DNA from: Streptomyces nanshensis
GTDB taxonomy: Bacteria > Actinomycetota > Actinomycetes > Streptomycetales > Streptomycetaceae
Direction of reading: 5' to 3'
NCBI RefSeq assembly: GCF_001751255.1
Contig: NZ_LJGW01000111.1
Span: 1 to 64,000, forward strand
Length of the DNA stretch: 64,000 nt
Numbering within the stretch: the stretch's first letter is position 1; every line of letters starts with the position of its first letter. The notes under the pieces are model-generated. The model did no database searches. It saw only the letters and a list, made by a program, of their open reading frames with translations, and had not been told where the DNA came from. Shown here piece by piece: positions 1-64,000 of this stretch. The translations under genes were made by a program, and so were the position numbers.

Positions 1-1
1 A

Positions 2-892
2 GGGCACGGCCCCGGGGACGCGGCACCGGCAGGCGCCAACGGCCGGGCGGGGAACGGGTCCGCCGCCGACGCGGAACCTCCGGGCGGCGGGCTGTCGGCC
101 GCCGGTGGCGGCGGCTTCATAGAGCCCACGACCCCGATGCCGGCCGAACTCGCCTCGCTCTCCCGCCAGTTGGCCCGTACGAGCGAGCACCTCGCCGCCT
201 CCCGCGAACGGGAACGGGCCCTGGAAGCCTCCCGCCGCGAACTGGTGGCCTGGATCTCGCACGATCTGCGCTCACCCCTCGCGGGGCTGCGCGCGATGGC
301 CGAGGCGCTGGAGGACGGCATCGCCGAGGACCCGGCCCGCTACCACCGGCAGATACGCGGCGAGGTCGAACGGCTCTCCGGAATGGTCGGCGATCTCTTC
401 GAACTCTCCCGTATCCAGGCCGGTTCCCTCGCCCTCTCCCCCACGCGCGTCTCCGCGTACGACCTCGTCAGCGACGCCATCGCCGGCGCGGACGCCCTCG
501 CGGGCGAGCGGGGCGTGCGCCTCGCCGACGAGGGCGTGGAACAGGTGCCGGTGGAGGTCGACGGCAAGGAGATGTCACGCGTCCTGGCCAACCTCCTGGT
601 CAACGCCATCCACCGCACACCCGCCGACGGCACGGTCGCGGTGGCCGCGACGCGGCGCGAGGACGCGGTGGTGCTCTCGGTCACCGACGGCTGCGGCGGC
701 ATCCCGGCGCAGGACCTCCCGCGGGTCTTCGACACCGGCTGGCGCGGCACCGATGCCCGTACGCCGCCTGGCGGCGCAGGACTTGGGCTCGCCATCGTGC
801 GCGGCATCGTCGAGGCCCACCAGGGACGGGCCGCCGTACGGAACGTCCCGGGCGGCTGCCGATTCGAGGTCACACTCCCGGCTGCCCACTGA
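2..892 (+). CDS. Sensor histidine kinase, 3' part (5' end outside window)
   Basis: The reading frame is open to the left edge, so the start and any sensor or membrane domain are missing. The visible part has a basic/acidic coiled segment, then a HisKA dimerisation domain with the phospho-acceptor in [11 protein letters not shown] HATPase_c domain follows with an N-box-like [10 protein letters not shown] and G-boxes ([18 protein letters not shown]). It should autophosphorylate on His and pass phosphate to a response regulator that is probably encoded to the left. Histidine kinase identity is secure; stimulus and partner cannot be told. It converges on the epimerase gene. Confidence 0.85.
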
Positions 893-1019
893 GCGACGGG
901 ACGGAACTGGGCGAGCCAGGTTCGGGACCTATGCCCAGCGAGCAGGCACCAGACGCACCGCCCGGGAGCGCTTGTCAGAAGCCCCGCAGGGCGAGAACTT
1001 CCGCACAGGAGCCCGTCGT

Positions 1020-2051
1020 TCAGATGACGGGGGCGCGGACGGGAGCGAGTTCGTCCTTCGCGAAGCGGGCCATCCCCTCCGCGAACGGCACCTTCGCGCT
1101 CCACCCCAGCTCACGGCGCAACCGCTCGGAGGACGCCGTGATGTGCCGTACGTCCCCGAGGCGGTACTCCCCCGTCACGACCGGCTCGGGCCCGCCGAAC
1201 GCCTCGGCCAGCGCACCGGCCATCTCCCCCACGGTGTGCGGCTCGCCGCTTCCGGTGTTGTACGCGCGGAGCCCGCCGACGGGCAGCCCGTCGAGCGCCT
1301 CCAGCACGGTGACGTTGGCGGCCGCCACATCGTCGACGTGGACGAAGTCCCGCCGCTGTGCCCCGTCTTCGTACACACGGGGCGCCTCGCCCCGCTCCAG
1401 CGCGGAACGGAAGAACGAGGCCACGCCCGCGTACGGGGTGTCCCGTGGCATGCCGTCGCCGTAGACGTTGTGGTAGCGGAGGCTGACGGCCCGCCCACCG
1501 GTGGCACGTGCCCACGCGGCGGCCAGATGCTCCTGGGCGAGCTTCGTCGTGGCGTAGACGTTCCGGGGGTCGACCGGGGCGTCCTCGCCGACGAGTTCGG
1601 GTGCCAGCGCGGCGCCGCACCGGGGGCAGGGCGGCTCGAAGCGGAAGCCGTCCAGGTCCGGAACGGACCGTGGACCGGGCCGTACCTCCCCGTGGACAGG
1701 ACAGCTATACCGCCCCTCGCCGTACACCACCATCGAGCCGGCCAGGGCCAGCCGGTGTACTCCGGCCTCGGCCATCTCCTCCAGCAGCGTCGCGGTGCCG
1801 AGGTCGTTGTTGCCGACGTACGAGGACGCGTCGGCGAACCCCTTGCCCAGCCCCACCATCGCGGCCTGGTGACAGACGGCGTCGGTCCCCCTGAGCGCCC
1901 CCCGTACCGCCACCGGGTCCCGTACATCGCCGCGGATTCCCCCGTCTCCGGCTGCCGTGTCGAAGACTACGGGCTCGTGTCCCGCCGCCTCCAGTCCGGT
2001 CACGATGTGAGACCCGATGAATCCCGAGCCGCCTGTCACCAGTACGCGCAT
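1020..2051 (-). CDS. NAD-dependent epimerase/dehydratase (extended SDR)
   Basis: The 343-residue protein starts with a Rossmann glycine motif (GGSGFIGSH) and has the SDR catalytic pair as YATTK, so it is an extended SDR acting on a nucleotide sugar (epimerase or dehydratase type). GDVR and a DFVHVDDVAAA stretch are typical of the family. An insert before the catalytic Tyr holds two Cys/His pairs (CPVH and CPRC) that look like a small zinc ribbon, which is uncommon for the family. I chose ATG 2051, just before the Rossmann strand; an in-frame GTG lies at 2060. Substrate unknown. It is divergent from the flavoprotein at 2217. Confidence 0.8.
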   Translation of the reverse strand: MRVLVTGGSGFIGSHIVTGLEAAGHEPVVFDTAAGDGGIRGDVRDPVAVRGALRGTDAVCHQAAMVGLGKGFADASSYVGNNDLGTATLLEEMAEAGVHRLALAGSMVVYGEGRYSCPVHGEVRPGPRSVPDLDGFRFEPPCPRCGAALAPELVGEDAPVDPRNVYATTKLAQEHLAAAWARATGGRAVSLRYHNVYGDGMPRDTPYAGVASFFRSALERGEAPRVYEDGAQRRDFVHVDDVAAANVTVLEALDGLPVGGLRAYNTGSGEPHTVGEMAGALAEAFGGPEPVVTGEYRLGDVRHITASSERLRRELGWSAKVPFAEGMARFAKDELAPVRAPVI

Positions 2052-2216
2052 GACCGCCACATTACGGCCGTGAAGTCCTCCCTCACGCCCAACCAGGACG
2101 TATGTCAGCGTTCCGTAAGGTCTGGCCAGCCGACGGCACCGTTGAGACGATCACCGCATGTGCCCCAACGCTGCGCCGACGTCCCTGCCTTGCCCCGCGT
2201 CTCACGGAGTCCGGCG

Positions 2217-3533
2217 GTGACCGGGGGAACCGCCGGACCGCCCGCCGGAGGCGTCCCGGAGGAGACCACCGTCGGCATCATCGGCGGCGGCCCTGCCGGG
2301 CTGCTGCTCTCCCGCCTCCTGCACCGCTCCGGCATCCCCAGCGTGGTGCTGGAGTGCCGTGACCGCTCGTACGTGGAGCAGCGGCAACGGGCAGGAATGC
2401 TGGAGCAGACCACGGTGGACGTGCTCCGCGGCTGCGGCGCCGGTGCCCGCATGGACCGCGAGGGCCTCGTGCACGACGGCATCGAGCTGCGCTTCGACGG
2501 CCGCTCGCAGCACATCGACTTCCCCGGTCTGACGGACGGCCGCCGCGTGACGATCTACGCCCAGACCGAAATCGTCAAAGACCTCATCTCCCTTCAGCTC
2601 TCCGAACTCTCCGACGGCGCACCGCTGCTCTTCGGCGCGGAGGTGCACTCCGTCTCGGGCCTCGGCCCCGCCCCGGAATCGGAACCGGCGCACGGACACG
2701 GGCACTTGCATGGGCACGGCCACGGGCCGGAACCGCTCGATCCCGAGTCGGAGCGGCCGGTGCTCCACTACACCCACGAGGGGCGTGAGCGGACACTGCG
2801 GTGCGACTTCGTCGTGGGATGCGACGGCTTCCACGGCGTCTCCCGCAGCGCTCTCCCCGCGTCCGTCGTCCGCACCTACGAGCGCGAATATCCCTACTCC
2901 TGGCTCGGCATCCTCGCCGAAGCACCTCCCTCCTGCGACGAGTTGATCTACGCGCACTCACCGCGCGGCTTCGCCCTGCACAGCATGCGGTCGCCCTCGG
3001 TCAGCCGCCTCTACCTCCAGGTGCCGAACGGAACCGACCCAGCCGAGTGGCCCGACGAACGGATCTGGGACGAACTCGACGCCCGCTTCGCCCTCCGCGA
3101 CGCCCCCGGCTGGCGGGTCAACCGGGGGCCCGTCACGTCCAAGGCGGTGCTGCCCATGCGCAGCAGCGTCACCGAACCCATGCGTCACGGGCGTCTGTTC
3201 CTCGCCGGCGACGCGGCGCACATCGTGCCGCCCACCGGAGCCAAGGGCCTCAACCTCGCCGTCGCCGACGTCGCCGTCCTGGCCCGCGCGTTCGCCCGGT
3301 ACCACGGCACCGGAGACACCGCGGCTCTCGACAGCTACGGCGCGGACCGGCTCCGGCGGGTGTGGCGGGCCGAGCACTTCTCCTACTTCATGACCACGAC
3401 GCTGCACACCTCCCCCGACCAGTCGCCCTTCGACACCCGGCTTCAGCTCGCGCAGCTCGACCGCATCGCCACCTCCCGCACGGCGGCGACCGAACTCGCC
3501 GAGAACTACGCGGGGTTGGCCCTCCTGGACTGA
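2217..3533 (+). CDS. 4-hydroxybenzoate 3-monooxygenase-like flavoprotein
   Basis: A class A FAD monooxygenase of about 438 residues. Visible motifs are the FAD dinucleotide site GGGPAGLLLSRLL, the PobA-like QRAGMLEQTTVDVLR segment, the DG motif VVGCDGFHGVSR and the ribityl-binding GD motif LAGDAAHIVPPTGAKGLNLA. Together they favour a 4-hydroxybenzoate or closely related aromatic hydroxylase using NAD(P)H and O2. It is longer than typical PobA (about 390 residues), partly through an N-terminal extension and a His/Gly-rich insert near residues 159-172. Start GTG 2217 has GGAG upstream; the start is not certain. No pathway partners are adjacent. Confidence 0.75.
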   Translation: MTGGTAGPPAGGVPEETTVGIIGGGPAGLLLSRLLHRSGIPSVVLECRDRSYVEQRQRAGMLEQTTVDVLRGCGAGARMDREGLVHDGIELRFDGRSQHIDFPGLTDGRRVTIYAQTEIVKDLISLQLSELSDGAPLLFGAEVHSVSGLGPAPESEPAHGHGHLHGHGHGPEPLDPESERPVLHYTHEGRERTLRCDFVVGCDGFHGVSRSALPASVVRTYEREYPYSWLGILAEAPPSCDELIYAHSPRGFALHSMRSPSVSRLYLQVPNGTDPAEWPDERIWDELDARFALRDAPGWRVNRGPVTSKAVLPMRSSVTEPMRHGRLFLAGDAAHIVPPTGAKGLNLAVADVAVLARAFARYHGTGDTAALDSYGADRLRRVWRAEHFSYFMTTTLHTSPDQSPFDTRLQLAQLDRIATSRTAATELAENYAGLALLD

Positions 3534-3539
3534 GCCCCC

Positions 3540-3573
3540 AGGCTCCCGGCTCTGGCACGGGCCGCTGGAGCCT
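3540..3573. terminator. Hairpin between convergent genes
   Basis: AGGCTCC (3540-3546) is complementary to GGAGCCT (3567-3573), with an inner CGGC/GCCG stem. It sits just after the flavoprotein stop and before the end of the opposing glycosyltransferase, as expected for a two-way terminator. There is no T-run. Confidence 0.4.
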
Positions 3574-3578
3574 CCGCC

Positions 3579-4649
3579 TCAGACGGCCACCGCCGGCCCC
3601 CTTCCCTTCTCGTAGACGGTCAGGCCGCGGGAGAGCCGCAGCGGCACGAGCACCAGCTCGACGACGACCGCCTTCCAGGCGTAGAGCAGATTGACGATCT
3701 TCGCCGGATAGACGCAGGGGATGTTCAACAGCACGCGTCCCAGGGGCAATCGGCGTCTGCGGGCCGCGTACACCAGCGGAGGCAGCGTGAAGATCAGCTC
3801 CGCGCCCAGCCACCACAGGACGGTGGACAGCACCGGACGCCCGAGGCCGAGCGTGAGGACGAAGGGCGCGCTCCACCACAGAGGCGCGGTGAGGATCTCC
3901 AGTATCGCCAGCAGCACCCACACCGCGAGCATGGGTTTGCGCCGCAGCAACTGCCCCGTGTGCAGGCGTACGTTCTGGCAGAACCCGGCCATCCACCGCC
4001 ACACCTGCTTGCGCAGGTAGAGCAGCGTCTCCGGGTCGGCGGCCCAGGCGACGGCGTCGCCGACGTACCGTGCCCGGCGCCCGGCGATCTGCTGTGACCA
4101 GGTGAAGTCCATGTCCTCGACGATCGTGCGCTCCGGGAAGCCGCCGAAGTCGACCAGGAGTCGTCTGCGGAAGACCGAGCAGCAGCCGGAGCACACCATG
4201 GGGCTGCCGGCGCGCTGCTGGATCGGCCGGTGCCAGTGGAAGCCGAAGAGATACTCCACGGAACGTCCGCGCTCCCAGACCGTCCGCGCGAAACGCGTCT
4301 GCACATTGCCCGCCGCGACGGCCACGCCGGGGTCGTCGAACGCGGGCAGGATCTGCTCGATGTAGTCGGGCGCCAGCACCGTGTCGGCGTCGACCGCGAG
4401 CACCAGCTCGGTCGAGCAGTGCGGCAGCGCGTAGTTCTGCGCACGTGCCTTGCTGCCCAGATTCCGCGGCGGACGCAGCACGGTCACCCCGTAGCCGCGG
4501 GCCACTTCGCCGGTGCGGTCGCGCGAGGCGTCGTCGACGACGATCACCTGCCGCGGCGGCACCGACTGCCCGAGCACGGACTCCAGCGTGGCCGGAAGCC
4601 CCGCCTCCTCGTCATGCGCGGGGATGATCACCGTGACGTCGGACGCCAT
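3579..4649 (-). CDS. Family 2 glycosyltransferase, membrane-anchored
   Basis: The 356-residue protein opens with a GT-A fold: VIIPAHDEEAGL, VVDDASRDRT and the metal-binding DADT. It ends the catalytic part with VEDMDFTW and a (Q/R)xxRW-type motif in RKQVWRWM, which is typical of cellulose/hyaluronan-synthase-like GT2 enzymes. Two or three hydrophobic segments follow in the last 120 residues, so it is an inner-membrane enzyme moving sugars from a nucleotide donor to an unknown acceptor. Start ATG 4649 has a G-rich ribosome site. It overlaps the small membrane-protein gene by 22 bases, so the two are probably translationally coupled. Confidence 0.82.
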   Translation of the reverse strand: MASDVTVIIPAHDEEAGLPATLESVLGQSVPPRQVIVVDDASRDRTGEVARGYGVTVLRPPRNLGSKARAQNYALPHCSTELVLAVDADTVLAPDYIEQILPAFDDPGVAVAAGNVQTRFARTVWERGRSVEYLFGFHWHRPIQQRAGSPMVCSGCCSVFRRRLLVDFGGFPERTIVEDMDFTWSQQIAGRRARYVGDAVAWAADPETLLYLRKQVWRWMAGFCQNVRLHTGQLLRRKPMLAVWVLLAILEILTAPLWWSAPFVLTLGLGRPVLSTVLWWLGAELIFTLPPLVYAARRRRLPLGRVLLNIPCVYPAKIVNLLYAWKAVVVELVLVPLRLSRGLTVYEKGRGPAVAV

Positions 4650-4861
4650 GTCCCCACCCCCTGCCCGCTCACGACGGCAGCGGCGGCGGTCCGTGCTGCG
4701 CCGGTGCCGCCCGCGCCCGCCACGACGGGCCGTACGAGTCGCCGCCGTCCCGCGGGCCGCAGCCCGAGGCACCGCCGCGCAGCCTCGCGCGCTATGACGA
4801 CCGCCCCCACGATCCCGTACACCAGCACGCTGACACCGATGAACGGCAGCCCCCCGTGCAT
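4628..4861 (-). CDS. Small single-span membrane protein
   Basis: A 77-residue protein preceded by a very good ribosome site (GAGGAGG ending a few bases before ATG 4861). Residues 5-22 form one hydrophobic helix (FIGVSVLVYGIVGAVVIA); the rest is Arg/Ala/Gly-rich and probably cytoplasmic. Its end overlaps the glycosyltransferase start, which suggests co-translation and a partner role, but no family is recognised. Confidence 0.55.
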   Translation of the reverse strand: MHGGLPFIGVSVLVYGIVGAVVIAREAARRCLGLRPAGRRRLVRPVVAGAGGTGAARTAAAAVVSGQGVGTWRPTSR

Positions 4862-4997
4862 GGGCTCCTCCTCTTCGCATTCGGCTCCGGCGCCTCTCGC
4901 CGGACACGAAGACAAGCTAGCCCGCCACCGTCACTCTCGGTATCCGAGCGCTACGCTCTGTGGATGCAGCGGCAGTTGTGGAGAAAACGCTCACTCG

Positions 4998-6371
4998 TCA
5001 GTGGTCACGGTCCGAGCCGTCCGAGTCGTCGGAGCGCTGCGAGGAGACCGCGCCCGCCGGCGAGTGCGCCAGCTCGGGCGACGACGACTCCAGCGGCACC
5101 GACCACGACCTGACCAGCCCCAACTGCACGCCCTGGCGCGGAAGTACGGCGTCCAGCAGCCAGTCCGCCGCGACCCGTACGCGGTTCCCGGGCAGCGCCG
5201 CCAGGTGGTAGGCACGCATCACGGCGTTCGCCAGCGGCCCGGACAACGGCACGTGCAGCGGATTCGCGGCGGCCTGCACCCCGCCGAGATCCACGGTGAA
5301 CCCCAGGTCACTGTGCTTGTACGGCTGTGCCTGTCCGTACCCGTACGACGCCGCCACGTTGCGCGCCAGCGTCTTGCCCTGCCGTACCGCGTGCTGCCCG
5401 GTCATCGGCGTGTACTGGCCGGGATGCGTCAGATCGGGCACCGCGGCCGCGTCCCCGCACGAGTACACCTCGGGGTGGCCGGGGACGCGCAGATACTCGT
5501 CGACGCACAACCGGCCCTTCTCCGACCGCAGTCCGGTCTCCTGCACCAGCGGATCGGGCCGTACGCCGACGCACCAGATCAGCGACTGGGTGTCGATGAA
5601 CTCCCCGTCGTCCAGGAGGACTCCGTCCTGTGTCGCCTCCTTCACGGACATGCCCGTACGCACCTCGACGCCGCGCTTGGCCAGCACCCGGTGCGCGGTC
5701 CTGGACAGGCGCTCGTCCAGTTCGGGCAGCACACGCGGTGCGATGTCCAGGAGCATCCAGCGCGGCAGACGGTCGCCGCGCAGACCGTTGCCGGCCCGCC
5801 GGTGCTGCTTGGCGAGCGCATCGGTGAACAGCTTTCCGTGCGCGGCGACTTCGGTACCGGTGTAGCCCGCGCCGACGACGACGAACGTGCAGCGCGCGTC
5901 GCTCTCGACCGGGTCCTCGCTCGACGCGGCCATCTCGATCTGCCGGGTGATGTGATCACGCAGATACAGCGCCTCGGGTATGCCGCGGAAACCGTGCGCG
6001 TGCTCGGCGACGCCGGGGATGGGCAGCAGCTTGTTGACGCTGCCCACGGTCAGCACCAGCCGGTCGTAGCTCAGCTCCCCCGCCTCGCCCTCGGGATCCA
6101 CGTACGTGATCTTGCGTTCCCCGAGATCGACTCCGTCCACCTCGCCGAGCACGAGCCGTACGCCGCGCAGCGTGCCCGGCAGGGAGACGGTCACCCGGCG
6201 GGGTTCGAGGACGCCAGCGGAGACTTCGGGGAGCAGCGGCAGGTAGAGGAAGTAGTCGTTCGGGTTCACTAGCACGATCTCCGCCTCTCCGCGGAGTGTG
6301 CGTGACAGTGTCCTCGCTGCCTTGTATCCGGCGAATCCAGCTCCGACGATGACTATGCGGGACCGGCTCAC
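4998..6371 (-). CDS. Type II NADH dehydrogenase (NDH-2)
   Basis: A single-chain flavoprotein passing electrons from NADH to quinone at the membrane without proton pumping. It has two Rossmann sites: FAD at the N-terminus (VIVGAGFAGYKAARTL) and NADH in the middle (VVVGAGYTGTEVAA), plus the FAD-contact motif YSCGDAAA. A C-terminal membrane-binding helix region (ANAVMRAYHLAALPGNRVR) follows. Length 457 residues is normal. Start GTG 6371, immediately before the FAD strand with GGAG upstream. The last 30 residues are Ser/Asp-rich and not conserved in type. Confidence 0.85.
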   Translation of the reverse strand: MSRSRIVIVGAGFAGYKAARTLSRTLRGEAEIVLVNPNDYFLYLPLLPEVSAGVLEPRRVTVSLPGTLRGVRLVLGEVDGVDLGERKITYVDPEGEAGELSYDRLVLTVGSVNKLLPIPGVAEHAHGFRGIPEALYLRDHITRQIEMAASSEDPVESDARCTFVVVGAGYTGTEVAAHGKLFTDALAKQHRRAGNGLRGDRLPRWMLLDIAPRVLPELDERLSRTAHRVLAKRGVEVRTGMSVKEATQDGVLLDDGEFIDTQSLIWCVGVRPDPLVQETGLRSEKGRLCVDEYLRVPGHPEVYSCGDAAAVPDLTHPGQYTPMTGQHAVRQGKTLARNVAASYGYGQAQPYKHSDLGFTVDLGGVQAAANPLHVPLSGPLANAVMRAYHLAALPGNRVRVAADWLLDAVLPRQGVQLGLVRSWSVPLESSSPELAHSPAGAVSSQRSDDSDGSDRDH

Positions 6372-6568
6372 GAGAAGAGCTCCAGACCTCGGGACCTTCG
6401 CGGACCCTGCCCGCAGTTCCCGCGGCTCCGGTGCCCAAACCCAGGCCACCGGGCTCGTACCGGCCCCGTACCTGCCCCGGAAGGGGTGCGCGGGCACCCT
6501 CGTACGTCATGTATTGTTCTTCGTGCGCGAGCGGCGCGGGAACACCAGTCCCGGGCCGGATCGGGCAC

Positions 6569-6642
<74 letters not shown>

Positions 6643-6651
6643 CAACATGGT

Positions 6652-6698
6652 GAAGCCCGCTGGCGGAGAGTGATTCTCCAGGCCAGCGGGCTTCTTTT
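6652..6698 (+). terminator. Rho-independent terminator of tRNA-Pro
   Basis: A 13-base perfect stem, GAAGCCCGCTGGC (6652-6664) with GCCAGCGGGCTTC (6682-6694), is followed by TTTT. Confidence 0.9.
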
Positions 6699-6863
6699 CG
6701 TCGCTGCCGCTCCGTACCCGCGCGCCGCGAGCTCCTCCCCTGTGCAGACCCCGACGCAACGGACGCCCGCCCCATGTGTGTTCGGTGCCCGGCGCGGTGG
6801 CTGCGGGTGCCGCGCCGGGGCGGCACCGTCCGTGCCGCTCCGGCGATCATGGCCCGGCTGATG

Positions 6864-8336
6864 TCACTTGTCCGTCCCGGCCGGGCAGGAGACGTCACGG
6901 GCCGGGCGCTTCCCGGTGGTCAGGAACTTGGTCGTGGCGTCGTTGGCGCAGGTGTTGGCGTTGAACGGGTAGACGCCGTGGCCCCCTTGGTCGGCCGTCA
7001 CCATCCGGACCCGCTCGCCGAGCGCCCGGCGCAGCTTCCGCGCCCCGGCGAGCGGCGTGCCCGGGTCGCGCTCGTTCTGCACCATGAGCATGGTGGACGG
7101 GCCCCGGTCGCCGATCCGCACCGGCGGCTCGATCCCCTTCCGCGGCCAGTACGCGCACGGGGTGATGCTCCCGGTGGTCCCGCCCAGCATCGGGTACCTG
7201 AACCGGTCCACCGCGGCGGCCCGTTGGTAGTCCCGTATTTTCCGCGGCCAGCGGGAGTCGGCACAGAGCACGTAGTGGCGGTCGGCGAGGGAGTTCTCGA
7301 CGTCGCCCGCCGGCGGCTCGGACGGCATCGGCTCGCCCCGGCCGAGTGCCTGCCAGCCCTTGGCCAGCGTGGGCAAGCCGGCGTCGCTGTAGAGGTGTTC
7401 GAAGGTGATTCCGCGGAACGCCGTGCCGTCGACGCCGTGCACCGGTTCGGCGTCCAGCTTCTCGACGAGCCGGTCGTACGTGGCCTTCACCTGCCCCGGG
7501 GTGGTGCCGAGCCCGTACCCGGGGTGGCGTGCCGCGAACTCGGCGAAGTCCGGGAAGCGTTCCTCCATTCCGCGGGCGAGCATCCGGAAGGCGGTGACGT
7601 CGTAGCCGCCGGGGCCCAGGCTGCTGTCCAGCACGATCCGGTCGCCGCGTCGGGGGAACAACGTGGCGTACACGGCGCCGAGTTGGGTCCCGTACGAGGC
7701 GCCGAGGTAGGAGATCCGGGACTCGCCCAGGGCCGCCCGTATCCGGTCCATGTCGCGCGCGGTGTTCGCGGTCGTGGTGTGCGGCAGCATCCACGCGCTC
7801 CGGGAACCGGCGCACTGGCGGGCGACGGTCCGTGCGTACGCCGCCTCCCGCGTGACGTCGGCGCCGGTGTGCGCGTAGGGCGGGAAGTTGCCGCGCTGCT
7901 GCTGCCGTTCCGTCAGGTCACAGGTCACCGGTGCGCTCCGGCCCGCCCCGCGGGGGTCGAAGCCGATGAGGTCGTAGGAGTCGAGCACGTCCTGCGGCAG
8001 CCCGGAGGACGCGAGTACGGCGGGGTACCCGAGACCCGGGACGCCGGGGCCGCCCGGGTTGGTCAGCAGCACGCCGCGGCGCTGCGACGGCTTCTTGCTC
8101 GCCAGCCGGGAGACGGCGATCTTGATCGTGCGGCCGTCCGGTTCGCGGTAGTCCAGCGGCACCTTGAGCGTGGCGCACTGCAGACGGGGCGCGGCCCCGG
8201 CCTTCTTCGTGCACGGGCCCCAGTGCAGCGGGTCGGGCGTGGCCGCCGTCCCCGCCGTGCCGGCCGACGCCCCGGTGAGCGCCGTCGCCGCGACCGCCGT
8301 CACGGCAAGGGCGAGCGACAGGGTCCTCTTACGCAT
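6864..8336 (-). CDS. Secreted alpha/beta hydrolase, tripeptidyl-aminopeptidase (TAP) type
   Basis: A 490-residue secreted protein. The N-terminus is a Sec signal peptide (basic RKR, hydrophobic core, cleavage likely in the Ala/Gly-rich run near residues 25-30). The catalytic core contains the oxyanion segment LLTNPGGPG and nucleophile elbow GASYGTQLG. The C-terminal TAP-like domain carries the acid (RDPGTPL) and the catalytic His in GGHGVYPF. Relatives include Streptomyces tripeptidyl aminopeptidase and the SlpD/SlpE hydrolases, so it probably trims peptides outside the cell. It is divergent from the two-component genes, which may or may not control it. Confidence 0.88.
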   Translation of the reverse strand: MRKRTLSLALAVTAVAATALTGASAGTAGTAATPDPLHWGPCTKKAGAAPRLQCATLKVPLDYREPDGRTIKIAVSRLASKKPSQRRGVLLTNPGGPGVPGLGYPAVLASSGLPQDVLDSYDLIGFDPRGAGRSAPVTCDLTERQQQRGNFPPYAHTGADVTREAAYARTVARQCAGSRSAWMLPHTTTANTARDMDRIRAALGESRISYLGASYGTQLGAVYATLFPRRGDRIVLDSSLGPGGYDVTAFRMLARGMEERFPDFAEFAARHPGYGLGTTPGQVKATYDRLVEKLDAEPVHGVDGTAFRGITFEHLYSDAGLPTLAKGWQALGRGEPMPSEPPAGDVENSLADRHYVLCADSRWPRKIRDYQRAAAVDRFRYPMLGGTTGSITPCAYWPRKGIEPPVRIGDRGPSTMLMVQNERDPGTPLAGARKLRRALGERVRMVTADQGGHGVYPFNANTCANDATTKFLTTGKRPARDVSCPAGTDK

Positions 8337-8527
8337 CCGATGTCCTCCTCAGCGGCGCACGGGGCGCCGGTCGATGGGACGACCGTCTCCCGTGCGCGCC
8401 GGCCCGCGCGTCGTCCCGGCGGCCGGAGCCCTGGCCGACCACGGGCGGGGCCGGGTTCGACCCTGGTCGGGGGTGCCTCGGCCTCCGGGCCGAGGCGAGG
8501 CCCCCGGACGCGCGGGACAATGACCGG

Positions 8528-9721
8528 GTGAAGAGTGAGCTCGCGCCGCGCCTGGCCAGTTGGCGGCAGGCATGGCAGCAGATCTGGCGGCTGGCGGCAG
8601 CCGCTGCCGTGGGCCTACCGATCTGGCTCGCCGTCGGAGTGGTGCTCCACCGGGGGCACGGGACGGAGACCGGCATCTGGTTCTTCGTCGCCGATCCGCT
8701 GGTGGCGCTCACCTGCCTGACGCTGCTGTGGTGGAGGCGGCGGTTCCCGCTGACCGTCGCCATGACGGTCGCCGTCGCCTCCACCGTCTCGGCGCTCGCC
8801 ACCGGCGCCGCGCTGCTCGCCCTGGTCTCGCTCGCCACGCGGCGCCGTCCGGTGGAGACCGGGGCCGTCGCGCTGGCGTACGTCGTCGCATCCTGGGCCG
8901 CGCCCGGGATCTACGACACCTCCAGTTCGCCGGACTCCTGGTGGATCCGGCTCGCGATCCCGGCACTGACCGCGGGCATCGCCGTCGCCGCGGGCGCGGC
9001 CATCGGCGCGCGCCGCGTCGAGGTGCGCTCCCTGCGCGAGCGGGCGCTGAGCGCCGAGCGGGAACAGGCCGCCCGCGCGGCACAGGCCCGTGCCACCGAA
9101 CGCAACCGGATCGCCCGCGAGATGCACGACGTGCTCGCCCACCGGATCTCCCTGGTCGCCATGCAGGCATCGGTGCTGGACCACCGCCCCGACCTCGCCG
9201 CCGAGGAGAGCCGCATGCTGGTCCGCGGCGTCGCCGACGGCTCCCACCAGGCGCTGGAGGAACTGCGCGACGTCCTCGGCGTGCTGCGCGCCGCCCCGGA
9301 CCGCCCGGAGGCACCGCAGCCCTCCCTCGACGGGATTCCCGAACTGGCCGCCGACGCCCGCGCGTCCGGGCTGGACGTCACCCTCAGCACCACCGTGACC
9401 GGCACCCCGTCCGAGACCGCCGGACGGACCTGCTACCGCATCGTCCAGGAAGGGCTGACCAACGCCGCCAAGCACGCACCGGGCGCCCGCGTACGCGTCA
9501 CGCTCAACGGCGAGGCGGGCCGCACCCTGGACGTCAGCGTCGTCAACTCCGCCGCCACCGCGGCCCCTACGAGACCACCGGCCTCCGGGTTCGGCCTGCT
9601 CGGCCTCGGTGAGCGCGTCACCCTGGCCGGCGGGGAACTCACCCATCACCCCACGCCCGGCGACGGCTACCGCCTCGCCGCCCAACTGCCCTGGCCGCGC
9701 GACGCCGAGAAGAGAACCTGA
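8528..9721 (+). CDS. NarL-family-partner sensor histidine kinase
   Basis: A 397-residue kinase with four or five N-terminal membrane helices (about residues 20-165), a short coiled linker, a HisKA_3 domain with acceptor His in REMHDVLAHRISL, and a compact HATPase_c domain (GLTNAAKHAP, GFGLLGLGERV). This is the DesK/NarX-like type common in Streptomyces. GTG start 8528. Its TGA is directly followed by the response-regulator start, so the pair is one operon. The signal is unknown; the sensing part is only the membrane domain. Confidence 0.88.
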   Translation: MKSELAPRLASWRQAWQQIWRLAAAAAVGLPIWLAVGVVLHRGHGTETGIWFFVADPLVALTCLTLLWWRRRFPLTVAMTVAVASTVSALATGAALLALVSLATRRRPVETGAVALAYVVASWAAPGIYDTSSSPDSWWIRLAIPALTAGIAVAAGAAIGARRVEVRSLRERALSAEREQAARAAQARATERNRIAREMHDVLAHRISLVAMQASVLDHRPDLAAEESRMLVRGVADGSHQALEELRDVLGVLRAAPDRPEAPQPSLDGIPELAADARASGLDVTLSTTVTGTPSETAGRTCYRIVQEGLTNAAKHAPGARVRVTLNGEAGRTLDVSVVNSAATAAPTRPPASGFGLLGLGERVTLAGGELTHHPTPGDGYRLAAQLPWPRDAEKRT

Positions 9722-10399
9722 GTGGAGAGCAGGACGGAACCGGTACGCGTCCTCGTCGTCGACGACGAGCAACTCGTACGGATGGCGCTGCGGTTGGTCA
9801 TCGACGGCGAGGAGGATCTGACCGTCGTGGCCGAGGCCGCCGACGGGGACGCCGCGATCACAGCGGTCGATCAACACCGGCCGGACGTCGTACTGATGGA
9901 CGTGCGGATGCCCGGCCGTGACGGTCTCGCCGTGACCCGCGAACTCCTCGCCCGGCCGTCGCCGCCCCGGGTGCTCATGCTGACCACGTTCGACTCCGAC
10001 GACCTGGTGCTCGGCGCACTGCGCGCCGGGGCGCTCGGATTCGTCCTCAAGGACACCCCGCCGCCTCAGATCTGCCACGCGGTGCGCACCGTCGCGGACG
10101 GACGGCCCGCGCTCTCCCCGGCGGCCACGGCCCGGGTGATCGCCGCGGCCACCGCTCCGGACTCCCCGCACACCCGCGACCTCTCCCGCGAGGCCGCCCG
10201 TACGAAGCTGTCCGTCCTCACCGAGCGCGAACGCGAGACGGCACGGGCCGTGGCGGACGGACTGGACAACCCGGAGATCGCGGAGCGCCTCGACATCAGC
10301 GTCGCCACCGTCAAGGCGCACACCAGCAGCCTCTTCGCCAAGCTGGCCGTCCGCAACCGGGTACAGATCGCCCTGCTGGTGCACGACGCGGAGCGGTGA
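9722..10399 (+). CDS. NarL/FixJ-type response regulator
   Basis: A 225-residue regulator with a receiver domain (acidic pair VVDDEQ, phospho-acceptor Asp in VVLMDVRMPG, conserved Lys in VLKDTPPP) and a C-terminal LuxR-type helix-turn-helix (LTERERETARAVADGLDNPEIAERL, reported here as its position around residues 160-185). It starts one base after the kinase stop and is the obvious partner of that kinase. Targets unknown; the divergent TAP hydrolase gene is a candidate by position only. Confidence 0.9.
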   Translation: MESRTEPVRVLVVDDEQLVRMALRLVIDGEEDLTVVAEAADGDAAITAVDQHRPDVVLMDVRMPGRDGLAVTRELLARPSPPRVLMLTTFDSDDLVLGALRAGALGFVLKDTPPPQICHAVRTVADGRPALSPAATARVIAAATAPDSPHTRDLSREAARTKLSVLTERERETARAVADGLDNPEIAERLDISVATVKAHTSSLFAKLAVRNRVQIALLVHDAER

Positions 10400-10483
10400 G
10401 CGGCCGGGAGGTCCTTCTTGCCGACGACCCGGCGCTCCTCGGGCCGCAGGTCTGCGGCGTCGACGGGCAGTCCCTGTACGCGA

Positions 10484-10597
10484 TCAGACCTTGACGCACT
10501 CCTCCCGCTCCTCTTCGTACGTGGCGCAGCCGGCGAGGACGGGCGCGGCGGCTGCCGCGGCGGTCAGGAGACGCAAGAGTGACGAACAGGTCTTCAC
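10484..10597 (-). CDS. Putative very short lipoprotein, possibly a truncated gene
   Basis: A 37-codon frame with a textbook lipoprotein signal: MKTCSSLLRLL, an Ala-rich core, then lipobox LAGC with Cys24. Only 13 residues follow (TYEEEREECVKV). There is no well-spaced ribosome site, and a sensible-looking sequence continues in another frame after the stop (DLRPEERRVVGKKDLP). It may therefore be a frameshifted remnant of a longer lipoprotein gene. Confidence 0.3.
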   Translation of the reverse strand: MKTCSSLLRLLTAAAAAAPVLAGCATYEEEREECVKV

Positions 10598-10687
10598 CCT
10601 CGCCGAAGGCAGCATCTCCAGCACCGCGCCACTGTCACGGAGCCCGGTGAGAACCCGATGACCCGGTCCTCGCTCGGTGGCGGTGGC

Positions 10688-11200
10688 TCAACCGCACCTG
10701 GAACCCAACGCCAGCCGAGCCCGGTACCGGCGATCACGGTCCAGCAGGGGATCACCGCCCCCGGCGGCCGACACGTACAACGGACCGCGCGCACCGCGCA
10801 GTTCGGAGGCGCCGAGCCGGTGGTCCTCGATCGCCGTGAAGACCGGGAGCATGTCGTTCCAGCCCCTTTCCGGGTCGCCGAGACCGGCCAGCGCGTCGTA
10901 GTCGGCACGGCTGCCGCGGCTGGGCACCATGCCGTTGACCGCACTCGGCCCACCGAGGGTCTTGCCTCGCACCCAGTACTCGGTCTGCCGGGCGGGCCCG
11001 GACGGGCGGGTCGGACAGTGCCACGCGGCGGTGGGATCGAAGATCGGAGAAGCCGGGACGGCATACCGCACCTGCGTTTCTCGGCGGCCTCGCTCGATAC
11101 CTGCGTCCGGTGCGCGGGCCATGGGAGCCAGTTCTGTGTGCGCCGCCAGGGGACCTGCCTCTGCCAGGTTTATCCAATCCACAACCAACTCGGAGTAGTA
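10688..11200 (-). pseudogene. GMC-family oxidoreductase remnant
   Basis: On the minus strand a stretch reads RGKTLGGPSAVNGMV, then SRGSRADYDALA, DPERGWNDMLPVFTAIEDH and RGARGPLYVS. This is the conserved N-terminal half of glucose-methanol-choline FAD oxidoreductases. The FAD-binding N-terminus (GxGxxG) and the whole C-terminal two thirds are absent, so no working enzyme can be made. Confidence 0.65.
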
Positions 11201-11273
11201 GTTGGGTAGTTGCGGTATCGATAGGTTGGGCCGCTCAGTTCGCGACGGCACGAGTGGGGGGAGTGGGTCGAGC

Positions 11274-11839
11274 ATGGGGATGGAGCCACAGGACGAGCAG
11301 GTCGAAGTCGTGCGGGCGACGCCCGAGTACCTGCAGCAGATCGCCCAGCTCGCGAAGTCACGGAGCCTGAACGAGTAGGACGGAGCACATGAGTCCGCAG
11401 CGGTGGAGAGCGGCTTCCTGGTGTCCGCGTACGAGGAGGCGGACTACCGTGCCCGCCTGGACACCGCCGAACACTTCTACGTGGCTATCAAGGGCAAGGA
11501 TGTGCTCGGATTTCTGCTGGCCTACACCTCGGATCAGGTTCAACGGGACGAGTGGCTGAACCGGCGGATCAAGACCACCCTCGGCGATTTCCTTGTGATC
11601 AAACAAGTCTGTGTGGCTCGAAATGCTGCACGTAGCGGCATAGGGTCCATGCTCTACTATCACTTGCTGGAGAAGTGGACGGAAAGTCCCGTGATCGCTG
11701 CAGTAGTAAACCACCCACCCGCCCAATGAGGCGTCCGCCGGTTTTCACCGCAAAGCTGGGATTCCAGGAACTGACTCGCCTCACACCTCCGGATGGCATG
11801 CCACGTGTGGTGTGGATATGGCGCAAGCCACGCGAATCG
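11274..11839 (+). pseudogene. GNAT acetyltransferase gene, interrupted
   Basis: From ATG 11274 the frame reads about 34 residues, hits an in-frame TAG at 11376-11378, and resumes in the same frame at once (DGAHESAAVESGFLVSAYEEADY). It has GNAT features (YVAIKGKDVLGFLLAY, VIKQVCVARNAARSGIGSMLYYHLLE with the acetyl-CoA loop RSGIGS). Near 11730 the frame is lost again: PNEASAGFHRK continues in one frame and KLGFQELTRL in another, the normal GNAT ending. One stop plus two shifts make this a pseudogene. Base use is less GC-rich than its neighbours. Confidence 0.6.
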
Positions 11840-12283
11840 ATGCTGCAGACCCAGTATTCCGTTTCGGTGGACTTATACAAGCATGAGGACAGTACCAACT
11901 GGCAGAAGCTGAACAACTTCTTCTACATCACGGTCAGTCTCACGGCTGCCGCTGCGTTCTCGGTCGGGAAGGAGGGCGCAGGAGGCAACCTGGGGGTGTC
12001 TCTGGCGCTCATCATCTCGTTCATCGGACTCTGTGTATCCGTGGGATTCTCCCAGATGCTGCACTTCGGGACCAAGTATTTACTCGCCCGCAAATCCGCG
12101 TTAGTCGAGATCGAGGAGTACATGGCCTGGCACGGCGGTCAGCCAATTGTGACCTGGCATTCCTCCAATCCCGGTGACCGTCACTTGAGGAAATCACCCA
12201 CCGGACTCATCATGGTGCTGCTGCCGATTCTGGTCGCGATAGGCTGGGCAGGAATGCTCGGTGCTCTGATTTATACATTTTGA
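11840..12283 (+). CDS. Predicted multi-span membrane protein, probably the 3' part of the broken GNAT gene
   Basis: About 147 residues from ATG 11840, in frame with the end of the GNAT remnant. After HEDSTNWQKLNNFFYIT come two adjacent hydrophobic helices (about residues 30-75), a soluble loop, and a C-terminal helix pair (GLIMVLLPILVAIGWAGMLG). The layout resembles small SLATT/RipA-like membrane domains, but that is a shape resemblance only. It may be translated alone or be the membrane half of a former GNAT fusion. Function unknown. Confidence 0.4.
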   Translation: MLQTQYSVSVDLYKHEDSTNWQKLNNFFYITVSLTAAAAFSVGKEGAGGNLGVSLALIISFIGLCVSVGFSQMLHFGTKYLLARKSALVEIEEYMAWHGGQPIVTWHSSNPGDRHLRKSPTGLIMVLLPILVAIGWAGMLGALIYTF

Positions 12284-12619
12284 CCCCTGGGCTCATCGGC
12301 TCGCCCGTCGACGCGAAAAGCGAGGCGACTTCGCTCGCCGCGAGCGGCGCGGTATTGAGGCACAGGTCGCCGTCACGAGCGGCACCGGTCCAGGGCATGC
12401 GCGTTACTCAAGCAGGAACCCAGGCTTGGCCCTCCCCGGGTCCCGCAGATGCGCAAGGTATTCCCGGCGCCGCTGGTCGGCACAGCGGTTCCGCGTCTCT
12501 GCGGTCGGCCCACGACTCGTCACGATGAGGAATGGTTCAGGCTGACGTTCACCTTGCAGGGCACACTCCCCGTGGACTGACGCCCGGTCAAGGTCGCCCT
12601 CGCGAGCGGCTGCTACGCC
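12284..12619. other. Gene-free stretch
   Basis: I see no coding frame with a ribosome site, no hairpin with a T-run and no repeat here. It lies between two broken genes and is probably decayed sequence. Confidence 0.5.
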
Positions 12620-13040
12620 GGTTCCGATAGCCCACGGGCTCCAGGAACAGTGCGGTGTCGGTCGATGAGCGCAGATCGGTGAGGCTGCAATCGCGCCGAA
12701 AGTAGTCGCCGCCGGTGTGGGTGACGGCGGAGCGTACGTAGTCGATCAGCCGCTCACTGAGCAGCGTCGTGTAGTCGTGCACCGAGTTGAAGACCTCGCC
12801 GATCGCCAGCGGCGTGGTGGTGTGCTGCCGGATGAGGCGCAGCGCCGCCTGGATCAGCATCATCCGGTGATGCCCGTCGTGCAGCAGCGGCAGCTCCGGC
12901 TCGAACTCCTCGCGTACGGCCTCGAAGACGCCCGGCACATGCCGCAGATACGCCCGGGTGTCCCCCACCGGCGGGTGATTCGTTGAGGGCGCACCGCGAA
13001 GGTCGGAGGATAAATCGCTGTTGCCACAGGATTGAAGTTT
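12620..13040 (-). pseudogene. Mannonate-dehydratase/RspA-like enolase-superfamily remnant
   Basis: Minus-strand reading gives GDTRAYLRHVPGVFEAVREEF, ELPLLHDGHHRM, then ALRLIRQHTTTPLAIGEVFNSV and LIDYVRSAVTHTGGDY. These are blocks of the ManD/RspA family. The block normally found between them (with the metal-binding FWLEDP-type motif) is deleted, and the N- and C-terminal parts are missing, so it cannot be an active dehydratase. Confidence 0.6.
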
Positions 13041-13173
13041 GGAGTGACCGCCGATACCGCCCAGGGTTCGGTATCGATGATGGAAGGGTCCAGTGGGCAC
13101 CAGTGGGTATTCACTGACTGGCCTCGATCGGGTGACTTCAGCAGCCGCGCCTGACGGGCGACTGGTGATATGG

Positions 13174-13189
13174 ATTCACAATCGTGAAT
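13174..13189. promoter_or_regulatory. Perfect dyad upstream of the MFS gene
   Basis: ATTCAC-AATC-GTGAAT is a perfect 6+6 palindrome 40 bases before the MFS start and so is a candidate repressor site. No regulator of a suitable type is adjacent. Confidence 0.35.
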
Positions 13190-13228
13190 AGGCGCTCAAA
13201 ATTCTGCTGACGAGGGAGAAGCCGACCT

Positions 13229-14710
13229 ATGTTCAAGGGGCCGTTGGCTGGCCGCTACCCCGTGGTGTCGGCGATGGTTGTTTTCGCCTTGGTGCCCTAT
13301 CTGGCTCTCTCCGCGGCACTGGGACCGATCACGCCGATCATCGCCGACGACCTGGACATGAGCCTTCGGACGCTCAACGTGACGACAGGCTTGGCCAACG
13401 CCGGCTACGCGGTCGGAACGATCCTGGCGGTGCAGTTCGCCCAGCACCTCCCGCAACGGCGGATGCTGATCATCTACGGCTCCCTGCTCGTGATCGGCTC
13501 GGTACTCACCGCGTCGGCGGTGAACGCTGGGATATTCGTCGTCGGGCACATCGTGCAGGGCCTGTGCACCAGTCTGCTGTTGATCGCAGCCGTACCGCCG
13601 CTGATCACTGGATATCCGCAGGCTCGGCTGCGCGAGACTGTCGTGATCTTGAACATGTGCATCTTCGGCGCCGTCGCCCTCGGCCCGGTGTTCGCCGGCA
13701 TCCAAGCCAACTCCAACGGATGGCGGCCGCTGTTCTGGGTGGTCGCCGGAATCGCCACGGCGGCGCTCGTGTTGTCCGTTCTGACCTTCGAGTACACCCC
13801 GCCGGCCAGCAAGGGCACGAGTATCGACTTCGTCGCACTCGGGCTGGCCAGTGTCGGCTGTGTGGCGGGATTCTTCGGCGCCTCGCAACTGCTCACTCAC
13901 AGCTTCTCCGAAGTCAGGGCATGGGCGCCGTTGATCGGCGGGCTCCTTCTGATCGTCATCCTCTTCATCCACGAGTACACGGCCAAGCATCCGCTGCTGT
14001 GTGTGCGCAGCCTCTTCAGTACGTTCCCCGTCGCCGGCATCGTCGCCGCCATGTGCGCGGCGGCGGCGTCGGTGTCTGCGACGCTACTGACCTCGACGGT
14101 GCTGGCGGAGCGCATGTCGCCTCTGCGCCTGGGACTGCTCTACCTTCCCGAGGTCGGCGGGGCCGTGATCGCCGCGGTCGCCTTCGGTCGTGTCTTCCGT
14201 ACCCGCCTGCTGCACTTCTACGTCCTCGGGGGACTGACGTTCCTGAGTGTCGGCATCGCGGTGATGAACGCCGCCGAGCCGCCGACGGCCCCTCTGATCG
14301 CTGTGGGCTCGGGCCTGGTCGGCGTCGGCGTCGGCTCCTCCGTGGTCCCGGCGCTGTTCATCGCCGGCTTCTCGCTGCGCTCCAATCAGGTGCAGCGGGT
14401 GTTCGGGATCGTGGAGTTGATGCGGGCGGTGGCGGCGTTCATGATCGGCCCGATCCTGATGTATATCGCCACCACGGCCGAGAGCAACCTCGTCTCGGGC
14501 ACGAGGGACGCCCTGTGGATCTGCTTCGGGCTCGGCGTAGCGGGCGCGGTGCTCGGCGCTGCCCTGTATGTGGTCGGCGGGGTACGCCACCCGCCGAAGC
14601 CGTCGGTGCAGGGATGGATGAGCGGCGAACAGCCCGGATGGGATTCCCCGCCGCTCTTCGCCGGACTCACCCGGAGCGAGGGAGGCAACGAAAAGGACGC
14701 GAACTGCTAG
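13229..14710 (+). CDS. MFS drug/metabolite exporter
   Basis: A 493-residue membrane protein with hydrophobic segments throughout and the DHA2-like layout (about 14 spans). The first helix starts directly after FKGPLAGRYP, and the second span block reads ITPIIADDLDMSLRTLNVTTGLANAGYAVGTILAVQFAQ. The short, soluble C-terminal tail is not conserved in type. It should export a small molecule using the proton gradient; substrate unknown. It is unlinked to the Zur-like sites further on, and a hairpin lies just after it. Confidence 0.8.
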   Translation: MFKGPLAGRYPVVSAMVVFALVPYLALSAALGPITPIIADDLDMSLRTLNVTTGLANAGYAVGTILAVQFAQHLPQRRMLIIYGSLLVIGSVLTASAVNAGIFVVGHIVQGLCTSLLLIAAVPPLITGYPQARLRETVVILNMCIFGAVALGPVFAGIQANSNGWRPLFWVVAGIATAALVLSVLTFEYTPPASKGTSIDFVALGLASVGCVAGFFGASQLLTHSFSEVRAWAPLIGGLLLIVILFIHEYTAKHPLLCVRSLFSTFPVAGIVAAMCAAAASVSATLLTSTVLAERMSPLRLGLLYLPEVGGAVIAAVAFGRVFRTRLLHFYVLGGLTFLSVGIAVMNAAEPPTAPLIAVGSGLVGVGVGSSVVPALFIAGFSLRSNQVQRVFGIVELMRAVAAFMIGPILMYIATTAESNLVSGTRDALWICFGLGVAGAVLGAALYVVGGVRHPPKPSVQGWMSGEQPGWDSPPLFAGLTRSEGGNEKDANC

Positions 14711-15287
14711 GAACCGCAGACTGCCGTGCCGCCGGTAGCCCGCGGGCGGCTCGCCTCTACCGCGGGCAAGGCCGTTCCAAGAGGACGCCAACAACCGCCG
14801 CATTCGGGGACCAACTCGCCGCTCCTGCCACAACGCGAACATTGACCCACGGTCACCGTCACGTAGATTTGCACCTTCCGCCACTGACGGATGTTCAGAT
14901 TCCATTCGCCCCTGCTCGTCAGGCTCCACCGTGTGATCGTGATGACTCTCAGGTATTGAGTCTGCGGCAGCAGATCAGAGCGGCGTCGATCCCTGCGCAA
15001 GCCAGAAAGTGCTCGACTCTGCTTTCGCAACGGCAGTGCAGGCGGCGGCATCCGGACAGCCATGCCACCGTGCGCTTTACAGTCCAACTGTGACGGCCCG
15101 GCCAGCGCGAGTCCGCGATGTGCTGCGAATGTCCACAGCACCGAGAAAACGACTGACAACCGGCTCGTAACCCTTACCCGCCAAACATCGGAGGGTTCGT
15201 ACTCGCGTTCAGCTCACTGGTGCCGGCCACAGATGCCTTAAGGAAATGGGAACGCAAGAGAACGTCGCTGGCATGCACCGGTACCGA
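14711..15287. other. Gene-free stretch with a hairpin at 14738-14767
   Basis: GCCCGCGG (14738-14745) pairs with CCGCGGGC (14760-14767) about 30 bases after the MFS stop, so it is a likely terminator without a T-run. The remaining 500 bases show no gene I can support. A minus-strand frame with two CxxC pairs was considered and not accepted. Confidence 0.45.
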
Positions 15288-16184
15288 TCAGCCACACAAC
15301 TCGCTCCGTAGCCAGGGGAGCGAGTCGAGCAGAGCTGCGATGCCCGGATTATCAGAGTTTGCGGCCAGGTAAACGAACCGGAGTTCCACGCTCCATCGAG
15401 GAAGCTGCACCGGCAGCAGATGGATGCGTCCGGACCGTTGGAAGTTTCTGGTGGCGAATCGGGGAACGACCGCGACGTGATCGGAGTCGATGGTGTGTGT
15501 GATGGCGGCTTCGGGCGATCCCGTCGTGTGCACGGGGGTGTCGCGACGTCGTTCCGGATGGTCGAAGATCGCCGCCAGCGGCTCGCCTTCGGCGTCCCAG
15601 CGGTAGATGACAAGGGTTGTGCCGACCAGGTCGTCCGGGGTGAGTTGAGGTGCGTCGCACAGCTGATGCCCCGATCTGCACACCGCGACCATCGGCGAGG
15701 TCCCCAGCCGCTCTGACCTCAGCGATCCGGTCGCCACCTGCGTGAGCAGGAAGCCGCCATGTGCGCTGCCGTCGCGTACCTGCTCCACTACTTCCCTGCT
15801 GTGGGCCACACGTCCGTGGGCAGCGATGTCCAGCCCGCTCAGCGCACCGAAGGCGAGCGGGAAGACCGTCGCGGCAAAGCTGTTCGGGGCGGCCAGAACG
15901 AGCCGCTCGGGCGTCCCCGTGTCCAGGCTGTGAACGGCCTCGTCCAGAAGGTCGAGGCACCGCCGCGCATACCCCATCAGTCGTTGTCCGGCAGGGGTGA
16001 GTGTGCTCCCGCGCGCCCCGCGGACGAACAGGGTCGTCCCAAGTCGGCGTTCCAGCCCGGCTATCCGGTTGCTGACGGACGGTGCGGCGAGGCGCAGCTC
16101 CGCGGCCGCGGCGTTGAAGCTGCCGAGCCGTGCGATCGCCGAGAACACTTCCAGGTCCATGATCTCCAACGAGGATGAAGGCAT
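15288..16184 (-). CDS. LysR-family transcriptional regulator
   Basis: A 298-residue LTTR. The N-terminal winged helix-turn-helix is intact (DLEVFSAIARLGSFNAAAAELRLAAPSVSNRIAGLERRLG at residues 10-49, given by position), followed by a LysR substrate-binding domain. It is divergent from the amino acid ABC operon and almost certainly controls it. A perfect TTCGGT-CT-ACCGAA dyad lies 31 bases upstream of its start. The inducer is probably the imported amino acid or its breakdown product. Confidence 0.88.
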   Translation of the reverse strand: MPSSSLEIMDLEVFSAIARLGSFNAAAAELRLAAPSVSNRIAGLERRLGTTLFVRGARGSTLTPAGQRLMGYARRCLDLLDEAVHSLDTGTPERLVLAAPNSFAATVFPLAFGALSGLDIAAHGRVAHSREVVEQVRDGSAHGGFLLTQVATGSLRSERLGTSPMVAVCRSGHQLCDAPQLTPDDLVGTTLVIYRWDAEGEPLAAIFDHPERRRDTPVHTTGSPEAAITHTIDSDHVAVVPRFATRNFQRSGRIHLLPVQLPRWSVELRFVYLAANSDNPGIAALLDSLPWLRSELCG

Positions 16185-16214
16185 AGCGCAAGGCTAACGC
16201 CAGACCTAGAAGAA

Positions 16215-16228
16215 TTCGGTCTACCGAA
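16215..16228. promoter_or_regulatory. Candidate LysR operator
   Basis: TTCGGTCTACCGAA is a perfect 6+2+6 dyad between the divergent LysR gene and the ABC operon, where LysR regulators usually bind to repress themselves and activate the divergent genes. Confidence 0.5.
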
Positions 16229-16339
16229 ATACTCGGCGCTCGCCGAAGCTTTGATGACCCCGCGCAGGCGAACCACCGCTCGACCCGAGCGGAAGACAGG
16301 AGTTGGAACGAGTACGACCGGCCAGGCAGGAGGCACGTT

Positions 16340-17272
16340 GTGAGAACACCGCTGTGCAAGGGATCGATAACGGGGCTCACGCTCGCCGTGGTGTGCCTGA
16401 GTGCGCTGGCAGGATGCGCGAATCCTGATGACGGCGCCGAGGGAGGAGTCGGCAAGAAATCCAACGATCTTGTCGAGAAGGTGGATCGGGACCCGAAGAT
16501 CGCGGGCATGGTGCCGGGACACATCCGGAAACAGGGCTCGTTCACCGCCGCGGTCAACCCGTCGTCGCCGCCGATCAAGTTCGTCGACGACGCCGGGGAC
16601 ATCACCGGCTTCACACCGGAACTCGTCACGGCTGCCGGGAAATTGATGGGCGTCGACGTCGTGATGAAGCAGACCTCGTTCGACGCCCTGATACCCGGCC
16701 TCGAGGCCCGCCGGTTCGACGTCGTCCTCTCCATCAACGACCTGGCCGACCGCCGGGAGAAGACCGACTTCATCGACTACCTGCAGACCGGAACCGCCAT
16801 CCTCGGCGGCGCTTCCCTCCCGCAGGAGAAGATCACCCCCAAGAAGCTCTGTGGACTCTCCGTCGGCTACGTGCGGGGAAACGTGCAGAAAGACCTTGTC
16901 GCGAAGGCCGCCAAGGGATGTGCCGAGTCGGGCGCCAAGCCGGTGACAGGAACCGCGTTCCAGGACATCAACGCAGCCATTCTCGCGGTGCAGAGCGGGC
17001 AGATCGATACGGCGTGGGGTGACGCGCCGTCGATCTCCTACAACGCGGAGAAGAATCCCCGTCAGTACAAGGAGTTGTACCGGGAGATCTCCGGTCCCTA
17101 CGGCGTCGGAGTCAACAAGCAGGACACCGCTCTGCGGGACGCCCTGCGGGCAGCCCTGCGCAAGTGTGTGGAGAACGGCATCTACCAGAAGCTCCTGAAG
17201 GATTATGAGCTGACGGACTATGCGCTGACGGACATGTCGCTGAACAAGGGGCCTGCCGATGACCACGCCTGA
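16340..17272 (+). CDS. Polar amino acid ABC transporter, lipoprotein binding protein
   Basis: A 310-residue solute-binding protein of the SBP_bac_3 family. GTG start, hydrophobic signal and lipobox LAGC with Cys26 for lipid anchoring. The core has the family look (GSFTAAVNPSSPPIKFVDD, GDITGFTPELVTAAGKLMGV, then RRFDVVLSINDLADRREKT). It should capture an amino acid outside the membrane and deliver it to the permease, whose gene overlaps its end by 14 bases. The downstream C-S lyase and FAD oxidase hint at a sulfur amino acid, S-conjugate or D-amino acid as ligand (inference). Confidence 0.87.
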   Translation: MRTPLCKGSITGLTLAVVCLSALAGCANPDDGAEGGVGKKSNDLVEKVDRDPKIAGMVPGHIRKQGSFTAAVNPSSPPIKFVDDAGDITGFTPELVTAAGKLMGVDVVMKQTSFDALIPGLEARRFDVVLSINDLADRREKTDFIDYLQTGTAILGGASLPQEKITPKKLCGLSVGYVRGNVQKDLVAKAAKGCAESGAKPVTGTAFQDINAAILAVQSGQIDTAWGDAPSISYNAEKNPRQYKELYREISGPYGVGVNKQDTALRDALRAALRKCVENGIYQKLLKDYELTDYALTDMSLNKGPADDHA

Positions 17273-18197
17273 GACCCTCCGGTCCGGCCCCGTCACAGGC
17301 GAGGAACTCGAACTGCACAGCATGCCGATCCGCGATCCCAAGCGGCTTGCGCACTGGCTGAGTTACGCGCTGGGCGCTGTCGTACTCGTGCTGACATTCC
17401 GATTCGTCGTCCTCAACCCGCACTGGGACTGGCCGACGATAGGTTCTTGGCTCTTCAGCCGGCGAGTTGTGTCCGGTCTGCTGAACACCGTCCTCATCAC
17501 CGTGGTATCCACGGCCGTCGGATTGGTGCTCGGTCTGGTCGTCGCTGCATTCCGGCTGTCGCGCTTTGCCGTGCTCCGCGGGATGGCCGCCGTGTATGTG
17601 TGGATCATCCGCGCTACACCCGGACTCGTACTCATTCTGTTCGTCTACTTCCTCGCCGCGCTGATGCCGACCCTCAGCCTGGGCCTGCCGTTCGCGGATC
17701 CGTTCTTCGAAGTGCCGACGAATCACGTCATCTCGCAGTTCTCGGCGGCCGTCATCGGACTCTCCGCATATCTCGGGGCCTACTCGGCTGAGATCTTCCG
17801 CGGTGGTGTGCTCTCCGTTCATCAGGGCCAGTTCGAGACCTGCCACTCACTCGGGCTCTCCGCGTGGCGGACGTACACCAAGGTGGTTGGACCGCAGATC
17901 ATCCGCGTGATCACACCGTCGCTGGCCAATGAAGTCGTGACGATGTTCAAGAACACCTCACTTGTCTCGGTGATCGGGTACGTGGAACTGCTGACGACCG
18001 TTCAGCTCGTGTACTCACAGAATTTCAAGACCATTCCGATGCTCACGGTCGCGGTGATCTGGTACCTCGTCCTTACCAGTCTGGCGATGCTCGGCCAGTC
18101 GCGCCTGGAGAAGCGGTTCGGACGTGGCTTCGACCGCCGGGTCGTCAAGAACACGGTGCCCGTGGCCACCGCGGAACAGGAGGGACGGCATGACTGA
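17259..18197 (+). CDS. Polar amino acid ABC transporter permease
   Basis: A 312-residue permease of the HisMQ type with about five or six spans and the ATPase-contact EAA region (CHSLGLSAWRTYTKVVGPQIIRVITPSL). It has a longer N-terminus than minimal HisM proteins. It overlaps both the binding-protein gene (14 bases) and the ATPase gene (8 bases), so the three are one translationally coupled operon. A single permease gene implies a homodimer. Confidence 0.87.
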   Translation: MTTPETLRSGPVTGEELELHSMPIRDPKRLAHWLSYALGAVVLVLTFRFVVLNPHWDWPTIGSWLFSRRVVSGLLNTVLITVVSTAVGLVLGLVVAAFRLSRFAVLRGMAAVYVWIIRATPGLVLILFVYFLAALMPTLSLGLPFADPFFEVPTNHVISQFSAAVIGLSAYLGAYSAEIFRGGVLSVHQGQFETCHSLGLSAWRTYTKVVGPQIIRVITPSLANEVVTMFKNTSLVSVIGYVELLTTVQLVYSQNFKTIPMLTVAVIWYLVLTSLAMLGQSRLEKRFGRGFDRRVVKNTVPVATAEQEGRHD

Positions 18198-18960
18198 CCA
18201 ACCACTCCTGCGACTCCACAAGGTGGAGAAGCACTTCGGGGATTTCGTCGCCCTCGACGGCGTGAGCCTCACGTTGCAGGCCGGGACCGTGACCTGTCTC
18301 GTCGGTCCGTCGGGGTCGGGCAAGAGCACGTTGCTGCGCACGGTCAATCTGCTCGAGAGGCTGGACGGCGGAGCCGTCTATCTCCGTGGCGAGATGCTCG
18401 GCTTCACCCGCAGCGGCGATCATCGCCGTCCCGTCCCGAAGAAGGTGGCACGTCGTCAGGCGGTCAACTTCGGCATGGTCTTCCAGAGCTTCAACCTCAT
18501 TCCACAGATGACCGCGGCGGAGAACGTCGCGCTGGGACCGGTCGAGGTCCTGCAGGTCGGCCGCGCCGACGCACGGCGTCAGGCCCACGAACTGCTGAGC
18601 CGAGTAGGACTCGCCGACCGGGTCGACCACTATCCCGCCGAGCTCTCGGGCGGTCAGCAGCAGCGGGTCGCCATCGCGAGGGCGCTGGCGATGAAACCGA
18701 GCGTCCTGCTGTTCGACGAACCCACGAGTGCACTCGACGCCGAACTCGTCGCCGAAGTACTCGCCGTCATCAAGGAATTGGCCATGGAGGGTTTCACGAT
18801 GCTGATCGTGACCCACGAACTTGCCTTCGCCCGCGATATCGCGGACGAGGTCGTCATGATGGAAGACGGCAGAATCATCGAGTCGGGACCGCCCGACCGC
18901 ATCCTCCTCAACCCCACCACCGAGCGGGCGCGGAGCTTCTTCGCGAGCGTGAGCCACTGA
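18190..18960 (+). CDS. Polar amino acid ABC transporter ATPase
   Basis: A 256-residue ATPase of the GlnQ/HisP type: Walker A GPSGSGKST, Q-loop VFQSFNLIPQMT, signature LSGGQQQRVAIARALAM, Walker B VLLFDEPTSALD and H-loop VTHEL. Start ATG 18190 overlaps the permease stop. Its own stop overlaps the start of the C-S lyase gene, tying transport to metabolism of the substrate. Confidence 0.92.
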   Translation: MTDQPLLRLHKVEKHFGDFVALDGVSLTLQAGTVTCLVGPSGSGKSTLLRTVNLLERLDGGAVYLRGEMLGFTRSGDHRRPVPKKVARRQAVNFGMVFQSFNLIPQMTAAENVALGPVEVLQVGRADARRQAHELLSRVGLADRVDHYPAELSGGQQQRVAIARALAMKPSVLLFDEPTSALDAELVAEVLAVIKELAMEGFTMLIVTHELAFARDIADEVVMMEDGRIIESGPPDRILLNPTTERARSFFASVSH

Positions 18961-20144
18961 TGGCCCCGCGGACGACGGACCTGTTGGACCGGGACTGGCT
19001 GGCCTCGCTCACTCCGGAGGAACTCGCACGCCGTGGCAGTGCAAAGTGGCGTCGTGTCCCCGGCGCACTCGGTGCTTCGGTCGCGGAGATGGACTTCGGC
19101 CTGGCCGAACCCATCACCGAAGCGCTGGTGAGGGCCGGCCGGCGAGGTGACTTCGGCTACTTCCCCCCGGCTCTGGCAGAGCGGCTCAACCAGGCAACTG
19201 CCCAGTACCAGCAGACCTCGTACGGCTGGGACGTCGACCCGGGGCGGGTTCATGCCGTGGGAGACGTCATCGTGGGGCTGGAAACCACCATCGAGTGGTT
19301 CACCCCGCCAGGATCGCCGGTAGTGGTTCTCACCCCCGCCTACATGCCCTTCCTGACCGTCCCGTCCCGGATACACCGCCCCGTGATCCAAGTGGCCCTC
19401 CGGGAGGAACACGGCACGTGGAAGCTGGACTTGGAGAAGATCGCCGCCGCGCTCCAGGCGGGCGCCCGCCTGGTCGTGCTGTGCAACCCGCACAACCCGA
19501 TCGGGAAGGTGTACACCGGATCAGAACTCCGCTCGCTCGCGGACATCGTGGACCGCCATGGAGCGCGCGTCTTCGCCGACGAGATTCACGCGCCTCTCAT
19601 CTACCCGGGCGCCCGGCACCAGTGCTACGCCCCGCTCTGTGAACTCACCGACCGGCACACGATCACGGCCACCTCGGCCTCCAAGGCATGGAACATTCCT
19701 GGGCTCAAGTGTGCGCAGTTGATCCTCGGCAGCGGGGACCAGGCCGTCTGGGAGGAAGTCCGTCACAGCGCCTCGCGCGGAGCTTCGAACCTGGGCGCTG
19801 TCGCGACGATCACCGCGTATCAGGAAGGGGCGCCCTGGCTGGCGGAGGTCCTGCGCTACCTCGAAGGCAATCGCCGGCTGCTCAGCGATCAGATCGGCGA
19901 TCAGCTCCCTGGCGTGCGCTGGGATGCACCCGACGGTACGTACCTCGCCTGGCTCGACTGCCGTGAGCTCGGCTTGGCCCCGAGTGCGGCCGCTCACTTC
20001 CTGGAGAAGGCGCGAGTCTCGGTCGCCGACGGCAAGCTCTGCGGGGTCGCCGGAGAGGGCTTCGTACGTCTCAACTTCGCCACGCCGGCCCACATCCTGG
20101 AGCAGACACTCACCGCGATGGGCACATCCCTCATCTCCTCCTGA
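18960..20144 (+). CDS. PatB/MalY-type PLP-dependent C-S lyase
   Basis: A 394-residue fold-type I PLP enzyme with the cystathionine beta-lyase (MalY/PatB) signature. It has the N-terminal VAEMDFGLAEPI, CNPHNPIGKVY, DEIHAPLIYPGARH, and the PLP lysine in SASKAWNIPGLKCAQ. It probably cleaves a carbon-sulfur bond in cystathionine, cystine or a cysteine S-conjugate to give pyruvate, ammonia and a thiol. Its ATG overlaps the ATPase stop. Plain aminotransferase activity cannot be excluded from sequence. Confidence 0.82.
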   Translation: MAPRTTDLLDRDWLASLTPEELARRGSAKWRRVPGALGASVAEMDFGLAEPITEALVRAGRRGDFGYFPPALAERLNQATAQYQQTSYGWDVDPGRVHAVGDVIVGLETTIEWFTPPGSPVVVLTPAYMPFLTVPSRIHRPVIQVALREEHGTWKLDLEKIAAALQAGARLVVLCNPHNPIGKVYTGSELRSLADIVDRHGARVFADEIHAPLIYPGARHQCYAPLCELTDRHTITATSASKAWNIPGLKCAQLILGSGDQAVWEEVRHSASRGASNLGAVATITAYQEGAPWLAEVLRYLEGNRRLLSDQIGDQLPGVRWDAPDGTYLAWLDCRELGLAPSAAAHFLEKARVSVADGKLCGVAGEGFVRLNFATPAHILEQTLTAMGTSLISS

Positions 20145-20203
20145 CCACCCTCATGCCTGGACACATACGTCCCGCATGCGCACACATAGAGAGCGAGCTC
20201 ACT

Positions 20204-21388
20204 GTGAACCGACCGTCGATCGCCGTCATCGGTGCGGGTGTCATCGGACTGTCTGTCGCCCGGTCCTTGTCGTTGTCGGGCGCGCAGGTGACGATCTTCG
20301 AGCGTGACCGAATCGGCTCCGGCACCAGCTCGGGCACGTTCGCCTGGGTCAACTCGAACGGCAAGTCTCCTGAGTCCTACCATGACTTGAACTTGGCTGG
20401 CATGCGAGAGCACGAGGAGTTGCAGCGCTCGTCGTCCTCCGAGGCGCAGTGGTACATGCAGACCGGCACCTACGAATGGACGACGAAGCCGGAGGTGGCG
20501 GAGCGGCTGCAGAAGCGTGTTCAGCGCCTGACCGATGCCGGATATCCCGTTCGGAAGGCCACGGCCGACGAGCTCAGGACACGGATCCCGGAACTGCGCA
20601 TTCACCCCCGCTCCTCCGAGATCGTGCACTTCCCGAGCGAGGGATACATCGCCCCCAGCGTCCTCCTCGCCCGGTTGTGGTCAGAGGCCAGGAGCAATGG
20701 CACCGAGCTGCGTGCACCTGTCGATGTCCTGGACGTCCTCGAAGACGGTAGCGGCGTCACGCTGCAACTGAGCAACGGACAGACTTGGCGCGGCGACTTC
20801 GTGGTCAGCGCCGTCGGCCGGTGGAGCGAGTCGATGATGAAGACCCTCGGCAAGCAGTTCGCCATGATCGATCCGGACCTGCCCAACAAGTTCGCCTGCG
20901 GGTTCCTCGGCTACACCGACCCTCAGTACGTGCAGTTGAGCTCGAACCTGATCACGCCGGAGATGAACGTCCGGCCCGACGGAGGCGGCCGTCTGCTGCT
21001 GCAGACTCCGGATCTGGACCACCGTGCGGACCCCGCGTACCAGGCCGATTCAACTGCGCTGATCGGCAAGGAGATGCTGGCGCGGCTGAACCGCCTTTTC
21101 GACAACACCTCCAGCGCGCGGATCGAGCAGATCACGGTCGGCCAGCGTGCGCGCCCTGCTGACGGACTGCCTGCGGTCGGCTTCGTCACCGATGCCGCGC
21201 GGGTGTACCTCGTGGCGACTCACAGCGGCATCACCCTGGCCCCGCTGCTGGGGAGGCTCATCAGCACCGAACTGCTGGAGGGCACGCGCTCGCCGCTACT
21301 CCGCGACTACGCCCCCGATCGGCTCGTGGGCAAGACCGTCGCGGACTTCCCCAAGTTCGCCACGCTGCACTTCCCCGCGGCGCAGTAG
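20204..21388 (+). CDS. FAD-dependent amino acid oxidase/dehydrogenase (DAO family)
   Basis: A 394-residue DadA/glycine-oxidase-like flavoprotein. It has an N-terminal FAD site IAVIGAGVIGLSVARSLSLS, the family GTSSGTFAWVNSNGK stretch, and a C-terminal ATHSGITLAPLLGRL. It should oxidise an amine or (D-)amino acid to the imino or keto acid. GTG 20204 was chosen because it directly precedes the FAD strand and has a GAG-rich site. It is the last gene of the ABC/lyase operon and probably acts on the same imported compound. Substrate unknown. Confidence 0.78.
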   Translation: MNRPSIAVIGAGVIGLSVARSLSLSGAQVTIFERDRIGSGTSSGTFAWVNSNGKSPESYHDLNLAGMREHEELQRSSSSEAQWYMQTGTYEWTTKPEVAERLQKRVQRLTDAGYPVRKATADELRTRIPELRIHPRSSEIVHFPSEGYIAPSVLLARLWSEARSNGTELRAPVDVLDVLEDGSGVTLQLSNGQTWRGDFVVSAVGRWSESMMKTLGKQFAMIDPDLPNKFACGFLGYTDPQYVQLSSNLITPEMNVRPDGGGRLLLQTPDLDHRADPAYQADSTALIGKEMLARLNRLFDNTSSARIEQITVGQRARPADGLPAVGFVTDAARVYLVATHSGITLAPLLGRLISTELLEGTRSPLLRDYAPDRLVGKTVADFPKFATLHFPAAQ

Positions 21389-21489
21389 GTCGCCGGTCGC
21401 GTCCCCGATCCGGCACACGCGGCGGTGCCGTGCACGGCATCCCGAGGAACCGCGCGTCCAAGCAGTGCTGACCAGAGGCACTTGGCTAT

Positions 21490-21504
21490 TGGAAATGATT
21501 GTCA
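21490..21504. promoter_or_regulatory. Zur-like operator upstream of the exporter operon
   Basis: TGGAAATGATTGTCA matches 12 of 15 positions of the Streptomyces Zur core TGAAAATCATTTTCA as I know it. It lies 35 bases upstream of the first start of the 49-residue ORF plus ABC exporter operon. Confidence 0.7.
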
Positions 21505-21538
21505 TATCCTTCAGGTCTTCTGGAAGGAAGAGGCTTTC

Positions 21539-21688
21539 ATGACCGATACCGAAGACAGCCTCGGAGACGTGCTCGACGCCGGCGTGCACGACTTCCACGC
21601 CTGGTCGGAGCTGCTCAGGAGACCGGTCGGGCTGGTGCTTGCACCGGCGGCATCCACACATCCCGGCGGGCGACGAGGTGCGATGTGA
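21539..21688 (+). CDS. Small 49-residue ORF leading the ABC exporter operon
   Basis: ATG 21539 has a strong ribosome site (GGAAGGAAGAGG) and comes directly after the Zur-like site, so it is the first frame translated from that promoter. It encodes an acidic start (MTDTEDSLGDVLDAG), then a moderately hydrophobic stretch (LLRRPVGLVLAPAA). Its stop overlaps the start of the ABC exporter gene in the string ATGTGA. It may be a coupling leader or a small partner of the exporter. No family recognised. Confidence 0.5.
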   Translation: MTDTEDSLGDVLDAGVHDFHAWSELLRRPVGLVLAPAASTHPGGRRGAM

Positions 21689-23475
21689 TCAGCTCGCTCA
21701 TACGGCCCGTGCAGGGACGTCTCACACTGGCGGTCGGGCTCATGGCGCTGGCGTCGTTGGTCCAGCTCGTCCCCGCCCTGGCGATCGCCGAGTTGGCCCG
21801 GGAGTTCGCACCGTCCATCGTCGCCGAGGTGACTCCGGACGAGACGGCCTCGTACTGGACCATCGGCTGGGTGGCAGTCGGAGCCATTTTCGCCATGCTG
21901 GTCTTGTTCATGGCGGCGGGTCTTGTCTCGCATCTCGCCGACTCCGCCCTGTCGCTGCACGTTCGGCGGCGTCTTGTCGATCATCTGGGACGGGTGCCGC
22001 TGGGGTGGTTCGGCCGTCGCAGTTCCGGCACGGTCCGCAAGGTGGTTCAGGACGACGTCTCCGCGCTGCATCATCTGGTCGCTCACGCCACCCTGGACGT
22101 CACCGCTGCAACCGTTGTCCCGGTTGTCTCTCTCCTCTACCTCTTCGTCGTCGACTGGCGGCTGACGCTGATCATGCTGATCCCCGTAGTGATCGGCCTC
22201 GTCTCGTTCAGCCTCGCGATGCGCGGAGCCATGGCCAAGTACGCCGAGTACGACGCCTCTTTGGCCCGTCTTGGTGCCGCCTCGGTGGAACTCGTCGACG
22301 GCATCACGGTCGTCAAGGCTTTCGGTGAGACCGGCCGGGCGCACCGTGCCTTCCGCGAAGCGGGCGAACAGTTCAGCGCCTTCTTCTACGGGTGGATGCG
22401 CCAGACGGCACGCGCGAGTGTGATCTTCGAGGTCGCCATCTCGCCTTCCGCGATTCTCGCCACCGTGCTTGCCGGCGCCGGTCTGCTGGTCGGAACCGGA
22501 AGGATGGCCGCTCTCGATGTATTGCCGTTCGCGCTGTTGGCGTTGGGGATCACCGGGTCCATGGTGCGCTTCATGTACGGCACGCAGCAGGTGCGTGAGG
22601 GGAGGCAGGCCGCCGAACGCATCGGTGAAGTGCTGTCCGTGAAGGCCCTTCCGGAGCCTGCGTCCGAAGAGGCCGTCTCTCCCACGACCGGCCATGGTGC
22701 CGGCCATGTCGCCTACGAGCAGGCCGAGTTCTCCTACAACGAGGCCACGAAGGCCGTGCGCGGGGTGAGCCTCGAACTCCGTCCCGGCAGCGTCACGGCG
22801 CTCGTCGGTCCGTCGGGTTCCGGGAAGTCGACCCTCGCCAGGCTCCTCCCGCGGTTCGACGACGTCGACGCCGGTGCCGTGCGGCTCGGCGGCCTGGACA
22901 TCCGGCGACTGCCCACGCGTCATCTCTACGAGCACGTGGGTTTCGTCTTCCAGGACGTCGCGCTGCTGCGCACCACGGTGCGCGACAACATCCGCCTGGG
23001 GAGGCCGGACGCCGGGGACGAAGCGGTCCGCGCGGCCGCACGAGCCGCCCAGATCCATCAGCGCGTCCTGGACACCCCGCGGGGCTATGACTCGGTCGTC
23101 GGGGACGACACGGTCTTCTCGGGCGGGGAGGCCCAGCGCATCTCCATCGCCCGCGCGCTGCTTGCCGATGCGCCCGTACTCGTCCTCGACGAGGCCACCG
23201 CCTTCGCCGACCCCGAATCCGAGGCCGCCGTCCAGGAGGCTCTCTCCCAACTCGTCGCAGGGCGGACGCTGTTGGTCATCGCGCACCGACTGCACACGAT
23301 CAAGGGTGTCGACCAGATCGCCGTCATGGACAGCGGCCGCGTCGTCGAGTTGGGCACCCACGAGCAGCTTCTCTCCGCGGGCGGCCGGTACAGCCGGTTG
23401 TGGAACGCGTACGAGAACGGGCGGACAGGCAGCGAGAGCTTCCTGGCGGCCACCGGTGAGGAGACCAGCCGATGA
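21685..23475 (+). CDS. ABC exporter half-transporter (YbtP/IrtA-like)
   Basis: A 596-residue fused membrane-ATPase half-transporter. About six spans (residues 10-300) are followed by the ATPase: Walker A GPSGSGKST, signature FSGGEAQRISI, Walker B LVLDEATAFADPESE and H-loop IAHRL. The DEATAFADPE form is typical of siderophore-linked pairs such as YbtPQ and IrtAB. It should dimerise with the next gene product. YbtPQ and IrtAB move metal-siderophore complexes inwards despite the exporter fold, so direction cannot be read from the fold alone. GTG 21685 is chosen for GAGG spacing and overlap with the leader ORF. Confidence 0.87.
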   Translation: MISSLIRPVQGRLTLAVGLMALASLVQLVPALAIAELAREFAPSIVAEVTPDETASYWTIGWVAVGAIFAMLVLFMAAGLVSHLADSALSLHVRRRLVDHLGRVPLGWFGRRSSGTVRKVVQDDVSALHHLVAHATLDVTAATVVPVVSLLYLFVVDWRLTLIMLIPVVIGLVSFSLAMRGAMAKYAEYDASLARLGAASVELVDGITVVKAFGETGRAHRAFREAGEQFSAFFYGWMRQTARASVIFEVAISPSAILATVLAGAGLLVGTGRMAALDVLPFALLALGITGSMVRFMYGTQQVREGRQAAERIGEVLSVKALPEPASEEAVSPTTGHGAGHVAYEQAEFSYNEATKAVRGVSLELRPGSVTALVGPSGSGKSTLARLLPRFDDVDAGAVRLGGLDIRRLPTRHLYEHVGFVFQDVALLRTTVRDNIRLGRPDAGDEAVRAAARAAQIHQRVLDTPRGYDSVVGDDTVFSGGEAQRISIARALLADAPVLVLDEATAFADPESEAAVQEALSQLVAGRTLLVIAHRLHTIKGVDQIAVMDSGRVVELGTHEQLLSAGGRYSRLWNAYENGRTGSESFLAATGEETSR

Positions 23476-25202
23476 TCAAGCTTCTGACGGCCTTGTTCGA
23501 GCAGGGCGCACGCCGCCGGTTCCGGGGCTTGCTCGCCGGCCTGGTCCTGGTCGGGGTGCTGGAAGGCGTGACGTTCGTGCTGCTGGCGCCCGTGCTGTCG
23601 ACCATGCTCAAGGGCGATCACGTCCGGATGTGGTGGTGGATCGGAGCCCTTGCTCTCGTCGCCGCCTTGTACGGAGCGGCTCTGGCATGGACGACTCATG
23701 TCGGCTACCGCGTCGGCACGAACGCGCTGAGTTCCATCTACGCCAAGCTCGGCGATCATCTGTCGCTCCTCCCCCTGGGCTGGTTCAACACCGAGCGGAC
23801 GGGGTCGATCAGCCGGCTCGTCACCAAGGGAGCGGTGAACATCGCGGGGGCTCCGGCACATCTCCTGCGTCCCGTGGTCACCGCTGTCGTCTCTCCGCTG
23901 ACGGTCATGCTCTTCATGCTCGTCATCGAGTGGCGCATCGGGCTCGCCCTGTTGCTGTCGGCGCCGGTGGCACTCGGAGCCCAGCGCATCAGCAACGCCA
24001 TGATCACGCGTGCTGATGTGGCATGGGACGCTTCGGCGGCCGACGCCAACGCCCGCGTACTGGAATACGCGCGGATGCAGCCGGTGCTGCGGGCCTTCGG
24101 CAGGCACATCGACGGCAACGAGCTCCTCGACGCCTCACTCACACATGAGTCGGCGATGGGACGCAGGCTGCTCCTCCGCGGAGCCACCGGTTTCTCGCTC
24201 TATCTGGCCGCGCTGCAGGGGGTGATCGTCGTGGCGATATTCCTCGCGATCTACCTGACGCTGGAGGGCGGTCTGTCCGCTTCGTTGGCGATCGCTCTGC
24301 TGGTACTCACGGTCCGGTTCGTCGAACCGCTCGTCGCCGCCGCCGACTTGGGGTCCGCGGCGAGGCTCGCCACCGAATCCCTGAAGCGGATCAACGCGGT
24401 GCTCGACTCCCCCGTCATGCCCGAACCCTCCGTTCCCCGCCGGGCGAAGAACTCCGAAGTGGTCCTGGACGACGTCTCTTTCGGCTACGACGAGGACGCT
24501 CCTGTGCTGCGCGGCGTCAGTTTCCGCGCACCTGCCGGAGGAGTGACGGCCATCGTCGGTCCGTCCGGTTCGGGGAAGTCCACCGTGCTGCGCCTCATCT
24601 CGCGCTTCTACGACGCGGACGACGGCGCGGTGCTCATCGGCGGCGAGGACGTACGGAACCTCGGCACCGGCGAGGTCATGCGCAACGTGGCCATGGTCTT
24701 CCAGGACGTCTACCTCTTCGAGGGCAGCATCCTGGACAACATACGGATCGGGCGCCGCGACGCCTCCGACGAGGACGTGATGGAGGCGGCCCGTACGGCG
24801 CGCGTGGACGAGATCGCCGAACGGCTCCCGGACGGCTGGGAGACGCAGGTCGGCGAAGGCGGGACGGCGCTCTCCGGCGGGGAACGTCAACGTCTGTCCG
24901 TCGCCAGGGCCCTGCTGAAGAACGCACCCGTCCTGCTCCTGGACGAAGCGACGGCTGCTTTGGACCCCGAGAACGAGGCGGCCGTGCACGAGGCGATCCG
25001 GCACCTGGCACATCAGCGCACTGTCATCGTCATCGCGCACCGGATCAACACCGTGGTGGCCGCGGACCGGATCGTCGTGCTCGACCGGGGCGCGGTGGAG
25101 GACACCGGTACCCACACCGAACTGCTCGAACGAGGCGGCCGCTACGCCGAGTTCTGGTCCCAGCGTCAGCAGGCAGCCGGATGGCGTCTCGTGCACGACT
25201 GA
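23472..25202 (+). CDS. ABC exporter half-transporter (YbtQ/IrtB-like)
   Basis: A 576-residue partner of the preceding half-transporter, overlapping it by 4 bases (ATGA). The membrane domain includes the typical GDHLSLLPLGWFNTERTGSISRL coupling region (by position, residues 93-115). The ATPase has GPSGSGKST, LSGGERQRLSVARALL, LLLDEATAALDPENE and IAHRI. Both copies carry complete ATPase motifs, so the heterodimer should have two working sites. It converges on the biosynthetic operon. Confidence 0.87.
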   Translation: MIKLLTALFEQGARRRFRGLLAGLVLVGVLEGVTFVLLAPVLSTMLKGDHVRMWWWIGALALVAALYGAALAWTTHVGYRVGTNALSSIYAKLGDHLSLLPLGWFNTERTGSISRLVTKGAVNIAGAPAHLLRPVVTAVVSPLTVMLFMLVIEWRIGLALLLSAPVALGAQRISNAMITRADVAWDASAADANARVLEYARMQPVLRAFGRHIDGNELLDASLTHESAMGRRLLLRGATGFSLYLAALQGVIVVAIFLAIYLTLEGGLSASLAIALLVLTVRFVEPLVAAADLGSAARLATESLKRINAVLDSPVMPEPSVPRRAKNSEVVLDDVSFGYDEDAPVLRGVSFRAPAGGVTAIVGPSGSGKSTVLRLISRFYDADDGAVLIGGEDVRNLGTGEVMRNVAMVFQDVYLFEGSILDNIRIGRRDASDEDVMEAARTARVDEIAERLPDGWETQVGEGGTALSGGERQRLSVARALLKNAPVLLLDEATAALDPENEAAVHEAIRHLAHQRTVIVIAHRINTVVAADRIVVLDRGAVEDTGTHTELLERGGRYAEFWSQRQQAAGWRLVHD

Positions 25203-25262
25203 GACGGGTCACCCAGTGCTGCTGCCCTCTCGCTGAAACCACAGCGGGATGAGGCCGCCGCT

Positions 25263-26858
25263 TCACGATGCCGCATCGCGGATGAGAGCCGTCTTGTCGA
25301 CCTTGCCGAGGACGGTGCGCGGGAGACTCGCCAATACACGTGTCTCGTCCGGGAACTTGTAGGCCGCGAGACCGTGCGCCCCGAGGTGGGCGATGAGTTC
25401 GGAGTGGGTGGGGGTCTGGCCACGAGCGATGACGCAGGCACACGTACGTTCACCGAGCGAGGCGTCGGGCAGCCCGACGACGGCCACGTCGAGGACGGCG
25501 GGATGGCTCAGAAGATGGTTCTCCAGCTCCTCGACGGGGACCTTCTCCCCGCCCCGGTTGATGACGTCCTTGAGGCGTCCCTCCACGACGAGGTGCCCCG
25601 TCGGCAGCCGTCTGACCAGGTCGCCGCTGCGAAGGAAGCCGTCGGGAGTGAAGGCGGTGGCATTGTGCTCGGCCGCACGGTAGTAACCGCGCAGTGTGTA
25701 CGGGCCGCGCACGAGCAGCTCACCGGTCTCTCCTTCGGGGACGTCACGCCCTTCGGTGTCGACGACGCGTACTTCGTCGTCCTCGGCGAGCGGGCGCCCC
25801 TGCGTGTGCAGGACCAGTTCCTCGTCGTCGTCCAGGCGCGTGTAGTTGAGCAGCCCTTCCGCCATCCCGAAGACCTGCTGGAGGCTGCAGCCGAGTTCGG
25901 GGCCGACGCGGCGAGCCGTCTCGGCCTTGAGCCGGGAACCGCCCACCTGGAGGAGTTGGAGACTGCTGAGGTCGTCGTCGAGCCACTGAGTGGCTTCGAG
26001 CCATAGCTGCGCCAGCGGCGGCACCAGTGCGGTGACGGTGACCCTGTCACGGGCGATGAGGGGGAACGCGGTGTCCGGGCTGGGGTCGGGGCACATCACG
26101 AGGGTGCCGCCCGCGTGGAGCGTTCCCAGGATGCCGGGACAGGCGAGGGGGAAGTTGTGTGCAGCAGGCAGCGCCACCAGATAGCGGGTGAGGGGGTTCA
26201 ACCCGCTGACCTGGGCGCTGGCTGCCGCGTTGTAGAAGTAGTCGTCGTGGGTGCGCGGGATGAGTTTGGGTGCGCCGGTAGTGCCGCCGGACAGCAGCAG
26301 AAGCGCCACGTCGGCGGGTTCGGGCCCGTGCAGCGGTTCCGGCTCGGTCTCCAGCGTCTGCAGAGCGGTGAACTCCTGCGCGTCGCCGACCACCAGTACG
26401 TGGCGGAGCGAGGGCGCACGGTCCTTCATCGCGCGGGCGAGCGTCCGGTGGTCGAAACCGAAATGGGCGTCGGGTATGACGTACGCCGCGGCGCCGGACA
26501 GCGTGATCAAGTGCTCTATTTCCACGTGCCGTTGGGCGGGGAGCGTCATGACGGGTACGGCACCGAGGCGGAAGAGGGCGAAGATCAGTTGCACGAACTC
26601 GGCTGTGTTGGGCAGTTGCACGACGACTCGGTCTCCCGGCGCGAGGCCGAGCCGCTGCAGACCGGTCGCGAGGCAGTCGGCGCGCTGGTCCAGCTCGCGA
26701 TAGGTCCAGCGTCGGTCGCGGTCGATCAAGGCGACGGCTTCGGGATGTGTCCCCGCTCGCTCACGCAGCAGGGAGCCGAGGGTGCGTCCGGTCCAGTAGC
26801 CGCATTCGCGGTAGCGGGTGGCGAAGGTCTCGGGCCAGGGCACGAATCCGTCCAGCAT
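25263..26858 (-). CDS. Salicyl-AMP ligase (DhbE/YbtE-like aryl adenylation enzyme)
   Basis: A 531-residue stand-alone adenylation enzyme that activates an aryl acid as AMP ester and loads it on the aryl carrier domain. It has P-loop [12 protein letters not shown], the aryl-acid family motif [16 protein letters not shown]-type region LRSGDLVRR, hinge [14 protein letters not shown] and catalytic Lys in LGKVDKTAL. It has no carrier domain; that sits at the N-terminus of the large NRPS (46.8 kb). The adjacent salicylate synthase makes salicylate the expected substrate. It starts 2 bases after the salicylate synthase stop and is the last gene of the operon. Confidence 0.9.
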
Positions 26859-26860
26859 GC

Positions 26861-28210
26861 TCAGCTCTCCTTGGGGACGACGTAGGGGGCGACGCTGAGG
26901 AGCTTTTCGCAGGTCTCCTCGTACTCGCGGCTGGGGCGTGAGGCGCCGACCACACCGGCGCCCGCGCGCAGCCAGGCCCGTCCGCCGTGCTGGTACACGG
27001 CCCGCAGCACGAGTGCGGCGTCGAGCGACCCGTCGGCGCCGGCCAGCACGACGGCGCCCGCGTACATGCCGCGCGGCCGGTCCTCCAGCTCCCTGATGAG
27101 CCGGTATGCGGCCTGTTTGGGGATGCCGGAGGCCGTGACGGGTGGGAACACGGCGCTGAGAGCGTCCCAGGCGGTGCGTTCTTCGGAGAGTTCGGTGGCC
27201 ACACGTGAGGCGAGGTGCTGCACGCTGCCGCGGGGCTTGACCGCGAGGAACTCCCGTATGTGCGTGGTGTGCGGGATGCCGACGGAGTCGAGTTCCTCAA
27301 CGGCCAGCTTCACCGACGTCGCGTGCTCGTACACCTCTTTGGCGTCGCGCCGGAGTTCGGTGCGCAGCGCCGTGTCGGTCTCCGGCACCCCTGTCAGGGC
27401 ACGGGTGCCGGCGAGAGGCTGGGTGACGGCGGTGCCCCCGGCGGACACTTCGACGACCGTCTCCGGGCTGAAGCCCGCGGCCTGCCGGCCGCCGAGATCG
27501 AGGAGGAAGGAGCGTGCGGGGGTGTTGGCCGCTCGCCCGCGAACATAGGTCGCGGTCATGTCGACGGTGAAGGGGAGTTCCACGCTGCGCGAGAGGATGA
27601 CCTTGTCGAGTTCTCCCTTGCCGATCTGCCCCACGGCGTAGGCCACTTGGTCCTCGTACGCCTTTCGTGCTCCGTGAACCGTGACGGGTCTGAGGACGGG
27701 GTCAGGCGTGTGTTCGGAGCAGGCGGAGAGGACCTTGGCCAGGCGCTCGGTGATCTCCGGTTCGAGTGTCCGGACGTGAATCCTGTCTTCGGTCACCGTC
27801 AGTTCGGTACGAGGAACGATGAGGTGAGCGAGGAGTCCGTCCCCCTCTTCGCCTCCCTCGCCGGCGAGAGCGGAGGCGGGCGGGCTTTTCGTCACGTCGG
27901 CCAGTTCGAAGGCCAGCCATCCGAAGGCGTTCCAGTCGACGACGGGCAACCCGTCCAGGGCGGCACGTATCGCTTGCCAGGGACTGGCTGTCCAAGGGAC
28001 CGCTGTCTCGTCGGACGCCGCGCGGGTCGTACGAACGGTGTGGGCGTCAACTCTGATCTCGGCGCTGGGGTTTCCCGCGACGTGCCAGTGGTCGTCGCGC
28101 TCGTAGACGACATAGTCGGTGAGCAGGCCCGAGTCGGCGAGACGCGCGATGAACGCCATCGGGTCGAGAGGCCCGTCGATACATGCGTGTTCGTAGTGCT
28201 GCTGTTCCAT
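26861..28210 (-). CDS. Salicylate synthase (Irp9/MbtI family)
   Basis: A 449-residue chorismate-utilising enzyme converting chorismate to salicylate and pyruvate by way of isochorismate. The chorismate-binding core is complete: general-base Lys in [12 protein letters not shown], then [30 protein letters not shown], the SVQHLASRV metal region and [15 protein letters not shown]. Its length agrees with single-chain salicylate synthases rather than the two-gene PchA/PchB system, and no separate lyase gene is present. It lies 21 bases after NRPS2. Confidence 0.92.
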
Positions 28211-28231
28211 GTGGCTCTCCGGCTTCGAGGG

Positions 28232-31200
28232 TCAGCGCTTGGGCGACGGGAGCAGCGGAGCGGCCACGAGTTCGGCGACCCGGCCCGCGTTGGGCTCCTC
28301 GATGCAACTGAAGTGGTTTCCTTCGACGTCGGTCACCGGCAGGTTCCCGATGCACACGTCTCGCCAGAAGGCGAGCGTCGTCTCGTCCATGCCGGGTGCG
28401 AACCCCGAAGCGCCGCGCGGCCGCAGAAAGCGGATGTCGCCCGCGTACGGCGGCGGCGTGAAGCGCGCGGAGAGGAAACTCTGGCGGAACACCTTGAACA
28501 GTGCCGTGACCATGTCGGCCGGCACCGCCTCGCCGCTCTCGCGGGAAGCGGTGCGCGCATACACCTCGAACCGCTCCTCGCGTGTGAAGGAGCGCAGGTG
28601 CCGGAAGAACGCGCCTGCCTCGTCCAGTTGGGCGTCTCCCCCGACGGCGTCGAGGGCGCCCTGCGGCACCTTGCCGTCGTTGCGGTCGATGACGTGCATG
28701 AAACCGCGTACGAGTGTGTCGCCGTCGAGGTCTCCCAGGCCGGTCTGCGCGAACGAGATGTGCAGGTTCGGCAAGAAGAGGATCTCGATCATCAGGTCGT
28801 CCTCGACGTCGATGACGACGGGGTGGCTGCTGATGAGGACGAGATCGTCGACGGTGACGCCGCGTTCCTCCAGGCGCCGGGCGACCTCGGTGGCGTAGAG
28901 GCCGCCGAGGCAGTAGCCGATGAGCTGGACGCGGCCGTGGCCTTCGGCGAGGATGCGCTCCGCGTAGTCGTCGGCGGCCCGTTCGACGACGGTGGCCGGG
29001 TCGAGCGAGCAGTAGCGTTCGGTGTCGTCGATGACGATGCCGAGAACCGGGCCGAGATCCTGTTCGACGAGACGGCCGGCGAGCGGCCGGTAGCAGTCCA
29101 TCGTGCCGAGCCCCGCGTGGAACATCACGCGGAGAGGGCCCTCTCCGGAGGTGCTGAAGGGCATGAGCGCGGCGTTGCCGGTCGTTGCGCGGCGCAGGGC
29201 CGGCTGGGCGGCGGTGGAGTCATCCGCGTCCAGGAACTGGGCGAGTTCGGCGACGGTGGGGCGGTTGAGCAGGTGCCGCAGCATCGTGTCGAAGGGCACG
29301 TCCGCGGCTTCGGGAATCTCCTCGCGGATGCGTCCCGCCATCCGGGCCATGATGAGCGAGTCGGCACCGTGGTCGTAGAAGTCGTCAGTGCGTCCGATCC
29401 TGCCGCTGGGCAGGGCCGCGGCCCAGAGTTCGGCAAGGCGTGCTTCGAGCGCGCCGACCGGTGCCTCGTCGGTGAGATGCTGCTGCTCCTCTGCGGGGGT
29501 TGCGGGACGCCAGTGGCGGAGAGTCGTGCGGTCGACCTTCCCGTTGCGGGTCAGCGGGAGTGCGTCGGCGATCTGTATGTGGGAGGGGATCATGTGCGCC
29601 GGGAGCCGTTCCCGTACGAATGCGGTCAGTTCGGCCTCGGTGGCACCGGCGCGGGATGTCTTGACGCGTGCGGCGAAGAGGTGCAGGTGCTGGTCGCCGA
29701 GTACGTGGCCGTGGCCGGGAAGGCACAGCACCTCCTCGGCGCCGGACTTCGCGAGGCGCTCCAGCCACTGCTCCCGGTCCAGGTAGGAAGGACCGTCGTG
29801 GGCGCGGCCGTCCTGGGGCTCGGTCATCATGAACGCCTGTGAGGCGAGGATCCAGGGGTGCTCGCGCGTGGGCTCCGTCAGCAGGAGCCAGCCGCCGGGA
29901 GCGACGAGTTCGGTGAGCCGCGCCAGTGCCGCGTCGATGTCCCGTGCGTTCTCCAGGACTCCCGCGGCGAGCACCACGTCGAAGGAGTTGGGCGCCAGGC
30001 CCTGGTCGCGGTAGCCCTCGTCGATGTCGAACACGCCGAAGCGGACGCTTGCGTGGTGACCGAAGCGGCTCCGGGCCTCCGGCAGGAAGAAGGGGGCGAC
30101 GTCCGTGAACAGGTAGTCGGTGTCCCGTCCGGCGAGAGAGGCCAGCGCGTCCTCGGTGGTGCCGCCGGTGCCCGCGCCCGCTTCCAGGACTCGCAGCGGA
30201 CGGTCCTCGGGATGTTCGGAGGCGATGCGGGAGAGGGCGGAGGCGACAGCCTGGTTGAGGTAGCGCGCCGCGGCGTTGTGCCGGTAGAGGGCGTGGGCGG
30301 TGTCGAACGAGCCGTCCGGGAACAGGAGTTGCACGGGGTCCTTGGTTCCGCGCAGCAGTTCGGGGAGACGGCTCGCATGTTCCCGGACATAGGCGAGGAC
30401 GTCGCGGGAGGCGATCTCTTCCCTCCATGCCGCTTCGGCGTCCGACCACCGGCGCTCCACCGTGCCGTCATCGGCATGGCTGATGCCCGCTTCGCTCAGG
30501 ACCGCGGCCCACCGGCGCACCAGCCAGTGATGGCGCGATGCCACTCCGGCTTCGCGCAACCGGGCCTCGGAGATCTCGCCGGCCTGTGCCGGGAGTCCCA
30601 TCGTGGCCAGCGCGCCGGCCATGGAGGTCAGCACGGCGGTGTCGAACGATGCGATGTGGGCTGCCGTTTCGGCCTGTCCCACCGCCGGGAGGGTCGCGTC
30701 GGCCGCCTTGCTCACGCTCGGCCCGAGGGCGGTGGCTCCTTCCCCGGGTTCGTCCGTGGCCGTGGTCTCGACGACACCGAGAAGGCCGCGTTCCGTGCCC
30801 GTCCCGTCGGCGACCACGCATGCGGTCGCCACGGCCGGATGGTCGCAGAGGGCCGCCTCGATCTCGCCCAGTTCGATGCGGTGACCGCGCACCTTGACCT
30901 GGGTGTCCTCACGTCCCAGGAACTCGATCTCGCCTCCGGGCAGATAGCGGCCCATGTCACCGGTGCGGTAGAGGCGTTGGCCGTCCCGGGGGTGCGCGAT
31001 GAACCGGTGCGCGGTGGTCTCCTCGTCGCCGAGGTAGCCCTGTGCGAGGCCGTCGCCGCTGATGTACAGCTCTCCTGTCACCCACACCGGGCAGTCGCGC
31101 AGGGCCGTGTCGAGGACGCGGAAGCCCTGGTTGGCCAGCGGGAGGCCGTAGGGGACGCTCGGCCTGCCGGCGTCAGCGGGGACGCAGGGGTGGTGGATGG

Positions 31201-33682
31201 ACCAGATGGAGGCTTCGGTGGCGCCTCCGAGGGAGACGACGTTCAGGCCCGGCAGCCGACGGGTGATCGCGCCGGGCAGGGGGACGGGAATCCAGTCGCC
31301 GGAGAGAAGGGCGAGCCGCAACGTCGGCAGTCCGACGTCCTTCTCACCGTCCAGATACGTGGCGAGCATCTGCATCAGCGCCGGTACCGAGTTCCAGACG
31401 CTGACGCCGTGTTCGGCGATGAGCTGCGCCCAGTGGGACGGGTCGGTGCTGCGTGCGGGGTCGGGCAGGACGAGGGCGCCGCCGGTCGAGAGAGGGCCGA
31501 AGACATCGAAGACGGAGAGGTCGAATCCGAGGTTGGCAAGGCCCAGGACCCGGTCGTCCGCGCCGATCTCGAAGCGCCGGCCGATGTCCACCAGGGTGTT
31601 GAGGGCGGCGCGGTGGCTGATCACCACGCCCTTGGGGCGTCCCGTGGACCCGGAGGTGTAGATGACGTACGCGGGCTCGTCGGGGTCGCGTTCGATGTCG
31701 TCGTACGCCTCGTCCGTGGACACCGGCTCGACACTGTCGACGGCGACGACCCGGTAATTTTCTTCCCGAAGGCCGGCGTTCACCCAGGACTGTGTGAGGA
31801 CATGCCGCACCCCCGCGTCGGTGAGCATGGCGGTACGGCGCCGGACCGGCTGAACCGTGTCGACCGGCAGATAGACGCAGCCGGCGAGCAACGCACCGAG
31901 CACGGCGACGACTTGCTCGGCTCCCTTGTCCATGACGACGGCGACGCGCTCTCCCGAAGCGCAGCCGGCGGAGCGCAGTTCGCGGGCCACGCCCCGGGCC
32001 CGCGCGGCGAGTTCGGCGTAGGTCAGGGTGCCGTCCGGCGTGATGAGGGCGGGCCGGTCAGGCGTGCGGAGCGCTTGGGCGAACACGCCGTGGTGCAGGA
32101 GAGCGTCGGGCAGCGGGGCCGAGGTGTCGTTCGCGCGCCGCCGTTCCTCGGCCTGCCAGCGGGGCAGAGCGATCGCGTCCTGCGCGTCCCAGGGCTCCTC
32201 ACCGTCCGCGAGGTGGCGCAGCAGCCGCTCGAAGGCGTCGAACATGTCGTCCACGAGGCCGTCGGGGAACACCCCTTCCCGGACGTCCCAGTTGACCTGG
32301 AGTCCTTCCGCGTCATCCATGGCCTGGCAGTCGATGAACACCTGGGGCGTCTGTGTGATGCCGTAGCCGTCCAGCCGTCCCGACGCACGCGACTCCGTTG
32401 CGGCGTCCGCGAGTCCGATCGCGCTGGTGAACACGACGGGCATCAGCGCCGCTTCGCGACCGCGGTGGCGTGCGAGTTCTCGCAGTACCTCGACACCCGA
32501 GTACAGGCGGTGGTCGAGGTCTTCGAAGAGCTGCCCGGCCACGGCCTGGGCGCGCTCCGTGAAGGTGGAGTCCCCGCCCTCTTCGACGGCGAGGAGGTTG
32601 ATGGACGTGAAGTCGCCGACGATGCGGCCGATGTCCGGATGGAGGGGAAGACGGTTCAGGACCGTGAGGTTGAGACAGAAGTCCCGGGTCCGGCTCCAGC
32701 GTCCGATCACCGCGGCATAGGCCGCGAGCACGACGGACGAGGGCGTGACGCCACGGCGCTGTGCGCGGTCCTTCAACTGCTCCCAGGCAGCAGTGTCCAG
32801 CTTGAGGAAGCGGCGACGGAACCGGGGCGCCACGGCGTCGTCGTCGACGACGGGCAGGTCGGGAGCCAGGGGCAGAGTGTCCAGACGCGCGAGCCAGTAC
32901 TGCTTGTCCCTCTGGTACGCCGCGGTCTCCTGAAGTCCCCGTTCGGCCAGCAAGTAGTCCCGGAATCGCACCTGAAGCGGCTGGAGCCGGGTGCCGGGAT
33001 CGCTGTGCAGCGCCTCGAACTCAGCCAGCAGAAGCCAGATGCTGGCCCAGTCCGCGATGAGGAAGTCCATCGACAGGTGGAGCACGGCCCGGGTGTCGGT
33101 GCGGGTGACTCGCAGGTCGAACAGGGGCCAGTGGGAACTGTCGTAGACACGGTGCCCCATGTCCTCGCGGGCTTGCTTGAGGGAGTTCTCCAGCCGCTCG
33201 GTGCCGGCGCCCCTCATGTCCTCCACGGGCACGGAGAGGCGGGGCACGGTCGGCAGAACACTCTGGTGCCCGGCCGGATCGATGACCGCGCGGAGCATGT
33301 CATGGCGTTCGACGAGCCGGTTCCAGGCGTCCTCGGTGCGTTCCGGGTCCAGGTCGGGGTAGGTGATCTCGAGGTAGACGTGGCACGCGACGCCCCCGTA
33401 GCCGAACGCCTCGTTACGGCCCAGCAGATAGGCGGACTGCACGTCGGTCAGGGGGAACGGTGCGTGCCTGCCGGCCGGGTCGGGCGTGAGTTCCTGGGGC
33501 TGGGCCTCACTTCGCAGGAGATCGAGTATCCGGGTCTTGCCGTCTTTGAGTTCCTGGAGCTGCTCGGGACCGAGGCTCCCTTTGGGGGCTCGGTAGCGGA
33601 GCGTCCCGTCCTGTTCCCATAGCTGCACGCCGCTGCGCCGCAGACGGGCGATGAGTTCGGCCGGGGTGGTGGTGCTGGTCAT
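28232..33682 (-). CDS. NRPS: docking-Cy-A(MT)-PCP-TE (PchF-like)
   Basis: 1816 residues. Domains in order: a TubC-like N-terminal docking domain (1-55), cyclisation domain (75-500) with intact DFLIADWAS, adenylation domain (520-1000, ending after 1440) with pocket residues reading D-L-F-N-L-S-L-I-W, which fits cysteine, an embedded methyltransferase (1100-1400) with intact SAM motif LEAGAGTGGTT, PCP (GADSL) near 1530, and a thioesterase (1580-1816). The thioesterase elbow reads GYCLGG, so the nucleophile appears to be Cys, with His in VEGNHFSCI. It adds, cyclises and methylates a third residue and releases the product. The start overlaps the FAD oxidase stop (ATGA). Confidence 0.92.
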   Translation of the reverse strand: MTSTTTPAELIARLRRSGVQLWEQDGTLRYRAPKGSLGPEQLQELKDGKTRILDLLRSEAQPQELTPDPAGRHAPFPLTDVQSAYLLGRNEAFGYGGVACHVYLEITYPDLDPERTEDAWNRLVERHDMLRAVIDPAGHQSVLPTVPRLSVPVEDMRGAGTERLENSLKQAREDMGHRVYDSSHWPLFDLRVTRTDTRAVLHLSMDFLIADWASIWLLLAEFEALHSDPGTRLQPLQVRFRDYLLAERGLQETAAYQRDKQYWLARLDTLPLAPDLPVVDDDAVAPRFRRRFLKLDTAAWEQLKDRAQRRGVTPSSVVLAAYAAVIGRWSRTRDFCLNLTVLNRLPLHPDIGRIVGDFTSINLLAVEEGGDSTFTERAQAVAGQLFEDLDHRLYSGVEVLRELARHRGREAALMPVVFTSAIGLADAATESRASGRLDGYGITQTPQVFIDCQAMDDAEGLQVNWDVREGVFPDGLVDDMFDAFERLLRHLADGEEPWDAQDAIALPRWQAEERRRANDTSAPLPDALLHHGVFAQALRTPDRPALITPDGTLTYAELAARARGVARELRSAGCASGERVAVVMDKGAEQVVAVLGALLAGCVYLPVDTVQPVRRRTAMLTDAGVRHVLTQSWVNAGLREENYRVVAVDSVEPVSTDEAYDDIERDPDEPAYVIYTSGSTGRPKGVVISHRAALNTLVDIGRRFEIGADDRVLGLANLGFDLSVFDVFGPLSTGGALVLPDPARSTDPSHWAQLIAEHGVSVWNSVPALMQMLATYLDGEKDVGLPTLRLALLSGDWIPVPLPGAITRRLPGLNVVSLGGATEASIWSIHHPCVPADAGRPSVPYGLPLANQGFRVLDTALRDCPVWVTGELYISGDGLAQGYLGDEETTAHRFIAHPRDGQRLYRTGDMGRYLPGGEIEFLGREDTQVKVRGHRIELGEIEAALCDHPAVATACVVADGTGTERGLLGVVETTATDEPGEGATALGPSVSKAADATLPAVGQAETAAHIASFDTAVLTSMAGALATMGLPAQAGEISEARLREAGVASRHHWLVRRWAAVLSEAGISHADDGTVERRWSDAEAAWREEIASRDVLAYVREHASRLPELLRGTKDPVQLLFPDGSFDTAHALYRHNAAARYLNQAVASALSRIASEHPEDRPLRVLEAGAGTGGTTEDALASLAGRDTDYLFTDVAPFFLPEARSRFGHHASVRFGVFDIDEGYRDQGLAPNSFDVVLAAGVLENARDIDAALARLTELVAPGGWLLLTEPTREHPWILASQAFMMTEPQDGRAHDGPSYLDREQWLERLAKSGAEEVLCLPGHGHVLGDQHLHLFAARVKTSRAGATEAELTAFVRERLPAHMIPSHIQIADALPLTRNGKVDRTTLRHWRPATPAEEQQHLTDEAPVGALEARLAELWAAALPSGRIGRTDDFYDHGADSLIMARMAGRIREEIPEAADVPFDTMLRHLLNRPTVAELAQFLDADDSTAAQPALRRATTGNAALMPFSTSGEGPLRVMFHAGLGTMDCYRPLAGRLVEQDLGPVLGIVIDDTERYCSLDPATVVERAADDYAERILAEGHGRVQLIGYCLGGLYATEVARRLEERGVTVDDLVLISSHPVVIDVEDDLMIEILFLPNLHISFAQTGLGDLDGDTLVRGFMHVIDRNDGKVPQGALDAVGGDAQLDEAGAFFRHLRSFTREERFEVYARTASRESGEAVPADMVTALFKVFRQSFLSARFTPPPYAGDIRFLRPRGASGFAPGMDETTLAFWRDVCIGNLPVTDVEGNHFSCIEEPNAGRVAELVAAPLLPSPKR

Positions 33683-35079
33683 TGCTCGGACTCCTTGGCC
33701 GCGGCGGGCGGGACGTTGGCGTTGAAGCGGAAGAGGTTGTCGGGGTCCCAGGCCTGCTTGAGGCGGGCGAGACGTTCGTACGTCGCACCGCCGTACGCGG
33801 CACGCACCCACTGCGGTTCCGGGTCGGGAAGCAGGTTGACGTACGGGCCCTGGGTGACGTTCTGAAGCCCCTGCCAGGCGGTGCGTGCCGGTTCCAGGTG
33901 GGCTTCGCTGGCGGCGTCGCCGTACCACTGGGCGCAGAGTTCGACGAACCACTGCGCACCTCGGTGGGCGAACGCCGTCTGTCCGGCCGGTGCTCGGGTG
34001 ATGGCTCCGCCGAGGGCTCCGAGGACGACGGAGTAGTTGGGGCCGGCGGTCTCCCAGTGGCCGATGAGCCGGTCGACGGTGGTGTCCGACAGTTCGGGAA
34101 ACAGTTCACCGCGGTTGTAGACGTGCTGCTCGCGGTACCGGGGCGGAGAGGGCAGCAGCCGCTGGTACGCGACGTAGGACATCTCGCCGACCGTGTCGGA
34201 GACAGGGCGCACAGCGCCGCGGCGCAACGGCGCGAGGACGTCTGCGGCTTCTTCGGGCGGCCCGAAGAAGGTCGGAATGAGCACAGCGCAGCGCTCGAAG
34301 TGCAGCCGCTCCGGTACGAAGGGCAGGGGCGGCGCGTTCCAGAGGACGGCGACGAGGGAGGCAGCGTCGGGCGCGGTGGACAGCCAGTCCCGTGCAGCAC
34401 GCAGAGCAGTGGACGCCTGATGCGCGGGATGAGTCAGCGCACCGGCGGTGACCGTCGTGACCGGGTGCAGCGCGAATCCGAAGCGGGTGACGACGCCGAA
34501 GTTTCCGCCTCCCCCGCGCAGCGCCCAGAACAGCTCCGGGTACTGCTCGGCGTCGGCTCTGATGTGGCGGCCTGTCGCCGTCACCAGGTCGAAGAAGGTG
34601 ACGTTGTCGCTGGTGAGACCGTGCCGGCGGGACAGATCACCGACTCCGCCGCCGAGGGTGTGGCCGCCGACGCCGACGTCGGCGTTGCGCGGGCCGGGCA
34701 CGGCCAGCCCGAACTCCTGTGTGGCGGCGTCGAGTTCGCGCCAGGTGACACCGGCACCGACGACCGCGGTGCGGCCCAGCGGATCGACGTCGATGTCTTT
34801 CATCCCGCCCATGTCGATGACCACGCCGTCGTCACAGGTGCCCCAGCCCGCGACGTGGGCTCCGCCTCCGCGGACGGCCACGGGCAGGCCGGATGCGCGG
34901 GCGTGGGCGAGCACGGCCATGACGTCTTCGGCGTCGTTGCAGCGGGCGATGAGCGCCGGACGACGGTCTATCCGGGCGTTGCGAACACGGCGTGCGCGGT
35001 CGTAGCCGGGCTTGTCCGGTGTGACGGTACGGCCCTGGAAGCCGGGCAGTTCGGCGCCGATGCCGGGAGTGGCGCCCAT
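33679..35079 (-). CDS. FAD-linked oxidase (berberine-bridge/PCMH type)
   Basis: A 466-residue oxidase. The FAD-binding PCMH domain shows VAVRGGGAHVAGWG (candidate His for covalent FAD) and VGVGGHTLGGGVGDLSRRHGL, and the C-terminus has the berberine-bridge motif YGGATYERLARLKQAWDPDNLFRFN (by position, residues 428-452). The usual second covalent Cys is not seen. It sits inside the NRPS operon and overlaps the next gene, so it very likely tailors the metallophore, for example by oxidising a ring or an alcohol. That role is inference. I know of no equivalent in pyochelin or yersiniabactin loci. Confidence 0.82.
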   Translation of the reverse strand: MGATPGIGAELPGFQGRTVTPDKPGYDRARRVRNARIDRRPALIARCNDAEDVMAVLAHARASGLPVAVRGGGAHVAGWGTCDDGVVIDMGGMKDIDVDPLGRTAVVGAGVTWRELDAATQEFGLAVPGPRNADVGVGGHTLGGGVGDLSRRHGLTSDNVTFFDLVTATGRHIRADAEQYPELFWALRGGGGNFGVVTRFGFALHPVTTVTAGALTHPAHQASTALRAARDWLSTAPDAASLVAVLWNAPPLPFVPERLHFERCAVLIPTFFGPPEEAADVLAPLRRGAVRPVSDTVGEMSYVAYQRLLPSPPRYREQHVYNRGELFPELSDTTVDRLIGHWETAGPNYSVVLGALGGAITRAPAGQTAFAHRGAQWFVELCAQWYGDAASEAHLEPARTAWQGLQNVTQGPYVNLLPDPEPQWVRAAYGGATYERLARLKQAWDPDNLFRFNANVPPAAAKESEQ

Positions 35080-35081
35080 GG

Positions 35082-35786
35082 CTACTCCTCCCCCGCCGGT
35101 GCCCTCAGCACGGCACCGTGCAGCTTGGCCTCGTCCAACGGGCGGGAGAGACCGGCGACTTCGACGGACAGCACACCCGTCGCGGGTGCCTCCTGCACGG
35201 CAAGGGGCCCACGAGGTTCGACATGCGCGATGAGGGCCTCGAAGGCGGTGCGGTCCTTCTCGCTCACACCCATCCGGACGGTCGCGATGTGCTGCGCGCC
35301 GTTGGGATGCCGTACGTCGGCAGGGCGTTGGGGCGGGTCGTAGGCCGATACGACGAAGGGAAGCCCTGAAGGCCGCACGGTGAGGAACTGGTAGCGCACC
35401 GGGACGCCGTCCGGTGGCGTGCGGCGCCCTCTCATGACGCGCGAGGTCTTCACACCGCCGGACTTCAGCGTGGTGCGGACGCCGGCCAGTGCGGTGTCAT
35501 CGGTCTCCAGCGCCAGATCGCGCCAGCCCTCGCCGGGGCCCGCCCAGCGGGCCAGCCGTTCTCCCGCCGCGGCGCCGTAGCCCAGGGTCGCGGGCCATTT
35601 CAACAGCCGGAAGGCGCGGGGCAGTTCGAAGAACTCGACGAAGGGACCCTGTTCGAACCAGAGCAGGGCGTTGTGTGCCCGCTCGGGGATGCTGCCCCAT
35701 TGCAGGGAGAAGCCGAGTTCCCGGTAGTCCAGCACGGTCGAGTGGATGTCGTCGACCTTGCACAGGATGTGACTGCATCTCAGCAC
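35082..35786 (-). CDS. Glyoxalase/VOC-fold protein of unknown role
   Basis: About 234 residues from GTG 35786, which has AAGGA at good spacing. The N-terminus (RCSHILCKVDDIHSTVLDYRELGF, by position) and the repeated beta-alpha-beta-beta-beta pattern suggest a vicinal oxygen chelate or Glyoxalase_3-like fold. Such proteins either bind metal for small-molecule chemistry or sequester a compound for self-protection. It sits 2 bases before the FAD oxidase gene in the NRPS operon, so a tailoring or metallophore-binding role is plausible but unproven. Confidence 0.6.
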   Translation of the reverse strand: MLRCSHILCKVDDIHSTVLDYRELGFSLQWGSIPERAHNALLWFEQGPFVEFFELPRAFRLLKWPATLGYGAAAGERLARWAGPGEGWRDLALETDDTALAGVRTTLKSGGVKTSRVMRGRRTPPDGVPVRYQFLTVRPSGLPFVVSAYDPPQRPADVRHPNGAQHIATVRMGVSEKDRTAFEALIAHVEPRGPLAVQEAPATGVLSVEVAGLSRPLDEAKLHGAVLRAPAGEE

Positions 35787-35805
35787 GGTGTTCCTTCGAT
35801 GATCT

Positions 35806-38097
35806 CTAGCGGAAGCGGGCGATGAGGAGTCGTTGGCCCAGGGGGGCGAGGGGGTGCTCCTCGTGCGGCAGGGTTTCGACGGACTCCGCACCGGCGCCTG
35901 CAAGAACGTCGAGCCACTGCTGCCGGGAGAGGAAGGTGGTGTCGGCTCGGCGTCTGGCGTCCTCGGCGGCCGTCATCATGAATGCCTGGGACGCCAGGAT
36001 TTCCAGATGTTCGCGGGTGGGTTCGGTGATCAGCAGCAGGCCGCCGGGCGTCAGCAGTCTGACGAGGGAGCGCACGCTCGTATCCGTGTGCTGCGCGTTG
36101 TTGAGAACACCGGCGGCGACGACGACGTCGGCGCTACCCGACCGCAGCCCTTGCGCAGCCGGATCCTGGTCGACGTCGTACAGGCCGTGCCGGATCCATC
36201 GTTGAGCCGCGAAGCGCTCCTTGGCCGCGGCGACGAAGAAGTGCGAGACGTCGGTGAAGAGGTAGTCCACGGCCGGCTCAGTCCCGTGGCTGCCGGTGAG
36301 CGCGTCGATGACAGCCTCAGTCGTCGCTCCGGTGCCGCCCCCGACCTCGAGCACACGCAGCGGGCGGTCGGTGGTGCGGCCCGCGGCCAGCGACGAAACG
36401 GTCGCCGCGACAGCCGTGTTGAGATACCGGGCGGTGACCGGGTCGCGGTAGACGGAGTCCGCGAGGTGCGTCTGTCCCTGTGGAAAGAGAAGCAGGGCGG
36501 CCTGCTGCCCGCCCGTCATCAGGTGCGGAAGCCGGTCGGCGTTGTCCCGGAGGTACGTGATGAACGCGTCAGGTCCGAGGCCCTGACACCAGCTCTCGGC
36601 GGCGGTTTCCCAGGCCCGGCGTACGTCCGCTTCCGTGCGCGACGGCGCACCGCGGAAGCCTTCGCCGTCCCGTGCGATGACCGACCGCTGGGCGAGTTGC
36701 TTCAGCCAACGGCGGATCAGCCCGTGATGCTGCGGAACCACGCCCGCGGTCTGCAGGACTTCCTCTTCCGTGTAGGTGCGTTCGGTGTCTCTCAGGGTTC
36801 CGGCGTGCTGGAGAGCTGTGATCATCGAGGCGAGCACCGCGTCGTCGAGTTGCCGTACGAAGTCGCGGACGAGCTGGGCATCGAGGTCGCCTACGCGGCG
36901 CTCTGCCGCGTCACGGGCCAGTCGGGCCAGCTCTCCGGTCTCCACCTCGCGCAGCGGGGAAGTCTGCGTGACGGCCGGTGCCGCAACACCTGGTGCGGGC
37001 GCGCTACTTGGGGCGTCCTGGGCCGTGGCGGCTGCCAGCTCCGAGGCCGGCAGCCGCCGATAACGCTGATGAGGGCGCAGAGACGGGTAGCCGAGTTCCT
37101 TGGTGAGGTCCTGCCACATACGAGCCAGGGTCAGTTGGTACTGGTGAGGCCGGCCGGCGCAGGATTCGCCGAGGACGGCGGAACGTGCCGTCCGCAGGTC
37201 GTCGCGGATGGCGAGCGGCCACTGATCACGCAGCACATGGCGGTAGTCGGAGGAGGAGGCCGCCTCCAGCACGAGCGTGCTGGGTTCGGCCAGGTGCTCA
37301 GTACCGGGAGCGTCGAAGTCGAAGCGGTTCTTCACGGATTCCGGTATGTGCAGGCGCGGGCTCCACGACACGGGGCCGTGGGTGTCGGCGAGGGTGAGGC
37401 CGCCGCTGTCAGTGCCCAGGGTGACGCGGTGCAGGAGATGCAGGTGGTTGTCCGGGTCGTCGGGGTCGACCTGGTTGTGTACGCGCAGGGTGAGCGGCAC
37501 CGCCCCGAACTGCCCGGTCAGGACGGTGAAGGGCGCCTCCGGTTCGGCGGGTGCGGCACGGATGTGCCAGGGCCGGAGGCTGCCGATCGACTCCCCGAGG
37601 ATGTGCAGCAGGGGAAAGGCGACCTGGGAGGCGCAGGCGGCGTCGACGTAGACGGCAGGCTGTCCGTCGAGTACATGGTGTGCCGCGTCGATGAAACGCC
37701 GGACTGCGGGGAGATGCACGTAGTGGTCACCGACGCGGTAGTCCACCTCGTGCCGCCGTGCTTCACGCAGGCACGCGACGAGGTCGTCGTGGTGTACGGG
37801 AGATTCCTGGACGACGTTGACGCCGCGGCTCAGCAGCCGCAGTGCCAGCTCGGTGCCGGCTCCCCCGAGGACTCCTGAGCGCAGCACGACGCAGGCGAGA
37901 TCCACGTCCTCGGGTAGCTGCTCCACGTCGGTGTAGAGCGGAACGCCGTGGCGGGCGGCGCAGTCGGCGGAGCGCCGACTGCCGGCTGCGAGCACCCCCG
38001 CGATCTCGAATTCGTCGGGGGAAGCGGCCAGTGCGGCGAGATGGAACTGCCCGAAGGTCGTGCCGCACACGACCGTCTTGAGTCGGCCTCCCTTCAC
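35806..38097 (-). CDS. Thiazolinyl imide reductase fused to a SAM methyltransferase
   Basis: 763 residues. Residues 1-370 match the PchG/Irp3 type: a Rossmann start (KTVVCGTTFGQFHLAAL), the ESPVHHDDL segment and YRVGDHYVHLPAVRRF. These enzymes reduce a carrier-bound thiazoline to thiazolidine with NADPH. An Ala/Pro linker (about 370-400) leads to a second part ending in a methyltransferase with intact SAM motif RVLEVGGGTGATTEA and TPGGLLLITEPTREH. This part strongly resembles the NRPS2-embedded methyltransferase, including its upstream helical region. The GTG start overlaps the preceding stop by 4 bases. The fusion is unusual; PchG and Irp3 are single-domain as I know them. Confidence 0.85.
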   Translation of the reverse strand: MKGGRLKTVVCGTTFGQFHLAALAASPDEFEIAGVLAAGSRRSADCAARHGVPLYTDVEQLPEDVDLACVVLRSGVLGGAGTELALRLLSRGVNVVQESPVHHDDLVACLREARRHEVDYRVGDHYVHLPAVRRFIDAAHHVLDGQPAVYVDAACASQVAFPLLHILGESIGSLRPWHIRAAPAEPEAPFTVLTGQFGAVPLTLRVHNQVDPDDPDNHLHLLHRVTLGTDSGGLTLADTHGPVSWSPRLHIPESVKNRFDFDAPGTEHLAEPSTLVLEAASSSDYRHVLRDQWPLAIRDDLRTARSAVLGESCAGRPHQYQLTLARMWQDLTKELGYPSLRPHQRYRRLPASELAAATAQDAPSSAPAPGVAAPAVTQTSPLREVETGELARLARDAAERRVGDLDAQLVRDFVRQLDDAVLASMITALQHAGTLRDTERTYTEEEVLQTAGVVPQHHGLIRRWLKQLAQRSVIARDGEGFRGAPSRTEADVRRAWETAAESWCQGLGPDAFITYLRDNADRLPHLMTGGQQAALLLFPQGQTHLADSVYRDPVTARYLNTAVAATVSSLAAGRTTDRPLRVLEVGGGTGATTEAVIDALTGSHGTEPAVDYLFTDVSHFFVAAAKERFAAQRWIRHGLYDVDQDPAAQGLRSGSADVVVAAGVLNNAQHTDTSVRSLVRLLTPGGLLLITEPTREHLEILASQAFMMTAAEDARRRADTTFLSRQQWLDVLAGAGAESVETLPHEEHPLAPLGQRLLIARFR

Positions 38098-39194
38098 AGC
38101 GATCCTTCCTCGGTGTCGATGAGTTCGCCGATCGCCGCGTCGTGCGTCATGAGGTCGCACACGCCGGGCTCCGTGGTGAGCCGTTCGATCGCGGTGGTGG
38201 CGCCCAGAGCCGCCTCGGCCCGGTGCGCTCCGCGCGCGACCTCGCCCCGCAGCACGGCGAGGGCGGCGACTGCCGTCACGGCTCCGGTCAGTGCGGAGAT
38301 CCCGGGGGCCTTGAGCACTGCGGTACGCGTCGCCGGCTGCCGGGCTGCGGTGCCGTCGAGTTGGACGAGCAGCGTGAGATAAGGCGTGCGTCCGGCCACG
38401 TCGAGTGCGGTGGCCCGGCGGAGTCCGGCCACGGCATCGGCGCGAGGCAGAGAGTGGGCGGCTTCCAGTGCGCGCGTGAGGTGTTCACCGTCGATCGCGG
38501 TGTACCAACTGCCCCGGGTCAACGAGAGGTGCCGGGCGAGTCTCTCCCCCTCGCCGTCCAGGTAGGGCCATGCCACCACCGGCCGGGGTACGTACGGGAG
38601 TTGCCGACCCGGCAGCCTGGTGAGGGCACCGGAGCGGCGGGCGCCGTCCCGCCACGCGGCGAGCGGTTCGCTCTCCTCGCCGAGCACCCCGTCCAGGTAG
38701 TCCTCGGCACCGGTCCTGGTGAAGCGGTCCAGGACGGCCGTGTAGGAGGTCAGCTCTTCCACACGGTCGAAGTGCCGCGCGGCCAGCCACCGGGGCAGCA
38801 GCCCGGTCAGTCCCGGAAGAGCGCCCGCCTCGTACAGCGCGACACGCTCTCCCACGGCGGTGCTGATGCGCTCCGGAAGCCGGCCTCCTCCGGAGTCGAC
38901 GAGGTGGGCGCCCGCCATCAGCGCGGCGTAGGTGACCCGTTGCGAGGTCAGGTGCGAGGGGCCCGCGCAGTGGAGGACGAGGGAGCAGCCGCGGACGAAA
39001 GCGGTAAGAGACGCCGCATCGTCGATGTCGACGGCGACCGCCTCGGCACGGGTCGCGGGGAGGTCGTTGGCGATGAACTTCTCGGCCCGTACTGCGTCAC
39101 GGCCTCCGATGCGCAGCGGTCCCGCGTCCCACCGGGCGAGCAGCCGCGCCGCGTACCCGCCCACGTCGCCGTACCCACCGAGGATTCCGATCAC
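38094..39194 (-). CDS. Saccharopine-dehydrogenase-like NAD(P)-binding protein
   Basis: A 366-residue protein starting directly with a Rossmann motif (IGILGGYGDVGGYAARLL), followed by VLHCAGPSHLTSQRVTYAALMAGAHLVDSGGG (by position, residues 80-112), which is the saccharopine dehydrogenase/trans-enoyl-reductase-like layout. It overlaps NRPS1 and the reductase gene by 4 bases each, so it is tightly coupled to assembly. It may be a second ring or imine reductase, or may act on a late intermediate. The precise reaction cannot be read from the sequence. Confidence 0.72.
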   Translation of the reverse strand: MIGILGGYGDVGGYAARLLARWDAGPLRIGGRDAVRAEKFIANDLPATRAEAVAVDIDDAASLTAFVRGCSLVLHCAGPSHLTSQRVTYAALMAGAHLVDSGGGRLPERISTAVGERVALYEAGALPGLTGLLPRWLAARHFDRVEELTSYTAVLDRFTRTGAEDYLDGVLGEESEPLAAWRDGARRSGALTRLPGRQLPYVPRPVVAWPYLDGEGERLARHLSLTRGSWYTAIDGEHLTRALEAAHSLPRADAVAGLRRATALDVAGRTPYLTLLVQLDGTAARQPATRTAVLKAPGISALTGAVTAVAALAVLRGEVARGAHRAEAALGATTAIERLTTEPGVCDLMTHDAAIGELIDTEEGSL

Positions 39195-42100
39195 AGGACG
39201 CCCTCCTCGGTCTCTTCCAAGGAGCCCTGATGCGCGTCCAGTTCCCGGGAGAGGGTCTGGGCGATCTGCTCCGGGGTGGGGCCCTGGAACATACGCCGCA
39301 GCGGAAGCCGCACGCCGAAGCGCTGCGCCAGCCTGGTCAGGAACCGGGTCGCCAGAAGGCTGTCGCCGCCCAGGGCGAAGAAGTTCTGCCTGCGCCCCAC
39401 AGCGGCCACGTCGAGCAGTTCGCACCAGATCCCGGCGACGGCTTCCTCCAACTCGCCCTGTGGTGGCTCGTCCGGGGTGTCGGACTGTCCGAGACCGGCG
39501 GCAGCGGCGACTGCGGAGCGGTCGACCTTGCCGTTCGCGCCGAGCGGCAGCCACGGCAGCACGGTGATCCGGTCGGGGAGCATGTGCGCCGGCAGATACG
39601 CGGCCGCGTGGTCACGCAGCGACGTGGGGTCGAGATCCGCCGCGTGAGGAGACCTGCGGGCGGTCAGCACCTCGGTGAAGGACGTGTGCACCGGCCGGTG
39701 AGTGAAGTTCCGGTAGCCGGCCGCGGACAGCAGTCCGGCCCAGCGTGCCGCAGCCAGCGTGGGTGTCCCGGCGGTTCGGCGCTCTCGGTCGAACGCGGCG
39801 TATCCGCCGTCGAGCAGGCCTGCTGTCAGCAGGGCGACAGGGGTCAGCTCGGAGCGCTCCACGGCCACGAGCAGTCCCCCGGGCCGGGTCAGCAGCGCGG
39901 CCAGCGCCGGGCCGCGGGACGGTTCCGGGCTGCGGTGGAGGACGTGGTCGAGGACGACGGCGTCGAATCGGTGACGCAACTCCTCGGGCACCGCCAGGCC
40001 GGGCAGTCGGCGGCATGCGACCTCGTGAGCGCTGCCGGTGAAGCTCCGGGCCGCCTTTTCCACCTGGTCGGGGTCGTTGTCGAGCAGCGTGCAGCGCACT
40101 TGATCCTGTGTCAGATCTTCCAACAGCCGCCCGACCGCGCCGGGTTGGCTGCCGAGTACGGCCAGCTCCAGGGGCCGGTCCGCTCCCGCCGTACTGTCGG
40201 CGACGATCGCGGCGACGTCGTCGATCGCGGTGGCGGTGCCCGGGTCGGCGGCCGACAGGCGCGAGGGCGCGAGGATGTCGTCGTCGAGAAGGACCGACGG
40301 GTCGAGGCGGCCGGCGAGGATTTCCCGGAAGTCCCCAAGCCGGTCCGTCAGGCGCCGCTGTGCCTGAGCGAGCAACTCGCCGTAAGCGTCGTGCTGTTCG
40401 AGGAGCCTCCCGACGAGCGCGGCACCGGCCTCGGGACCGGGTGCGTACCCCGTCGGCGTTGCGAGCAGGACCTTCCGTTCCGCGAGCCACTTCAACCAGA
40501 GGCGGAGAACGGGCAGATGGGGCTCGGCGGCCCGAACCCGGCCGGCCCACTGGGCGACCGTGAGGCTCTCCTGGCCGCTGAGGTCGTCGAGGTGCAGGAG
40601 CCGGGCCAGGAAGGACTCGGCAACGGCGCTCTCGCGCTCCCGTGCACGGCGGCGGAACTCCTCGGTGGAGGAGGGGGGTTGCCCCTGTTTGACGGGGTCA
40701 CTGACGGGATCGCTCGCGGGAGCGGCGGCGGGGACGACCGCGGCCACCAGCCGGCGTGAGGCGCCGTCGCCCGCCACGGTGACCACGGAATGGCCCACTC
40801 CAGGCGTCTCCAGCAGCGCTGCCTCGATCTCGCCGAGTTCGATGCGGTGGCCCCTGATCTTGACCTGCTGGTCGGCACGGCCGAGGAACTCCAGCGTCCC
40901 GTCGGGCCAGTAGCGTCCCAGGTCCCCTGTGCGGTACCAGCGTTCTCCCCGGTCTTCGACGAACCGTTCTTCCGTCAGCTCCGGCGCACCCCGGTAGCCG
41001 CGGGCGAGGCCCGCGCCGCCGATCCACAACTCACCGGGGACCCGGTCCGGGCAGTCACGGCCGTGTGTGTCGACCACCCGGTAGCGCTGTCCGCGCAGCG
41101 GGTGCCCGTAGGGAATCGAGGGCCAGTCGCGCACGACTTCGGCGACCTCGAACGCGTTGGACCAGATCGCCGCTTCGGTCGCACCGCCGAGGGCGACGAA
41201 GCGCGCCCACGGACTCTGGTCGGCCAGCCGTCCGGGGAGGTCGAGGCCCACCCAGTCGCCGGAGACCAGGGCCAGCTCCAGCGAGTCCGCCGGCTGCGCC
41301 GCTTCCGCGACGACGAGCAGCATGTCCAGAAGCGCCGGCACGGTGTTCCACACGGTCACCCGGTGCTGACGGACCAGGTCCAGCCAGCGCCGTGCGTCAC
41401 GTCGGTCTTCCTCGTCGATCAGGACCAGCGCTCCGCCTGCCGAGAGCAGACCGAAGATGTCGTACACCGACAGGTCGAAGTCCAGCGCCGAGACGGCGAG
41501 AACCCGGTCCCGCTCCCCCACTCCGTAGCGCTGGTTGATGTCGGTCACGGTGTTCGCCGCGGCACGGTGGGTGATCTCGACCCCCTTGGGGTCGCCGGTG
41601 GAGCCCGAGGTGAAGATGACGTAGGCCAGCGCGTCCACCGGGACGTCGACCGGCCCGTCCGCCGCTCCGCCCGACGGCACCGCGTCAACGCTCAACCGCC
41701 GTATGCCGTCCGGCGTGCTGGGACCGGACCCCGACGGTGCGGCGTCCGCGGAACCGGTCACGACCAACCGTGTGCCAGCGGTCCGGTGAATGCGCTCCTG
41801 CCGCGCGGGCGGCTGATCGACGCCGACGGGAACGTAGGCGGCTCCGGCCGCGAGCACTCCCAGGACCGCCGTGATCTGCTCCGAGCCCTTGGGCATGCTG
41901 ACGGCGACGGGTTCGCCGCGGGCGACGCCGTGTTCGCTCAGCACCGCCGCCAACCGCAGTGCGCGGTGGGCGAGTTCGCCGTAGCTCATCCTCCCGTCCT
42001 CGCCCCACAGCAGGGCTGTACGGTCCGGCTGCTCGGCGGCGCGGCAGAAGAAGTCACGGTGCAGCAGACCCGGTACCCCGTCGCCGGTGTCGTTGACTCC

Positions 42101-45100
42101 GGTACGCACAGCGCGCTGCGCGTCGGGCAGCAGGTCGGGGACGGGCTCGTTCCAGTCGTGCTCGGCCAGCCATTCCAACAGCCGTGTGTAGGCGGCGAAC
42201 ATCGCCTCCACGAACCCGTCGGGGAAGAGCTCCTCGACGACGTCCCAGTTGAGGTGCACACCGTCGGCGTCCTCGGTGACCTGGTGATCCAGCCAGACCT
42301 GCGGCGTCTGGGAGATGCCCCACACGTCACGTTCGAAGGGCGCGCCGGGGGAATCGCCGCCCAGCCCGAGAGCGGAGGTGAACACCACGGGCATGGTGGT
42401 CTCAGGCGTGCCGGTACGGCGGGCCAGTTCGCGCAGCACCCACACCGCCGAGACCTCACGGTGGTCGAGCGAACGCCACAACTCCCGCTGTACACGGCGG
42501 GCTCTGGCAAGCCAGCTCTCCTCCGCACGGGGCCGGGAGGAGACAAGCATCAGCGAGGTGAAGTCGCCGAGCACATTGCCGATGTCGGGATGGACGTCAC
42601 GGCGGTCGAACAGCGTGAGGTTCAGGGTGAGTTCGGGCCGGGCGCTCCAGCGCCCCAGGACCTCGGCGAAGGCCGTGAGCAGTACGCCGGAGGGGGTGAG
42701 CCCCGCATCCCGCGCACGGCCGGTGAGCGCCTGCCAGCGTTCCGGGGCGATATGTGCCGCGTGCCGTACGAAACGGGGGCGAGCGACCTCGGACGGGTCC
42801 TTCGCGAGCGGCAGGGCAGGGGGCGGCGGCAGGCGGTCGAGCTGTTCGCTCCAGTAGTCCCTCGCCGCGGCGGCGGTCTCGGGGTCGGGGCCGCAGGTGT
42901 GCACGTAGTCCCGGAACGAGACCTCCACAGGCGGCAGTTCGGCTTCCGGGTCGGTGTAGAGAGCGGACAGCTCCGCGTAGAAGACGAGGATGCTCAGGGC
43001 GTCGAGGGCGATGTTGTCGATGCCGATTCCGATGCGGGTCTGCGCGCCGGAACGCACTCCGCGGACCGCGAAGAGCGGCCACGTTCCGGGATCGAAGACC
43101 TGGTGGGAGGCGGTGTCCCGAAGGCGGGTGCAGGCCGCCTCCATGTCGGGGCCGGCTTCCTCGATCTCCACGTGAAACCGGGGCACTTGGGGAAGGACGC
43201 GCTGTTCGCCACTATCGTCGACGACCGCGCGCAGCATCTCGTGCCGGGCGACGAGCCTGTCGAGGGCCGCCTCCAGGCGCTCCACGTCCAGGTCTTCGAC
43301 GTCGTACTCACGGTAGAAGTGACAGCCGATGCCGCCGAGCGTGAAGTCCTCACCGCGCCCGAGCCAGTAGGCACGCTGGACGTCGGTCAACGGGAAGGGC
43401 TCGTGGCGGCTTTCCGGATCGGAGATCAGCGGACGCGGGGCGGGCCGCCTGCCGTCGGGCGTCAGCAGTGCGGCGAAGTCCGCGAGCACCGGAGCGGCGA
43501 ACAGTTCGGAGAGCTGTACTCCGCCGTGCCCGTCGCCGCGCAGGCGCGCGATCATGCGCGTCGCCAGCAGTGAGTCACCGCCGAGGGCGAAGAAGTCGTT
43601 TTCGCGGCCGATGCCGTCGAGGTGGAGGACCGAGGACCACACGTCGGCGACCTGCTGCTCCCGCTCCCCGCGCGGCGGGGTGACCGCTCTGACTTCGCTC
43701 CGCGCGTCGCATTGCGTGAGGAGGCGTCGCACGGCGCCGCGGTCGGTCTTCCCGTTGGACGTCAGAGGGAACTCGGCGGTCACCAGGCAGCGTTCGGGAA
43801 CCATGGCGGCGGGCAACTGCCCCGCCGCGTGGGCACGCACCTGCGCGGGGTCGGCGACGCCGGTCACCGCCACGCCCAGTCGTCCGTCCTCATCGACGAC
43901 CGCGACCGCTCTCTCCACGCCGGGGGCCGCGGCGAGTACGGCCTCGATCTCGCCGAGTTCGACGCGATGGCCGCGTATCTTGACCTGCTGGTCGGCACGG
44001 CCCAGGAACTCCAGCGTCCCGTCCGGCCAGTAGCGGACCAGGTCGCCCGTGCGGTACCAATCCGTCCCGTCGACGGCTGTGAACTTCTCGGCCGTGCGGG
44101 CCTCGTCGCCCCGGTAGCCTCGGGCGACACCGGCCCCGCCGATCCACAGTTCGCCCGGGACCCAGTCCGGGCGGTCACGACCGTGCGGATCGACGGCGCG
44201 GCATCCGACACCGCGCAGCGGGGTCCCGTACGGCACCGAGGTCCACGCGGCCGGGACCCGCTCCACCTCACAGAGAGTGGAGTGGATCGCGGTCTCGGTG
44301 GTGCCGCCCAGGGCCACGAACCGGCAGTCAGGAGCAGCACCGCGCACGCGGCCGGGCAGATCGAGCGGGATCCAGTCCCCGCCCAGCAGTGTGAGCCGGA
44401 GGTCAGGCAGGCCCTCGGGACCGGCAGCGGTGATCAGCATGTCGAGCAGCGCGGGAACGCAGTTGACGACGGTCACTCGGTGGATTCGGGCCAACTCGGC
44501 CCAGGCAACGGCGTCCCGGCGTGCCGCTTCCTCGACGCAGACCAGGGCGCCGCCCGCCGTGAGGGACCCGAAGACGTCGTACACCGACAAGTCGAAGTCC
44601 AGTGCCGACAGCGCGAGCAGGCGGTCCGAACCGCCCACGACGAACCGGTCGTTGAGGTCGGCGACGGTGTTGAGCGCGGCCTTGTGCGTGATCTCGACGC
44701 CCTTGGGCTCTCCGGTCGAGCCCGAGGTGTGGATGACGTAGGCGAGGTCCGAGGCGTCGCCGGGTACGGGTGCGGGCAGCGGCTCGGCGTTCCGGCAGAC
44801 GCTGAGATCGTCGAGGACGAGGCGTGTTCCGGCAGCGGCGAGGATGCGGTCACGCCGTGCGGCGGGCTGGTCGACGCCGAGCGGCAGGTAGGCCGCGCCG
44901 GCGGCGAGGATGCCCAGCACGGCGACGATCTGATCGGTGCCCTTGGGCAGGGTCAGGGCGACGAGGTCTCCCGGCGCGACGCCGCTGGAGCGCAGGTGCC
45001 CGGCCACGCGAAGGGCCCGTTCGGCGAGTTCGCCGTACGTCATCGACAGGCCGTGCTCCCCCACCAGGGCGAGCGCTTCGGGATCCTCGGCCGCATGCGC

Positions 45101-46825
45101 GAAGAACGCGTCGTGCAGGCGTGCTTCGGGCGGCTGCCACCCGTCGTCGGCCTTCTCTCGCAGTCGGAGCTGTTCCTCGGGCAGCAGCGCTGGTACGGGA
45201 GCGCTCCAGGCGTCAGGGCCGGCGAGCAGACGGTCCAGCAGCCCGGTGTAGGCGTCGAACATCGCGTCCAGCACTCCGGGAGCGAAGGCGTCCTCCCGTG
45301 CGTCCCAGTTGATCAGCAGGCCGCCCGCGACTTCGGTGACTTGCGCGTCGAGCCACACCTGCGGACCTTGCGAGATGATCCAGGACGGTTCACCGAAGCT
45401 CTCCCGCACCGTGTCGGCGAACAGTTCACCGAGTCCGAGCGCGCTGGTGTAGACGACCGGTGCCAGTACCTGCTCTCCGCGCAGCCGTGAGGCGTCCCGC
45501 AAGACCTCGACACCGGAGTATCCGGCGTGGGCGACGTCCTGGTGGAACTGTTCCTGGAGCCGGGTCGCGCGCTCGGCGAACGTGCCGTGCTGCCTTCCGT
45601 GCCAGGCCAGCAGCACCGACGAGGTGAAGTCGCCCACGAGCGAGGTGACGTGATCGTGGAGTGGTTCCCGGTCGAACAGCGGCAGATTCAGCAGGAATTC
45701 GGGCTCGGCGCTGAAGGCTTCCAGTGTCTCCGCGAAGACCGCCGCGAGCGCCATCGCGGGCGTCAGCCCGTGGTCGCGGGCCGCCTGCTCCAGTCTCCGG
45801 GTGCGCTCGGCTTCCAGGTGCCGGTGACGGCGTACGACCCTGCCGACTGCTGTGCCGTCGTACTCCGCCGCGGCGGGAAGCCGTGGTGCCACGGGGAGTT
45901 CAGGCAAACGTTCCTGCCAGTACTGCCGGTCGGCCTCGCGGACTGCCGCGCGCGCCGGTGCCGTGCGTGCGGCCTCACGTTCGGCCAGGTATCGGGGGTA
46001 GCTGTAGTCGAGGGCGGGGAGCGGAGTCGCCGGGTCCGCGTAGGCGGCAGCCAGGTCGTGGAGAAGGACGCGCAGGCTCAGGGCGTCGGCGGCGATCATG
46101 TCCAGATTGACGTGCAGCCTGGTTCCGCCATGACGCAAGGCGTCTGGCAGCAGGGAGAGTTGGACGTCGAAGACCTCCCCTGCGGAGATGTCCATGTGAC
46201 GGTGGGACAGCTCCCGGCGCAGGGTCTCCAGCCTCCGGCGGGCTTCGTGCGGATCGAGTCCGCGCAGATCGTGGATGCGCAGTCCGGGCCAGGGGCTGGT
46301 GGGGAGGATGCGCTGACGGCCGTCGTCCAGGATGCTCACGCGGAGCATGCCGTGGCGGGCGAGCAGCGTGCGGACGGCGCTCTCCAGACGCCCCGGCTCC
46401 ACATTCGTCCCGTCGAACTCGTGGTAGAAGTGCGCCGCGACCCCGCCCAGCCGCTGTTCCCGGGAGCGTCCGACCCAGTAGGCGTGCTGCATGAGCGCGA
46501 GGTCGAAGGGTGCTGCGGCGTCGAACTCCCTCTCGTCGCTGTCGCCGGCCGCGGCGGCCTCGCCGTCTCCTTGCCGGTCGGCGACCAGCCGGTTCCAGGC
46601 TGCCAGCGTGGGTTCGGCGATCAGCTCGGCGAAGCCGACGTCCAGACCTGCGCGGCGGCACGTTCCGGCCAGCCTCATCATCGTCAAGGAATCCAGCCCG
46701 AGTTGGATCAGTGGCGTCTCCTCATGGATGTCCTCGGCGGCGATGCCGAGCGCCTCGGCGACGGCTCCGCGCAGGTCGAGCCGCGGGTGTGCGTTCGCCG
46801 TCTGCGCCGCGTGTTCCTGGGACAT
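39191..46825 (-). CDS. NRPS: ArCP-Cy-A-PCP-Cy-A(MT-like)-PCP (HMWP2/PchE-like)
   Basis: 2544 residues. Domains: aryl carrier (15-90, LGLDSL), Cy1 (105-540, DMIAADALS intact), A1 (545-1050), PCP1 (1060-1140, GGDSL), Cy2 (1150-1590, DNIALDALS intact), A2 (1600-2040), a methyltransferase-like insert (2060-2380), A2 tail, and PCP2 (2455-2530, GGDSL). A2 pocket residues read D-L-Y-N-L-S-L-I-W, the cysteine code; A1 reads D-L-Y-N-L-G-L-I-H, a variant. The insert lacks the glycine-rich SAM motif (AVLGSQPGAVG instead), like the PchE domain that acts as an epimerase. There is no TE, so the chain passes to NRPS2. ATG 46825 is first choice; GTG 46843 is possible. Confidence 0.93.
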   Translation of the reverse strand: MSQEHAAQTANAHPRLDLRGAVAEALGIAAEDIHEETPLIQLGLDSLTMMRLAGTCRRAGLDVGFAELIAEPTLAAWNRLVADRQGDGEAAAAGDSDEREFDAAAPFDLALMQHAYWVGRSREQRLGGVAAHFYHEFDGTNVEPGRLESAVRTLLARHGMLRVSILDDGRQRILPTSPWPGLRIHDLRGLDPHEARRRLETLRRELSHRHMDISAGEVFDVQLSLLPDALRHGGTRLHVNLDMIAADALSLRVLLHDLAAAYADPATPLPALDYSYPRYLAEREAARTAPARAAVREADRQYWQERLPELPVAPRLPAAAEYDGTAVGRVVRRHRHLEAERTRRLEQAARDHGLTPAMALAAVFAETLEAFSAEPEFLLNLPLFDREPLHDHVTSLVGDFTSSVLLAWHGRQHGTFAERATRLQEQFHQDVAHAGYSGVEVLRDASRLRGEQVLAPVVYTSALGLGELFADTVRESFGEPSWIISQGPQVWLDAQVTEVAGGLLINWDAREDAFAPGVLDAMFDAYTGLLDRLLAGPDAWSAPVPALLPEEQLRLREKADDGWQPPEARLHDAFFAHAAEDPEALALVGEHGLSMTYGELAERALRVAGHLRSSGVAPGDLVALTLPKGTDQIVAVLGILAAGAAYLPLGVDQPAARRDRILAAAGTRLVLDDLSVCRNAEPLPAPVPGDASDLAYVIHTSGSTGEPKGVEITHKAALNTVADLNDRFVVGGSDRLLALSALDFDLSVYDVFGSLTAGGALVCVEEAARRDAVAWAELARIHRVTVVNCVPALLDMLITAAGPEGLPDLRLTLLGGDWIPLDLPGRVRGAAPDCRFVALGGTTETAIHSTLCEVERVPAAWTSVPYGTPLRGVGCRAVDPHGRDRPDWVPGELWIGGAGVARGYRGDEARTAEKFTAVDGTDWYRTGDLVRYWPDGTLEFLGRADQQVKIRGHRVELGEIEAVLAAAPGVERAVAVVDEDGRLGVAVTGVADPAQVRAHAAGQLPAAMVPERCLVTAEFPLTSNGKTDRGAVRRLLTQCDARSEVRAVTPPRGEREQQVADVWSSVLHLDGIGRENDFFALGGDSLLATRMIARLRGDGHGGVQLSELFAAPVLADFAALLTPDGRRPAPRPLISDPESRHEPFPLTDVQRAYWLGRGEDFTLGGIGCHFYREYDVEDLDVERLEAALDRLVARHEMLRAVVDDSGEQRVLPQVPRFHVEIEEAGPDMEAACTRLRDTASHQVFDPGTWPLFAVRGVRSGAQTRIGIGIDNIALDALSILVFYAELSALYTDPEAELPPVEVSFRDYVHTCGPDPETAAAARDYWSEQLDRLPPPPALPLAKDPSEVARPRFVRHAAHIAPERWQALTGRARDAGLTPSGVLLTAFAEVLGRWSARPELTLNLTLFDRRDVHPDIGNVLGDFTSLMLVSSRPRAEESWLARARRVQRELWRSLDHREVSAVWVLRELARRTGTPETTMPVVFTSALGLGGDSPGAPFERDVWGISQTPQVWLDHQVTEDADGVHLNWDVVEELFPDGFVEAMFAAYTRLLEWLAEHDWNEPVPDLLPDAQRAVRTGVNDTGDGVPGLLHRDFFCRAAEQPDRTALLWGEDGRMSYGELAHRALRLAAVLSEHGVARGEPVAVSMPKGSEQITAVLGVLAAGAAYVPVGVDQPPARQERIHRTAGTRLVVTGSADAAPSGSGPSTPDGIRRLSVDAVPSGGAADGPVDVPVDALAYVIFTSGSTGDPKGVEITHRAAANTVTDINQRYGVGERDRVLAVSALDFDLSVYDIFGLLSAGGALVLIDEEDRRDARRWLDLVRQHRVTVWNTVPALLDMLLVVAEAAQPADSLELALVSGDWVGLDLPGRLADQSPWARFVALGGATEAAIWSNAFEVAEVVRDWPSIPYGHPLRGQRYRVVDTHGRDCPDRVPGELWIGGAGLARGYRGAPELTEERFVEDRGERWYRTGDLGRYWPDGTLEFLGRADQQVKIRGHRIELGEIEAALLETPGVGHSVVTVAGDGASRRLVAAVVPAAAPASDPVSDPVKQGQPPSSTEEFRRRARERESAVAESFLARLLHLDDLSGQESLTVAQWAGRVRAAEPHLPVLRLWLKWLAERKVLLATPTGYAPGPEAGAALVGRLLEQHDAYGELLAQAQRRLTDRLGDFREILAGRLDPSVLLDDDILAPSRLSAADPGTATAIDDVAAIVADSTAGADRPLELAVLGSQPGAVGRLLEDLTQDQVRCTLLDNDPDQVEKAARSFTGSAHEVACRRLPGLAVPEELRHRFDAVVLDHVLHRSPEPSRGPALAALLTRPGGLLVAVERSELTPVALLTAGLLDGGYAAFDRERRTAGTPTLAAARWAGLLSAAGYRNFTHRPVHTSFTEVLTARRSPHAADLDPTSLRDHAAAYLPAHMLPDRITVLPWLPLGANGKVDRSAVAAAAGLGQSDTPDEPPQGELEEAVAGIWCELLDVAAVGRRQNFFALGGDSLLATRFLTRLAQRFGVRLPLRRMFQGPTPEQIAQTLSRELDAHQGSLEETEEGVL

Positions 46826-46875
46826 CCGGATGCAACCCCTCACGACAGATTTCGGTCAGCCACCGGGGACCATAA

Positions 46876-46890
46876 TGGAAACGATTATCA
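46876..46890. promoter_or_regulatory. Zur-like operator between NRPS operon and MFS gene
   Basis: TGGAAACGATTATCA lies 51 bases from the NRPS start and 64 bases from the MFS start, in a divergent promoter. It resembles the 21490 site (TGGAAATGATTGTCA) and matches the Zur core at 11 of 15 positions. One bound repressor could shut both directions. Confidence 0.7.
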
Positions 46891-46953
46891 TTTACAACAT
46901 CAAGGTTTGCGGCTAGCGTCTCGGTGCGCACGCGCCATCGAGGAAGGAAGGTC

Positions 46954-48618
46954 ATGGCCGAGTCCGAAGCCGCCCGCCCGAACCAGGAAGCACAGGAGGT
47001 CGCGCCGGAAGCGATCGAAGAGACGCCGCCGGGAGTGCTCAGCGCCCGGCGTTGGACCACGGGCGCAACGGCCCTGGCGGCTGCGCTCATGACGCTCGAC
47101 ATCACTGTCGTCAACGTGGCGATGCCTCAGATCGGGGCGGATCTCGACGCTTCGCTGGACAGCCTCCAGTGGATCGTCAACGCCTACACGCTGACCTTCG
47201 CCGCCCTGCTCCTCACCGCCGGTTCCGTCTCCGACCTGATCGGACGCCGGAAGGTCTTCCTCGTCGGTGTCGCCGTCTTCACGCTCGCCTCCGCCGTGTG
47301 CGCACTCGCCCCGAACGCCGGCGTCCTGATCGGGGCCCGTGCAGTGCAGGGAGCGGGCGGCGCGATGGTGCTCGGGACGTCACTCGCCCTGATATCGGGG
47401 GTCTTCGAGGGAGCGCCGACCCGTGCACGCACGAGGGCCATCGGGCTGTTCACCGCCGGCGGTGCCGCATCGGCTGCTCTCGGCCCGCTCGTCGGCGGAG
47501 CGATCGTGGAGTGGCTGAGCTGGCCGTACCTCTTCGCCGTCAACGTCCCCCTCGGCCTGCTCATTCTCTTCGGCACCGTACGGAAGGTCCCGGAGAGCGG
47601 AGCCGGATCGGGCCCCGGGCGCATCGACTACGCGGGAGCGGTGCTCGCCGTTCTGGCGCTGTTCCTGCTCAACTACGGGCTGCTAGCGGGCGCCGAGGAT
47701 GGCTGGTCCGAGCTCGATGTGGTGGTCTCGATGGCCGCCGGGGCCGTCGTCGCCGCCGTTTTCGCCGCGGTGCAGTGGCGGCTCGGTTCCAGCGCAATGC
47801 TGGATCTGCGGCTGTTCACGATTCCTACGTTCAGCGGCGCGCTGCTGCTCAGCTTCGCCGCCCGGATCTTCAGCTTCGGGATGCTGCCGTTCCTCACCCT
47901 GTGGCTCGGGGGCATGCTGCATCTCACCCCCTTCCGCATCGGCCTCGTGCTGCTCGCTCAGTCGGTGGCCATCGTGATCGGTGCACCGCTGAGCGGTGTG
48001 CTGGCGAAGTTCCTGCCCGTCTCCCGCGTCCTCGCGCTGGGCATGACGGTGGTCGGCGCAGGCGTCCTGCTCACCGTGGGCATCTCGCCCTCGGACGGCT
48101 GGACGGCGCTGCTGCCGATGCTCGTTCTGATCGGCCTGGGCGCCGGCCTGACGCTTCCCCATCTGCTGTCCCTGGCGGTGAACGTGGTGCCGGCGTCCCG
48201 GGCCGGGACCGCCTCGGGTGCCGCCAACAGCTTCTTCCCGCTCGGCACCGCCACCGGCGTCGCCGTCTTCGGCGTCATCCTCACGGCAAAGGTCGACGAT
48301 GTGATGTCCGCGGAGAAGCTGGACGGACTCGTGCCCGGCTCCGCTACGGAGAGGCTGCAAAGCCTGGTGACCGCCGGTCAGTTCGACGCGGTGGGGACGG
48401 CCGTACCCGAGACCGCTCGCGAGCAGGTTCTCACCATGGCCCACACCGCGTACACGGAAGCGCTGTCACAGATCTTCCTGGTCGCCGGCATCGCCGGCCT
48501 GGTCGCGGCGGCAGCAAGTCTGGTGCTGGTACGTGAGAAAGACGTGTACCGCGACGAGCACCGGGCTCAGGACGAAGCCGAGGTACCGCGCAAGGCAGCG
48601 GAGACGACGGGCGGCTGA
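46954..48618 (+). CDS. MFS exporter of the DHA2/EmrB type, probable metallophore exporter
   Basis: A 554-residue 14-span exporter: motif C-like and A-like elements in DITVVNVAMPQIGADL, SVSDLIGRRKVFLVGV and GRIDYAGAVLAVLAL are typical of EmrB/QacA proteins. ATG 46954 has a strong GGAAGGAAGG site. It is divergent from the NRPS operon across a shared Zur-like site, which marks it as the likely exporter of the apo-metallophore. A long hairpin follows the stop. Confidence 0.85.
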   Translation: MAESEAARPNQEAQEVAPEAIEETPPGVLSARRWTTGATALAAALMTLDITVVNVAMPQIGADLDASLDSLQWIVNAYTLTFAALLLTAGSVSDLIGRRKVFLVGVAVFTLASAVCALAPNAGVLIGARAVQGAGGAMVLGTSLALISGVFEGAPTRARTRAIGLFTAGGAASAALGPLVGGAIVEWLSWPYLFAVNVPLGLLILFGTVRKVPESGAGSGPGRIDYAGAVLAVLALFLLNYGLLAGAEDGWSELDVVVSMAAGAVVAAVFAAVQWRLGSSAMLDLRLFTIPTFSGALLLSFAARIFSFGMLPFLTLWLGGMLHLTPFRIGLVLLAQSVAIVIGAPLSGVLAKFLPVSRVLALGMTVVGAGVLLTVGISPSDGWTALLPMLVLIGLGAGLTLPHLLSLAVNVVPASRAGTASGAANSFFPLGTATGVAVFGVILTAKVDDVMSAEKLDGLVPGSATERLQSLVTAGQFDAVGTAVPETAREQVLTMAHTAYTEALSQIFLVAGIAGLVAAAASLVLVREKDVYRDEHRAQDEAEVPRKAAETTGG

Positions 48619-48640
48619 GCTGTCCGCCGTCCCGCCGGCC

Positions 48641-48728
48641 GCCCGGTTGCCGAGGGCCGCGGAAGACGACGACGGATCCGGCTGGTTCCGCTTCGTCGAG
48701 AACGAGACCCGGCCCTCGGCAACCGGGC
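48641..48728. terminator. Long inverted repeat between convergent MFS and thioesterase genes
   Basis: GCCCGGTTGCCGAGGGCCG (48641-48659) and its exact 19-base complement (48710-48728) enclose a 50-base loop that can fold further. The position between two gene ends suggests a two-way terminator. Confidence 0.65.
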
Positions 48729-48788
48729 ACCGCACAACGCCAGTTGTGCCCCTCACGGAGGCTCTGCACGGAGGCGCGCGGCGCTCCC

Positions 48789-49592
48789 CTACGCCCGGCC
48801 CACCGGCTTCGCAGCTCCGAGTTCCCTCGTCACCAGGTCCAGCAGCGCGTCCCGCTCCGGAGTGAGGTAGAAGTGATCTCCCGGCAGTGTGTGGAGAGCG
48901 AATGCACCGCTGGTGTGTGACGCCCAGCCGGACGCCTGTACCTCATCGACCTCCGGGTCGCTGTCGCCTATCACCGCGGTGACGGGGCAGCGAAGTTCCG
49001 TTCCGGGCGTGTGACGGTACGTCTCGGCCAGTCGGAAATCACTACGGATCACGGGCAGGAAGACCGACTGCATCTCAGGATCGCGCAGCAGCACGCCGTC
49101 GGTCCCACCGAGCCTGACGAGTTCGTCCACCACGGCGTCGTCGTCCCTGAGATGGACATCACCGTGCACTGCCTGGTGCGGCGCGTGCCGCCCCGAGACG
49201 ATGAGCTTCACCGGCTCCGTCTGATGGACACGCTCAATTCGCCGAGCGGTCTCGTAAGCCACTGCGGCACCCATGCTGTGCCCGAACAGGGCGAAGCGGC
49301 GGTCTCCGAGGCCGAGTACCGCCCGGGCGACGGCATCGGCCATCACGTCCATGTCGTCCGTGCACTCCTCGTCGAAGCGGTCCTCCCGCCCCGGATACTG
49401 CACTGCACGCACCTCGATGCCCTCCGGCAGCAGACGCGGCCAGTCCTTGTAGAAGCTCGCCGAGCCTCCCGCGTGCGGCAGGCAGATCAAGCACAACTCC
49501 GCCTCCGGCCGGGGCACCTGGCAGCGCAACCATGAAGCCGTCGCCCGGGCAGCGTCGTTCGGATATGCGCCCGGGCTCTTCGGGTCAGTCAC
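48789..49592 (-). CDS. Type II thioesterase (GrsT/YbtT-like)
   Basis: A 267-residue stand-alone thioesterase with LICLPHAGGSASFY, nucleophile FGHSMGAAVAYE, Asp in IGDSDPEV and catalytic His in LPGDHFYLTPE. Such enzymes remove wrong or stalled acyl groups from carrier domains of NRPSs. GTG 49592 has GAGGAG 7 bases upstream. A Zur-like site lies 209 bases upstream at 49801. Confidence 0.92.
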   Translation of the reverse strand: MTDPKSPGAYPNDAARATASWLRCQVPRPEAELCLICLPHAGGSASFYKDWPRLLPEGIEVRAVQYPGREDRFDEECTDDMDVMADAVARAVLGLGDRRFALFGHSMGAAVAYETARRIERVHQTEPVKLIVSGRHAPHQAVHGDVHLRDDDAVVDELVRLGGTDGVLLRDPEMQSVFLPVIRSDFRLAETYRHTPGTELRCPVTAVIGDSDPEVDEVQASGWASHTSGAFALHTLPGDHFYLTPERDALLDLVTRELGAAKPVGRA

Positions 49593-49800
49593 GTCGGCTC
49601 CTCGATTCGGTGCGATCTTCCATGTCCGCTCGTACGGCAAGGAGTGCGACCTCGGCCGACCGTGCTCGCGGCCCGTCTTCGCCGGAGAGATACCGGGACG
49701 TGGCCGCTTCCCGGCACGGCACTGCACCGGGGCTCCACTCCCCCCTCGGCGCTGCCGGCGGCTCCGCACTTTACGTGCGCGGGAACCCCACTATAGATTT

Positions 49801-49815
49801 TGAAAATCATTGTCG
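49801..49815. promoter_or_regulatory. Zur-like operator, best match in the window
   Basis: TGAAAATCATTGTCG matches the Zur core at 13 of 15 positions. It can serve the thioesterase gene (start 49592, leftward) and the small ORF at 49861 (rightward, 45 bases away). Confidence 0.75.
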
Positions 49816-49860
49816 TCTAGCCTGGTGCCGCACGACCCGTTACTCGACCCAGGAGGGCGC

Positions 49861-50040
49861 GTGAGCGAGCCAAGGAAGTCCGCACACCTCGGGGTCGAGT
49901 CCGGCCGCAGCTCGGGCAGCACAGCAGGACTGCCATACAGGAGCAGCCCCGCCCCCTCGGGCACCCCGTCCCCGATCGGCCGGTTCGAGCAACGCCCAGG
50001 AGACCGAACGGACTTACCGGTTCGCATCGGCCGGCGGTGA
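49861..50040 (+). CDS. Possible small ORF just downstream of a Zur-like site
   Basis: GTG 49861 has an excellent AGGAGGG ribosome site about 6 bases upstream and lies 45 bases after the best Zur-like site. It encodes 59 residues rich in Ser, Pro, Gly and Arg (VSEPRKSAHLGVESGRSSG at the start) with no recognisable fold. A strong hairpin follows at 50103. It could be a genuine zinc-starvation peptide, or the transcript may matter as an RNA. Coding status is uncertain. Confidence 0.4.
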   Translation: MSEPRKSAHLGVESGRSSGSTAGLPYRSSPAPSGTPSPIGRFEQRPGDRTDLPVRIGRR

Positions 50041-50102
50041 TGTACGCGGCTCCGCCGGCCGACGCGGGGCCGACCGTCACCCCACGGCCACGTCATGGCG
50101 AA

Positions 50103-50145
50103 CCGCCGCACTGCCGTCGAAGGAGAAAGGCCGGCAGTGCGGCGG
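50103..50145 (+). terminator. Strong hairpin between small ORF and the ABC importer operon
   Basis: CCGCCGCACTGCCG (50103-50116) and its exact 14-base complement (50132-50145) enclose a 15-base loop, with no T-run after it. It separates the 49861 unit from the next Zur-like site at 50161. Confidence 0.65.
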
Positions 50146-50160
50146 CAGACGCAGCATAAA

Positions 50161-50175
50161 TGAAAATGAATCCCA
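50161..50175. promoter_or_regulatory. Zur-like operator (weak right half) upstream of the opine/peptide ABC importer
   Basis: TGAAAATGAATCCCA has a perfect left half and a poor right half (11 of 15). It lies 112 bases before the binding-protein gene. Lower confidence than the sites at 21490, 46876 and 49801. Confidence 0.5.
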
Positions 50176-50286
50176 TGTTAATGTGCTCGGTGCTCCGGCC
50201 TCCTCGCCACGGACACCTGCACACCGTGCGGCGCCGCCCCGGAACACGCTGCGGCCTGCCTGCACGGGGAGTCGAAGGGCAGTCAC

Positions 50287-51864
50287 GTGAACCGATCGCA
50301 GATATCCCGCCGTTCGCTGCTGGGCGGCGTCGCCGGGGCCGCGCTGACCACGGGCGGAGGACTTCTCACGGCCTGCGGCGGCAGCGCGGGCGAACCGTCG
50401 GCGGGATCGTCCTACTCGGGCAAACCCCGCAGAGGAGGCCGGCTCCGCGCCGCCTTCCTCGGCTCGAACTCCGAGTCGACGAGCGTGGTCCGGGCAACCG
50501 CGACCGTCATCGATTACGTACGAGCACGCGTCGTCTGGGACACCTTGGGCGAATTGGAGGACGATCGCCCCGTCTGGCGCCTGGCTTCTGCCGTCGAAGC
50601 AAACAAGGACGCCTCCGAGTGGACCGTGCGGGTCCGGGACGGCGTGGTCTTCAGCGACGGCTCCGAACTCACCGCCGAAGATGTGCTGTTCAGCCTGCGC
50701 ACTCTCGCCGCACACCCCGGCGGCCAAGCCGGCTTGCTCTCGGGAGTGGACTTCGGCAAGGCCCGTACACGGGACAAGCACACCCTGACACTTCCGCTCA
50801 AGCGCCCCGACGGCTTCTTCGACCTGGTGCTGGCACAGTCCATGTTCGTCTTCCCGCACGGGACGAAGAACCTCTCCAAGGCGCCGGGCAGCGGGCCTTT
50901 CAGGCTGGCCGAATGGTCCGCCGGCAAGAGCAGCCTGCTCAAGGCCAACCGGAACTACTGGGGCTCCGACGACGGCGGCCCCTACCTGGACGAGATCGAG
51001 TTGTTCTCCGTCACCGATCCGGCCGCCCGGCTCAGCGGCTTGAAGTCCGGCCAGTTCGACTACGCGGGCAGCGTCGCCCTGACCGCGGCCCGGGCCGAGA
51101 AGTCCGACGACGCGATCCGCGTCCTGCTCCCGCCCCGGAACCTGTGGAACGAACTCTCCTTCAGCATGAACCTGGAGGAGACGCCCTTCACTTCGGCCGC
51201 CGCCGTCAAGGCCGTCAAGTACGCCATCGACAGGGAGGCGATGGTCAAGGGCGTGACACTCGGCTACGGAGAAGTCGCTGACGACGCGCTCGGCAAGCAC
51301 CAGCGCTGGTACGCCGGCGACCTTCCGGCACGCGATCACGACCCCGAAAGGGCCCGGGCACTGCTGAAGAAGGCCGGGCGGGCGGGAGAGCGCATCTCCC
51401 TGCGTACGAGCGCCCTGTCCTACGGCGCCGTGGAAAGCGCCACCGCATTCGTACAGCAGGCCAAGGAAGCCGGACTGAACGTCAGGGTCGACAAGGTGCC
51501 GCCCGCCGACTACTACAGCGACACCGAGAAGATGCTCCACACGCCCGTTCAGACAACCGTGTTCTCCCCGATGACGCTGCCGCTGCAACTGTCCAACTAC
51601 TACGGGAGCGGCGCGAGTTACCCCTTCACCGGCCCCGCTCCCGAACGTCTAGAGAGCCTCATGCGCGCCATGCGCCGGTCGGTCAAGGACACGGACCGCG
51701 AACGCGCCGTCGCCGACGTCCAGCACTACCTCCACGACCACGGAGGGGACGCCGTCTTCGCCCGGCTGCCCGGGGCCGCCGCGGCCACTCCTCACGTACA
51801 GGATGTGAAGGCGCTGGGCTTCGCGGACTACCCCTCGCTGCGCGACGCGTTCCTGAGCCCGTGA
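50287..51864 (+). CDS. Opine/nickel/peptide-type ABC binding lipoprotein (SBP_bac_5)
   Basis: A 525-residue solute-binding protein. The N-terminus has a twin-arginine motif (SRRSLLGG) and lipobox LTAC with Cys30, so it is probably folded before Tat export and then lipid-anchored. The body is of the family 5 type (WTVRVRDGVVFSDGSELTAEDVLFSLRTL by position, GSGPFRLAEW, NRNYWG). Family members carry peptides, nickel or opine metallophores such as staphylopine (CntA). A Zur-like site upstream and the NRPS next door suggest the zinc-loaded metallophore as ligand (inference). GTG start. Confidence 0.85.
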   Translation: MNRSQISRRSLLGGVAGAALTTGGGLLTACGGSAGEPSAGSSYSGKPRRGGRLRAAFLGSNSESTSVVRATATVIDYVRARVVWDTLGELEDDRPVWRLASAVEANKDASEWTVRVRDGVVFSDGSELTAEDVLFSLRTLAAHPGGQAGLLSGVDFGKARTRDKHTLTLPLKRPDGFFDLVLAQSMFVFPHGTKNLSKAPGSGPFRLAEWSAGKSSLLKANRNYWGSDDGGPYLDEIELFSVTDPAARLSGLKSGQFDYAGSVALTAARAEKSDDAIRVLLPPRNLWNELSFSMNLEETPFTSAAAVKAVKYAIDREAMVKGVTLGYGEVADDALGKHQRWYAGDLPARDHDPERARALLKKAGRAGERISLRTSALSYGAVESATAFVQQAKEAGLNVRVDKVPPADYYSDTEKMLHTPVQTTVFSPMTLPLQLSNYYGSGASYPFTGPAPERLESLMRAMRRSVKDTDRERAVADVQHYLHDHGGDAVFARLPGAAAATPHVQDVKALGFADYPSLRDAFLSP

Positions 51865-52904
51865 GCACAGCAGCAGATCTCCGGCCCCCGGCACAAGCGA
51901 AGGTCCCGGGGGGCGAGTCCGTGACCGACCGCGCCGCGAGGACGCGTGGGCTTCTCTGGCTGGTGCTGCGCCGGCTGTCGGCCTCGATCACGGTGCTGTT
52001 CGTCGTGTCCGTGCTCGTCTTCGCGGCGACATCGCTGGCCCCCGGTGATGCCGCGACCGCACGGCTCTCGCAGCAGGGCGGTGCCACGCGGGAACAGGTC
52101 GAGGCGCTCCGGCACACACTCGGTCTCGACGCGCCTCTCCCCCAGCGCTACCTGGCCTGGCTCGCCCATGCCGTGCGCGGCGATCTGGGTGTGTCCTACG
52201 CCCAGGGCAGGGAGGTGTCCGGACTCATCGCCGAACGTGCCGTCAATTCCCTGCTGTTGGGGGGTGTGGCGGTCGCCGTGCTGATTCCGCTGGCGCTCCT
52301 TCTCGGCATCTGGTCGGGTCTGCGGGCCGACCGGCGCTCGGACCGCGTCATCACGGCGTCCAGCCTGACCTTGGTCAGCATCCCCGAGTTCGTCACCGGA
52401 ACGCTGCTGGTGCTCTGCTTCGCGACGGGCCTGGGGTGGCTTCCGGCGGTGTCGGTCCTGTCCGCGGGAGAAAGCCCCGCGGACAGGCCCTCGGTGCTCG
52501 TCCTGCCTGTGCTGACGCTCGTGTCGGCGTGTCTGGCACAGAACGTCCGTCTGCTGCGGGCGGGAACGGTACAGGCCGCGTCCTCGGACGCAGTCGAAGC
52601 AGCCCGGCTGAGCGGCGTTCCCGAGTCCCGCGTGGTACTGCGCTGGATTCTCCCTGCCGCGATCGTCCCCTCGATACCGCTCATGGCCCGCTACGTCTCC
52701 TACCTGCTCGGTGGAACTCTGGTCGCGGAGAGCCTGTTCGGCTACCCGGGAGTGGCCGCGGCGCTGGTGGACGCGTCCGCGGCCCGGGACGCCCCCGTGG
52801 TACTGGCCGTCGCCCTGATCGCCACCTGCGTGACCGTCACGCTGAATCTGCTGGCTGACGTGCTGTCCGCCGTGTTCAATCCCGTCCGGGGAAGTGGAGT
52901 ATGA
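51861..52904 (+). CDS. Opine/nickel/peptide-type ABC permease (DppB-like)
   Basis: A 347-residue permease with about six spans. The DppB-type features are a long loop after span 1 containing PGDAATARL and LGLDAPLPQRYLAWL, and the ATPase-contact region DAVEAARLSGVPESRVVLRWILP (by position). It overlaps the binding-protein stop by 4 bases and the next gene by 4 bases, so the three-gene operon is translationally coupled. Confidence 0.88.
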   Translation: MSTAADLRPPAQAKVPGGESVTDRAARTRGLLWLVLRRLSASITVLFVVSVLVFAATSLAPGDAATARLSQQGGATREQVEALRHTLGLDAPLPQRYLAWLAHAVRGDLGVSYAQGREVSGLIAERAVNSLLLGGVAVAVLIPLALLLGIWSGLRADRRSDRVITASSLTLVSIPEFVTGTLLVLCFATGLGWLPAVSVLSAGESPADRPSVLVLPVLTLVSACLAQNVRLLRAGTVQAASSDAVEAARLSGVPESRVVLRWILPAAIVPSIPLMARYVSYLLGGTLVAESLFGYPGVAAALVDASAARDAPVVLAVALIATCVTVTLNLLADVLSAVFNPVRGSGV

Positions 52905-55477
52905 CCCCAGAGGCTCTGACCAAGCAGGGCAGGTCCGTTGAGGCAGCGTCCGGCGACGGCACGCCCGGTACGGGCCCGTCCGACGAAGGACGCCGCAGCT
53001 CCCGCAGACGACGCGTCGCGGCGACGGGTGCGGTACTGCTGCTGACACTGCTCACCGCGGTCCTCGGGCCGCTGCTGGCCCCGCACGACCCCGGTGAGGT
53101 CGTAGGAGTCCCGTACGCCCCCGCTGATGGCGAACTGCCGCTGGGAACCGACAAGTTGGGCGCCGATGTGCTCAGCCGGGTGCTGAGCGGCGGTCGGTCG
53201 CTGCTCCTTGCCTCCTGCGCGGTCATGGTCACCGCTTATGCCGTGGGAGCCGTGGCAGGAGCGACGGCCGCCCTGCGGCGCGGCTGGGTCGACTCCGTGA
53301 TCATGCGCGCGGTCGACGTCTTGATGAGCATGCCCGCGTTCATGCTGCTGAGCGTGTTGATCGTGGCCACCGGGCGGGGATGGACGGGAGTGGCCGTCGC
53401 CGCCACGCTGATTCTGCTTCCCGACATCGCCCGCGTGGTGCGCGCCGCCACGCTTCAGGCGTTGGAGCACGACTACGTAGAAGTGGCGCAGGGACGCGGC
53501 GAGGGGCTGGGGTACGTGCTGCTGCGTGAAGTGCTCCCCAATCTGCGGCCGCTCCTGCGGGCAGACGCCGGCGTGCGTTTCGTGGGTGCGGTGTTCACGC
53601 TCGCCACAGCGGGGTTCCTGGGGTACGGAGTTCAACCACCGGCCGCCGACTGGTCGTTGATGCTGCTGGAGAATCAATCGGGGCTCGCACTGCAGCCGTT
53701 GGCCGTACTCGCTCCCGCCCTGATGCTGCTCGTTCTGTTGCTGTCCGCCAATCTCCTCGTGGACCAGCTCTCCCCGGCGGCCGACGACTGCCGGCCCCGT
53801 ACGCGAAGTCCACGAGGCGGTGACGCACCCTCGGCGCCTGCCGAGGAGCCGGCCGACGACGGGACCGACGGTGCGGTCAGAGCCCGCGGCCTGCTCATCG
53901 AGTCGGCCACCGGTCCTGTTCTGTACTCTGTCGACCTCGACTTGGCGCCCCGTCAGATTCTCGCTCTGGTCGGAGAGTCGGGGAGCGGCAAGACGACACT
54001 CGCGCTCGCTGTGCTGGGCCGTGTCCGTCCGGGACTGCGGCAGACCGGAGGCACCGTCACGGTGGCCGGGAAGCCGGTCACCGGACTCGGCGAACGTGCC
54101 CTGCGGCGGCTGCGCGCACAGCACACCGCTTACGTTCCACAGGATCCGCGAACGTCGCTGTCGCCCACTCTGCGCGTCGGCAGACACCTCACGGAACTGC
54201 TCGCGGCCGGCGGCGTTCCGGCGCAGCAGCGTGAACAACGTGCCCGGGAGGCCCTGCGCCTCGTCGGACTCCCCGACGACGCGCGGTTTCTGCGCCGGAG
54301 GCCGCACCAGCTCTCCGGAGGACAACGGCAACGCGTCGCTATAGCCGGGGCGTTGGCGGGGCGCCCGGACGTCCTCGTGCTGGACGAACCGACGAGCGCC
54401 CTGGACCCGGTGACAGCCGCCGCGTTGCTGGCGGATCTGGACCGGCTGCGGCGTGAGACCGGTGTGAGCGTCCTGATGGTGACCCACGACCTCGCCGCCG
54501 CGGCCGGTGTCGCCGACACGATCGCGGTCATGGCCGGCGGCCGGATCGTGGAGACGGGACCCGCCGAACGCCTCCTTCATGAAGCGGCCAGCGACGCCGG
54601 TGCCGACTTGGTCACGGCGGCCCGTGCCGCAAGCACCCTCCTCGGGGACGAGGCGGGCGAGCGGTCTGTGAAGCGCAGGAGTCCGCATCTCCCAGACCCC
54701 CGCGGGACGAACGCCGACGACGTACTGGCCACGCGGTCGCTCGGCCTGATGCACGGACCGCGTGGAGTCCCGGTGCTGTCCGAGGTGAACCTCGCGGTGG
54801 CAGCCGGCTCCTGTCTCACGCTGGTCGGTCCGTCGGGCTGCGGCAAGACGACGTTGCTGCGCTGCCTGGCCGGACTTCACGGACGTCGGACGGGCGAAGT
54901 GCTGCTGGACGGAGCACCGTTGGCGCCACGCGTACGTGAACGCAGCCGGGAGGAGCTCCGCATGGTCCAGCTCGTCCCGCAGGATCCGTACGACTCCCTG
55001 AACCCCTCCCACACCGTGGAGGAGATCCTGGCTCGTCCGCTGAGGCTGTTCTGTACGACATCCGACGCTGCGTCCACGCGCGAAGAGGCGCGCCGTCTGC
55101 TGGACCGCGTCGGGCTGGAGGAGCGCTTCGCCCGTCGGCGCCCCAGCTCGCTCTCAGGGGGACAGCGGCAACGCGTCGCTCTGGCGCGAGCGCTCGCCGC
55201 CCGGCCGAGAGTGCTCCTGTGCGACGAGGCGACCAGCGCTCTGGATCCCACGGCAGCCGCCTCCGTGGTGGATCTGCTGGGGGACGTACGACGTGACAGC
55301 GGAACAGCGCTGATCGTGGTCACCCACGATCTGACGGTCGCCTCGCGGCTCGGCGGGGACGTGGCGGTGCTGGGCGAGGGAGGAGTCCTGGAGTACGGGC
55401 CGGTGGCCGGCGTTCTCGCCGACCCCCGTCACCCGGCTTCCCGGGAACTGATCTCCGCCGTCCCCGAGTTGCCCTGA
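52901..55477 (+). CDS. Fused DppC-DppD-DppF: permease plus two ATPase domains in one chain
   Basis: 858 residues. Residues 1-295 form a DppC-like permease (entry motif LLAPHDPGEVVG, contact region DYVEVAQGRGEGLGYVLLREVLP). Residues 315-570 form a first ATPase (Walker A GESGSGKTT near 358, signature LSGGQRQRVAIA near 471, VLDEPTSALD). Residues 600-858 form a second ATPase (GPSGCGKTT near 643, LSGGQRQRVALA near 751, LLCDEATSALD). Both nucleotide sites look complete. Peptide/nickel/opine importers normally use three separate proteins here. The partner is the DppB-like permease. Confidence 0.9.
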   Translation: MTPEALTKQGRSVEAASGDGTPGTGPSDEGRRSSRRRRVAATGAVLLLTLLTAVLGPLLAPHDPGEVVGVPYAPADGELPLGTDKLGADVLSRVLSGGRSLLLASCAVMVTAYAVGAVAGATAALRRGWVDSVIMRAVDVLMSMPAFMLLSVLIVATGRGWTGVAVAATLILLPDIARVVRAATLQALEHDYVEVAQGRGEGLGYVLLREVLPNLRPLLRADAGVRFVGAVFTLATAGFLGYGVQPPAADWSLMLLENQSGLALQPLAVLAPALMLLVLLLSANLLVDQLSPAADDCRPRTRSPRGGDAPSAPAEEPADDGTDGAVRARGLLIESATGPVLYSVDLDLAPRQILALVGESGSGKTTLALAVLGRVRPGLRQTGGTVTVAGKPVTGLGERALRRLRAQHTAYVPQDPRTSLSPTLRVGRHLTELLAAGGVPAQQREQRAREALRLVGLPDDARFLRRRPHQLSGGQRQRVAIAGALAGRPDVLVLDEPTSALDPVTAAALLADLDRLRRETGVSVLMVTHDLAAAAGVADTIAVMAGGRIVETGPAERLLHEAASDAGADLVTAARAASTLLGDEAGERSVKRRSPHLPDPRGTNADDVLATRSLGLMHGPRGVPVLSEVNLAVAAGSCLTLVGPSGCGKTTLLRCLAGLHGRRTGEVLLDGAPLAPRVRERSREELRMVQLVPQDPYDSLNPSHTVEEILARPLRLFCTTSDAASTREEARRLLDRVGLEERFARRRPSSLSGGQRQRVALARALAARPRVLLCDEATSALDPTAAASVVDLLGDVRRDSGTALIVVTHDLTVASRLGGDVAVLGEGGVLEYGPVAGVLADPRHPASRELISAVPELP

Positions 55478-55553
55478 ACGATGGGCACTCGAGGGCGAGT
55501 GGTGAAGCACGACTTCGGGTCCGCCGCGTCTCGGCCACTCCCGGCTCTGCCGG

Positions 55554-56747
55554 TCACAGGGGATCGGCATCCCCGAGGAGGGGGTCCGGGATGGAGGCCC
55601 AGGACTCCTGCCCCCGGGACAGTTCTTCGTCGGTGAGCAGGGTCGCGTCCAGCACCGCATGGATCCGTCGGTGATCGAGATCGACGCCTGTGAAGGTGAT
55701 CTCGTTGCGTCGCTCACCGTAGTAGTCGTCCCAGAACCAGGAGGCGAGTGTGCGCCGCTGCGGCGAGGCCGCCTCCCAGGCGCCTGCGGCCCCTGCCTCC
55801 AGCCAGCCGCCCGCTTCTCTCAACTCCAGGTGTGCGCCCGCGGAATGCCAGATCACGACGGAGTCGGGGCGGCTCGCCAGCCACAGATGCCCGCGGCTTC
55901 GTACGACGCCGAACATGACGTCTGCCAGCGCGCCGGAAAGCCTCTCAGCGTGTACGGGGCGGCGGGCTCGCCACAGTACGGTGCGCACTCCGTTGTCGAG
56001 GCCACGGTGCACGAGCGCTGCGGTCACCGGCTCCAGCCGCGCCCGCCGCTCGTCGGCGGCTTCGGGTGGCAGGCGCCGGACGAACGACGAGCGGAGTTCC
56101 GTCCCGGGTACGCCGTCGCGGGGGCACTGCGTCAGGAGGGCTCGTGCGTTGAGGTGTGAGGTCAACGAGGCGACGCCCGAAGCCTGGGAGTCGTCGCTGT
56201 TGTCCGTCGCGGACCGCACCACCAGGGCGTCGGCCGCCTCGACTTGACGGGCGGCGGCCTCGGCGACAGTGAGGGGATCGCCGTGCTCCGACCCGTTCCA
56301 CTGCTGTACGGCCCTGTGGATACAGCCCATGTCCGCCAAGAACGAGGCCGGATCGATCCCCACGACGACAGGCGCCGGATCGAAATGGTCCGCCAACGAG
56401 CTGCCACCCGTCGGCACCCGCCACAGCTCCGCCAAGAGAGGCAGGACGTCGAGATTCTGCGGGAGGGCAAGAATGACGTGAGGGTGTCGGTCAGCGTGAC
56501 GGATGGAGAGAAGCGCCTGGCGCAGGATCACCACGGGATCACCTGTAGCCCCAAGTGAAGCCGTATTCCGCAGCGTCGGGTCGACGCCGGAGAGAAGACT
56601 CTGGACCACCGGATACTTCTCGTCCCTGCTCTCGACGGAGACCGCCAGGACGACGGCGTCCGGGGCCGCGGCGAGCATCTGGTCGACGACGGCGCCCCGC
56701 GCGGCAGGGGTGTTCCCCGCCGCCACGCTCAACAGACACTTGGTCAC
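55554..56747 (-). CDS. CobW/COG0523-like protein lacking the GTPase P-loop
   Basis: About 397 residues. The C-terminal CobW_C domain is clear (TVLWRARRPVHAERL, RSRGHLWLASRPD, QRRTLASWFWDDYYGERRNEITFTG, at about 250-375). The N-terminal part follows the CobW fold but where GxxGxGKTT is expected it reads SVAAGNTPAARGAV, and the metal-binding CxCC of the family is absent (TASLGATGD instead). It probably binds a client or metal without hydrolysing GTP. COG0523 proteins with a P-loop serve zinc allocation, and Zur often controls them. GTG 56747 was chosen; ATG 56780 is possible. Confidence 0.72.
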   Translation of the reverse strand: MTKCLLSVAAGNTPAARGAVVDQMLAAAPDAVVLAVSVESRDEKYPVVQSLLSGVDPTLRNTASLGATGDPVVILRQALLSIRHADRHPHVILALPQNLDVLPLLAELWRVPTGGSSLADHFDPAPVVVGIDPASFLADMGCIHRAVQQWNGSEHGDPLTVAEAAARQVEAADALVVRSATDNSDDSQASGVASLTSHLNARALLTQCPRDGVPGTELRSSFVRRLPPEAADERRARLEPVTAALVHRGLDNGVRTVLWRARRPVHAERLSGALADVMFGVVRSRGHLWLASRPDSVVIWHSAGAHLELREAGGWLEAGAAGAWEAASPQRRTLASWFWDDYYGERRNEITFTGVDLDHRRIHAVLDATLLTDEELSRGQESWASIPDPLLGDADPL

Positions 56748-56760
56748 GGTGTCGCCCTGG

Positions 56761-57141
56761 TCAGTTGAGGTGGGCGACATGCTGCGGTGACGGGCCGGCA
56801 CGGAGGCCGGCAGGCACCGGGTCGTCGTCCGGCATGCCGGCCAGCAGCCACGCGGCGACCGCCTCCGCGTCCGCCTCGGTCGTGATCGGGCCGAGTCGCT
56901 TCACCACCCCGGTCGGCTCGCGATCCTCGCCGCACGGCTGGACGGCGGCGTGCAGTCCACGGGAGCGATGACAGCGCAGCAGTGCGCTCAGGCAGCGGGT
57001 GGCGACCATGACTCCGTGCGGACAGCGGCTGACTGCCTGGCGCAGCCGCTCCACCACCTGCTCATCGGCAGAATCCCGGCAGTCGGTGCAGACGACGAGT
57101 GTGAAGGGACGCTTCCCCGGGGCGGGTGCCGGGCCGTTCAT
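56761..57141 (-). CDS. Small Cys-rich ferredoxin-like/DUF1636-like metal-binding protein
   Basis: A 126-residue protein. It starts TLVVCTDCRDSAD and continues CPHGVMVATRCLSALLRC, giving Cys18, Cys21, Cys40, Cys50 and Cys57, consistent with a thioredoxin-like [2Fe-2S] or metal-binding fold. ATG 57141 has GAGG 7 bases upstream. It precedes the CobW-like gene with a 13-base gap, so both share a transcript, probably from the region with the Zur-like site at 57311. A zinc- or iron-sulfur-handling role is inferred from context. Confidence 0.65.
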   Translation of the reverse strand: MNGPAPAPGKRPFTLVVCTDCRDSADEQVVERLRQAVSRCPHGVMVATRCLSALLRCHRSRGLHAAVQPCGEDREPTGVVKRLGPITTEADAEAVAAWLLAGMPDDDPVPAGLRAGPSPQHVAHLN

Positions 57142-57310
57142 ACATCATCCTCGCGATCTTGACGGAAGTGCCGCCTGCTGGAGGCGGCAGGCCGGGCCCT
57201 CGGGCCCGGGTGCTGGTACGCATGGCGCCGGTTCATCCGTTGCTGTGGCCGAGTGGCGCTCGCCCGACGGCCGTTGTCCGCCGAGGGCCACGGGCACTAT
57301 TCTACAGAAA

Positions 57311-57325
57311 CGACATCCATTTTCA
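57311..57325. promoter_or_regulatory. Weak Zur-like site between ferredoxin-like and Fur-family genes
   Basis: The minus strand reads TGAAAATGGATGTCG, 10 of 15 matches with a good left half. It is the only such site in the 349-base gap between the two divergent genes, and I see nothing else notable in that gap. Confidence 0.45.
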
Positions 57326-57490
57326 TTAGGGGAGTCCGCGCCGTGGGGTCGCCTGCCTCGCGGACGGATGCGATCCGGCGGCCGCTCTCTGCGAGAACAC
57401 CGCGTTCACCTGGACCCGCAGCCTTCGTCCTCCGGCTTCCTCACCGACGTCCGGCCCCCTCATCCCGACACGAGGAGGGCTGCGTCCGCC

Positions 57491-57907
57491 GTGAGTGAGA
57501 CCCGAGGCACGACACCGCTGGGCGCGCGCCGCACCCGGCAACGTCTGGACATCCTTCAACACCTTTCAGCCGCCCCCGACTTCATCTCGGCCCAGGGTCT
57601 GCACGCACGCCTCGCGCAGACCGGGACGCTCGTGGGGCTGAGTACGGTCTACCGCGCCCTGAGAGACCTGGAGAGAGCCGAGCAGGTCGACGTCATACGG
57701 AGCGAAGCCTCCGGTGAGCGCCTCTACAGGAGACGCTCCACCTCCGAGCACCAGCACTATGTGATCTGCCGCCGGTGCGGACGCAGCGAAGCCGTCGACA
57801 CGGACATCGTCGAACGCTGGGCCGCCCACCTCGACCAGCTCACCGGCTTCTCCAACGTGACGCACACGCTGGAACTCAGCGGTGAATGCATGGACTGCCA
57901 CCTCTGA
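57491..57907 (+). CDS. Fur-family regulator, probably Zur-like
   Basis: A 138-residue metal-dependent repressor. A winged helix (about 12-80) includes LVGLSTVYRALRDLERA and VDVIRS. The dimer/metal part carries HQHYVICRRCGRSEAVD and the C-terminal ELSGECMDCHL, giving two CxxC pairs for structural zinc. With eight Zur-like sites and two zinc-handling systems nearby, Zur is the best guess over Fur or Nur. GTG 57491 has a GGAGGG-like site about 11 bases upstream; the frame stays open further upstream, so the start is not certain. Confidence 0.8.
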   Translation: MSETRGTTPLGARRTRQRLDILQHLSAAPDFISAQGLHARLAQTGTLVGLSTVYRALRDLERAEQVDVIRSEASGERLYRRRSTSEHQHYVICRRCGRSEAVDTDIVERWAAHLDQLTGFSNVTHTLELSGECMDCHL

Positions 57908-58035
57908 GATGCCGGCACGCTGACGCCGTCGGCACCCAGGAATCCCGCTCTCCGCATCTCCTCCAGCCCCGCCCCGAGACGGTTGCGAGCCGCACGCCAA
58001 GTCCCTTGCCGCAAAGGGACCTTGGAGGGCTGTAA

Positions 58036-58050
58036 CGACAATCGTTGCCA
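58036..58050. promoter_or_regulatory. Zur-like site upstream of the FecB-like gene
   Basis: The plus strand reads CGACAATCGTTGCCA; its complement TGGCAACGATTGTCG is close to the sites at 21490 and 46876 (TGGAAACGATTATCA). It also contains the dyad AACGA-CAA-TCGTT. It lies 53 bases before ATG 58104. Confidence 0.55.
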
Positions 58051-58103
58051 GATACAGTTGCGTTGACTGCCCAGTTGCACCTGACAGGTGATAGAGGAGG
58101 ACC

Positions 58104-59105
58104 ATGCCCAAGGGCATAGGCATCGCGATCGTGCTCGCACTGGCCCTGGGGGTGACGGGGTGTTCGGGTGCGCCTCGCCCCTCAGCCGGCAAGCAGAAGG
58201 CGAACACGGTCGTACGGAGCTGCGGGCAGTCGCTTTCGGTGTCCGAAGCGCCGCACCGGGCCGTCACCCTCGACCAGTCCTCGACGGAGACCCTGCTCGC
58301 GCTCGGCCTTGCCGACCGTATGGCGGGGACCTCCTATCTGAAGACGAGCATCGCGCCCCGCTACCGGACCGACTACAAGAAGGTGCCGGTACTCAGCCCC
58401 AAGACCCTCACCAGCGAGCAGCTCCGAGCGGCCAACCCCGATCTGGCAGTTGCTTCCTTCGCCGAGCTGTACGGCAAGGACCGGGTCGGCACCCGCAAGG
58501 AGTTGGCGGACTCGGGTCTTCCTTCATACGTGAGCGCGGTGGACTGCCCTCACCGCAGCAAGCCGGGCATGACTCCCTTCGACCTTCTCTTCCAGGACTA
58601 CGAGAACCTCGGGCGCATGTTCCACGCGGAGCGCCGCGCTCAGAAACTGATCGACAGCCAGAGGAAGAGCGTCCAACGGGCGCAGTCCGTACGGAAGAAG
58701 ATCCGCAACAAGCCGTCCGTCGTCTGGATCTACTCGGTGTTCGACGGTGCCCCGTATGTCGCGGGCAAGGGAGGACTGCCGAGCGAGATGAGCAGGCTCG
58801 TGGGCGCCGAGAACGCCTTCGACGACGTCGACGAACAGTGGCCCGAGGTGTCGTGGGAGGCGGTGGCGGACCGCGACCCTGACCTGATCGTGCTCGGTGA
58901 CCTTCCCGAACTGGGACAGCCTGGTGACAGCGCCCGCGACAAGCTGCGCATGCTCCGCAAGGACCCGCTGACCTCAAAGCTGTCGGCCGTACGGAAGAAG
59001 CGGGTGCTGACCGTCCCCGGTATCGAGATGGATCCGTCGGTGCGCAGCGTCCATACGCTCGGCCTGCTCGCGGAGGAGACGAAGGACCGCGGGTATGCCC
59101 GCTGA
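58104..59105 (+). CDS. FecB/FepB-type metallophore-binding lipoprotein
   Basis: A 333-residue class III binding protein. Strong ribosome site (GGAGGA), signal peptide, lipobox VTGC with Cys20. The core shows VVRSCGQSLSVSEAPHRAVTLDQSSTETLLALGLADRMAG (by position) and the long central helix region of siderophore or cobalamin binding proteins. It should capture a metal-chelate outside the cell for the following permease and ATPase. A Zur-like site upstream suggests a zinc-metallophore rather than an iron-siderophore. Confidence 0.85.
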   Translation: MPKGIGIAIVLALALGVTGCSGAPRPSAGKQKANTVVRSCGQSLSVSEAPHRAVTLDQSSTETLLALGLADRMAGTSYLKTSIAPRYRTDYKKVPVLSPKTLTSEQLRAANPDLAVASFAELYGKDRVGTRKELADSGLPSYVSAVDCPHRSKPGMTPFDLLFQDYENLGRMFHAERRAQKLIDSQRKSVQRAQSVRKKIRNKPSVVWIYSVFDGAPYVAGKGGLPSEMSRLVGAENAFDDVDEQWPEVSWEAVADRDPDLIVLGDLPELGQPGDSARDKLRMLRKDPLTSKLSAVRKKRVLTVPGIEMDPSVRSVHTLGLLAEETKDRGYAR

Positions 59106-60267
59106 CCCCGTCGAACAGGGGGCAGTCACACGGGAATCCGACGGCGCGCAGCAGAGCACGGACCTCACGGCATCGCCGCTCCACCCGTCCCACCGCGCGG
59201 CACCGGGCGCGACCGGTGCGTACCGGAAGCATCCGCCGGTACGCAGCGAGCGAGGCCCAGGGGCACTCCGGCCGGTCGTCTTCCTCGCCGGCTTCGCGCT
59301 CCTCGTCGCCTCGATGGCCGTCTCCGTACGCATCGGCATCAGCGACGTCGGATACGCCGACCTCGGCCGGGTACTGGGCAGCCGGCTCGGCCTGTCCCTC
59401 CGGCCACTGCCCCCGCTCGTCGACTCCCTCATCTGGGATCTACGCGTACCACGGGTGCTGCTCGCTGCCTTCGTCGGCGCGACGCTGGCGACCTGCGGAG
59501 CCACCCTGCAAGCGGTGACCGGCAACGCCCTGGCCGATCCCTATCTGCTGGGAGTCTCCTCGGGCGCCTCCAGCGGTGCGGTCTCCGTCGTCGTTCTGGG
59601 CGTCGGCGCCGGTTCTCTCGGGGTGACGGGCGGAGCCTTCGCCGGCGCACTCGCCTCCTTCGGACTGCTGATGCTGCTGCTACGCCGCAGCGGCCTGGAC
59701 TCCGTACGGATCCTGCTGACAGGCGTCGCCGTGGGGCAGTTGTTCATGGCTCTCACCTCGCTGATCGTCATGGCGTCCGGCGATGCGGAGACGACACGGG
59801 CCGTGGCCCACTGGCTGCTCGGCTCGATGGCGTCCGCACGGTGGGAGGGCGTGGCGATCTGCGCCACCGTCACGGCAGCGGGACTGTTCGTCCTGTGGTC
59901 GTGTTCCACCGCACTCGACGGCTTCGCCTTCGGCCAGGACACTGCCGCGTCGCTCGGGATCAACGTACGGGCGGTGCAGAACGTCCTGCTCATGGTGACC
60001 GCGCTGCTCACGGCGGTGGCCGTCGCGTTCGTCGGTGCCATCGGGTTCGTGGGGCTGATCGTTCCGCACTGCGTACGGTTCGCGGTCGGACCGCTGCACC
60101 GGTCTCTGCTGCCGTTCTCGGCGCTCGGCGGGGCGGTGTTCCTGGTGGCCACGGACGCCGTGGCGAGGGTCGCGTTCGCACCCAGGGAAGTGCCGGTCGG
60201 CGTCTTCACGGCTCTCCTCGGCGCCCCGGTCTTCGCCGTCATCCTGCGGAGGCGGGGAGGACTATGA
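59095..60267 (+). CDS. FecCD-type ABC permease
   Basis: A 390-residue permease with about ten spans, the FecCD/BtuC signature GATLATCGATLQAVTGNALADPYLLGVSSGA (by position) and the coupling GAIGFVGLIVPH. The N-terminus carries an unusual 55-residue Ser/Ala/Pro-rich tail before span 1. The start overlaps the binding-protein stop by 11 bases. Only one permease gene is present, so it probably acts as a homodimer. Confidence 0.87.
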   Translation: MPADPVEQGAVTRESDGAQQSTDLTASPLHPSHRAAPGATGAYRKHPPVRSERGPGALRPVVFLAGFALLVASMAVSVRIGISDVGYADLGRVLGSRLGLSLRPLPPLVDSLIWDLRVPRVLLAAFVGATLATCGATLQAVTGNALADPYLLGVSSGASSGAVSVVVLGVGAGSLGVTGGAFAGALASFGLLMLLLRRSGLDSVRILLTGVAVGQLFMALTSLIVMASGDAETTRAVAHWLLGSMASARWEGVAICATVTAAGLFVLWSCSTALDGFAFGQDTAASLGINVRAVQNVLLMVTALLTAVAVAFVGAIGFVGLIVPHCVRFAVGPLHRSLLPFSALGGAVFLVATDAVARVAFAPREVPVGVFTALLGAPVFAVILRRRGGL

Positions 60268-61232
60268 GGATCGACGTCGCACAGGTCGGCTGGACGGTCC
60301 GCGACAAGAACGTCCTCGAGGCGATCGACGTCACTGTCGCGTCCGGTGAGACGGTCGGACTCATCGGCCCCAACGGCTCAGGAAAGTCATCGCTGTTGCG
60401 GTGCGTCGCGGGGCTGCTCAAGCCGACGTACGGCGCCGTCCGGTACGACGGGCACGACATCCGCGCGTTCGGGCCGCGCCGGATCGCCCAGAACATCGCC
60501 TTCGTCGGCCAGACCTCCCACACCGCGGGAGAGTTGCGGGTCGCGGACGTGGTCGCTCTGGGACGCACGCCCTTCCGCGACCGGTGGCACGGCCTCGACG
60601 CCCGGGACAGCCTCGTGATCGACGCCGCCCTCGAACGCATGGGCCTGACCGGTCTCGCCGCCCGTACATGGCGGACGCTCTCCGGCGGAGAACAACAGCG
60701 CACCCACGTAGCCCGTGCGCTGGCCCAGCAGCCCTGGGGAATTCTGCTGGACGAACCGCTCAACCACCTGGACATCAGATACCAGTTGGAACTCATGGAG
60801 ATGCTGGCCGCCACCGACCAGACCGTTCTGATCGCCGTCCACGACCTGACCGTGGCGGCCCGGTTCTGCGACCGGCTCGTCCTGCTGAGCCAGGGCAGGG
60901 TCGCTGCGGCCGGACAGCCGCAAGACGTCCTCACGGCCGAGAACATGAGGAACGTGTTCGGAACCGAAACCGAAATCACCCGCGACGACCGAGGAGGACT
61001 CACGATCAGCCACCGAAGCGTCGCGAGGTCAGCCGGGTTCGGAAACGGTCTTCCTGGCTCCCCGTCGCCGGATCCGGTAACTGCCCGCGAATCGGCAGAC
61101 GACGTAGATTGCGAACGAGATGGTCGTGACGTAGGGGCTGATAGGAATGCTGCCGCCGAGAGCGAGCAGAATGCCGCCTTCGATGGAGACCGTCGCGAAG
61201 ACCACGCTGAGCACGGGCAGCAGCACCGGTGA
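60264..61232 (+). CDS. FecE-type ABC ATPase with a C-terminal extension antisense to znuB
   Basis: 322 residues. The first 255 form a normal FecE/FhuC-like ATPase: GPNGSGKSS, VGQTSHTAGELRVADVVALGRTP, signature LSGGEQQRTHVARALA, ILLDEPLNHLD, AVHDL. The usual stop around 61010 is missing, and the frame runs on for about 65 Asp/Glu/Arg-rich residues to 61232, overlapping the 3' end of the opposing znuB by 204 bases. The tail is probably fortuitous. ATG 60264 overlaps the permease stop. Confidence 0.83.
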   Translation: MRIDVAQVGWTVRDKNVLEAIDVTVASGETVGLIGPNGSGKSSLLRCVAGLLKPTYGAVRYDGHDIRAFGPRRIAQNIAFVGQTSHTAGELRVADVVALGRTPFRDRWHGLDARDSLVIDAALERMGLTGLAARTWRTLSGGEQQRTHVARALAQQPWGILLDEPLNHLDIRYQLELMEMLAATDQTVLIAVHDLTVAARFCDRLVLLSQGRVAAAGQPQDVLTAENMRNVFGTETEITRDDRGGLTISHRSVARSAGFGNGLPGSPSPDPVTARESADDVDCERDGRDVGADRNAAAESEQNAAFDGDRREDHAEHGQQHR

Positions 61233-61910
61233 CACCGTGATCCGGGTTGCTGCGGCCGCGGGGGTGACGACAAGAGTGAGGACCAGCAGCGCCCCGACGA
61301 TCTGCACCGACAGCGCGACGGCTAGTCCCAGGACCACCATGAAGGCGAAGGACAGTGCTCGTACCGGCACTCCTCGGGCCTCCGCCACCTCCGGGTCGGC
61401 GCTGGCGAACGTGAGCGGCCGCCACATGACCGCCAGCGCGACGAGCACCACGGCCGAGGTGCCGAGCAGCCAGGACGTCTGCGGAGTGTCGACGGCGACG
61501 ATCTGTCCGGTGAGGATGCCGAACTTGTTCGCGGCCCGGCCCTTGTACAAGGCGAGGAAGAGGACGCCCAGGCCGAGGCCGAAGGGCATGAGCGTGCCGA
61601 TGACGGAATTGCCGTCCCGGGCGCGAGAGCCGAATACGCCGATCGTTCCAGCCGCGATCAACGATCCGGCGATTGAGCCCGCCACGATGTTCGTCCCCAG
61701 CAACAGGGCCGCAGAGGCGCCGGCGAAGGACAGCTCGCTGATGCCGTGCACCGCGAACGGCAGGTCTCGCCTGATCACGAAGACGCCCACCAGCCCGCCG
61801 ATCAGACCGAGCGCGGCCCCGGCGATGAGAGAGTTGCGGACCAGGACGAGCAGCTCTCCGTAGTCGTCGAAGGTGAATATCTGCTGCCAGAGACCGTCGC
61901 CCGTCGTCAC
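61029..61910 (-). CDS. znuB: Zinc ABC transporter permease
   Basis: A 293-residue permease of the ABC-3 family with about eight or nine spans: LIGGLVGVFVIRRDLPFAVHGISELSFAGASAALLLG (by position) and VGALLVLTLVVTPAAAATR are typical ZnuB/AdcB features. GTG 61910 overlaps the znuC stop by 4 bases, so it is the last gene of the znuACB operon. It forms the membrane channel for Zn(II). The 3' end overlaps the FecE-like gene on the other strand. Confidence 0.88.
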   Translation of the reverse strand: MTTGDGLWQQIFTFDDYGELLVLVRNSLIAGAALGLIGGLVGVFVIRRDLPFAVHGISELSFAGASAALLLGTNIVAGSIAGSLIAAGTIGVFGSRARDGNSVIGTLMPFGLGLGVLFLALYKGRAANKFGILTGQIVAVDTPQTSWLLGTSAVVLVALAVMWRPLTFASADPEVAEARGVPVRALSFAFMVVLGLAVALSVQIVGALLVLTLVVTPAAAATRITVSPVLLPVLSVVFATVSIEGGILLALGGSIPISPYVTTISFAIYVVCRFAGSYRIRRRGARKTVSEPG

Positions 61911-62764
61911 GACCGCGCTCCGTCCGGCAGTTCCGGATGGTGCGCGGGATCCACTACTTCGTCCGGCGCTCCGACAACCATGATCCGGTCCCGGACTCTG
62001 ACCACATCGACCTGTGTTCCGTACAACTGCGACAGCGCGGCTGACGTCAGCACCTCCCCCGGTGTGCCGACCCGGTGACCGCCTCGGGCGAGATACAGCA
62101 CACGGTCGGCCAGTCCCAGCACAGGGTTGATCTCGTGGGTCACGAACACCACGGCCGTGCCGTGTGACCGGCGCCGGGCATCCACCAGCTCGGTCACGGC
62201 CCTCTGGTGATGCGGGTCGAGAGAGAGCAGCGGCTCGTCGCACAACAGGATCCGCGGGTCGGTCGCCAGGGCTTGTCCGATGCGCACGCGCTGCCGCTCT
62301 CCGCCGGAGAGCAGACCGACGGGGACATCCGCATAGGGGGCGGCCCCGACCGACTGGAGGGCTTCGTTCACCCGGCTACGAACGGTGCGCGTACGCGGTC
62401 GTGGTCCGAAGACGTGCCCGTCGATACCGAGCCGGACCAAGTCCCGGGCGCGGAGCGTCGCGTGGACAGGCAATGCCGTCTGCTGCGGGATGTAGCCGAT
62501 GTGCCGGCTGCCCTTGCGGGGCGTGCGGCCGAGGACCGTCAGCGTCCCGGCGGACAGTTGCCGCTGGCCCAACAGGGCTCGGACAAGGCTGGTCTTGCCG
62601 GATCCGTTGGGCCCCAGCACGGCCAGAAACTCCCCGGGCCGTACGTCGAGATCCAGCCCGCTCCACACGACGCGCTCGCCGTAGGAGAGGGCAGCGTCAC
62701 GCAGACTGATCACCGCGGCTCCGGCACCGCAGTCCTCCGTCAAGGCCCTTGCCGGGTGCCTCAC
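61907..62764 (-). CDS. znuC: Zinc ABC transporter ATPase
   Basis: A 285-residue ATPase: GPNGSGKTS, the ABC-3 type YIPQQTALPVHATLRARDLVRLG (by position), signature LSGGERQRVRIGQALA, LLCDEPLLSLD and VTHEI. The GTG start overlaps the znuA stop, and the first 18 residues are unconserved in type. It powers zinc import. Confidence 0.9.
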   Translation of the reverse strand: MRHPARALTEDCGAGAAVISLRDAALSYGERVVWSGLDLDVRPGEFLAVLGPNGSGKTSLVRALLGQRQLSAGTLTVLGRTPRKGSRHIGYIPQQTALPVHATLRARDLVRLGIDGHVFGPRPRTRTVRSRVNEALQSVGAAPYADVPVGLLSGGERQRVRIGQALATDPRILLCDEPLLSLDPHHQRAVTELVDARRRSHGTAVVFVTHEINPVLGLADRVLYLARGGHRVGTPGEVLTSAALSQLYGTQVDVVRVRDRIMVVGAPDEVVDPAHHPELPDGARS

Positions 62765-63699
62765 TTGGCCAACGCGCTCGCGAGCGCGTCGACGTTCGCG
62801 GTCATCCAGGCGACGTAGCCCTTGCCCTTCGGCAGGGTCTCGGTCACGGGGACGACGGGGATCCCCGCCTTCTTCGCCGCCTGCTCGACCTTCTCCGTCT
62901 GCGGGCCAGAGGTCTGCTCGTTGTAGACCAGGGCCTTGACCTTCTTGCCGGTGAACAGTTCCAGCGTTGACTGCAGGGTCTTCGGTGAGACGTCGTCCCC
63001 CTCCTCGATGGCCTCGCTGAAGTCGTCGGGGGTCTTGTTCTCCAGCCCGCTCGCCTCGGTGAGGTACAGGGGAACAGGCTCGGTGATGGCCACCGTCTCC
63101 CCCTCGTGGTCGGTCTTGATCTGCCCTTCCTTCGCCTCCAGCGGCTTCAGCTTCGCCTTGAAGGCCTTCGCGTTCTCGGTGAAGGTGGAGGCGTGGTCCG
63201 GATCCGCCTTGGACAGGGCGGCGGCCACGCGGTCTGCGAGCTTGCCGACCGTGGGGAGGTCGTACCAGACGTGCTCGTTCAACTCCCCGCCTGCCGGCGC
63301 CTTCTTACCGGAGACCTTGACTGCGTTGATCACCTCGGGGGACGCGTTGTCGCCGCTCTTGAGCATCCGGTCGATGAAGTCGTCGTAGCCGCCGCCGTTT
63401 TCGATGACGACCTTCGCCTTGGACAGGGCCAACTGGTTCTGGGTGCTGGCCTCGTAGGAGTGCGGATCCTGACCGGGGTCGCTGATGATCGAAGTGACCT
63501 TGACCCTTCCGGCACCTATCTGCTCGGCGATGTCGCCGTAGACGTTCGTGGAGGCCGCCACGGGGACGGTGGACGAGGAAGCGGCGCCCTTCGAGGAGCT
63601 GGAATCGCCTTCGGATTCCGACGAGTTGCCGCAACCGGCCAGCAAGGCCAAGGACGCGGCGGTGATCAGCGCGAGATGCCGGGACCGGGACGTACGCAT
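62761..63699 (-). CDS. znuA: Zinc-binding lipoprotein of the ZnuA/TroA type
   Basis: A 312-residue cluster A-I binding protein. ATG 63699 follows GGAGG at good spacing; lipobox LAGC with Cys23. Metal ligands expected for the family are visible at DPHSYEAS (His) and NEHVWYDL (His). Where ZnuA normally has a third His the sequence reads ITEPVPLYLTEASGL, and the usual His-rich loop is missing; a Ser/Glu/Asp-rich stretch follows the lipid Cys instead. Two Zur-like sites upstream support zinc as substrate. Confidence 0.85.
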   Translation of the reverse strand: MRTSRSRHLALITAASLALLAGCGNSSESEGDSSSSKGAASSSTVPVAASTNVYGDIAEQIGAGRVKVTSIISDPGQDPHSYEASTQNQLALSKAKVVIENGGGYDDFIDRMLKSGDNASPEVINAVKVSGKKAPAGGELNEHVWYDLPTVGKLADRVAAALSKADPDHASTFTENAKAFKAKLKPLEAKEGQIKTDHEGETVAITEPVPLYLTEASGLENKTPDDFSEAIEEGDDVSPKTLQSTLELFTGKKVKALVYNEQTSGPQTEKVEQAAKKAGIPVVPVTETLPKGKGYVAWMTANVDALASALAK

Positions 63700-63770
63700 G
63701 GTTTTCCTCCGCAACAAGACGGCATGTACGCCGAGCTGAGCCTTGCCTCGGCCTGAACAGTGAGGCTAGA

Positions 63771-63785
63771 TGAAAACGGATTTCA
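63771..63785. promoter_or_regulatory. Zur-like operator upstream of znuACB (proximal)
   Basis: TGAAA-ACGGA-TTTCA is a perfect 5+5 dyad, 72 bases upstream of the znuA start. Confidence 0.65.
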
Positions 63786-63809
63786 AGACCATCTTTGTTG
63801 CGCTCGCGG

Positions 63810-63824
63810 TGAAAATCGTTGCCG
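63810..63824. promoter_or_regulatory. Zur-like operator upstream of znuACB (distal)
   Basis: TGAAAATCGTTGCCG has a perfect left half and 11 of 15 matches. It lies 25 bases beyond the proximal site, so the pair could be bound together. No gene is seen between here and 63877. Confidence 0.5.
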
Positions 63825-63876
63825 GGTATTGACCTGCCGGGAGAGCTTCGGGGAGGCGGGCCAGGAACGCGGCACG

Positions 63877-64000
63877 TCAGATGTGTCCCCGCAGCGCACG
63901 CAAGACGGAGCGGACGGTGCCGCCCGGGTCGGCGGGCCGGCGGGCTGAGCGCCAGGCGACGAACCCGTCGGGACGGACGAGCAAGGCGCCGTCCGGCTCC
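63877..64000 (-). CDS. FAD-dependent monooxygenase, C-terminal fragment (continues outside window)
   Basis: The last 40 codons of a gene entering from the right, ending TGA at 63877. GALLVRPDGFVAWRS is the typical C-terminal signature of aromatic-ring FAD monooxygenases (TfdB/PheA/rifampicin monooxygenase type). Too little is present to say more. Confidence 0.65.
   Translation of the reverse strand, partial: EPDGALLVRPDGFVAWRSARRPADPGGTVRSVLRALRGHI

Follow-up and report, generated by a model that had tools for sequence, protein, structure and literature searches.

Gene cluster and reading frame

The window, a stretch of 64,000 nucleotides from Streptomyces nanshensis (contig NZ_LJGW01000111.1, positions 1 to 64,000), carries on its minus strand a gene that joins a thiazolinyl imine reductase and a SAM methyltransferase (MT) in one chain, placed among the genes of a two-NRPS cluster (Table 1). 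No stop interrupts its frame between 38160 and 35806. The likely start codon is the GTG at 38097, which follows a GGAAGGA and overlaps the stop (GTGA) of the upstream saccharopine-dehydrogenase-like gene; the resulting protein has 763 residues and the same coordinates as in an earlier note on this DNA. Residue numbers refer to the 784-residue frame P0001, except where the 763-residue protein is named. The one-chain architecture of reductase, linker and SAM methyltransferase proposed in the earlier note was confirmed, both domain families being matched within this single frame.

The cluster has the gene set of the sorangibactin/coelibactin type, namely a salicylate synthase, an aryl-AMP ligase, two NRPSs, a saccharopine-dehydrogenase-like protein, the reductase, a VOC protein and a thioesterase (TE) with an active-site Cys, whose GYC motif recurs in the PchF-like TE; no SrbH/CYP105N1-like P450 was present among the genes scanned, which cover part of the window. 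The substrate motifs of NRPS1 are the same as those of its Sorangium homologue. Directly upstream of NRPS1 lies a Zur-box-like palindrome, and similar boxes adjoin NRPS1 in four relatives carrying the fusion; these Zur-like boxes suggest that the cluster product is a zincophore. An iron-box pattern gave no match.

Table 1. Features of the fused gene and its neighbours.
Feature	Position	Strand	Basis
Fused thiazolinyl imine reductase–MT gene, 763 aa from GTG at 38097	35806..38097	-	frame and domain matches
Thiazolinyl imine reductase (Irp3/PchG type) domain, P0001 residues 28–362	37075..38079	-	TIGR01761; Irp3 4gmf/4gmg; fold match 5kvq
Tyr147, equivalent of Irp3 Tyr128, kept	37720..37722	-	alignment to Irp3 and relatives
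Ser120 at Irp3 His101 position	37801..37803	-	alignment to Irp3 and relatives
Interdomain linker, partly disordered	36907..37074	-	pLDDT <50 at residues 362–380 of 763-aa model
SAM methyltransferase with helical leader (trans-MT clade, SrbG/MchG position)	35809..36906	-	profiles, PDB search, tree, fold match
SAM-binding motif I LEVGGGTG, intact	36328..36351	-	sequence motif
Asn687 (VLNN), where C-MTs have the catalytic His	36100..36102	-	alignment of fused MTs
Glu713 codon, partner of Asn687	36022..36024	-	alignment of fused MTs
Saccharopine-dehydrogenase-like oxidoreductase (SrbE-like)	38094..39200	-	domain scan; start inferred from sequence
NRPS1, ArCP-Cy-A-PCP-Cy-A(insert)-PCP	39191..46843	-	Pfam: 3 carrier, 2 condensation, 2 adenylation
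NRPS1 insert, methyltransferase fold without SAM motif, perhaps PchE-type epimerase	39644..40756	-	profiles, conserved residues
Zur-box-like palindrome	46876..46890	+	pattern match
Glyoxalase/VOC protein (SrbJ-like)	35082..35786	-	domain scan; start inferred
Berberine-bridge-type FAD oxidase, in operon	33679..35079	-	domain profiles
NRPS2, TubC-Cy-A(MT)-PCP-TE	28232..33952 (outer limits of open frame)	-	domain scan
NRPS2 embedded MT, Glu/Glu at dyad positions	29660..30700	-	alignment
Salicylate synthase	26861..28210	-	TIGR03494 445.3 bits, cut-off 325.15
Aryl-AMP ligase (salicylate/DHB type)	25263..26858	-	TIGR02275 680.1 bits, below cut-off 723.55

The reductase half and the spread of the fusion

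Residues 28–360 matched the thiazolinyl imide reductase family TIGR01761 with 315.7 bits, above the cut-off of 188.8, and the N-terminal half also matched the Irp3-like_C profile and, in a PDB sequence search, Irp3 (E 1.6e-41). The AlphaFold model of the fusion (mean pLDDT 86.5, pTM 0.53) consists of two well-folded halves joined by a linker of low pLDDT; the best PDB fold match was Irp3 for the N-terminal half (TMt 0.85) and the CurJ C-MT for the C-terminal half (TMt 0.88). Across the 13 unbroken fusions, that of the window included, the HMM gap between the halves spans 42–69 aa. The window protein shares with Irp3/YbtU and PchG the TIGR01761 family, about 30% identity to Irp3, the fold and the equivalent of Tyr128, which in Irp3 is presumably catalytic. 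It differs from them in its fused MT, in Ser for Irp3 His101 and in GDHY for NTFY.

The Tyr128 equivalent is present in all 14 fused and in 80 of 82 unfused reductases. The position of His101, a residue whose role in Irp3 we assume, is variable (His in 69 of 82 unfused reductases and in one of 14 fused ones) and was therefore not treated as defining family membership. The fused reductases also carry GD in place of the usual N-T/S ahead of the Tyr; together with the loss of the His equivalent, this means that their rate, stereochemistry or substrate may differ. Substitution of that His in 13 of 14 fusions would also fit a reductase half with lost or altered catalysis that serves chiefly to dock the MT to the assembly line, as would a protein of Sorangium cellulosum So0157-2 in which a reductase-like domain without Tyr and His is fused to another MT. 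We consider such a docking role unlikely, however, given the Tyr retained in every fusion, a window protein that deviates at just two of 59 columns of strong conservation, and a genome (96.6% complete, all 11 candidates scored) in which the fusion is the sole TIGR01761 match. Read from its homology, the reductase half would reduce a carrier-bound thiazoline with NADPH.

The search for the Irp3-like plus MT architecture recovered the fusion over its whole length in 13 of the best 80 of 236 relatives in one genome scan. It is unbroken, in one frame, in 12 of these other genomes; the 13th (L061) is split in the linker by a frame change between the reductase and MT halves. The 12 unbroken relatives rule out a sequencing or assembly artefact as the source of the fusion, and neither they nor the window frame contain the stop between the domains that would have spoken against the earlier note. 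The carriers belong to Streptomyces, Streptantibioticus, Brevibacillus, Aneurinibacillus, Paenibacillus and Aquimarina, and thus to Actinomycetota, Bacillota and Bacteroidota; occurrence in three phyla marks the fusion as real and conserved. No others were found in 199 genomes of the genus (best 5 candidates per genome; one relative, G017, ends at a contig end), in 396 genomes of the phylum at 1e-50 (best 2 candidates per genome) or in 149 Pseudomonas genomes (best 6 candidates per genome), and PHROGs profiles gave no matches. The open-access literature searched yielded no description of it. The MT in the S. cellulosum So0157-2 protein (L094:4196-6499) is of SrbF type; a search of 56 other genomes from that order gave no further case of this second kind of fusion.

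The methyltransferase half: active site and origin

The C-terminal half matched the Methyltransf_12 profile (2.9e-16) and, in the PDB search, the CurJ C-methyltransferase 5thy over residues 426–780, N-terminal helical part included (E 1.9e-34). The earlier note was right that the SAM motif is intact and that this half resembles the MT embedded in NRPS2, helical leader included: the CurJ alignment covers the leader, and identity of the fused MT to the NRPS2 insert reaches 41% across 350 columns (E 1.2e-81), compared with only 26% for the NRPS1 insert (E 6.6e-5). PKS C-methyltransferases, CurJ among them, have the same fold with its leader, but their catalytic dyad is His-Glu, whereas that of the fused MT is Asn-Glu. 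Asn/Glu occupies the dyad positions in all 14 fused MTs, in every one of the 17 stand-alone trans-clade MTs, that of Kribbella among them, and in the single PchF-like MT examined; His/Glu occupies them in four of four HMWP1-like MTs and in five C-MT structures of the PDB. The PchF-like and HMWP1-like domains were taken from Pseudomonas genomes and recognised by gene layout and size, and the Asn-for-His rule rests on this one PchF-like and these four HMWP1-like domains plus PKS structures.

Replacement of His by Asn in every fused copy, as in the PchF-like domain, points to N-methylation of the new thiazolidine, so that the fused MT would methylate the ring nitrogen rather than a carbon or an oxygen. 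Action on carbon, that is, alpha-methylation of the thiazoline as in yersiniabactin, would agree with the C-methyltransferases being the nearest solved folds. It appears improbable in view of the absent dyad His and of a tree whose wider group, which holds the MTs with Asn/Glu or Glu/Glu, takes in the PchF-like MT (95) and excludes the HMWP1-like MTs. The embedded N-MT of the pyochelin synthetase PchF is of the same MT family and is represented in that supported group by the PchF-like domain with its Asn/Glu. The MT of PchF acts in cis, and the PchF-like MT lies within an adenylation domain; the fused MT lies outside any, and we therefore regard it as PchF-like in action at most and do not class it as PchF-type.

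The IQ-TREE analysis united the 14 fused MTs in a single clade (84) whose sister is a stand-alone MT from Kribbella (87); the fused clade nests within a trans-MT clade together with 16 stand-alone proteins (98). The rows for this tree were selected: those of the NRPS2 MTs and of the unfused reductases were thinned by random picks (fixed seed), and the NRPS1 inserts and the second fusion of L094 were omitted. Another MT tree, which took all extracted rows, again placed the fused MTs with stand-alone trans MTs and not with their own NRPS2 MT. Both trees rule out a recent duplication of the NRPS2 MT as the source of the fused MT, and the earlier view of it as a stand-alone copy of this NRPS2 domain gives way to membership of a separate trans-MT clade. 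Sorangibactin and mupirochelin clusters likewise contain a reductase and an MT (SrbI and SrbG, MchI and MchG), and the Sorangium and Pseudomonas proteins that occupy the SrbG/MchG position, named by gene order in L094 and the Pseudomonas genomes and not by the MSr11367 or NCIMB 10586 sequences, form one clade with the fused MT. There the two are separate proteins, whereas here they are one chain; the window protein thus belongs to the clade (98) but is not a separate gene, and we describe it as a fused variant and not as a member of the SrbG/MchG type. A single origin of the fusion, from a reductase and an SrbG/MchG-like trans MT, followed by horizontal spread, is probable. The fused reductase clade contains an unfused Ruminiclostridium reductase (L073), so that a fission, or a long-branch effect, is possible.

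Partner domains and proposed reaction

The earlier note had the fused MT stand in for a dead MT of NRPS1. The insert in NRPS1 does have an MT fold with a destroyed SAM motif, and when the profile of eight NRPS1 inserts was searched against the PDB, six sequences outranked PchE (6.8e-22), C-MTs such as CurJ (2.6e-43) having the better E-values; searched alone by phmmer, the insert gave only weak MT matches. Against this, the profile of six NRPS1 inserts, compared directly, scored a PchE-like epimerase domain at 77.5 bits, ahead of an HMWP1-like MT (47), the fused MT (42), the NRPS2 MT (37) and the PchF-like MT (1.9), and a catalytic-type His and Glu are invariant in all eight inserts. In the PchE-like protein the column of the dyad Glu holds Asp, and the second PchE residue (Glu1234) thus had no placeable counterpart. 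Moreover, in six genomes with a stand-alone MT the NRPS1 frames measure 2166–2261 aa, against 2550 aa in the window (two of the six matches cross a TGA), with only 237–253 aa after the last adenylation core in the three whose regions were domain-mapped; frames this short seem to lack such an insert. The insert is perhaps an epimerase, a reading based on the direct comparison of profiles, the loss of the SAM motif and the retention of the His. Replacement of a dead NRPS1 MT is not supported, and that a copy of the NRPS2 domain took over from it is most unlikely, despite the 41% identity to the NRPS2 MT.

We think it probable that the fusion is a free-standing, trans-acting reductase and N-MT of a salicyl-capped, sorangibactin/coelibactin-type metallophore pathway that acts on the ring of NRPS1 module 2. 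In this reaction, the N-terminal half would use NADPH to reduce the carrier-bound thiazoline C=N to the thiazolidine, like Irp3, PchG and SrbI, and the MT half would add a methyl to the nitrogen of the newly reduced ring, a coupling that may be of benefit. The most probable substrate is the ring that NRPS1 module 2 loads, a module with no working MT of its own; the embedded NRPS2 MT would serve ring 3. Homology to a reductase and to a probably trans-acting MT with an intact SAM motif thus upholds one part of the earlier proposal, an enzyme that would reduce and methylate a carrier-bound intermediate, while its descent from NRPS2 and its replacement role in NRPS1 fall away.

The division of rings draws on the NRPS2 MT, which is present with a Glu/Glu site in 10 of the 14 fused loci and therefore probably serves ring 3 there, although Glu in place of Asn in the window makes that role less sure. 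In all 25 loci that have a trans MT and an extracted NRPS2 MT domain, the latter also lacks the His, and in loci without a trans MT it has the His in 48 of 56, an association confounded by common ancestry; six loci with no visible trans MT have an NRPS2 MT of the Asn/Glu type. In four fused loci (L057, L058, L062 and L063) the NRPS2 stretch from adenylation core to TE is short (412–457 aa; 655 aa in L054) and lacks a SAM motif, and the intact fused MT is the only MT of the family with an intact SAM motif found there. These loci lend some weight to the fused MT serving ring 3, or both rings, instead of ring 2 alone, which we hold to be possible but doubtful in view of the ten loci with their own NRPS2 MT.

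Both enzyme types combined in the fusion are already familiar from related pathways. In the sorangibactin report, deletion of srbI abolished sorangibactin A and yielded a shunt product, deletion of SrbE/F/G, singly or jointly not being distinguished, likewise abolished it, and the compound contains two N-methylthiazolidines (PMC10127202); by our own reading, the shunt-product formula given there fits neither reduction nor methylation. That bookkeeping of three MT-fold proteins or domains and two N-methyls, with stereochemistry not determined, becomes a concrete prediction through the fusion. We put forward tentatively that the fusion is a portable reduce-then-N-methylate cassette that can be iterative on successive carrier-bound rings, L057, L058, L062 and L063 being lineages with a decayed NRPS2 MT; its His-bearing MT-fold partner would be an epimerase, and the three MT-fold domains of these clusters would comprise two that N-methylate and one that epimerises.

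One chain unites steps that pyochelin-type pathways divide between a separate reductase and an NRPS-buried domain, which makes the assignment of ring and methyl testable by domain deletions. It is an example of a fusion that crossed Actinomycetota, Bacillota and Bacteroidota and, if it makes N-methylthiazolidines, the free-standing pair would be a useful component in pathway engineering. The His-bearing MT-fold partner is embedded in NRPS1 in the window and is a separate SrbF-type protein in unfused clusters.

A conserved reductase–methyltransferase fusion

The earlier note had placed a thiazolinyl imide reductase, a linker and a SAM methyltransferase in one frame. The 784-residue frame P0001, whose numbering is used here, reads through without an internal stop, and its putative GTG start at 38097, which shares GTGA with the stop of the preceding gene and has GGAAGGA upstream, gives a 763-residue protein. 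Residues 28–360 scored 315.7 bits against TIGR01761, the model for thiazolinyl imide reductases (cut-off 188.8), and a PDB sequence search also matched this half to Irp3. SAM methyltransferase similarity spans residue ~419 to the C terminus; the closest solved methyltransferase by sequence is the CurJ C-methyltransferase, whose alignment covers residues 426–780, so that the fused domain includes the helical leader. SAM motif I, LEVGGGTG, is intact, as proposed. An AlphaFold model built on a 20-row alignment (mean pLDDT 86.5, pTM 0.53, low-confidence linker at 362–380 of the 763-residue protein) predicted two well-folded halves, their relative placement not being fixed by the model, and its top Foldseek matches were the CurJ C-methyltransferase and Irp3. 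Together, the domain matches, the uninterrupted frame and the predicted two-domain fold bear out the proposed architecture.

The architecture also recurs elsewhere. We searched 84,980 species genomes using an alignment headed by the window protein; among the best 80 of 236 relatives, 13 aligned from end to end inside a single gene: three Streptomyces and one Streptantibioticus (L051, L052, L061 and L053), six Brevibacillus, Aneurinibacillus, a Paenibacillus MAG and Aquimarina. The frame is single in 12 of these 13 and shifts within the linker in L061. Pseudomonas, Alcanivorax, Niveispirillum and a gammaproteobacterial MAG matched both halves in separate genes. The remaining 67 loci of the best 80 of 236 include one fusion of another kind, in Sorangium cellulosum So0157-2 (L094:4196–6499), where a reductase-like domain lacking the Tyr and His positions is joined to a methyltransferase resembling SrbF of the sorangibactin cluster; a separate reductase lies in the same cluster, and 56 other genomes of its order yielded no further example of this second fusion. 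Reductase-half matches occurred in 15 of 199 genomes of the genus, the window's included and one (G017) ending at a contig edge, and were fused only in the window's genome. No further fusion appeared among 396 genomes of the phylum at 1e-50, and none among 149 Pseudomonas genomes at 1e-15. The fusion is the sole TIGR01761 match in its own genome; among 14 named control genomes the model matched in 3, above cut-off in 1. The fusion is thus real and conserved, and is a new arrangement of already known enzyme types; the open-access literature searched yielded no description of a fused reductase–methyltransferase.

Within the reductase half, the equivalent of Irp3 Tyr128 is retained in 14/14 fusions and 80/82 unfused reductases. 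At the His101 position the window protein has Ser; His occurs there in 1 of 14 fusions and 69 of 82 unfused reductases. The window protein departs at only 2 of 59 strongly conserved columns. Its reductase half appears, with some doubt, to be active. Ahead of the catalytic-type Tyr, where N-T/S is usual, the 14 fusions and the Kribbella reductase have GD (residues 144–145).

Origin of the fused methyltransferase

In trees built with FastTree and IQ-TREE, the 14 fused methyltransferases (L061 included) were monophyletic (0.94 and 84, respectively). Their sister was the stand-alone methyltransferase of Kribbella sandramycini (0.95 and 87), encoded on the opposite strand from an adjoining, unfused reductase gene; next outward came 16 stand-alone proteins at the position of SrbG and its mupirochelin counterpart MchG, with the whole trans-acting group at 98 (IQ-TREE). 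Methyltransferases embedded in NRPS2, the window's own included, lay on separate branches, which speaks against reading the fused domain as a recent copy of this cluster's NRPS2 domain. In the IQ-TREE reductase tree the fused reductases grouped at 100, and the Kribbella reductase clustered with them, apart from 35 unfused reductases (84 or 100, rerooted tree). An unfused, long-branch Ruminiclostridium reductase (L073) fell inside the fused group. The most parsimonious account is that adjacent genes fused once and that the fusion was then passed between three phyla.

Probable N-methylation and the NRPS1 insert

C-methyltransferases with this fold rely on a His-Glu dyad (PMC9821293). In our alignment the dyad columns are Asn/Glu in 14/14 fused methyltransferases, in 17/17 stand-alone members of the trans-acting clade (Kribbella's included) and in a PchF-like yardstick domain from L165, a locus with a run of PchE-, PchF- and PchG-like genes. 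They are His/Glu in both domains of two HMWP1-like yardsticks (4/4) and in 15/16 SrbF-type proteins, the Sorangium one having His/Asp. PchF performs thiazolidine N-methylation and HMWP1 C-methylation; the PchF-like domain fell inside a group of Asn/Glu and Glu/Glu methyltransferases (95, IQ-TREE), with the HMWP1-like domains outside. The fusion protein is most likely a trans-acting thiazoline reductase/N-methyltransferase.

Of 101 loci examined, 96 with a reductase were compared for the NRPS2 methyltransferase, which was not extracted in 15. It lacks the His in all 25 loci that have both it and a trans methyltransferase, and carries the His in 48 of 56 loci without one; common descent accounts for part of this association. 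In Brevibacillus L057, L058 and L063 and Aquimarina L062 the embedded domain is shortened and without a SAM motif, and the fused methyltransferase is intact.

The methyltransferase-fold insert of NRPS1 had been read as a dead methyltransferase that the fused one may replace. His and Glu are invariant across eight aligned inserts, and those of the window and Brevibacillus showed no intact SAM motif. A six-insert profile scored the PchE-like insert at 77.5 bits, an HMWP1-like methyltransferase at 47, the fused one at 42, the NRPS2 one at 37 and a PchF-like one at 1.9. The inserted domain of PchE is a methyltransferase-fold epimerase that requires its His (PMC8807600). On these grounds an epimerase is more likely than a dead N-methyltransferase, and the replacement proposal is not supported; however, an eight-insert profile gave CurJ and other C-methyltransferases better E-values than PchE, and at the Glu column the PchE-like protein carries Asp.

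An insert-sized NRPS1 tail was present in 12/12 fused loci showing the NRPS1 end, and likewise in L133, the NRPS1 contig of MspMP-M5; no SrbF-type protein was seen in 14 fused loci, L060 and L061 being short upstream. Such a protein occurred in 16/17 loci with a stand-alone methyltransferase, the exception, Kribbella, carrying the NRPS1 insert. In six genomes with a stand-alone methyltransferase the NRPS1 frames (2166–2261 residues) leave no room for an insert as long as this one; two of these matches cross a TGA, and the domain layout was seen for three. Among loci without a trans methyltransferase the tail was short in 45 of 52 frames; at least one of the other 7 (L033) has a different module order. 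SrbF may be a trans epimerase, and it and the insert may fill the same role in different clusters. The two never occurred together in trans-methyltransferase clusters where both could be assessed, and both have His at the dyad position.

Gene surroundings and a possible link to zinc

The minus-strand run comprises NRPS1, a saccharopine-dehydrogenase-like protein, the fusion, a VOC protein, a berberine-bridge-type oxidase and the thioesterase-bearing NRPS2, completed by salicylate synthase and aryl-AMP ligase genes, a content close to that described for the sorangibactin and mupirochelin clusters. Those clusters (PMC10127202, PMC10080011) encode the reductase (SrbI, MchI) and two methyltransferases (SrbF/G, MchF/G) as separate genes and include a P450. 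The oxidase here may oxidise the first ring; matches to it also occur in L051, L052, L061 and Kribbella L089, with none in L053.

Features of the window
Feature	Position	Strand	Remark
Open frame P0001	38160-35806	-	784 residues
NRPS1 insert	39644-40756	-	methyltransferase-fold domain
Berberine-bridge-type FAD oxidase	33679-35079	-	where the sorangibactin and mupirochelin clusters carry the P450
PatB-family C-S lyase-like gene	18960-20144		adjoins an ABC transporter pair; score below model cut-off
Zur-box-like palindromes	21490, 46876, 49801, 50161, 63771		pattern scan

The first NRPS1 adenylation domain shares LGGTTETAIH with its Sorangium homologue, the second has LGGATEAAIW versus LGGATEASIW, and the thioesterase motif is GYCLGG. 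Serine was assigned to the first sorangibactin domain from feeding (PMC10127202); by analogy, the backbone here is likely an aryl-oxazol(in)e and then two rings derived from cysteine.

Using a pattern that we take to represent the Zur box, we found five palindromes (three mismatches or fewer) in the window against 0.03 expected, one of them immediately before NRPS1 and another where the ABC pair begins; an iron-box pattern had no match there. Fifteen further loci were scanned, with five random sequences per locus as control. Boxes lay beside the NRPS1 start in fused L051, L052, L053 and L133 as well as in Alcanivorax L132, which is unfused, and Kribbella had a perfect box ~0.8 kb upstream, the random controls of these six having none. 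Seven of the 15 (L031, L032, L034, L084, L094, L131 and L165) had no box, and in AT-rich L054 and L062 the matches, among those listed, were indistinguishable from chance. FUR-family, CobW-like and metal-ABC genes lie near the cluster, with no FUR-type model above the NCBIfam cut-off. The cluster may be zinc-regulated; given the boxes and these neighbours, a zincophore is a plausible product, as for coelibactin, which is reportedly controlled by Zur.
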